Part shown: one piece after another, positions 1 through 22,110 of the stretch
Layout of the letters: the number at the start of each line of letters is the position of its first letter
Numbering within the stretch: position 1 is the first letter of the stretch
Notes under the pieces: generated by a model
The model's database searches: none
Seen by the model: the letters and a program-made list of their open reading frames with translations, nothing else
What the model was told of the DNA's origin: nothing
Made by a program: the position numbers and the translations under genes
IMG/VR virus record: IMGVR_UViG_3300030430_000495
Coordinates: 1 to 22,110 of that record
DNA: 22,110 bases
Strand: one strand, 5' to 3'
Source: a virus

Positions 1-1027
1 GCGGCGGTATGACATCTCTTATTACAGGTGTAAGTGTGCCTGTAACTATCGCATCGTTTTCAAAACCACCAAGCACATTTGGAGTAGTTTTAACATCATA
101 CGGGTCTTCTGCATCTGGCAAATTAGAAGTATCCAGCAGGGGACTTACAGGATCATCGCCAGCATCATCGCCAGTATCATCGCCAGTTACAACGTCTACA
201 GCGTCTTTAGGATCGACTTTTGGCTTAGGGTCAAAAATATCTACACCAAAAAGACCTTCTGTATCTTCTGTCGCAGCTAAATTAGGATTAACCGCAGCGT
301 CCAACACTTTATTTGCCGCATCTGCTACTTCTTTTACATCAACTCCGGGGAGCACAGTATTAATGGCTCCGTCTATTACAGCGCCAGTTATATCCCCCAA
401 AGAAGGTATATCTTGTTGTCCTGTCCCTACTTGTATAACTTGATTAACCACCGCGTCAAGCCAAGGTAGTCCCGTGGTTACTCCGGTCTGCGTGCCTGCC
501 GGAGTTGTGCCTGTATAGACAACTGGAGAGCCACCAGTCTGCCCCCATACCACAGTTGCGCCGGGTTGAGGATTGCCTATTATTTTGGTGGGAGGTCTAA
601 GACCAATGCTTTGAAAAATTTTATCTATTACTTTGCCGACCTCAGTACCAGCAGCCTTTGCAGCATCAGTAAGGGTTTCGACAACAGGGGTATCCGCAAT
701 AGCATCTATAACATCTTGCAAGGGGTTAGTTGAAGGCGCTGACCCACCTAATGTTGGTATATTAAGGCCGGGTTGAACTGGGGCAGTAAGAGACAATCCA
801 AAAGGCCCGCCCGCGTCTAATCCAGCTTCTTTTGCAGCACCCAGTGCGAGTGCATTTTCTAGCGCCATGTCTTGAAACGCTAGCTCGTTAAAGAATTGGT
901 TTTGTTGACTAGGAGTTAACTGGTCAAACTCAAGTATGGAGCCTTTCTGCTGACCCTCACCAAATATGCGAGATAAACCAGCACCGGGGTATAACTCGTC
1001 TATTATAGATTGTTCTTCGTCAGCCAT
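1..1027 (-). CDS. Large Ala/Gly/Asp-rich virion-associated protein, N-terminal part (runs off window)
   Basis: An open frame starts at ATG 1027 (protein begins MADEEQSIIDELYPGAG) and stays open to base 1, giving 342 codons with no stop, so the C-terminus lies outside the window. The start lies 8 bases after the stop of the upstream jelly-roll gene. Residues 1-70 are acidic and probably helical; residues 75-240 are rich in Ala, Gly, Pro, Thr and Val; residues near 280-295 hold the acidic repeat GDDTGDDAGDD. No signal peptide, membrane segment or catalytic motif is visible. Its place after the nozzle-like and jelly-roll genes would suit a large tail or internal ejection protein, but that is inference from gene order only. 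I do not recognise the family. Confidence 0.75.
   Translation of the reverse strand, partial: MADEEQSIIDELYPGAGLSRIFGEGQQKGSILEFDQLTPSQQNQFFNELAFQDMALENALALGAAKEAGLDAGGPFGLSLTAPVQPGLNIPTLGGSAPSTNPLQDVIDAIADTPVVETLTDAAKAAGTEVGKVIDKIFQSIGLRPPTKIIGNPQPGATVVWGQTGGSPVVYTGTTPAGTQTGVTTGLPWLDAVVNQVIQVGTGQQDIPSLGDITGAVIDGAINTVLPGVDVKEVADAANKVLDAAVNPNLAATEDTEGLFGVDIFDPKPKVDPKDAVDVVTGDDTGDDAGDDPVSPLLDTSNLPDAEDPYDVKTTPNVLGGFENDAIVTGTLTPVIRDVIPP
152..187 (-). repeat. Three tandem 12-base repeats coding for an acidic GDD motif
   Basis: On the plus strand the unit ATCATCGCCAGY occurs three times head to tail. Read on the coding (minus) strand it gives the repeated acidic tetrapeptides GDDT, GDDA, GDDP inside the large partial protein. 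A whole-codon repeat of this kind can expand or contract by slippage without breaking the frame. Confidence 0.75.
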
Positions 1028-1034
1028 ATCTCAC

Positions 1035-1685
1035 CTACGGTGTCGGCAGCGTTTCAGGTAACGCAGAAATAAGGTTTACAGTTACTAGCGTAGACGGTAC
1101 GACAGGAGCAGGGCTGGCTGCTGCCTGATGATCTAGCGTTATATTTGTATCGTCTGAAGCCCACATAAGTTCTATGTACTGCCCTGCCTGTACGTCTATC
1201 GAAAATGTATAACTGAACACGTTTATACTACCAGAACCAGCAATCACATGCTCTCTAGCTGTATTGGCTACATCCACGCCACTCCTACGCACCCAGAAGT
1301 TTACTGTTTTGGTGCTGGAACTCGTGCTGTTTAGCTCCACCGAAAGAGCAAAATTGTAAACCCCTGAATGTGTTGGGGTTATCTGCGTTTTCGGTGATCC
1401 TGCTATGCTTATTGCTTCTCCTAAATAGGTGTTCTCAAACTGCAACGCATACGCAGTATTTGCTACAGAAGGGTTCTGATCTACAGTAGAAAAGAACTTG
1501 GCATTGGGAGTGCTTATAAAGCGGCCCCCGTAATCTCCTGTTAACAAGTTTACCGTGTTAGATAAACCATTGAAAAACAAACGTAATATGTTGTTTAAAT
1601 CGTCTAAATACCCGCTTAACTGCGTGCCTCTGGGAGTTACAGGTAATGCAGGTGTAGTAACCTTGTTTATAAGGCTACTAGGCAC
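1035..1685 (-). CDS. Virion jelly-roll protein (C1q/TNF-like fold suspected)
   Basis: A 216-residue protein starting at GTG, with its first base shared with the TAG stop of the upstream nozzle-like gene (TAGTG junction), which fixes the start. Residues 1-50 look like a helical attachment segment (GYLDDLNNILRLFFNGL). Residues 75-215 are a run of short beta strands with the pattern seen in C1q/TNF-type jelly rolls: YALQFENTYLG, THSGVYNFALSVELN, VNFWVRRSGVDV, QAGQYIELMWASDDTNI. Such domains are common in phage appendages and often trimerise. Position after the tail nozzle gene suggests a peripheral tail or fibre-attachment component. The fold is inferred from strand pattern, not from a search; binding target unknown. 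Confidence 0.65.
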   Translation of the reverse strand: MPSSLINKVTTPALPVTPRGTQLSGYLDDLNNILRLFFNGLSNTVNLLTGDYGGRFISTPNAKFFSTVDQNPSVANTAYALQFENTYLGEAISIAGSPKTQITPTHSGVYNFALSVELNSTSSSTKTVNFWVRRSGVDVANTAREHVIAGSGSINVFSYTFSIDVQAGQYIELMWASDDTNITLDHQAAASPAPVVPSTLVTVNLISALPETLPTP

Positions 1686-3574
1686 TACCCTCTCCTACCA
1701 TCAGGCCGCATATCCACACGAGTGGCACCCAGTTTCCACGTAACCCCAGCGGCTGTAGACTCCACCTTAAACGACATCTGCCTGCCACGTAATCTGGTAA
1801 ATACCTGTCCAGTAAACTGCTCTATGGGGGCTGTAGCTGTTCTAGTAACAGTAGCGTTACTGTTGCCCCCTACTGAGGCAGGGTTGTAACGGCCTGAACC
1901 AGAGTTTTCTAAGGGGTTCAACGTCAGCACGGCAGCGGGTGAAGCTGCTGTAGATCCTTCAAATGTTACGTCCGGTAACATCTTATTGACCAGCATAAAG
2001 CGATCACCGTCATCTAGGTCAAATTGGGTAGAAGTTATGCTGGCAGTAAACGCTGTGGCTACACCTGTCTCCTTATCGTCTACACCTGTCTCGTGGTTTA
2101 CAAGTCTATTGTTAAACGTAGCAGCTATAGGGAAGTCCCTAAGATCGGAATCAAGCCATGCAGAGCGAGACAGATTACCGAAATACCACACATTTTCTAC
2201 ATAGTTGTAGATTACATAGCGATCATTTTGAGTTACACCAGCAGAACAATAGAACCACCATATCTCATCAAACTCTTCGTTTGATCCTGCTACCACCTGA
2301 TCGTATTGATCAGTGTTGAAATCGTCAAACACATAGCTACGCACATCACAGGGCAACGTCTTAACCGTACCATCGTAGTAGTAAAACTTGTTTGTACCCA
2401 TCCAGTAGGCGATGTTGTTTGAATATACCGCTGCATTAGGGCTGGCTATCGTGAGGTTAGACCCCAAAAGCGTTGCACCCCACACTATCGGTGCGCCTAA
2501 ATACTGTAGGCCATATAGCGCGGCATCAGTCCAAATCAGTATCTCTTGTCTGGCTTGCACAGCTTGCACGATCTCTGTGCCTTCAGACAGACTAAGACTT
2601 CCCGCTTGCGTCAGTGCCGTAGGGTTCCACTCAGCTACGTCTTCTTGATCTGACCAGCGTATCAGCATGGGATCTTGGACTGCACTGCCTATGGGGTTTG
2701 CGCCCATACAGAAAGCAAAACGAAATATGTCAGAAACAAAAGCCACGTTAGCTACCGTAGGGACTTGACTAGCGCCAGCTAAAGAACTTACTAACACTGC
2801 TCTAGTAGTTACACCGTTAGTGGCATCCCACAAGAACGGTGCGCTTCCTCTGCTAAGAAAGAACAAGTCCTCACCAAAGTTAGCCTGACTCCAGAGCCGC
2901 ATACCTGCTAACGTGGAGCCACCTGTGCCCCATGTGCCACTACCCCAACGACCCGCACTCCATCCGGTAAAAGGCACAGCGATCTCGTTGCCTGTATTTA
3001 TCTGGTATGCACCCACAGTGCTGGAGCCGCCATTACCTGAATCAGAGCTATTTGCTGTTACCGTGCTTCCGCTGGTGTCTTTGGCTTCTACTGTGTAAGA
3101 GTTGTCATTGACTATGGTGGCTATTTGATACTCTTGATTTAGCACAGCAGCGGTAATGTTACCGCCTAGAGAAGCGGCACCGGAGAAAGTTACAAAGTCA
3201 TTTTGGAGTGCACCGTGTGCTGTGTCGGTCACGGTTAGTGTGGCATCGCCGTTTACAGCGGCAAAAGTTACGTCACCAGCGGCTGTAGTAGACCGAAGCG
3301 GCGTAACGTCATAATAAGCACCGCCACGCTCTATGTAGTATTTTAAGTGCGTACCTACAGAGACTAGATTTTGTAGGCTAAGAGTGGCCCAGTTAAACAA
3401 CGAGCGTGCTACACCTAGGAAAGTAGCAGTAGAGATCTGCTCCCAACCTCCAATCTTTTGAGGTAGTCCCCGTCTGAACCGCACCTTATCAATGTCGTAC
3501 CACTGCCCTTCAGCAGCATATCGAGTGCTTTCTCGGTTTACCCCTGATTTAAACTGTAATTTTCTAACTGGCAT
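1685..3574 (-). CDS. Tail nozzle / packaged-DNA stabilisation-like protein
   Basis: A 629-residue beta-rich protein. The chosen start is the ATG at 3574, because a GAGG site lies 5 bases before it and it follows the endolysin stop by 7 bases; an in-frame start 8 codons upstream (3598) would overlap the endolysin gene. The N-terminus (MPVRKLQFKSGVNRES, then KVRFRRGLPQKIGGWEQ near residues 30-47) resembles the opening of tail hub or DNA-stabilisation proteins of short-tailed phages of the P22 gp10 type, which close the end of the tail. Repeated aromatic strand motifs (YKTLPCDVRSYVF-type region, EIWWFYCSAG, YVIYNYVENVWYFGNL) suit a propeller-like hub. No enzymatic motif is seen. Assignment rests on remembered family resemblance and on the short-tailed gene set around it. 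Confidence 0.65.
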   Translation of the reverse strand: MPVRKLQFKSGVNRESTRYAAEGQWYDIDKVRFRRGLPQKIGGWEQISTATFLGVARSLFNWATLSLQNLVSVGTHLKYYIERGGAYYDVTPLRSTTAAGDVTFAAVNGDATLTVTDTAHGALQNDFVTFSGAASLGGNITAAVLNQEYQIATIVNDNSYTVEAKDTSGSTVTANSSDSGNGGSSTVGAYQINTGNEIAVPFTGWSAGRWGSGTWGTGGSTLAGMRLWSQANFGEDLFFLSRGSAPFLWDATNGVTTRAVLVSSLAGASQVPTVANVAFVSDIFRFAFCMGANPIGSAVQDPMLIRWSDQEDVAEWNPTALTQAGSLSLSEGTEIVQAVQARQEILIWTDAALYGLQYLGAPIVWGATLLGSNLTIASPNAAVYSNNIAYWMGTNKFYYYDGTVKTLPCDVRSYVFDDFNTDQYDQVVAGSNEEFDEIWWFYCSAGVTQNDRYVIYNYVENVWYFGNLSRSAWLDSDLRDFPIAATFNNRLVNHETGVDDKETGVATAFTASITSTQFDLDDGDRFMLVNKMLPDVTFEGSTAASPAAVLTLNPLENSGSGRYNPASVGGNSNATVTRTATAPIEQFTGQVFTRLRGRQMSFKVESTAAGVTWKLGATRVDMRPDGRRG

Positions 3575-3581
3575 TGTGTCC

Positions 3582-4007
3582 TCACTCTGCGTACTCACCG
3601 CTAGAGATCATGTCAGTCAACTCTAAAGCACGACCACCTACTTGTTTAGCCCACCTAGAATCAAGGAATTCAGTAGCTGCCACTTTGTATTCGCCTTCTT
3701 CCATAGCAGCCAAAGCACGCTTAAAAAGACGTAATCTAGTTGCGCCTAGGTTAAAAGATATATCAACCATTGCATCTCTACGAACATCATCAAGATCGTT
3801 AAACCACGGATACTCAGCAGCTAACTCTTTAATTACCCTCTCAACATCATTCTGCAAGAGGTAGTCAATCTCATCATCAGACAGCCCCATGCCACCTGCT
3901 TGATCTATGTTACGACCTACACCTACAGTAATCTTGCCCTCTGAGCATTCGTAAGCATGAGTTTCAACACCCTCATGTCGTTTAAGCATGGTCAGTAGCT
4001 TGTCCAT
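3582..4007 (-). CDS. GH24 endolysin (T4-type lysozyme)
   Basis: A 141-residue N-acetylmuramidase that would cleave the glycan strands of peptidoglycan at lysis. The GH24 catalytic region is clear: HEG with Glu12, then Cys21, then Thr27 in GKITVGVGRNID, keeping the spacing of T4 lysozyme Glu11-Asp20-Thr26. The usual Asp is a Cys here, an alternative found in active members of the family. The rest matches the family: helical lobe with DISFNLGATRLRLFKRAL near residues 82-99 and a length close to T4 lysozyme (164). No signal peptide or membrane anchor is present, so release depends on a holin. Its ATG overlaps the stop of the holin gene by one base (TAATG), a classic holin-endolysin pair. Confidence 0.93.
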   Translation of the reverse strand: MDKLLTMLKRHEGVETHAYECSEGKITVGVGRNIDQAGGMGLSDDEIDYLLQNDVERVIKELAAEYPWFNDLDDVRRDAMVDISFNLGATRLRLFKRALAAMEEGEYKVAATEFLDSRWAKQVGGRALELTDMISSGEYAE

Positions 4008-4480
4008 TAGTTACCCCTGTTATTGCTAGAGCCGAAGAAGAACGCTGAAATACCAGATATCAGCCCTCCTAGATATCCTAAGATAATGTTGGCTAGAGCA
4101 TCGTCTACTGCTTCAGCGCGAAAGGTCACAAGGAATATATAGAATAAAAAGCCCAGCAAGCTGATTATGGCAAATATCTTAGGCGTGGGGTCTTCACCAA
4201 ATATTTCTCTGGCAGACTGCCTGTCCTGCACTTCTAGTTTGAAGTTTTCTAGGTCAATCTTACGTTCGTCTAGCGTTTTTTTGAATTCAGTTTCTGCTTC
4301 CTGCAATAGTTCTATAGAGCCGGGATTCTCCTCAATATATTTTTCTAGCTTGGCAGGGTCTGTAGTGTTAGACACGCCCAGCTTGTCTGCAACAAGTTTG
4401 ACAGCCATACCACCCATAGGCCCACCAATAGCTTTGCCCACAGTCGGGGCTAGTGAGGCTAACAATCCTTTTAATTTCAT
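4007..4480 (-). CDS. Holin (three-TM gene-transfer-agent type)
   Basis: A 157-residue membrane protein placed directly before the endolysin gene. It has an amphipathic, Gly-rich N-terminus (residues 1-35), a charged helical middle (about 40-95) and two strong hydrophobic segments near residues 102-120 (IFAIISLLGFLFYIFLVTF) and 129-149, ending in a short FFGSS-type polar tail. This layout matches the 'holin of 3TMs' family first described from gene transfer agents. It would form inner-membrane lesions that let the endolysin out. A GGTGGA ribosome site precedes ATG 4480. The family match is from pattern memory; the role is well supported by the neighbouring GH24 gene. Confidence 0.85.
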   Translation of the reverse strand: MKLKGLLASLAPTVGKAIGGPMGGMAVKLVADKLGVSNTTDPAKLEKYIEENPGSIELLQEAETEFKKTLDERKIDLENFKLEVQDRQSAREIFGEDPTPKIFAIISLLGFLFYIFLVTFRAEAVDDALANIILGYLGGLISGISAFFFGSSNNRGN

Positions 4481-5382
4481 ACTTCCACCATAAACGTGCT
4501 TTTGGGCGGGTTTTCTACCCTGTCTCTTGGGTATGGAGCGATACCTAAATGGTCAATCATTATACCGAAGCTCTCTATCTTTTGAGCAACCTTATCAATG
4601 TTTTGCCTCGCATAAGCAGCAGTGCCGGGGTTGTCAAACCACATGTTGAACCTCCCACGGTTCTCGGTCACTCTTCCTTGGAGCCAGATGTGGTCACGCT
4701 CACCAATATCCGTTTCGATGTTAATTTCCCAGTCTTCCTCAGTATTGCCAAGTAGCGCCTCGAACCCCATCCATTCTTCTTCACCGCTGTTGATCTCCCC
4801 GTCAGTAAAGTCCACATAGGTCTCACCTAATTTTACATCTTCGAGGTCTCTTGCTTCTGGGGCATCCCACGCCCACGAGTTCTTTTCAGTATCGTACCTG
4901 TTTATCTCGTACTCTATCTGCGGCAGGTCTTCTAGGTCTATCTCGCCAAATACTGAGTTGTCTCCGTTTTCTATGGCTGCTTTAAGATCAGTAAGCAGCT
5001 TTTCTACATCTGTACTGTTGTCTATCTTGGCAGATGTGTTTTCAAAAACTCTGTCTAGTTTGGACTGCCTTGTAGGCTCTTGCCCTTCAGTTTTTGTTTC
5101 CTGTTTAGCTTCTGTCTTTTCAGGAGTCTCGGCTGACCTTACCCTGACACTAACATCTTCACCAGATACCTGTGCGAAGCTGCCGACTAAATTTACTTCG
5201 CCATTCTCAGTGCTTATTGTTACTGAGTTACCGTCTTCAGATACTGACCCTTTGACTGTCTGACCTTCAGGAAGATCAAGCTCTTTTACAGTGTCAGAAG
5301 AAAGCGTAACCGTAAGACTTTGAATGGTGTCTATCTGCGCTGCGTTGTAGTTCGCAATCGGGTTTTCTGGCGAGATAATCAT
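4477..5382 (-). CDS. Unknown acidic 301-residue protein, two beta domains joined by a linker
   Basis: The most upstream possible start in this frame is ATG 5382, since an in-frame TGA lies just before it. Residues 15-82 form a compact beta-rich region (LTVTLSSDTVKELDLPEGQTVKGSVSEDG broken by turns). Residues 83-115 are a disordered Glu/Lys/Thr linker. Residues 120-150 are helical. The C-terminal part (about 210-301) has strand, strand, helix, strand: DHIWLQGRVTENRGRFNMWF, then ARQNIDKVAQKIESFGIMID. This order loosely recalls the C-terminal domain of flagellar hook-length control protein FliK, but I cannot confirm it. The gene overlaps the holin by four bases, so it is co-translated with the lysis genes. 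No membrane segment or catalytic motif. Function unknown. Confidence 0.8.
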   Translation of the reverse strand: MIISPENPIANYNAAQIDTIQSLTVTLSSDTVKELDLPEGQTVKGSVSEDGNSVTISTENGEVNLVGSFAQVSGEDVSVRVRSAETPEKTEAKQETKTEGQEPTRQSKLDRVFENTSAKIDNSTDVEKLLTDLKAAIENGDNSVFGEIDLEDLPQIEYEINRYDTEKNSWAWDAPEARDLEDVKLGETYVDFTDGEINSGEEEWMGFEALLGNTEEDWEINIETDIGERDHIWLQGRVTENRGRFNMWFDNPGTAAYARQNIDKVAQKIESFGIMIDHLGIAPYPRDRVENPPKSTFMVEV

Positions 5383-5420
5383 CCATCATAGCGTCAACAA
5401 ATAGATTCTCGTTAGAGCAT

Positions 5421-5648
5421 CTATGTTTCGGATGACTTTCCCTCAGTATCCTCCTCGACGATTTCGTCGATGGTTTCGCATACATCAGGAACAGCTATGC
5501 CTGTAGTTACTTCAGTAGCTACACGACCAACAGCCCGAATGCCCTTGTAAACACCAGAGCAATACAGGTCTTTGTTAGCAATCATGTCTTCAGAGATTGT
5601 GCACCCAGAAAATACAAATAAACTAATTAATACGGGAATCAATTTCAT
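5421..5648 (-). CDS. Small outer-membrane-type lipoprotein
   Basis: A 75-residue protein with a lipoprotein signal peptide: MK, a hydrophobic stretch (LIPVLISLFVF) and lipobox FSGC, giving a mature protein of 60 residues with lipidated Cys16. Thr at +2 favours outer-membrane sorting. Two more cysteines (30 and 57) could form a disulfide in the periplasm. The tail after residue 58 is strongly acidic. The start overlaps the end of the lipase gene by 26 bases. In a lysis region, a short lipoprotein suggests an outer-membrane spanin subunit (Rz1-like), but the Pro-rich character of Rz1 is missing, so superinfection-related or other periplasmic roles are equally open. Confidence 0.8.
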   Translation of the reverse strand: MKLIPVLISLFVFSGCTISEDMIANKDLYCSGVYKGIRAVGRVATEVTTGIAVPDVCETIDEIVEEDTEGKSSET

Positions 5649-6390
5649 CTTCTATCCTTTTTAACTCTTGCATTTCGCCTTTACTTAGAGGCACAACTTT
5701 CTTAGCTTCTCGCTCTTGACCATCAAGAAACTCTTTTAACCTTTCTTTGTAACCCGCCATCATATGATCGCTTATTCGATCTTTCAGCCCACCTCTGTCA
5801 GCAACTCTAGTGTCTTTGCTGGGGTTTATATAGTCCGGGCCGGTATTGCTAAAATACAACATAGTCTGTGACTTGGAAGGGCCGTAGCAAAGCCTCGGCA
5901 CACGAGCCACTATGTCGCTACCATGCACGCAGGATATTTGGTTATCCAAAGTCATTGGCTTTTTAAATCCTTTGAAAAACACGTTTGGTTTGCCAAAGGT
6001 AATTAAGTTTATGTTGTCGTGTTTGCCGTTCAGCATAGAGGCCGACAACTCTGCCAACGCCCCTCCTAAGCTATGTCCTGTTATAAGAGTGCGTTTCTTA
6101 GGGTCTATGTGTTCTTTAACCTCTCTCCATACAGACTTGTGTGCCAGAGTGAACCCTCCGTGACACAGCCTACCCGCATATGGCAGCGGTATGACATTAA
6201 TGTCAGTCAGCACATCCATCTTTTGCTCTGTGCCTCGGAAAGCTATGATGTCTATGGACTTACGTTTTGCTACATATACTGTAGTTGATGTCCATCGGCT
6301 TTCTATTTTGATAGCCTCGTCGTTGCTATCGTTGTAAGCCTTCATCGCCCAAGAACAGGCCATGTTAAGAAGCACAGGATCAAGTTTCAT
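5623..6390 (-). CDS. Class 3 lipase (alpha/beta hydrolase)
   Basis: A 255-residue alpha/beta hydrolase of the lipase class 3 family, predicted to hydrolyse acyl esters of glycerolipids. The nucleophile elbow is GHSLGG with Ser107, preceded by strand TLIT. The likely acid is Asp159 in HGSDIVARVP, and the likely base is His209 in SDHMMAGY. The N-terminal IIAFRGTE (48-55) matches the oxyanion-side strand of this family, and CHGGF (76-80) its usual follow-on. Residues 215-255 are a charged helical tail. There is no signal peptide, so the enzyme would be cytoplasmic until the holin opens the membrane, unless it is packaged in virions. It overlaps the upstream membrane-protein gene by ATGA and the lipoprotein gene by 26 bases, tying it to lysis or envelope disruption. 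Confidence 0.9.
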   Translation of the reverse strand: MKLDPVLLNMACSWAMKAYNDSNDEAIKIESRWTSTTVYVAKRKSIDIIAFRGTEQKMDVLTDINVIPLPYAGRLCHGGFTLAHKSVWREVKEHIDPKKRTLITGHSLGGALAELSASMLNGKHDNINLITFGKPNVFFKGFKKPMTLDNQISCVHGSDIVARVPRLCYGPSKSQTMLYFSNTGPDYINPSKDTRVADRGGLKDRISDHMMAGYKERLKEFLDGQEREAKKVVPLSKGEMQELKRIEDEIDSRIN

Positions 6391-6614
6391 TTATCAGCCT
6401 TGTTTTCTAATCGCTTAAAGATCGCACCCAGCATCTCTTTGATCTCACGAATGTCCTCACGGTAATCATCTTTTGCCACATACTTCTCAGAAATTTGCTT
6501 CATCTCTAAATCAAGCCTGTCAAGCAGCGTGTAAACACGGTTGTATGCCCACGCTGCCAAGAAACCACCGATCAGGATAATTACGTCAAAGACTATCTGA
6601 CCAGTTAGCTCCAT
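6387..6614 (-). CDS. Small membrane-anchored coiled-coil protein
   Basis: A 75-residue protein with one N-terminal membrane segment (about residues 7-26, VFDVIILIGGFLAAWAYNRV) followed by a charged helical region (29-75) with heptad-like hydrophobic spacing, including RLDLEMKQISEKYV and IREIKEMLGAIFKRL. The layout (anchor, then coiled coil) resembles small XhlA-type phage proteins and also inner-membrane spanin subunits. It sits at the head of the lipase-lipoprotein-holin-endolysin group and overlaps the lipase gene by four bases. A role in lysis is inferred from this context; topology and partner are not shown. Confidence 0.75.
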   Translation of the reverse strand: MELTGQIVFDVIILIGGFLAAWAYNRVYTLLDRLDLEMKQISEKYVAKDDYREDIREIKEMLGAIFKRLENKADK

Positions 6615-6871
6615 TACTCAGACTCGCGTGGGTCTATCCAGCCTTCTACCGCTGTGAACGTACCGTCAGACGCGCATGTATATTTGCACCCATACCAATC
6701 CTCTGGCTCGCTAACTCCTTCGATAAGAGTGGCATTCCCACTGTTGAGATCACCAATAATAAACTCAGCAGGATCGCCAACAGTAATTGTTTCGCTTCCC
6801 ATCGTGACTGATTTGTCATCAGCAAAGAGGTATCTGGATGTGTTAGTTGCATTGTCTACAATAGTCTTCAT
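6614..6871 (-). CDS. Small phage protein, possible fibre-associated protein
   Basis: An 85-residue acidic protein starting MKTIVDNATNTSRYLFADD. It has a beta-rich first half (SVTMGSETITVGDPAEF) and a C-terminal half with two cysteines and three aromatic positions (WYGCKYTCASDG, then EGWIDP). I do not recognise a named family. It lies 3 bases after the two-propeller adhesin gene and overlaps the next gene by one base, so it might be a fibre-end or assembly factor, in the way the 138-residue protein follows the polyglycine adhesin. That role is inference from position only. Confidence 0.7.
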   Translation of the reverse strand: MKTIVDNATNTSRYLFADDKSVTMGSETITVGDPAEFIIGDLNSGNATLIEGVSEPEDWYGCKYTCASDGTFTAVEGWIDPRESE

Positions 6872-6874
6872 GTT

Positions 6875-9481
6875 TTACCCTTTAATCATAAGTGTTGTGT
6901 TAGCTACTGCCTTGCCAGCAGTCACGCTAGAAGACGTTGTAGAAAGTGTGCCATCGTCTTGGACGTAGTAGGTGCTGCCGATTGTGAAATTGGGAATACT
7001 ACTGGATAACGTGCCTACAATTCCTGTGCCATAGTTTGAGTTACCATTATCTTTAAACGCTATGACAATTTTATTGTTGTCAGTGTCTTTAGTTATGGCA
7101 ATCTCTCCACCACTTGTAGAGGTAGAGTTAAAAACAACAGCATCACCAAACGTAATTGTGTCGCCGTCCACTGTGCCTATCTTAGTCTTACCTTTATTTG
7201 AATCGTTGGTGTCGTTGTAACCTATGATAACTTTATTTGTAGTAGAGTCATAAAACGCTGGTGTGCCGTGGAACGCTACATTGGTACTGTTCCAAGTAAC
7301 CGCTGTGCCAACGCTAATTGATGTGCCGCTGACTGTACCTATGATTGCTTTCCCAATGTTGGAGTTATCCGCATCGCTAAAAAATATTACCGATTTGTTT
7401 GCATTAGCGTCATAAGCCACAGCAGTTCTAAGGGCATTTGCTGCAACTCCCGTGGTGAATGATCCAACACTCATGCTTGTGCCTGATATTGTTACAACAC
7501 AAGCGTCCCCACGATTACTGTTATCTCCATTTGCAAAGAACACAACGTGCTTATTCGCGGTAGAGTCATAAGCAATCGCTATATATACGGATGAATCATT
7601 ATTAAGTGCAGATGCTCCACCAAAACTTATACTTGTTCCAGAAACCGTACCTACTTGTGCAGTAAGATAACCACTATTACCATTGTCTTGGTAAACAAAT
7701 AATGTTTTTTGTGCGTTTGCATCATAAGAGGCTTCGACATACATAGCTTCAGCAGATTCAAATACTACTTCTGTACCGAAAGAGATGCTGGTTCCTGATA
7801 CAGTACCGACTATTGCTGTACCATAGTTGCTATTGCCTACGTCCCTATACCCAATAACTACTTTTCCAGCGGAAGCATCAAAAACTGCGGTCACATAGTC
7901 TGTGCTACCACTATTAAATTCCACAGCACTACCATAGCTTATCGACGTACCAGACACAGTACCCACGATAGCTTTTCCTTTGTTTGAGTCGCCATAATCT
8001 GCGTAAGCTATTACGATCTTGTCATTTACTGTGTCGTAGACAATCGCCGGGTATCTCGAATTACCCGTATTATAAACTGCCTCACTTCCGTAACTCGCTG
8101 TCGTTAGTGGCGGCAACAACGACCCGTTGGTAATCACCCCGCCCTCGACAACCACTTCGCCTGATGCAGAGTTGTTGATAGCTTGGTTAGTAATCCCTAC
8201 GAAGTCAGCAAAGTTTGAATATTGGGAGCGATAAGCAATTGCTGTTCCGGCGCTTGCGTTGCCGTCATCTTGGTAGGAAAAAACCACCAGCTTGTTTGTC
8301 GAGTCATAGGCAGCTACCGCTGGAGTTCGCCCTACAGTAGCGGCCTCGAAGACTGCCGGAGTGCTAAAAGTTAGACTCGTGCCGCTTACGGTGGCTTCAA
8401 CATAAGTGCCGTAAGTAGAGTTACCGGAGTCCCCGTAGCCGATTACAGTCTTACCCGCCTCCACATTATATGCAGCTTGCATTTGTACACTGCCTGTGGA
8501 AGCAGACTCGAAAACTGCTGCACTGCCAAAGCTAATGCTCGTACCGCTTACTGTTCCGACGATGCCTGTGCCATAGCCACTATTACCTTGGTCGGAGTAA
8601 GCTATAACAATTTTATAATTAGCTGAATCATAAGCTGCCGTCTGATGTTCTGTTTGAGCCGATTCAAAAACCACCGGAGAACCGAAAGATATAGATGTTA
8701 CATTTACCGTCCCTACAACCGCTGTTCCATAGTTTGAATTTCCTGCGTCCCGATAAACAATTACGGTTCTATCTGCATTAGAATCATAAACAGCAACGGG
8801 GAAGTGAGTATATCCAGACTCAAACTCTTGAGGCGTACCGAAGCTCAGGCTCGTACCGGATATTGTACCGACCACCGCATAACCATCACCGCCATCGCTA
8901 TCGTTCGTGTATGCAATCACAACCCTGTTACTTGTAGAATCAAAAGCGCAGGTAGGAGAAAATGTGACATCAGTTCCACTAAATACCGCAGATGAGCCAA
9001 ACGACACGCTAGTCCCCGATATGGTCGCGGTGACTGCTCTCCCGTAATTGTTAATAGTAGAATCGCGGAAAGCAATAACAAACTTGCCTTCTGTAGAGTT
9101 AAAGCAAACGGCAATACGTCTATACTGATCTCCGGTTACATTTCCTGAAAACTCAGCGGCAGTTCCAAAGCTGATGCTTGTACCGCTAATCGTGCCGACC
9201 ACAGCCATTCCTTTACTGGTGCTGCCGTCCTTGTACGCTACAAGGATTTTGTTGTTAGTCGAGTCATAAGCAATGGCATTATCAATAACACTTTGACCGG
9301 CTCCTGAGATATATGTCGCAGCGGTTCCTAGAGAGGATGATACTCCATCAACCGCAATCGCTTTTACAGTCCCGTCACTTAGTAAGGCAACAGTCTGACC
9401 TGTAGCCAGATTACCGCTGGCCGTTGCCGTTATAGCTTTTGCGCCAGCACCTGCTGGTAATAAATCGCTTAGATTGCTCAT
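6875..9481 (-). CDS. Two-propeller adhesin / tail-fibre-type protein (2 x 7 repeats in a shared scaffold)
   Basis: An 868-residue extracellular-type protein, ATGA-coupled to its paralogue upstream. Residues 1-46 are the anchor shared with the two preceding fibre genes (NLSDLLPAGAG, ASGNLATGQTVALLSDGTV). Residues about 52-420 hold seven 52-54-residue repeats, marked by AYDSTNNKIVIAY-type strands starting near 71, 125, 179, 231, 283, 337 and 391, each followed by GNSNYGTAVVGTVSGT and ISFG..VFES. Residues 425-460 are the first half of the cap module (NQAINNSASGEVVVEGGV). Seven more repeats follow (near 482, 534, 587, 638, 690, 743, 798), then the second cap half (IGSTYYVQDDGTLSTT to residue 868). 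Seven repeats per block suits a seven-bladed beta-propeller. Probably binds host surface glycans or protein; ligand unknown. Confidence 0.88.
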   Translation of the reverse strand: MSNLSDLLPAGAGAKAITATASGNLATGQTVALLSDGTVKAIAVDGVSSSLGTAATYISGAGQSVIDNAIAYDSTNNKILVAYKDGSTSKGMAVVGTISGTSISFGTAAEFSGNVTGDQYRRIAVCFNSTEGKFVIAFRDSTINNYGRAVTATISGTSVSFGSSAVFSGTDVTFSPTCAFDSTSNRVVIAYTNDSDGGDGYAVVGTISGTSLSFGTPQEFESGYTHFPVAVYDSNADRTVIVYRDAGNSNYGTAVVGTVNVTSISFGSPVVFESAQTEHQTAAYDSANYKIVIAYSDQGNSGYGTGIVGTVSGTSISFGSAAVFESASTGSVQMQAAYNVEAGKTVIGYGDSGNSTYGTYVEATVSGTSLTFSTPAVFEAATVGRTPAVAAYDSTNKLVVFSYQDDGNASAGTAIAYRSQYSNFADFVGITNQAINNSASGEVVVEGGVITNGSLLPPLTTASYGSEAVYNTGNSRYPAIVYDTVNDKIVIAYADYGDSNKGKAIVGTVSGTSISYGSAVEFNSGSTDYVTAVFDASAGKVVIGYRDVGNSNYGTAIVGTVSGTSISFGTEVVFESAEAMYVEASYDANAQKTLFVYQDNGNSGYLTAQVGTVSGTSISFGGASALNNDSSVYIAIAYDSTANKHVVFFANGDNSNRGDACVVTISGTSMSVGSFTTGVAANALRTAVAYDANANKSVIFFSDADNSNIGKAIIGTVSGTSISVGTAVTWNSTNVAFHGTPAFYDSTTNKVIIGYNDTNDSNKGKTKIGTVDGDTITFGDAVVFNSTSTSGGEIAITKDTDNNKIVIAFKDNGNSNYGTGIVGTLSSSIPNFTIGSTYYVQDDGTLSTTSSSVTAGKAVANTTLMIKG
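6998..8098 (-). repeat. Second seven-copy propeller repeat block of the 868-residue adhesin
   Basis: Seven diverged units of about 52 codons (about 156 bases), coding for residues 462-828. Each unit carries YD-x-x-x-N-K-x-V-I, GNSN-x-G and GTVSGTSIS elements. The block is inserted between the two halves of the cap module. Confidence 0.8.
8222..9328 (-). repeat. First seven-copy propeller repeat block of the 868-residue adhesin
   Basis: Seven units of 52-54 codons, coding for residues 52-420. The block opens with the LGTAATY strand that the last unit lacks, as expected if the first and last blades are closed by strands from both ends (Velcro closure of a propeller). Confidence 0.8.
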
Positions 9482-10932
9482 GTGCTAAAATCCAGATTGA
9501 TGCTTGTGGCTGACATTGCTTTACCCGCCTCTACACTAGGATTACCCGCTGTGGTAGAAAATGTTCCGTCAGTTTGAACGTAGTAGATTGCTCCCGGCGT
9601 TAGACTGCTCAGTCCACTAGATGCAATCCCACCCTTCATCGTTATCTTGCCACTTGCTGCGTTGGATATAGCTGCGTCTGCTACGCCTAAGAAGTTTGTC
9701 GAGGTGAGGTTTGTATCAGTGTAGGCAGGGGTATAACTTATCCCTGTGCCGTAACTATTATTAGGAGTATCGTGGAAAGCTACGACAACTTTTTTGTCAT
9801 TTTCGTCGTAAGCTGATCCGGGGTCTTTTGCTTGCGCGTCTAAAGTAACCTCACTGCCTTTGGAAAAGGTAGTTCCGCTTACCGCACAGGGAATAGCAAT
9901 TAAAGCATCACCAGTTTTTTGGCTGACAAAAACCACCTTTTCTGCAATAGAATGATAAGAAACAGTTTGGTTTATGTCTGAAGCTGACGTAAATATGCTT
10001 ACTCTTGTTCCAAAGGATATAGAATTACCACTGATTGTCCCTATTTGGCCGTAAACGTCCGAACTCTCCCTGTAAGCGAGAAACATTCGGTCTGCACTAG
10101 AATCGTGTACTAACCTATTGGAGCGAGTTATTTCATTAGAAGCAAAAGTCGCCCCAGAGGCAACTACCGTAAGAGTAGTTCCTGAAACCGTGATTAGATT
10201 AACCCTACCGTTGCCGCCATTGCTAGTGCCGTACATGTACACTACCCTGTCGTTGGTAGAGTCATACGCTATTGCGGGTTGGAAAACAGCTTCGCTAGTC
10301 AGCGTAGCTGTAGTGCCTACGGTGGCTGTAGTTCCGCTCACTGATACAGTTCTTGCATAACCATAATCTTGTCCAGCACCTTCTACCCAAGCAATAACCG
10401 ATTTGCTGGCTGCTGAGTCGTAGGTAATGACAGAATATTCAACGCCGCTCGTATTAGTTGAACATTGAACCTTTGTGCCGAAGGAAATTGATGTACCTGA
10501 GACAGACCCCGCTATAACGTGCGAGCCAGTTTGATTAAAGCCAATTACAAATGCGTCTGCACTAGAATCATAAGCTACTCCGCACTCAGTGGTGCTGCCG
10601 CTCTCAAAAACAACAGGTGTGCCATAAGTCAAAGCTCCATTAGAACAGGTGGCGACCACCGCAGTGCCATAGTTAGAGTTGCCTCCATCTTGATACACGA
10701 TAACAAGTTTACCGTTACCATATGCAACAGCGTTGTGATTTGTCTCCGCAGACTCAAATACAGCTTCACTACCAACAGCTTCGCTCTGTGATGTAGCGTC
10801 AGGGGCAACTTGAGATGCAGTTCCATTAGTATTCAGAACAACAGGCTTACCCTGCGCTATAGTTCCACTTGCGGTAAAATCTAATTGTTTACTAGCCGCA
10901 CCTGCTGGTAAAAGATCGCTTAAATTAGTCAT
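9478..10932 (-). CDS. One-propeller adhesin / tail-fibre-type protein (7 repeats)
   Basis: A 484-residue paralogue of the next gene downstream. Residues 1-45 are the shared anchor (NLSDLLPAGAASK, ASGTIAQGKPVVLNTNGT). Residues 52-403 hold seven repeats of about 50-52 residues, with strand markers near 69, 119, 170, 222, 275, 326 and 374 (such as VAYGNGKLVIVYQD, AYDSTNDRVVYMY). Residues 411-484 are the intact cap (AAISNAASGKITMKGGI, then AIYYVQTDGTFSTTAG and VEAGKAMSATSINL). Repeats are more diverged than in the 868-residue protein. Start ATG 10932 overlaps the preceding gene by 8 bases. A role as receptor-binding or decoration protein is inferred from repeat type and position; no ligand can be named. 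Confidence 0.87.
   Translation of the reverse strand: MTNLSDLLPAGAASKQLDFTASGTIAQGKPVVLNTNGTASQVAPDATSQSEAVGSEAVFESAETNHNAVAYGNGKLVIVYQDGGNSNYGTAVVATCSNGALTYGTPVVFESGSTTECGVAYDSSADAFVIGFNQTGSHVIAGSVSGTSISFGTKVQCSTNTSGVEYSVITYDSAASKSVIAWVEGAGQDYGYARTVSVSGTTATVGTTATLTSEAVFQPAIAYDSTNDRVVYMYGTSNGGNGRVNLITVSGTTLTVVASGATFASNEITRSNRLVHDSSADRMFLAYRESSDVYGQIGTISGNSISFGTRVSIFTSASDINQTVSYHSIAEKVVFVSQKTGDALIAIPCAVSGTTFSKGSEVTLDAQAKDPGSAYDENDKKVVVAFHDTPNNSYGTGISYTPAYTDTNLTSTNFLGVADAAISNAASGKITMKGGIASSGLSSLTPGAIYYVQTDGTFSTTAGNPSVEAGKAMSATSINLDFST
9724..10779 (-). repeat. Seven-copy propeller repeat block of the 484-residue adhesin
   Basis: Seven diverged units of about 50-52 codons, coding for residues 52-403, inserted between anchor and cap at the same site as the first block of the 868-residue paralogue. 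Confidence 0.78.
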
Positions 10933-11341
10933 CAGTTATCTCTACCCAAGAAGTTGTTTCTTCGTCCCACAAGTAGTTCTTCTCATCATCAGGACGAGCT
11001 ACAGGAGGGTCGAAATCACAAGTTTCTTCATTAAATGTCCAAGATGGATAACCATTCTCAGCCCAATACTCTTTTAGACTATTTTGTAAAGTTGTTTTTT
11101 CTTCTTCAGTTATGTCATTAAAGTGGTGAACGTCTGTAATTACCTCTCCACTCCACTCATAAGTACAACCTGCGTATGTTCGATATGGCCCAGACGAAGG
11201 TTTCTCTACTCTTATAAACTTAGCAAAGGACGAAGGAAGATTATCAGTATCTATGTCTGGAAACGCTTGGCGAAAGTTATCCTCAATAATGGGATGCTCG
11301 AAAGGCTGACCATCGACAACCTTAATATAATAGTTCATCAC
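10925..11341 (-). CDS. Possible tail-fibre assembly/chaperone-type protein
   Basis: A 138-residue acidic protein that follows the polyglycine adhesin gene with an ATGA overlap and precedes the one-propeller gene with an 8-base overlap. It opens NYYIKVVDGQPFEHPIIEDN and ends with the Trp-rich stretch NYLWDEETTSWVEI, a layout reminiscent of small phage tail-fibre assembly proteins and host-range chaperones that are encoded right after fibre genes. Two start codons in tandem (ATGATG) are possible. Two cysteines (about residues 59 and 108) are present. No membrane segment. The chaperone role is inferred from position and composition only. Confidence 0.72.
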   Translation of the reverse strand: MMNYYIKVVDGQPFEHPIIEDNFRQAFPDIDTDNLPSSFAKFIRVEKPSSGPYRTYAGCTYEWSGEVITDVHHFNDITEEEKTTLQNSLKEYWAENGYPSWTFNEETCDFDPPVARPDDEKNYLWDEETTSWVEITDD

Positions 11342-12519
11342 AAGTTACCTGTGTTCGTGCTTGGGAACGCACGGTTTGGCCCCCAGATAATTCTCACATA
11401 TCCGTTTGTGCCATCTCCTCCCCACAGACCGCCGCTATTTGAACCAGCGCCACCGCCGCCACCGTACGATCCTCCCGGTCTTCCACCAGAATAACCGGAG
11501 CTTGATGCGTCATTACCACCTGATCCTCCGCGTCCTCTAAAAGATGCTTTGGCAGAATCTGAGAACCCACCAGTATAAGTTCCTCCAGCACCACTAGAGC
11601 CTTCACCAAGAGCGTTAACACCACCGCCTCCACCGCCGCCAATAGCACCCCCACCACCAGCGCCACCGCCTCCACCGCCGCCAGCGCCATCGCCACCATC
11701 TCTGTCTGAACTACCACCACCATTACCGCCAGCACCAGAGTATCCTCCAGCGCCGCCTCCACCGCCTCCATCGTTCCCGTTCGTGAGACAATCGCCGCCT
11801 TGACCACCGCCATCACCTGCGTAGTTTCCACCACCACCTGTAGTTCCGCCTCCAAGTCCGGCGACAGTGCTTGTGCTTATAAAGTAACTGTCTCCTCCCG
11901 CCTCACCAGCACCCGTTACTGAAGGGTATCCATCTCCTTTAGCTCCTACCACTACGGTATAAGAAGAACCCGGAGTCACAGAGATATTGTTTTTCCAACC
12001 AAGACCTCCACCTCCACCACCTCGTGAACTATTCTGATCCGATCTGTTACCACTCGCTCCCGCACCTATGCACACCACAGACACAGACGTAACTCCTGCT
12101 GGAGCTACCCAAGAATTAGTTCCCGAACTATACGCTGCCTGCCCAGTTACGGATAAAGCTCCCGGTGGGTCCATTAAGTTAAGCGTAGTAGCTGATATCG
12201 CTGTTCCCAGCTTGATACCGTTACTAGGTGATGTGGTAACAAGGCTCCCCGAATTGTTTGCATAGTAATCGGAACCAACAGTTAGACTTGATTGCGCTGT
12301 GTTGATTCCTCCGAAAAGGTCTATCTTTCCTGTAGCACCGTTACTTATGGCCTCCTGAGCCATTCCAATTAATCTTGCATAATTACCTCCGTCATATGCT
12401 TCAACCGTGCCATCAGTGTTAAGAGCCACGGCTTGCCCAGCGGTAATGTTTGTGGACGCAGTAAGTTCAATGACATTTTGCCCAGAACCACTGGGCAACA
12501 GCTCAGAAAGATTACTCAT
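11338..12519 (-). CDS. Polyglycine-rich adhesin with the shared anchor-cap scaffold
   Basis: A 393-residue protein. Residues 1-40 are the shared anchor (MSNLSELLPSGSGQ, ASTNITAGQAVALNTDGTV) and residues 48-115 the cap (EAISNGATGKIDLFGGI, VGSDYYANNSGSLVTT), joined with no propeller between them. Residues 130-200 are a beta region with a Trp (NSWVAPAGVTSVSVVCIGAG) that often precedes glycine-rich adhesin domains. Residues 203-370 are dominated by glycine runs separated by Ala, Ser and Asp. The end is GYVRIIWGPNRAFPSTNTG. Polyglycine domains of this kind form the receptor-binding tip in T-even gp38-type adhesins, so surface recognition is likely. TAATG coupling with the upstream gene fixes the start. 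Confidence 0.85.
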   Translation of the reverse strand: MSNLSELLPSGSGQNVIELTASTNITAGQAVALNTDGTVEAYDGGNYARLIGMAQEAISNGATGKIDLFGGINTAQSSLTVGSDYYANNSGSLVTTSPSNGIKLGTAISATTLNLMDPPGALSVTGQAAYSSGTNSWVAPAGVTSVSVVCIGAGASGNRSDQNSSRGGGGGGLGWKNNISVTPGSSYTVVVGAKGDGYPSVTGAGEAGGDSYFISTSTVAGLGGGTTGGGGNYAGDGGGQGGDCLTNGNDGGGGGGAGGYSGAGGNGGGSSDRDGGDGAGGGGGGGAGGGGAIGGGGGGGVNALGEGSSGAGGTYTGGFSDSAKASFRGRGGSGGNDASSSGYSGGRPGGSYGGGGGAGSNSGGLWGGDGTNGYVRIIWGPNRAFPSTNTGNL

Positions 12520-13475
12520 TAGACGCTCCAGCCTATCGTGCCGTTGATGTATGTCATCACGATCTCAGCGAAGTTCTTGTCAAAAGTCAGGTCACTTGCG
12601 CTTGAAGCTATGTTGCTTGAATTACGACCCACAGTAAAACTTGTGGTTGCAGCAGCACCCGTGCCGTCTTTAATTACCACAACATCTCCTGCACTGGGAG
12701 ATGAAGGCAGCGTAATCGTTATACTACCAGCGGTTACCACGATGTAATCCCTGTTGCTCGCCGTATAGTTGCCGCTCTTCAGAAGCGGGACTATCGCACC
12801 AGAGCCGCCATTGGCAAATGGTAGCACACCAGATACGTTTGCAGTCAGACTACAATAGGTGGTCGCTGTAGAACCTGTGCCACCATTGCCCGTGGGTAAA
12901 GTGCCTGTAACTTGAGAAGTTAAGTCCACACCTGACAGAGCGCCACCAAGAGTCAAATTCCCTGAGCTTGTCACCGTACCGGACAGACTTATTCCGTTTA
13001 CCGTGCCCGTGCCACCCACACTGGTAACGGTGCCGTCACCCACATCCACTTGGCCCAAGGCATCTACCACAGCAGCCCCGGAACCTGCACCATCAAGGTA
13101 AACAATTTTAGCGGCCCCGGTAGGTATAGTGACGTTTGCACCAGAGCCTTGACTGATATTTATAGATTGACTTCCGCTAGTAGCATTTTCTATCCACATA
13201 ACACGAGATACGGTGTTTGGCCCTATAGTCAGTGTTCTAGTGGTACTTAAACTTGTGCCAGAGGTCACCTTAAAATAAAGAGCACGAGCAGGATCAGTAG
13301 CGCCGTCTGCTACTGTTGTCGTAGCATCCGCGTCTGAACTGAAAGCTGCTTGCGTAGCAAACCCTAACGATTCTCCAATAAGCTCAAGATTGGTGTTTGT
13401 ACTTGTACCCCAAGTGCCATCTTCATCACCCGTGGTGATTTCTTTGAGCCTTAGATTATTTACATAAGTTGCCAT
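12519..13475 (-). CDS. Tail-fibre-like structural protein
   Basis: A 318-residue beta-rich protein with the opening MATYVNNLRLKEITTGDEDG followed by TWGTSTNTNLELIGESLG, a start common to fibre proteins of marine phages. Residues 145-210 carry Gly/Thr/Ser-rich strands (DGTVTSVGGTGTVNGISL, VTGTLPTGNGGTGS), a pattern typical of fibre shafts in which short repeats trimerise. The C-terminal part (230-318) is a compact domain (DYIVVTAGSITITLPSSP, VVVIKDGTG) ending in GTIGWSV. An AGGTGA site lies 5 bases before ATG 13475. It precedes the adhesin genes in the same operon, so it probably forms part of the appendage that carries them, though no contact is shown. Confidence 0.8.
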   Translation of the reverse strand: MATYVNNLRLKEITTGDEDGTWGTSTNTNLELIGESLGFATQAAFSSDADATTTVADGATDPARALYFKVTSGTSLSTTRTLTIGPNTVSRVMWIENATSGSQSINISQGSGANVTIPTGAAKIVYLDGAGSGAAVVDALGQVDVGDGTVTSVGGTGTVNGISLSGTVTSSGNLTLGGALSGVDLTSQVTGTLPTGNGGTGSTATTYCSLTANVSGVLPFANGGSGAIVPLLKSGNYTASNRDYIVVTAGSITITLPSSPSAGDVVVIKDGTGAAATTSFTVGRNSSNIASSASDLTFDKNFAEIVMTYINGTIGWSV

Positions 13476-13486
13476 GATTCACCTCA

Positions 13487-14380
13487 TTAAGCGGCAGTAT
13501 CTATGTCTATCCAATTAGGTGTCTGACTATCTTCTACGTTAGTCCAGCCACCCCTAGTTATTGTTCCAACTGCTCCTGTGCCTGATACACCTGTAGGAAT
13601 TATTGTTTCATCTACGTCAGTATCTAAACTTCCTATCGCACCTGTGCCTGAGACCCCTGTTACTGCTGGAACTACCGTAGCGCCGTCTGCGCCTATTTGT
13701 CCTGTTCCAAGAACCCCTGTAGGAGCTACATTTTTATCATATACAGGTAAGGCTGTCCCTATTGCTCCTGTACCTACAACTCCCGTTACTATTGGCGCAG
13801 GGGTGTCTGTAACTGTTCCTACTGCACTTGTACCGCTAACTCCACTAACTGTGCGAGTAATCGCTATGGTTGTGGTGCCTATGCCACCAGTGCCAGCTAC
13901 ACCCGTTGGAACAAGGAACTCCCCAACAGTTGTGGCTACAGTTCCTATCGCGCCTGTGCCTGATACACCTATGGGGATTACAATGTCATCTACTACGACA
14001 ACAAAACCACCCATTTGTCCGGTGCCAGACACTCCTGTCAGAGTAATCGAGCCACTATAATTAGTAGCTACCGTCCCTACTGCACCTGTGCCTGCAACTC
14101 CTGTAGGAGCTACATTATCTCCCAGTACAATAACTGCGGTGCCTATGGCTCCTGTGCCGGTAACTCCTGTCGGAACTATATTCTTCGACAGACTTATTAC
14201 TACCGACCCTACGGCTCCGGTGCCAGCTACAGAGACATTACCATTGTCTCCCCAGCCTCCATCACCCCAAGCATTATTACCCCAAGTAGAGCCGAGGCTT
14301 ACGACAGTTCCTATGCCGTCCCAAGTGCCTGTCCCCCAAGTGCCATCACCCCATCCTCTTGTTGGTATGGTAAGAGACAC
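13487..14380 (-). CDS. Repeat-rich structural protein with 11 TGVSGTGAIG units
   Basis: A 297-residue protein starting at GTG 14380, preceded by an AGGA site 8 bases upstream. Residues 8-47 are Trp/Gly-rich (GWGDGTWGTGTWDGIG and TWGNNAWGDGGWGDNG). Residues 49-278 are eleven repeats of 20-22 residues with core consensus PTGVSGTGAIGT followed by a variable hydrophobic strand. The C-terminus (279-297) is a short acidic tail with two Trp. The regular spacing suggests a beta-solenoid or stacked-strand fibre shaft. It sits between small virion-type genes and the tail-fibre-like gene. No enzymatic motif. I know similar repeats from uncharacterised marine phage proteins but no defined function. Confidence 0.82.
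   Translation of the reverse strand: MSLTIPTRGWGDGTWGTGTWDGIGTVVSLGSTWGNNAWGDGGWGDNGNVSVAGTGAVGSVVISLSKNIVPTGVTGTGAIGTAVIVLGDNVAPTGVAGTGAVGTVATNYSGSITLTGVSGTGQMGGFVVVVDDIVIPIGVSGTGAIGTVATTVGEFLVPTGVAGTGGIGTTTIAITRTVSGVSGTSAVGTVTDTPAPIVTGVVGTGAIGTALPVYDKNVAPTGVLGTGQIGADGATVVPAVTGVSGTGAIGSLDTDVDETIIPTGVSGTGAVGTITRGGWTNVEDSQTPNWIDIDTAA
13547..14236 (-). repeat. Eleven 60-66-base coding repeats
   Basis: The units encode the TG-V-x-GTG-x-[IVM]-G core. Most are 22 codons long and some 20 codons, with the difference in the variable segment between cores. The DNA copies are diverged, so this is an old expansion. Confidence 0.8.
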
Positions 14381-14393
14381 AAGACAGTCCTAC

Positions 14394-14858
14394 TTAGGCA
14401 ATGCGAATAATCGCAGTAGATGCAGCGGCGGCAGGAAACTGAATCTGAAAGTCTCCAGAACTTACAGTTTGATCTCCACCAAAACTTAACACCGCAACCG
14501 CAGAGTTAGAGTTGTTTGTGTTGTATATAACAGCACCACAGGTAGTAAAAGATGCGCTCGACCAAGTAGTGTCAGCAAAATCACAAATGGCAGTTGTGCC
14601 GTCACTTGTAGGAGTCACGTTAGTTAGAGTGTTACCACCCGCACTGTATGCTGACCCACTAGTATTAGTGGTCTCATCACTATTACCTGTAACGGTTGAA
14701 TAATTAGTGGTGGCGGCACCATAAGTTCCAGAGCCAGCAGATTGTGATTTTAACAACGCAATCTTGAGAGCATCCGCTCCATTCTGTAGATCGTGTAGCC
14801 CTTTGAATAGCTCTACCTTAAAGCTAGTGGGCATCGCTGTAGATATAGTAATAGCCAT
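14394..14858 (-). CDS. Small beta-rich virion protein
   Basis: A 154-residue protein rich in Ser, Thr, Ala and Gly. The N-terminus (MAITISTAMPTSFKVELFKG, then LQNGADALKIALLKS) is a pattern I associate with a widespread family of small phage structural proteins encoded just before fibre genes. Residues 45-80 are a Thr/Ser-rich loop region; residues 85-154 are strands (TAICDFADTTWSSASF, CGAVIYNTNNSNSAVAVLSFGG). Two cysteines occur near residues 91 and 108. No membrane segment or motif. It follows the 95-residue gene by one base and probably encodes a tail or decoration component, by position. Confidence 0.75.
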   Translation of the reverse strand: MAITISTAMPTSFKVELFKGLHDLQNGADALKIALLKSQSAGSGTYGAATTNYSTVTGNSDETTNTSGSAYSAGGNTLTNVTPTSDGTTAICDFADTTWSSASFTTCGAVIYNTNNSNSAVAVLSFGGDQTVSSGDFQIQFPAAAASTAIIRIA

Positions 14859-14859
14859 G

Positions 14860-15147
14860 TTAAGTCTCCAATAGTTTCACAAGTTCCGAATGCCCAGCGG
14901 CTCGAAATTGGTTTGCAAGTGTGGTGCGGTCTGAACGTATAGCTTGTCTTATACCCTCAACCAACACCCCTCGAATCTGGTCTTTAAATGCTTCTGCCTG
15001 TTCTCTTACAACAGGATGGGAGTTTCCACCCACATATATAATCTTGTTCAGGATTTGTTCTGCCATCTCTTCGGCAGTAAAACCCCGTCCTGACACTGTG
15101 TTAACCGTAAAGTTACCTATCTGTAATGCGCCATTAGCACTCAGCAT
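14860..15147 (-). CDS. Small helical phage protein of unknown function
   Basis: A 95-residue protein that starts in a TAATG-type overlap with the second adaptor gene. The first 25 residues are polar with short strands (GALQIGNFTVNTVSGRG); residues 24-95 look fully helical and amphipathic (EEMAEQILNKIIYVGG, VVREQAEAFKDQIRGVLVEG, TTLANQFRAAGHSELVKLL). No named family is recognised. The position after the adaptor and before small tail proteins suggests a structural or assembly role. Confidence 0.75.
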   Translation of the reverse strand: MLSANGALQIGNFTVNTVSGRGFTAEEMAEQILNKIIYVGGNSHPVVREQAEAFKDQIRGVLVEGIRQAIRSDRTTLANQFRAAGHSELVKLLET

Positions 15148-15773
15148 TACACCACCTCACTTCTAGTTTGACCTGAACGATAGGTATCTTCACGTAATTT
15201 CCCATCCCCAAGGTTTTTCAACAGTAATATTGCTTGTTTATACAGTTCTGTATAAAGGTTAACCATGTCAGATTCACCTTTTTGAAAACGTATGGCTTCA
15301 ACTAAAGCTCCATTTAATAGCGCAGAGTCAAAGTTAGTGCCTAACCAAGTAGTTCCAGCGGTGACTATAGACTCTGGGTAATAAGCAAAATGTAGTTCAG
15401 CAGAAAAACTAGCGTTAGGTGTTGGGCCTACAATAAAAGTATCCGAATCAAATATAGCGTAGTGCTTGGGTATTCCTGTTGTTGCTGGGTTAGGATAAGC
15501 CTCACGTATAAAGTTAGAATCTTTGTCTAACAAGTATATGTAATCACTGCCGCTTATAATTGCTAGAGAATATACATACAGCATATTAGTCGGCATCGTT
15601 AAATACTTGTTACCAGACGTAAGCGTGCCGGTCTGGTTTTTACGAAGCGCAGGAAGCTGTACAGTGTTGTATATCTTTTGCTCTGCTTGTTGAGCAAACA
15701 TAGCGTGCTGATCTGCCGTAAACGTCTGTTCGCAGATGTCTTCTACATTTGCTTTTAGCTCAGTGTAATTCAC
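15147..15773 (-). CDS. Head-tail adaptor-like protein (second copy)
   Basis: A 208-residue protein beginning at GTG 15773, sharing one base with the TAG stop of the upstream 57-residue gene. The layout is that of connector/adaptor proteins of short-tailed phages: N-terminal helices (YTELKANVEDICEQTF, HAMFAQQAEQKIYNTV), a beta core at 45-130 (GTLTSGNKYLTMPTNML, then FIVGPTPNASFSAELHFAYY) and C-terminal helices (ALLNGALVEAIRFQKGE, NLYTELYKQAILLLKN). Such proteins dock under the portal ring and carry the tail. It is similar in plan to the 230-residue protein at 17766, from which it is separated by three genes. Confidence 0.7.
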   Translation of the reverse strand: MNYTELKANVEDICEQTFTADQHAMFAQQAEQKIYNTVQLPALRKNQTGTLTSGNKYLTMPTNMLYVYSLAIISGSDYIYLLDKDSNFIREAYPNPATTGIPKHYAIFDSDTFIVGPTPNASFSAELHFAYYPESIVTAGTTWLGTNFDSALLNGALVEAIRFQKGESDMVNLYTELYKQAILLLKNLGDGKLREDTYRSGQTRSEVV

Positions 15774-15946
15774 TACGCCATTGGCCCTCGCGCCATTGTG
15801 CCTTTGGTGGCCGCACCAGTGCCACGTATTTTAATGCCACTAGTTTTCATGTTGATCGGCTTATTAACATCCGTGCCAGCGTCATACACTGTTGGCTCGC
15901 TTGGATGCTCTATAATCTTTGGAGCTTTTTTAGTTTCACGTTTCAT
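15773..15946 (-). CDS. 57-residue conserved-looking phage protein
   Basis: A short gene starting at ATG 15946: the protein opens MKRETKKAPKIIEHPSEP and ends with GIKIRGTGAATKGTMARGPM followed by Ala. The Gly/Ala/Lys-rich tail GTGAATKGxMARGPMA is one I associate with short proteins found near head-tail genes in marine phages. The stop TAG shares its last base with the GTG of the following adaptor gene, and the start lies 9 bases after the stop of the cupredoxin-like gene, so it fits exactly between two genes. The protein is basic and probably unstructured at the ends. Function unknown; a small virion or assembly component is likely. Confidence 0.78.
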   Translation of the reverse strand: MKRETKKAPKIIEHPSEPTVYDAGTDVNKPINMKTSGIKIRGTGAATKGTMARGPMA

Positions 15947-15955
15947 ATTGTACCT

Positions 15956-16606
15956 CTACACTATAGTTATGTTGCCGACCATAGAGCTATGACTTGTGCA
16001 TTGATACACTAAACTTGTATCACTTGGCTCATGTGGCACGATAAATTGTGTTAAACCCGTTGTAGAATTATAGTTTTCTGTAACCCCCGTTGTAAAAGCA
16101 GAGCCACCGTCTGAGGTTCTAATCTGCAACGGGTGGCTTGATACATTAGCAGTATTATCTATAAGGTAAGTATGACCTTTATAGAAAGTGAAGTTAGGGT
16201 TGTTACCAGCCGTAGCACCGGGGCCGGTAAAAGTAAATGCAGAAGTCCCCACCACGCCTGCCGTATATTTAGTTACAGGCCCAGTTGTTTCATCATTTAG
16301 CCTAATCCACGCCCCACCATGTGCAAAATAAAGTCCTCCCGTTGCATGAACGTGAGCCACAGCACCATGATAAGTAGACGCACTGGGTAAATCACTCAAA
16401 GCCGCATAATAAAATACAATTTTATTAGCACCGGAACTCACATCTAATAAACCGCTAGAGTCTATAATGTCCGTAAGAGTCGTACCATTTCCAAGCGCGG
16501 CATAAACTTCATTAAAGTTGTCATTGATTTTATCCGCACCCGCACGAAGAGTATCGCCTGTTCCGTCATTGGCAGAAGAACCTATGCCTACTGTTTGTTT
16601 TGCCAT
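15956..16606 (-). CDS. Virion structural protein with C-terminal cupredoxin-like domain
   Basis: A 216-residue protein. Residues 1-38 (QTVGIGSSANDGTGDTLRAG, then DKINDNFNEVYAALG) are the opening found in many phage appendage proteins. Residues 60-105 are a small beta domain. Residues about 125-216 look like a cupredoxin fold: a strand and turn at NPNFTFYKGHTYLID, His158 in SSHPLQI, and the C-terminal signature YQCTSHSSMVGNITIV with Cys203, His206 and Met209. This parallels the plastocyanin type 1 copper ligands (one distant His, then Cys, His, Met followed by VG-x-I-x-V). Copper binding is not shown; the domain may be used only as a stable fold. It starts 3 bases after the zinc-ribbon gene. 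Confidence 0.8.
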   Translation of the reverse strand: MAKQTVGIGSSANDGTGDTLRAGADKINDNFNEVYAALGNGTTLTDIIDSSGLLDVSSGANKIVFYYAALSDLPSASTYHGAVAHVHATGGLYFAHGGAWIRLNDETTGPVTKYTAGVVGTSAFTFTGPGATAGNNPNFTFYKGHTYLIDNTANVSSHPLQIRTSDGGSAFTTGVTENYNSTTGLTQFIVPHEPSDTSLVYQCTSHSSMVGNITIV

Positions 16607-16609
16607 GCT

Positions 16610-17071
16610 CTATCCTTCGTCGAATGTCTTTGCGGTTGAGTCAAGCGTAACTGAAGTGCTGTCAAATCTAGCCGCGCTTGTTGCTGAAATACTTACAGAC
16701 CCTATATTTCCTACAGCGTTTACACTACCGCTTGCTTGCACCACATTACCTGAGACAACTCCTGATAATGTGACTTCACCCACTTTGCCAAACCCAACCA
16801 CTATGGAAGGGTCTATTGGCTCTATGTGCGCCCTGCTTGCTGCTAACTCCGCAAAATCCGGTCTAGGATTTCTTATAGCCTGCGGATCATCTACCGGAAA
16901 CTCACCTAATCTATTTTGTGGATGATCCGGGTTCCAACACTCAGGACACGCTTTTAATTCTGTAACCTTGTTCTTTTTTACTAAGTTTCTAAGTTCTCTC
17001 AGTTCATACTGAAAGCCGCATATATCACATATAGCTAACGCTCTCTGGCTAGAAGCAAAACGCTGTGTCAT
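16610..17071 (-). CDS. Zinc-ribbon structural protein
   Basis: A 153-residue protein with an N-terminal four-cysteine zinc ribbon: Cys15 and Cys18 in ICDICGFQY, Cys42 and Cys45 in KACPECWNPDHPQ. The segment between them is helical and basic. Residues 90-153 are a regular series of beta strands (VGEVTLSGVVSGNVVQ, AVGNIGSVSISATSA) rich in Val, Ser and Gly, as in small virion proteins. It lies 2 bases after the first adaptor gene and 3 bases before the cupredoxin-like gene, so it is probably part of the head-tail joint or a nearby appendage. A DNA-binding role for the ribbon is possible but not shown. Confidence 0.75.
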   Translation of the reverse strand: MTQRFASSQRALAICDICGFQYELRELRNLVKKNKVTELKACPECWNPDHPQNRLGEFPVDDPQAIRNPRPDFAELAASRAHIEPIDPSIVVGFGKVGEVTLSGVVSGNVVQASGSVNAVGNIGSVSISATSAARFDSTSVTLDSTAKTFDEG

Positions 17072-17073
17072 GT

Positions 17074-17766
17074 CTACCTCACGCCATACATGCGCGGCAC
17101 TAAGCTAATAGATGCCTTTTCTCTATCCTCTTGTGCAGCTAAATCAAACTGTCTTTCATACTCTGTCTGTAGCATGGGTATACGTGGTGCTAATTCTGGA
17201 TCTTTCTGCGCTATGTAATATGCAAGCCCTGCAACAAGACAAGGCAAAAATCTAAAATTTACATCCGCAGTTTCTACGCCACTACCTGCGTCCTGTATGC
17301 GCCGCATTCTGTAGTATTTTAAAACATACGTGCTAGACGCATCTGGAACAGGCCATACAGTAACGGAAGGATTGGCTTGTCCTCTGTCTATGTATATCTG
17401 TATAGGGCGTCCTTGTGTTAACTTGTTAGGTATACTTGCGTAAGTAGAAACGCTTATACGAGATATACTAAGATCAGACTGAGTATACACATCACCGCTA
17501 CCAGTGCGTATAACATGCTCAAGCAAATCAATGGTATCCGCCGGTAGGTCATACGACGAAGTTCCTTGTACCAAACTGATGGTGCCTTCATCTATAGTCC
17601 ACATGTTGATACCACGGTTCTGCCACTCAATAGTGAGTAGGTTCATTGACCTACGTGCAGTACGCAAGTCATAACCCGAACGCATCTCACGGCCAGCACG
17701 TTCCCACGCTTCTTCAGCGATCTCCGTGAAGTCCATATTGAATGTGGCAGTTCCCGAGGTAGCCAT
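17074..17766 (-). CDS. Head-tail adaptor / tail tubular protein A-like
   Basis: A 230-residue protein that begins MATSGTATFNMDFTEIAEEA. It has N-terminal helices (EIAEEAWERAGREMRSGYDL, ARRSMNLLTIEWQNRGINMW), a central beta region (ISLVQGTSSYDLPADTIDLL, then PIQIYIDRGQANPSVTVWPV) and C-terminal helices (RFLPCLVAGLAYYIAQKDPE, IPMLQTEYERQFDLAAQEDR). This is the plan of adaptor or tail tubular A-type proteins of short-tailed phages, which form the ring between portal and nozzle. The start is 3 bases after the stop of a 55-residue basic gene. The family call is from residue pattern and from the neighbouring genes. Confidence 0.75.
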   Translation of the reverse strand: MATSGTATFNMDFTEIAEEAWERAGREMRSGYDLRTARRSMNLLTIEWQNRGINMWTIDEGTISLVQGTSSYDLPADTIDLLEHVIRTGSGDVYTQSDLSISRISVSTYASIPNKLTQGRPIQIYIDRGQANPSVTVWPVPDASSTYVLKYYRMRRIQDAGSGVETADVNFRFLPCLVAGLAYYIAQKDPELAPRIPMLQTEYERQFDLAAQEDREKASISLVPRMYGVR

Positions 17767-17769
17767 TGT

Positions 17770-17937
17770 TTACTTCTTCTTACGGCGCATTGCAGCTTTC
17801 TTTTTAGCCTTACCGCCTTTTTTCATGCCAGTAACTTTTTTCATGCCGGTCATTCCACCGCCACGCATACCACGCATACCTGTCTTACCGCCTTTCTTCA
17901 TACCTTTCTTCATAAAACCTTTTTTAGCACCGGGCAT
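17770..17937 (-). CDS. 55-residue Met/Gly/Lys-rich basic protein
   Basis: A short gene overlapping the end of the acidic 190-residue gene by 14 bases and ending 3 bases before the first adaptor gene. The product has 9 Met in 55 residues and is otherwise almost entirely Gly, Lys, Arg and Ala, with repeated steps such as GFMKKGMKKGGKTGMRGMRG and TGMKKVTGMKKGGK. It has no acidic residue. Such a chain is unlikely to fold alone and could bind DNA or RNA or be packaged with the genome; that is inference. It is the last of the basic small-protein run. Confidence 0.72.
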   Translation of the reverse strand: MPGAKKGFMKKGMKKGGKTGMRGMRGGGMTGMKKVTGMKKGGKAKKKAAMRRKKK

Positions 17938-18496
17938 CGCTAAGTCTCCTATAAAAATTAGTACGCAATTCGTACATGTGTTTTACATCATATTCTTGAA
18001 AATACTTATCGTAATATCCAAGAGGTCTTAACTTCTCTGCGGCTTTCTCTAATTTAGACAACCGTTGCACAAACAAGAGTGCATATTCTGTTTCTGATTG
18101 AGGTTCAAACTCTCCTTCGTCGAACAACTCATTAGCTTCATCTTCGGGGTGAAATCCCATCACCCACATATCTTTGTCTCTAAATACATTGTTTGCTATA
18201 GCTTCATTAACGCTATCTACAAACTCGTGAAACTCGTCTTGATCTTCTATAAAAGCAGTGTCTGCTATTACCACTAAGTCTTTTTTATCACTCCAGTTGT
18301 GAAGTGCCATGTATAGTCTTTTAAAATCGTCTTCTTCAAATTTAAATACTATATCTACTTTGTTCTCTTGCCATGCTGCTTTCGCATATGGACATGGCGG
18401 TAAATCATTGAACTCTGGGTTACTAACTTCTAAAGTATGCTTTGACCATTCTTTTATTTCATTGACTATGTTGTTGCGTTCTGTCCAAGTAATCAT
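17924..18496 (-). CDS. Acidic 190-residue protein of unknown function
   Basis: The only large acidic protein among basic neighbours. It opens MITWTERNNIVNEIKEWSKH, has a distinctive DLPPCPYAKAAWQENKVDI segment (about residues 31-49), a central alpha/beta part (DIVFKFEEDDFKRLYMALHN, DLVVIADTAF, WVMGFHPEDEANELF) and C-terminal helices. I associate the PCPYAKxAW element with uncharacterised proteins of marine viruses but know no function. No metal site or nucleotide-binding loop is clear. The start overlaps the upstream basic gene by four bases (ATGA). A protein this acidic beside many basic ones could be their binding partner, which is speculation. Confidence 0.8.
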   Translation of the reverse strand: MITWTERNNIVNEIKEWSKHTLEVSNPEFNDLPPCPYAKAAWQENKVDIVFKFEEDDFKRLYMALHNWSDKKDLVVIADTAFIEDQDEFHEFVDSVNEAIANNVFRDKDMWVMGFHPEDEANELFDEGEFEPQSETEYALLFVQRLSKLEKAAEKLRPLGYYDKYFQEYDVKHMYELRTNFYRRLSDARC

Positions 18497-18786
18497 TTCT
18501 TCTTTACGCTCTTTCTCGCTTTGCGTAATGACTCCTTTCCTCTTTTGGCTATGGCAGCTTGTTGTGGTTTCCCTGCAACCTTGGCTCTTTGTTCTAATAC
18601 CGTTAGTATTTGAATTTTCCTAGCGAAAGGTTTGTTTACATTCTTAACTTTTCTTACTGTATCTCTGGCGTCCTGCACAGTGGCGTATTTAATACCTACT
18701 GTATCTTTTGGATTCTCATCAGTGTACAGCCTTCTGCCACTGCCTTTTGGTTTCTTACCTGTTCCTTTCTTTGGGTCTTTAGCCAT
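18493..18786 (-). CDS. Small basic phage protein
   Basis: A 97-residue, strongly basic protein. It opens MAKDPKKGTGKKPKGSGRRL, then YTDENPKDTVGIKYATVQDA, and continues with helical segments (ARDTVRKVKNV, PFARKIQILTVLEQRAKVA) and a Lys/Arg tail (KRGKESLRKARKSVKKK). The TDENPKDTVxIKYxTVQDARDT element seems a conserved core in short marine phage proteins, from memory. TAATG coupling with the preceding gene fixes the start. A nucleic-acid-associated or virion role is inferred from charge and position only. Confidence 0.78.
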   Translation of the reverse strand: MAKDPKKGTGKKPKGSGRRLYTDENPKDTVGIKYATVQDARDTVRKVKNVNKPFARKIQILTVLEQRAKVAGKPQQAAIAKRGKESLRKARKSVKKK

Positions 18787-19091
18787 TATCTTTTCTTGGC
18801 AACCTTTTTCTTAGCAGGCTTCTTTCGGCGTGCCGCTTCTACCCTTCTGGGTTTACCCGCCGGTTGTCCTATGCGTTTCTTCTGTGCAATTCTTTTTCTT
18901 TTTTCTGCTGCGGTCATCTCACCAGAAGTTTTGGGTGTCTTACTGGAAACTCGTTTAGACGGTCTACAATAAGGAGTACCACGCTTTTCACCTTTCTGCC
19001 GTCCACACGCTTTACCCGTGCGAACGTCTTTCCAATCCTCTTTGAACCAGCGTTTTAACGCCAGCCCTTTCTTAGTTTTTCTTACTGCCAC
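18786..19091 (-). CDS. Small basic Cys-containing phage protein
   Basis: I place the start at GTG 19091 (reading MAVRKTKKGLALKRWFKEDW), giving 101 residues and a 20-base overlap with the preceding gene; a GTG nine codons upstream (19118) would overlap it by 47 bases. The core is KRWFKEDWKDVRTGKACG, RQKGEKRGTPYCRPSKRVSS and KTPKTSGEMT, with two cysteines, followed by a Lys/Arg/Ala tail of about 45 residues resembling a histone-like tail. The YCRPSKRVSSKTPKT element is one I remember from short proteins of phages and large DNA viruses with no known function. Metal binding or nucleic-acid binding is possible but not shown. Confidence 0.72.
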   Translation of the reverse strand: MAVRKTKKGLALKRWFKEDWKDVRTGKACGRQKGEKRGTPYCRPSKRVSSKTPKTSGEMTAAEKRKRIAQKKRIGQPAGKPRRVEAARRKKPAKKKVAKKR

Positions 19092-19272
19092 GAGATTTAT
19101 TTCCGTAGTTCTTAGCACCCACTTTACGACACTTAGCTATGGCACCAGAGGCGTAAGCGGAGGGAAATACTCTGTATCGCGCTTTTACCTTGTGGTAGCA
19201 CGCATCCTTAGTAGACCCGCCTTTCTTAAAAGTTATGGGCCTAATTTTACCCATGCCTCTAGACTTCATCAT
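19072..19272 (-). CDS. Small basic phage protein with PSAYASGA motif
   Basis: A 66-residue basic protein, ATGA-coupled to the upstream gene (tandem ATG codons at 19272 and 19269). The core DACYHKVKARYRVFPSAYAS followed by GAIAKCRKVGAKNYG is a pattern I remember from very many short phage and giant-virus proteins, with two conserved-looking cysteines. The tail is GNKSRGSKKN. Function is unknown; a structural or nucleic-acid-associated role is only suggested by charge and by its place between other small basic proteins. Confidence 0.78.
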   Translation of the reverse strand: MMKSRGMGKIRPITFKKGGSTKDACYHKVKARYRVFPSAYASGAIAKCRKVGAKNYGNKSRGSKKN

Positions 19273-19568
19273 GCTCGTGTCTTCCCACGTTGTGCTATTC
19301 CATCACGAGGGCATTTCATCATGCCACCACGTTTAAATCCTTTTACACCGCGTCCTTTTAATATATCCGCTTGAGTTACCTTCCCATCTTTATTTAGGTC
19401 AGGAAAAGACTTTTTGTCTTTCATTGGGCCACCCTCTGCAAACCGACCTTCATCGGCTTTCATAAACTCGCGCCCCACGCTTTGTGGAACACCTGTTTCT
19501 TTAGCGAACTTTGGGTTGTTAGCCACCGCCGCCATAAACTTATGTTGCTTCTTAGATTTGCTAGGCAT
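19269..19568 (-). CDS. Small phage protein with an EF-hand-type loop
   Basis: A 99-residue protein coupled to the pqqA-like gene by TAATG. Residues 1-40 (SKKQHKFMAAVANNPKFAKE, then GVPQSVGREFMKADEG) match a short element common in phage proteins. Residues 57-68 read DLNKDGKVTQAD, with Asp57, Asn59, Asp61, Gly62 and Asp68 at the positions of a calcium-binding EF-hand or dockerin-type loop. Residues 70-99 are basic and Gly-rich (LKGRGVKGFKRGGMMK). The calcium loop is seen from spacing only; the helices normally flanking it are short or missing. Function unknown. Confidence 0.75.
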   Translation of the reverse strand: MPSKSKKQHKFMAAVANNPKFAKETGVPQSVGREFMKADEGRFAEGGPMKDKKSFPDLNKDGKVTQADILKGRGVKGFKRGGMMKCPRDGIAQRGKTRA

Positions 19569-19639
19569 TAACTATTCTTAAAGTACATAGTGACTTCAAA
19601 ACCTAAGCGAATCTTTTCGTATGTTGGTTTAGTCCACAT
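19568..19639 (-). CDS. pqqA: PqqA-like PQQ precursor peptide
   Basis: A 23-codon gene. In host PQQ biosynthesis PqqA is the ribosomal substrate: radical SAM enzyme PqqE, with chaperone PqqD, crosslinks a Glu to a Tyr, and the peptide is then cut out to become the cofactor. The product here has Trp2, Lys4, Pro5, Arg11-Leu-Gly and the hallmark FEVTMYF with Glu15 and Tyr19, the same positions as in the 23-residue Klebsiella PqqA (LGLEVTLY). Length is exactly typical. A perfect AGGAGG lies 5 bases upstream and the TAA overlaps the next ATG by one base (TAATG), so it is a real translated gene of the operon. No pqqB, C, D or E is visible in the window, so host enzymes would have to process it. Identity strong by motif; activity untested. 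Confidence 0.88.
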   Translation of the reverse strand: MWTKPTYEKIRLGFEVTMYFKNS

Positions 19640-19644
19640 AATAA

Positions 19645-19650
19645 CCTCCT
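19645..19650 (-). promoter_or_regulatory. Consensus ribosome binding site of the pqqA-like gene
   Basis: AGGAGG on the minus strand, 5 bases (TTATT) before the ATG at 19639. It lies in the short gap after the stop of the preceding basic gene and has no other gene to serve, which supports translation of the 23-codon peptide. Confidence 0.85.
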
Positions 19651-19657
19651 ACTATTT

Positions 19658-19948
19658 TTAACATTTCCATCGTCTTCTGGCTTGACGAAGCCTAGAGTTA
19701 GGATTCTTAGCCGCTTTTGGAAACTTTTTCATCTGCCCCGCAGAACGCGCACAAAAAGACTTGCGGCGTTTTGCAGCTTTACTACCTTTCTTGACTTTAC
19801 CCGTTACTGCTGTTTGCAACTTAGAGCCGGGATTGTCCCTACGATATTTAGCCACACCCTTTTTGGTCATACCTGCGCCAGCCTTAGTTGGACGCTTGTG
19901 ACCACCTTTAATGGTGTGGCCTTTCATAGTTCCCTTCTTCTTAGCCAC
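19658..19948 (-). CDS. Small basic phage protein ending RRWKC
   Basis: A 96-residue, very basic protein (almost no acidic residues). It opens MAKKKGTMKGHTIKGGHKRP and has the core GAGMTKKGVAKYRRDNPGSK, LQTAVTGKVKKGSKAAKRRK and SFCARSAGQMKKFPKAAKNP, ending RLRQARRRWKC. I recall this as a conserved short-protein family in phages of aquatic bacteria (possibly DUF6321; the number is from memory). Two cysteines, one at the last residue. Start ATG 19948 overlaps the previous gene by 8 bases. A role in DNA condensation or as a virion protein is inferred from charge; not shown. Confidence 0.8.
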   Translation of the reverse strand: MAKKKGTMKGHTIKGGHKRPTKAGAGMTKKGVAKYRRDNPGSKLQTAVTGKVKKGSKAAKRRKSFCARSAGQMKKFPKAAKNPNSRLRQARRRWKC

Positions 19949-20540
19949 AAAACACCGTCACGTTGGAAATATTAGTCAACGTCAAAATCGTAAAGTCACT
20001 GCCGCTATTACTGCGCTGCGTAAGAATACCTTCATCTGGTATGGTCACACTATCGGCAAAAGATGCGGAAGAAGCAGGAGTATCCACTTGCATAAGCAAA
20101 GTCCCACTAGTGCTGTTCAAGTTAAACTTCAACGATCCCGCAGATCCTGCACCTACATAATAAACGCTCTTAATTCTAGTGCGTCCAAACGCTAGCGAAC
20201 CTGTAGTGCCTATACTGACATTACCAGCAGATGCACCACTGGCTACTATGCTAGTGACCACTGTATAAAAGTTAGTAGAAGTAGCTGTACTAGCGTTCGC
20301 GCCTGTGACTACTTCTGTAGTTGCTTGCCCATGTAAGCTACCAACCTTTATACCCGTGATGGTAAAAGTTATGCCTCTGTCATCTCCGGCAGAGGTAAAC
20401 AACAACTTATACCCAGTTCCAAAAGGACTCACATCATTAGTAACCAATGTGATAGCCCCTGCACCAGATATAGATGCCGCTGCTTTTAGTAACGTAGCAC
20501 TAGTAGACGGAGTGATGGCGAAAATATCACCTCTAGACAT
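19941..20540 (-). CDS. Beta-rich virion structural protein
   Basis: A 199-residue protein rich in Ser, Thr, Gly, Ala and Val, opening MSRGDIFAITPSTSATLLKA. It is built of repeated short strands (AITLVTNDVSPFGTGYKLLF, ITFTITGIKVGSLHG, FYTVVTSIVASGASAGNVSI, SVYYVGAGSAGSLKFNLNST) and ends NISNVTVFCG. There are no catalytic or membrane motifs. An AAGGAG site lies 6 bases before ATG 20540. Its place shortly after the capsid gene suggests a head decoration or small head protein; similar uncharacterised proteins occur in marine phages, from memory. Confidence 0.78.
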   Translation of the reverse strand: MSRGDIFAITPSTSATLLKAAASISGAGAITLVTNDVSPFGTGYKLLFTSAGDDRGITFTITGIKVGSLHGQATTEVVTGANASTATSTNFYTVVTSIVASGASAGNVSIGTTGSLAFGRTRIKSVYYVGAGSAGSLKFNLNSTSGTLLMQVDTPASSASFADSVTIPDEGILTQRSNSGSDFTILTLTNISNVTVFCG

Positions 20541-20543
20541 GAT

Positions 20544-20672
20544 CTACTCCTTAATTTCGCCGCGTAAAACAGCAGCTTTATACTCAGCAGTGCCGGGTAC
20601 AAGACTGCCTGTCGCAGCTTTTTTAGGGGCCGCTTTCTTTTTAGCGGGTGCCTTTTTCTTAGCCGTAGTCAT
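20544..20672 (-). CDS. 42-residue Lys/Ala-rich protein
   Basis: A short gene filling the gap between two structural genes, with a GGGGG-rich ribosome site before ATG 20672. The N-terminal half is a Lys/Ala/Pro tract (TTAKKKAPAKKKAAPKKAA) like the tails of histone H1 or HU-type proteins. The C-terminal half is TGSLVPGTAEYKAAVLRGEI, a small helix. It ends 3 bases before the next ATG. Binding to DNA in the capsid is plausible from composition but not shown. Confidence 0.75.
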   Translation of the reverse strand: MTTAKKKAPAKKKAAPKKAATGSLVPGTAEYKAAVLRGEIKE

Positions 20673-20684
20673 AACTACCCCCTA

Positions 20685-21386
20685 TTAACGTGTTCTAGCG
20701 CCCATTAAGTAATCAATGGTAGTTACACGAGTACCTGAAGCACTGCCAGACAGACTCATTGCAGCAATAGCCAAATTTTCGTCATCAGGGATATTAGTGC
20801 TATGAGTAGCTACAAGTTTGTCGTTAACAAAAAACTCGACTGTACCTGTGCCTGAACATGATATGCCCAACTTGACGTAGGTATCGTCAGCCATGTCTAT
20901 ACCAGAATCAGTGGTGGTAGCTGTGCCATCTTTCTCAGTGATGCAATTAATAGAAGCATCTCCGTCATCCACTTGAAAAACGATACGGTCAGTGGCAGTA
21001 AGCATGTTTTCTGGGTTGGTAGCAAAGTTAACTGTAAAACCAACACAGATGTCAGACTGGTCTACATCACTGTTTTTGATGCGAGTCTGAAAAAACATGT
21101 CTTTGCCTGTAGCAACAGCAAATATCTCATTGCCCTGTACTGAACCACCATCGTTGTCAGTGGTTGCTGTTGATGTAATAGCAAGCTCTCCACCTATGGT
21201 GTCAGCTACGATTGCTACAGTAGCACCAGAATCTTTGACAACTACCCAACCAGTATCGAGTTCATAAACGAAATCGTCTTCTATGCAGTAATAATCGGGA
21301 TTAATTGATATGGGCATTTCGCGCAGGTCTTTAAAACCGGACGCAAAGCCGCTATACAACACGGGCGTATTGTGATGAGTAGCCAT
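20685..21386 (-). CDS. Concanavalin/LamG-like structural protein next to capsid
   Basis: A 233-residue beta-rich protein, the first gene after the terminator. The opening MATHHNTPVLYSGFASGFKD and the central strands (MFFQTRIKNSDVDQSDICVG, TDRIVFQVDDGDASINC, TYVKLGISCSGTGTVEFFVN) have the order expected of a jelly-roll of the LamG/concanavalin type: a 'measured sample' strand, a ligand-face strand and the DKLVATHSTNIPDDENLAI turn. Such proteins beside the capsid gene are usually decoration proteins or carbohydrate-binding head fibres. An AGGAG site lies 6 bases before ATG 21386. Fold inferred by strand pattern; ligand unknown. Confidence 0.75.
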   Translation of the reverse strand: MATHHNTPVLYSGFASGFKDLREMPISINPDYYCIEDDFVYELDTGWVVVKDSGATVAIVADTIGGELAITSTATTDNDGGSVQGNEIFAVATGKDMFFQTRIKNSDVDQSDICVGFTVNFATNPENMLTATDRIVFQVDDGDASINCITEKDGTATTTDSGIDMADDTYVKLGISCSGTGTVEFFVNDKLVATHSTNIPDDENLAIAAMSLSGSASGTRVTTIDYLMGARTR

Positions 21387-21451
21387 ATGAGTCTCCTGTC
21401 GTGGCTAAAGTCTGCCGCCTCCCCAGTGGAGCGCAGTCAGGATGAGTTTAT

Positions 21452-21460
21452 AGTATAGCA
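21452..21460 (-). promoter_or_regulatory. Possible extended -10 promoter element after the terminator
   Basis: On the minus strand TGCTATACT matches the extended -10 form (TGn followed by a TATAAT-like hexamer). A weak -35-like TTGTTG lies 15 bases upstream, but it falls inside the terminator loop and stem. If real it would restart transcription of the minor structural operon just after the capsid terminator. AT-rich hexamers are frequent, so support is limited. Confidence 0.35.
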
Positions 21461-21488
21461 AAGAAAAGGGGGCAACAAGTGCCCCCCT
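21461..21488 (-). terminator. Rho-independent terminator downstream of the major capsid gene
   Basis: A perfect 7-pair GC-rich stem, GGGGGCA / TGCCCCC (plus-strand 21468-21474 and 21480-21486), with a 5-base loop. On the minus strand it is followed by TTTTCTT. It starts about 14 bases after the capsid stop codon and is the only such structure seen in the window. Confidence 0.85.
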
Positions 21489-21501
21489 CTCAGTCACACC
21501 T

Positions 21502-22110
21502 CTAGCTTGCGCCGGGCGATCCGAAGATTGCTAGTGGATCGGATACACCAAAGCTGTAACGCTCACGGGCCTTGTACCGGCTATTGCCAGTATCGAAATC
21601 GGCATCCATAGAGGTTTGCATTGGAGTTCGCACAAAGTGCTTCAGACCGTTTGGAATGTCAGTCAACAAGAACCAAGCATTAGTATCAGTCAGATAGTGG
21701 TTAACTGCGTAACCCTCTGGAATTGATCCCATGCTTCGTAGTGCGTTGATGTCATTATCGGCTGTGTTTACGCGAAGTTCAGTCTCAAGCAAACGAGTTG
21801 CCACAAACTGAAGATCGGGTGGGACAATCAACTTGCGAGGCTTAGATGCAATAAGCAAGCCGCGCTCGTCAGTCCAGTTAGCTATCTGAATAACAGACGC
21901 TTCCAAAGAAGTTTCGTTCAGATCAGCACCAGTTGCAGGCTCGTTAGAGTTAGTGCCACCAGACACCAGAGGGTGTGCAGTAGAACAAAGCTCTACACCA
22001 TCGCCGTAAGTTACTGCGGGATCGAACGCACTGTTCAAAATTGCAGCAGCTTTAACTTGCTTGGTGTAAGCCATAGCTCGTGCCAATGCTTTGGTATAAC
22101 GTGCAGACAA
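21502..22110 (-). CDS. Major capsid protein, C-terminal part
   Basis: The frame is open to the window edge, so the N-terminus is missing; the first codon seen (TTG) is probably internal. About 202 residues are visible. Helical NTP: YTKALARAMAYTKQVKAAAI leads to a region with ELCSTAHPLVSGG, a motif common in HK97-fold capsid proteins of several phage groups. Then come RKLIVPPDLQFVATRLLETE (a helix-strand pair of the peripheral domain), INALRSMGSIPEGYAVNHYL and the strand WFLLTDIPNGLKHFVRTP, ending with RERYSFGVSDPLAIFGSPG. This order of RERYSFG near the C-terminus fits the axial-domain end of an HK97-type capsid. Position before a strong terminator suits a highly expressed gene. Confidence 0.85.
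   Translation of the reverse strand: MSARYTKALARAMAYTKQVKAAAILNSAFDPAVTYGDGVELCSTAHPLVSGGTNSNEPATGADLNETSLEASVIQIANWTDERGLLIASKPRKLIVPPDLQFVATRLLETELRVNTADNDINALRSMGSIPEGYAVNHYLTDTNAWFLLTDIPNGLKHFVRTPMQTSMDADFDTGNSRYKARERYSFGVSDPLAIFGSPGAS

Follow-up and report, generated by a model that had tools for sequence, protein, structure and literature searches.

A predicted type-1 copper site in the cupredoxin-like domain of a marine phage tail protein

The stretch of viral DNA considered here, referred to below as the window, is 22,110 nucleotides long, and the record that it makes up is probably a fragment. At positions 15956-16606 its minus strand encodes P0001, a protein of 216 amino acids, and the question posed by this locus is whether a structural protein of a phage carries, near its C-terminus, a metal site of the kind found in the blue copper proteins. 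Type-1 copper sites have characteristic ligand sets, and the original prediction had picked out His158, Cys203, His206 and Met209 as a candidate set within this frame. Translation confirms all four on the minus strand: His158, the predicted first copper ligand, is encoded at 16133-16135; Cys203, the predicted thiolate ligand and sole cysteine of the protein, at 15998-16000; His206, the predicted second histidine ligand, at 15989-15991; and Met209, the predicted axial ligand, at 15980-15982. The sequence VGNITIV follows Met209 at the C-terminus of the protein.

Within a single sequence, such a motif is only weakly surprising. A loose form of it, H-x(25-60)-C-x(2-4)-H-x(2-4)-M, is present in just 1 of the 106 window frames of at least 60 amino acids, and when these frames were shuffled, 289 of 2000 rounds produced it at least once among the 106, while shuffling of P0001 alone produced it in 6 of 2000. 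The reality of the site therefore rests on conservation across relatives. Our reading, which we regard as probable, is that P0001 is a three-module tail component with a cupredoxin domain that harbors a complete type-1 ligand set and is most likely clamped by copper.

Modules and genomic setting of P0001

The first module of P0001, residues 3-43 (16478-16600, minus strand), resembles the N-terminus of the T4 proteins gp9 and gp10. It scores 32.8 bits against Pfam family PF07880 (E 8.9e-8), above the curated cut-off of 25, with a match that spans just 41 of the 175 profile positions, and it also matches T4 gp10 in the PDB (E 3.9e-6). The last module is the cupredoxin-like domain, residues 111-216 (15959-16276, minus strand). 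The range proposed earlier for it, 15956-16230, does contain the site, but the domain starts slightly before that range, at about residue 111. Residues 107-216 match phrog_677 with an E-value of 1.1e-48 over profile positions 301-409 of 412, that is, at the end of a family annotated as a cyanophage "baseplate wedge tail fiber protein connector". Between these two ends, some 55 residues form a module with matches to tail fibre families, and inspection of the protein by eye reveals no evident signal peptide. The original prediction had assigned the gene to a virion protein of the head-tail region; the virion part of that assignment is retained as likely, and the location is better given as a tail or fibre connector, in view of the gp9/gp10-type N-terminus, the phrog_677 match and the position of the gene between two SU10-type adaptors.

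The middle module, residues 51-108 (16283-16456, minus strand), has no relative that we found in Pfam or among solved structures. It contains four histidines, His80, His85, His87 and His96, in the pattern YHGxxAHVHxxxxxYFAH, which includes one HxH (His85 and His87). Among 130 distinct relatives, all four are present in 105 and none in 25, with no partial sets, and after an 80% identity cut all four are found in 17 of 25 sequences and none in the other 8. A shared metal site would be expected to give such an all-or-none pattern, and the middle module is a possible second metal site; two old subfamilies could also be the source of the pattern.

The two neighbors of P0001 are adaptor proteins of the SU10 type, both recognized by PF24175 and both on the minus strand: adaptor 1 lies upstream at 17074-17766 (E 4.4e-14) and adaptor 2 downstream at 15147-15773 (E 1.5e-19). 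The arrangement recurs among 80 close viral loci: of the 69 that extend far enough upstream, 67 have adaptor 1 there, and all 64 that extend far enough downstream have adaptor 2. The adaptor ring of SU10 is described as the docking place of its long tail fibres (PMC9509320), so a tail-docked role for P0001 is reasonable, and we infer that the protein would be docked on the tail.

Several further features of this region may be recorded. A neighbor of 153 amino acids at 16610-17071 (minus strand) opens with a zinc-ribbon-like pattern, CDIC...CPEC, whose Pfam match (E 0.24) falls below the cut-off, and its equivalents in pelagiphage HTVC023P and Roseobacter phage CRP-901 are without the cysteine pairs. 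Three genes on the minus strand, at 6875-9481, 9478-10932 and 11338-12519, share by eye the start M[ST]NLS[DE]LLP[AS]G and then diverge downstream into repeats or glycine-rich sequence, in the manner of modular fibre proteins. The protein encoded at 13487-14380 (minus strand) is built of TGVxGTGAIGT repeats, and similar repeats occur in gp53 of CRP-901, beside the adaptor of that phage.

As judged by the capsid, the adaptor and a nozzle-like protein, the nearest cultured relatives are the pelagiphages HTVC023P and HTVC027P, the Roseobacter phages CRP-901 and CRP-902, phage DSL-LC04 and cyanophage MinM2. By gene order, assessed by eye, the gene is absent from the equivalent place in HTVC023P, DSL-LC04 and CRP-901, and a search of the whole records of these three phages with the domain profile A5 gave no match at E<=1, while the control search matched 6 of 6 records. 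With both gene and domain missing in three isolate relatives, the cupredoxin-domain gene has the look of a part gained by particular lineages.

The domain alone is more widely distributed. In a tblastn search it matched 324 of 50,697 phage records, which are named, without exception, for Synechococcus, Prochlorococcus or other cyanophages or for 'Marine' viruses. Its position varies, being C-terminal in gp9-like proteins and N-terminal in a 668-amino-acid frame of the T7-like phage P-GSP1. The BFVD returned 57 matches at E<=0.001; among those with names, connectors and tail fibres of cyanophages are frequent. A scan of genome contigs gave two partial matches only, to the middle module and to the N-terminus. 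Since all four ligands are present in each complete relative that was inspected, as set out below, many marine viruses may carry the predicted copper site in their tails.

Other architectures were also encountered. In one close relative (L019, 2511-3515, plus strand), adaptor 1 itself carries an extra N-terminal cupredoxin-like domain with all four ligands. Phage P-SSM2 (L089) has, at 2830-6114, a fibre-like frame of 1098 amino acids with two cupredoxin-like domains, the C-terminus of which we take to resemble an intramolecular chaperone of the S74 type. In S-CAM1 (L092), a frame at 2305-4560 that is annotated as a proximal tail fibre shows subtilisin-like motifs by eye (GTSCATP) together with pieces of the cupredoxin domain in an unusual order, and S8/S53 proteins of the ACG-2014 phages are among the BFVD fold matches.

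Conservation of the predicted ligands

Relatives were fetched with query fragments that end before His158, in order to avoid circularity. Three such ligand-blind scans covered 80, 47 and 80 loci, these being the best 80 of 548, 47 of 47 and the best 80 of 513 candidates, and 3 of the 207 loci were set aside because contig ends cut the domain. All four ligands are present in each of the 204 complete domains (79/79, 46/46 and 79/79 for the individual scans), always in the order His...Cys-x(2-4)-His-x(2-4)-Met that typifies the type-1 cupredoxins and that P0001 itself displays; the original prediction had asked for conservation of these residues in homologues, and it holds throughout. The spacing is C-x2-H-x2-M in 180 domains, C-x4-H-x2-M in 23 and C-x2-H-x3-M in 1. 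The 23 longer loops (CTVPSHASM) all belong to one scan of 79 complete domains (L176-L255; for example L208, L226 and L247), and their Cys-His spacing is azurin-like.

A less redundant view was obtained from 169 rows, namely 81 and 79 ligand-blind domains, 8 phage domains and that of the window, from which 83 biased and 7 duplicate rows had been left out. An 85% identity cut reduced these to 26 domains, in which just five of the 107 columns are invariant: H158, Y201, C203, H206 and M209. The chance that five random columns would cover the four named beforehand is about 1e-6, a figure to be read with the columns being non-independent and Cys and His prone to conservation. In 22 sequences below 70% identity, the four ligands are again invariant, along with two tyrosines (one of them two residues before the cysteine), the proline after the first histidine and two glycines. 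A further scan of viral contigs with the pattern YQCTxH yielded 80 loci that are biased for Cys and His and are therefore excluded from the ligand-blind counts, although they did enter the structure alignment A5 and the cysteine count; another redundancy cut, at 86% identity, kept 66 of 243 rows. The conservation of the ligands supports the view that the site matters, as far as comparison of sequences can indicate. It also makes improbable an alternative entertained in the original prediction, namely that the fold alone is used, for stability, since the ligand residues would then be expected to drift.

The invariant cysteine might owe its conservation to a covalent bond. Near-full domains contain one cysteine in 209 of 259 cases and two in 50 of 259, and the window protein as a whole contains one, so there the invariant cysteine is without an intramolecular disulfide partner; a disulfide was rejected on these counts as the reason for the invariance. 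A disulfide between subunits, or some other covalent cross-link within a fibre trimer, with the histidines and methionine incidental, would accord with one unpaired cysteine per chain, but would leave the invariance of His158, His206 and Met209 unexplained, and we give it hardly any credence.

In one respect the site departs from the usual pattern. Blue copper proteins usually, though not universally, have an asparagine after the first histidine; P0001 has Pro159 in this place, as do 25 of the 26 non-redundant domains at the equivalent position. A His-Pro pair at the first ligand is familiar from the multicopper oxidases (HPxHxH). This replacement of the second-sphere asparagine bears on the identity of the metal, and the four residues might bind zinc, silver, iron or adventitious copper, as a structural clip, in place of blue-site copper. 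The bacterial cytoplasm has little free copper, and P0001 is without an evident export signal, which also speaks for another metal. In addition, phage fibres are reported to bind iron by histidine in HxH motifs (PMC11705849). Against this, His, Cys, His and Met succeed one another as in cupredoxins, and both this order and the varying length of the loop are features of type-1 copper sites; we consider a different metal unlikely. Copper remains our preferred reading, and it is supported by the ligand set, the fold and the nearest matches.

Predicted fold and the link to blue copper proteins

AlphaFold2 was run on the domain with an alignment of 67 rows and no templates, and the resulting model has a pLDDT of 87.6 and a pTM of 0.80; a poor model from the single sequence (pLDDT 41) was discarded. 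Foldseek against the PDB gave ten matches at E<=1e-3, all of them copper proteins (rusticyanin, nitrite reductase, AcoP and two-domain laccases). The query-normalized TM-scores are modest, at 0.42-0.50 for these ten and 0.38-0.51 among the matches listed, and alpha-dystroglycan accounts for two non-copper rows among the 50 Foldseek matches listed. In VIA-align, 50 of the 50 matches listed are copper proteins. The best is to residues 24-131 of 2dv6 (Z 10.7, 2.3 A over 94 residues, 16% identity), the N-terminal blue-copper domain of Hyphomicrobium denitrificans nitrite reductase, followed by rusticyanin and small laccases. The matched laccase range is the first domain, which is not known to carry type-1 copper, and the laccase rows therefore support the fold only. 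The cupredoxin beta-sandwich is thus found as a predicted fold, and the cupredoxin domain first proposed for this protein is supported by the model and by both structural searches; AlphaFold2 may have been led to this fold by the motif itself.

Profile comparison gives a similar picture. Profile A5 matches nitrite reductases, plastocyanin and amicyanin in the PDB at E-values from 8e-6 to 1e-3 (best 8.3e-6), and the four predicted ligands align with the known ones (His, Cys, His, Met) in plastocyanin 2plt; a smaller profile, A1, recovers the same copper families. PF00127 (Copper-bind) matches 31 of 67 family members at E<=0.1 (best 4.3e-5) and 3 of 11 in another set, and the amicyanin model matches 5 of 11, whereas the window domain alone matched no Pfam or NCBIfam model, these two included. 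Alignment of the domain profile to phage PetE with hhalign gives 85.7% (E 5.5e-6). When the ligand loop was removed, this value fell to 0.2%, and a loop-less profile, made from 16 sequences cut before the loop, retrieved no blue-copper protein from the PDB. The sequence similarity to copper proteins is therefore carried by the ligand loop, and convergent use of such a loop on a similar fold is compatible with these comparisons.

The loss of the sequence link along with the loop also fits a metal-free module, in which a cupredoxin-like beta sandwich would serve as a rigid fibre domain and packing or recent kinship would have kept the Cys, His and Met residues; cupredoxin-fold proteins without copper do exist. 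What argues against this is the retention of all four ligands in every complete relative, across 22 groups below 70% identity and with three different spacings, in an alignment where the majority of the remaining columns are variable, and we judge a metal-free module distinctly improbable.

Proposed role and comparison with known systems

The modules may be assembled into the following model. P0001 would be a tail part of a short-tailed marine phage, formed as a chain of three modules and present in the virion. Its first 43 or so residues probably anchor the protein, in trimeric form, to the tail close to the adaptor ring, and its last 106 or so would fold as a cupredoxin with His158, Cys203, His206 and Met209, most likely with a single copper ion bound in each chain. 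By fastening the final beta strand and its loop to the remainder of the domain, as happens in other cupredoxins, this metal would give a compact, rigid module, which may be displayed outside the tail, or on the next part of the fibre, where it could touch other parts of the virion or the cell surface. A role in stability or contact is preferred to one in electron transfer because no redox partner is visible. A much broader proposal, which we put forward tentatively and think doubtful, is that type-1 copper sites are borne on the tail fibres or connectors of numerous marine phages whose tail types are unrelated, in the present case beside a second metal site of four histidines, so that their virions carry copper and perhaps iron, exploit metal binding in adsorption or in a step gated by redox state or by metal, and form part of the organically bound copper of seawater.

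The closest relatives of the domain are the gp9-type connectors of cyanophages (phrog_677; for example in S-SSM4, ACG-2014d and P-RSM4), which have the same C-terminal domain with the four ligands and several of which share the T4 gp9/gp10-like N-terminus. Their carriers are T4-like cyanophages and the proteins are longer, whereas P0001 has only 216 amino acids and its gene, flanked on both sides by SU10-type adaptor genes, follows a gene order of the short-tail kind. Amicyanin and plastocyanin resemble the P0001 domain in predicted fold and in the order of His, Cys, His and Met. The motif had been called plastocyanin-like at the outset, and while the ligand order agrees with this, the C-x2-H-x2-M spacing is that of amicyanin and not of plastocyanin. 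In contrast to both, the P0001 domain belongs to a phage tail protein that has no evident signal peptide and has Pro in place of Asn after the first histidine. The best structural match, the N-terminal blue-copper domain of H. denitrificans nitrite reductase (2dv6, 6tfo), acts as a tethered electron donor of its enzyme, whereas no enzyme is seen alongside P0001.

Cyanophages also encode a plastocyanin proper, and a separate frame above the PF00127 cut-off is found in 5 of the 7 cyanophage records examined. These PetE frames have 108-144 amino acids, an apparent leader, PPHN and C-x2-H-x4-M, and they resemble the structural domain only distantly, through the ligand loop, while coexisting with it in the same genomes. 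P0001, in contrast, is a multi-module protein of 216 amino acids with HP and C-x2-H-x2-M, and the PetE frames lie elsewhere; its identification as a PetE auxiliary metabolic gene was accordingly rejected. Two published reports regard PetE of cyanophages as a metabolic gene (PMC3037559, PMC2984593). The present domain, which is plastocyanin-like at the ligand loop, is not to be counted in annotation as the photosynthesis gene petE.

A limited literature search found no description of a cupredoxin or a copper site in a phage virion. If copper is bound, short-tailed and T4-like marine phages alike would carry a blue-copper site in their virions, and phage adsorption could then be tied to trace metals in a directly testable way, much as in the hypothesis of iron in fibres. 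The nearest precedent for a metal site in a fibre is the iron reported to be bound by HxH motifs in the tail fibres of T4 (gp37) and of Alteromonas phage R22Y (PMC11705849), a type of fibre tip characterized as a trimeric needle in which HxH is repeated. Those fibres and P0001 share a fibre metal site, putative in the case of P0001, and the middle module of P0001 likewise has an HxH, in a single copy; the fibres described there use histidine only, with iron, whereas P0001 presents the different ligand set of His, Cys, His and Met.

Follow-up and report, generated by a model that had tools for sequence, protein, structure and literature searches.

A lone pqqA gene in a phage late operon as a probable source of substrate for host PQQ synthesis

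The DNA analysed here (hereafter, the window) is an IMG/VR virus contig from a marine phage, made up of just these 22,110 bases, and a gene of 23 codons within its late operon is, by profile, a genuine pqqA. We consider it likely that this is an auxiliary gene that supplies a consumed substrate (that is, the PqqA peptide) to the PqqB–E enzymes of the host. Most auxiliary metabolic genes encode enzymes, whereas the window phage would bring a substrate that a cofactor pathway of the host uses up. The breadth of lone pqqA genes among viruses suggests that many phages feed host cofactor synthesis, and we lean, with less assurance, towards the wider view that such feeding of PQQ synthesis is a common and convergent strategy, in which phages unrelated to one another, infecting methylotrophs or marine gammaproteobacteria, acquire a lone pqqA time and again, place it in late operons (often right after the major capsid gene) and boost the consumed peptide rather than any enzyme, the gene having been missed because it is only 23 codons long. 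If the gene works as proposed, phages would influence how abundant bacteria of oceans and lakes oxidize methanol and other alcohols by PQQ-dependent routes.

A pqqA gene within the late operon

The pqqA open reading frame lies on the minus strand (19568..19639), with its ATG at 19639 and the end of its stop at 19568, and encodes a precursor peptide of 23 residues (MWTKPTYEKIRLGFEVTMYFKNS); a Shine–Dalgarno AGGAGG (19645..19650, minus strand) stands 5 bases 5' of the start, and the TAA stop shares bases with the ATG of the next gene (19568–19269), giving a TAATG coupling. The product carries Trp2, Pro5, Arg11-Leu-Gly, Glu15 and Tyr19. The ribosome-binding site, the coupling and these residues had been described in an earlier note made from the letters of the window, which called the product PqqA-like, and profile searches now bear out that identity: the peptide scores 38.6 bits against the Pfam model PF08042 (cut-off 21.1, E = 9.8e-10) and 42.6 bits against the NCBIfam equivalog model TIGR02107 (cut-off 20, E = 3.7e-11), which is about twice the required score for both curated PqqA models. 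Among 100 dinucleotide shuffles of the window the top PqqA score was 9.2 bits, compared with 61.9 bits for the actual peptide, which is somewhat favoured in this comparison because the model used was made mainly from phage PqqA. The gene thus combines a profile match above cut-off and the Glu and Tyr of the E-V-T-x-Y motif with a length inside the range of 22–29 residues and a start and ribosome-binding site of its own; the pqqBCDE genes, whose adjacency is usual but optional, are absent from its neighbouring genes in the window.

The surrounding genes are viral. Upstream lies a gene for a 96-residue protein with a profile match to DUF6321 (PF19846; 19658..19948, minus strand), which adjoins pqqA in the clade of the window, and downstream a gene for a 99-residue protein (19269..19568, minus strand), the start of which overlaps the pqqA stop and which matches phrog_16759 and also virion structural protein families. 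The operon is headed by the major capsid gene (21502..22110, minus strand; PF25209, PF10124 and phrog_371, major head protein), truncated by the end of the window, and its remainder (1035..19568) runs on the same strand as pqqA and encodes virion proteins and tail-type repeat proteins, a phage lysozyme (3582–4007, minus strand) and a lipase-like protein with a class 3 lipase domain (PF01764; 5623–6390, minus strand); a T4 gp9/10-like protein is also encoded in the operon. No near DNA relative of the window was found in the phage collection. The claim that this pqqA is phage-borne therefore stands, as the record is classed as viral, virion genes lie on both sides of pqqA and relatives show the corresponding site empty (see below).

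Substrate residues and the proposed supply of a consumed peptide

In the PQQ pathway, PqqD holds PqqA while PqqE joins its Glu and Tyr, after which a protease, PqqB and PqqC act (PMC10906245). To view these two residues without bias, copies were collected by scans anchored on the N-terminal part only, which are blind to the Glu/Tyr core. Glu15 and Tyr19 are kept in all 206 copies so obtained (122 of the methylotroph type and 84 of the window type), as is the core G-F-E-(V/I)-T-(M/L)-Y; their loss in related phages, which the earlier note had named as evidence that would count against it, was looked for and did not occur. Across the G-F-E-V/I-T-M-Y core, pN/pS is 0.045 (46 distinct window-type sequences), and over all free codons it is 0.21 and 0.07 for the two types (46 and 111 distinct sequences), although close relatives are among the contigs, so that not every copy is independent; in the window type, residues after Tyr19 vary freely. 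Purifying selection on the core is strong, and this constraint together with the retention of Glu and Tyr is the pattern that should be expected of a real PqqE substrate.

The same pattern bears on a second reading raised in the earlier note, in which the phage peptide acts as a decoy or inhibitor that occupies host PqqD/PqqE and lowers PQQ (for example, diverting carbon or halting respiration). An operon that is probably strongly expressed would suit a titrating peptide too, and the PqqA leader does bind PqqD (PMC10906245). However, a decoy should be free to lose Glu15 or Tyr19, or should even benefit from such a loss, whereas every unbiased copy keeps both and constraint on the peptide is strongest in the core; furthermore, the presence of a PQQ methanol dehydrogenase and pqqA in one contig (described below) points to PQQ being wanted. 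We regard a decoy as unlikely, and of the two alternatives that the note had left side by side, the supply of substrate is the best fit to the invariant Glu and Tyr, the purifying selection, the lack of pqqE, the late-operon position and the gene set of that contig. It is likewise improbable that the peptide has another role altogether, such as a signal, an effector of host regulation or the substrate of a different radical SAM enzyme: mining of RiPPs ties PqqA-type families to prokaryote–phage interaction through co-expression (PMC11118758), but in the key positions the phage and host PqqA sequences cannot be told apart, and the usual pathway is present in the nearest hosts.

Under the favoured reading, that of substrate supply, the phage would have taken up pqqA by itself, as an auxiliary metabolic gene, and PqqA would be produced late, together with the virion proteins. 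Host PqqD and PqqE would bind the phage peptide and cross-link Glu15 to Tyr19, and the cross-linked peptide would be finished into PQQ by the host protease, PqqB and PqqC. As one peptide is spent per PQQ whereas each enzyme works repeatedly, only the substrate would need replenishing after host expression is off; the added PQQ may then keep host quinoprotein dehydrogenases (acting on methanol and other alcohols) going during infection. With psbA, cyanophages resupply the one component that is consumed during the shut-off of host genes, and phage pqqA may follow the same logic, although psbA encodes a photosystem protein and pqqA the precursor peptide of a cofactor. Published work supports the view that PQQ can be limited by the peptide: purified PqqA added to cell extract yields PQQ (PMC9851590), and in Gluconobacter oxydans PQQ rises when pqqA alone is raised, according to work cited in PMC7936290. 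In Acetobacter, PQQ rose by 29% with pqqAB as against eightfold with pqqABCDE, and by analogy with this comparison peptide supply may not be limiting for PQQ in these hosts.

The viral gene stands alone. Near pqqA, no match to pqqB, pqqC, pqqD or pqqE was found in any viral locus examined (in which a distant PqqD could escape detection because PqqD is short and diverged), and pqqE was found in none of 47 longer viral records, with a control host contig and host genomes giving positive results. Among these 47 records, G047 (72 kb) stands out in having a gene for a PQQ methanol/ethanol dehydrogenase (608 bits) that adjoins one for a formate dehydrogenase; pqqA lies about 6 kb further along, and all three genes fall within 8 kb. 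The contig is viral by IMG/VR, and a weak hallmark check yielded only a phage endonuclease family. In one stretch of it (L402, 1990–6784), the PQQ methanol dehydrogenase is followed by a formate dehydrogenase alpha subunit, and groEL- and dnaK-like open reading frames are present on the same contig.

Probable gains, genomic positions and probable hosts

In three relatives of the window phage (L253, L266 and L279), pqqA is absent and the DUF6321 stop overlaps the start of the counterpart of the gene downstream of pqqA in the window (TGATGCC or TAATGCC); in two more (L228 and L278) the same stop and start are a few bases apart, again without pqqA. The capsid proteins of these five empty-site relatives are 82–85% identical to that of the window. 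In the window and 17 related contigs, by contrast, pqqA occupies this junction with coupling restored, and both the purine-rich ribosome-binding site and the TAATG coupling are conserved in the 17; the earlier note had suggested looking for the gene in related phage contigs, and these 17 carry it at the same place. Elsewhere in the capsid lineage of the window, about 50–270 nt separate pqqA from the capsid gene that precedes it; a third group (L143 and relatives) has it beside a homologue of the gene at 18493–18786 of the window. On these sequence comparisons, the simplest reading is that pqqA was gained several separate times. It was found in none of the 80 nearest capsid relatives (within the stretches examined, many of which end before the site) and in none of 36 longer records of the capsid lineage (a search in which the control was silent as well); as most relatives in this lineage lack the gene, it is dispensable.

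Such sporadic occurrence of a small gene could also be explained by a functionless, recently acquired host fragment or by host DNA wrongly classed as viral, and two 'Acinetobacter phage' records (see below) do look like host contigs. We consider this very improbable for pqqA as a whole, because a ribosome-binding site and translational coupling are conserved in the 17 contigs, purifying selection is evident over both sets of distinct sequences, related phages have the gene in three or more different places in the genome, and virion genes flank it where host pqqB–E do not.

Neighbourhoods were classed by immediate neighbours, as whole-flank clustering by shared genes chained nearly everything together. 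On this basis, a major capsid gene lies directly 5' of pqqA on the same strand in 43 of the 262 loci that have an upstream neighbour, and two capsid families are involved (27 loci with the phrog_267 type and 16 with the type of the window itself). Few phage genes are expressed more highly than those for capsid proteins, and a position behind them would suit a product that is consumed one for one. In another set (L134, L144, L147, L155 and relatives), pqqA (MWNKPEAIVIRAGFEVTMYFSVR) lies 8 nt behind the gene for a 166-residue protein.

With respect to bacteria, the pattern R-(L/F)-G-F-E-V-T-M-Y-F occurs on only 15 contigs among approximately 85,000 genomes, all from gammaproteobacteria and mostly from marine groups (Zhongshania, Halieaceae, a Pseudohongiella and further MAGs), and no bacterial genome matched the exact window-type pattern. 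In 13 of the 15, pqqB lies beside pqqA, along with the other operon genes up to where the contig stretch ends, and one pattern-bearing genome (G085) encodes several PQQ alcohol dehydrogenases above cut-off. Between the window peptide and the nearest host peptides (L194 and L193), 19 of 22 residues are identical. Because the closest peptides belong there, the host of the window phage is probably within this marine gammaproteobacterial group, a placement made by peptide similarity alone, and in such a host both a homologue of the gene and the pathway that it would feed exist. In three related phages (L159, L175 and L183), pqqA is identical to a Halieaceae pqqA at 64 of 66 nucleotides, which suggests that the gene was exchanged recently. 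An OM43-type pqqA was found in none of 369 Gammaproteobacteria searched, a sample that probably contained few Methylophilaceae or none.

Breadth among viruses and relation to known systems

Intact pqqA genes were found on at least 272 IMG/VR contigs and in ten public phage records, and at least 109 distinct PqqA peptides occur across 279 loci. The IMG/VR scans used degenerate DNA patterns (that is, GFEVTMY codons, with at least 120 contigs, two more patterns and an F20-type scan); the GFEVTMY-codon matches read out were all intact short PqqA open reading frames, nearly all with a purine-rich ribosome-binding site. A tblastn search with a GMEVT-type (Methylobacterium-like) PqqA peptide gave no phage match. 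The public records are those of Venkman, MEP301, MEP401, MEP402, P19250A, four Melnitz phages and an uncultured Manatee Spring podovirus, and the stated hosts of all but the last are methylotrophic Methylophilales, in a tally that covers pqqA carriers only. As these cultured OM43 and freshwater methylotroph phage–host pairs carry the unannotated gene, the proposal of substrate supply is directly testable. None of the ten records annotates pqqA as such; five have no feature at the site, and the Melnitz and Manatee Spring records have a hypothetical protein there. The expectation that gene finders miss this gene thus held for every cultured phage that carries it, and very short genes in phage operons can hold recognizable metabolic functions that go unannotated. 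The hypothetical protein called at the site lies on the strand opposite pqqA in one Melnitz stretch and in the Manatee Spring stretch (L008, 3961–4056; L003, 2067–2195). Two records named 'Acinetobacter phage MD-2021a' (CAKLQF020000010.1 and CAKLQH020000055.1; L007) were rejected as pqqA phages, as they look like bacterial chromosome contigs, with pqqA followed by pqqB, pqqC, pqqD and a radical SAM (pqqE-like) gene, and with polyphosphate kinase; they were left out of the phage set and used as a positive control.

The earlier note knew of no established description of phage PqqA, but phage PqqA is a known kind: it has been reported together with methanol dehydrogenase in phages of Lake Baikal methylotrophs, where a boost to methanol oxidation was proposed (Coutinho et al. 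2020; PMC7678222), and pqqA, pqqE and pqqD appear among the viral genes listed in a 2026 study of a reservoir (PMC13188868). In the open-access literature (subscription papers lying outside the search), we did not find described the presence of pqqA in cultured OM43 phages, its frequency, its lone late-operon form, its repeated insertion or its occurrence in marine gammaproteobacterial phages. A text search of publications on OM43 phages found no mention of PQQ genes, and one such publication lists PQQ as a medium supplement. The Baikal phage VP_266 resembles the window phage in having PqqA without a described full pqq operon, and PQQ support for methanol dehydrogenase was proposed there; it is, however, a different phage (T4-like, infecting freshwater Methylophilaceae) that also carries methanol dehydrogenase (PMC7678222), whereas the window phage has pqqA alone in a late structural operon and its host is probably a marine gammaproteobacterium. 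The bacterial PqqA of Halieaceae and related marine gammaproteobacteria shares with the phage copy its length, Trp2, Pro5, Arg-x-Gly and a Glu and Tyr four residues apart, but the bacterial gene heads a pqq operon and the phage gene is alone and coupled to a virion-operon gene. The methylotroph strain FJNU-6 has five copies of pqqA, three of them extra and lone, which, like the phage copy, add substrate to one enzyme set but are chromosomal (PMC9851590).

A further neighbourhood occurs on 16 contigs, in which pqqA follows the gene for an exported protein by 1–12 nt, with a CxxCH heme motif in most. That these are phages is shown by the spanins, ribonucleotide reductase and primase of L171 and by the tail sheath of L174. 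Family searches gave no family assignment for the exported protein, which we take to resemble copper monooxygenases; host-like genomes encode 12–14 homologues of it, and a PQQ alcohol dehydrogenase gene lies 285 bp from one of these. Behind pqqA, L141 and L171 have a gene with a CopC domain, and the exported CxxCH protein, pqqA and CopC may possibly form a phage redox or copper module tied to PQQ enzymes. The loci with the exported protein include L171 (683–2062), L174 (2540–5108), L141, L135, L338 and others.
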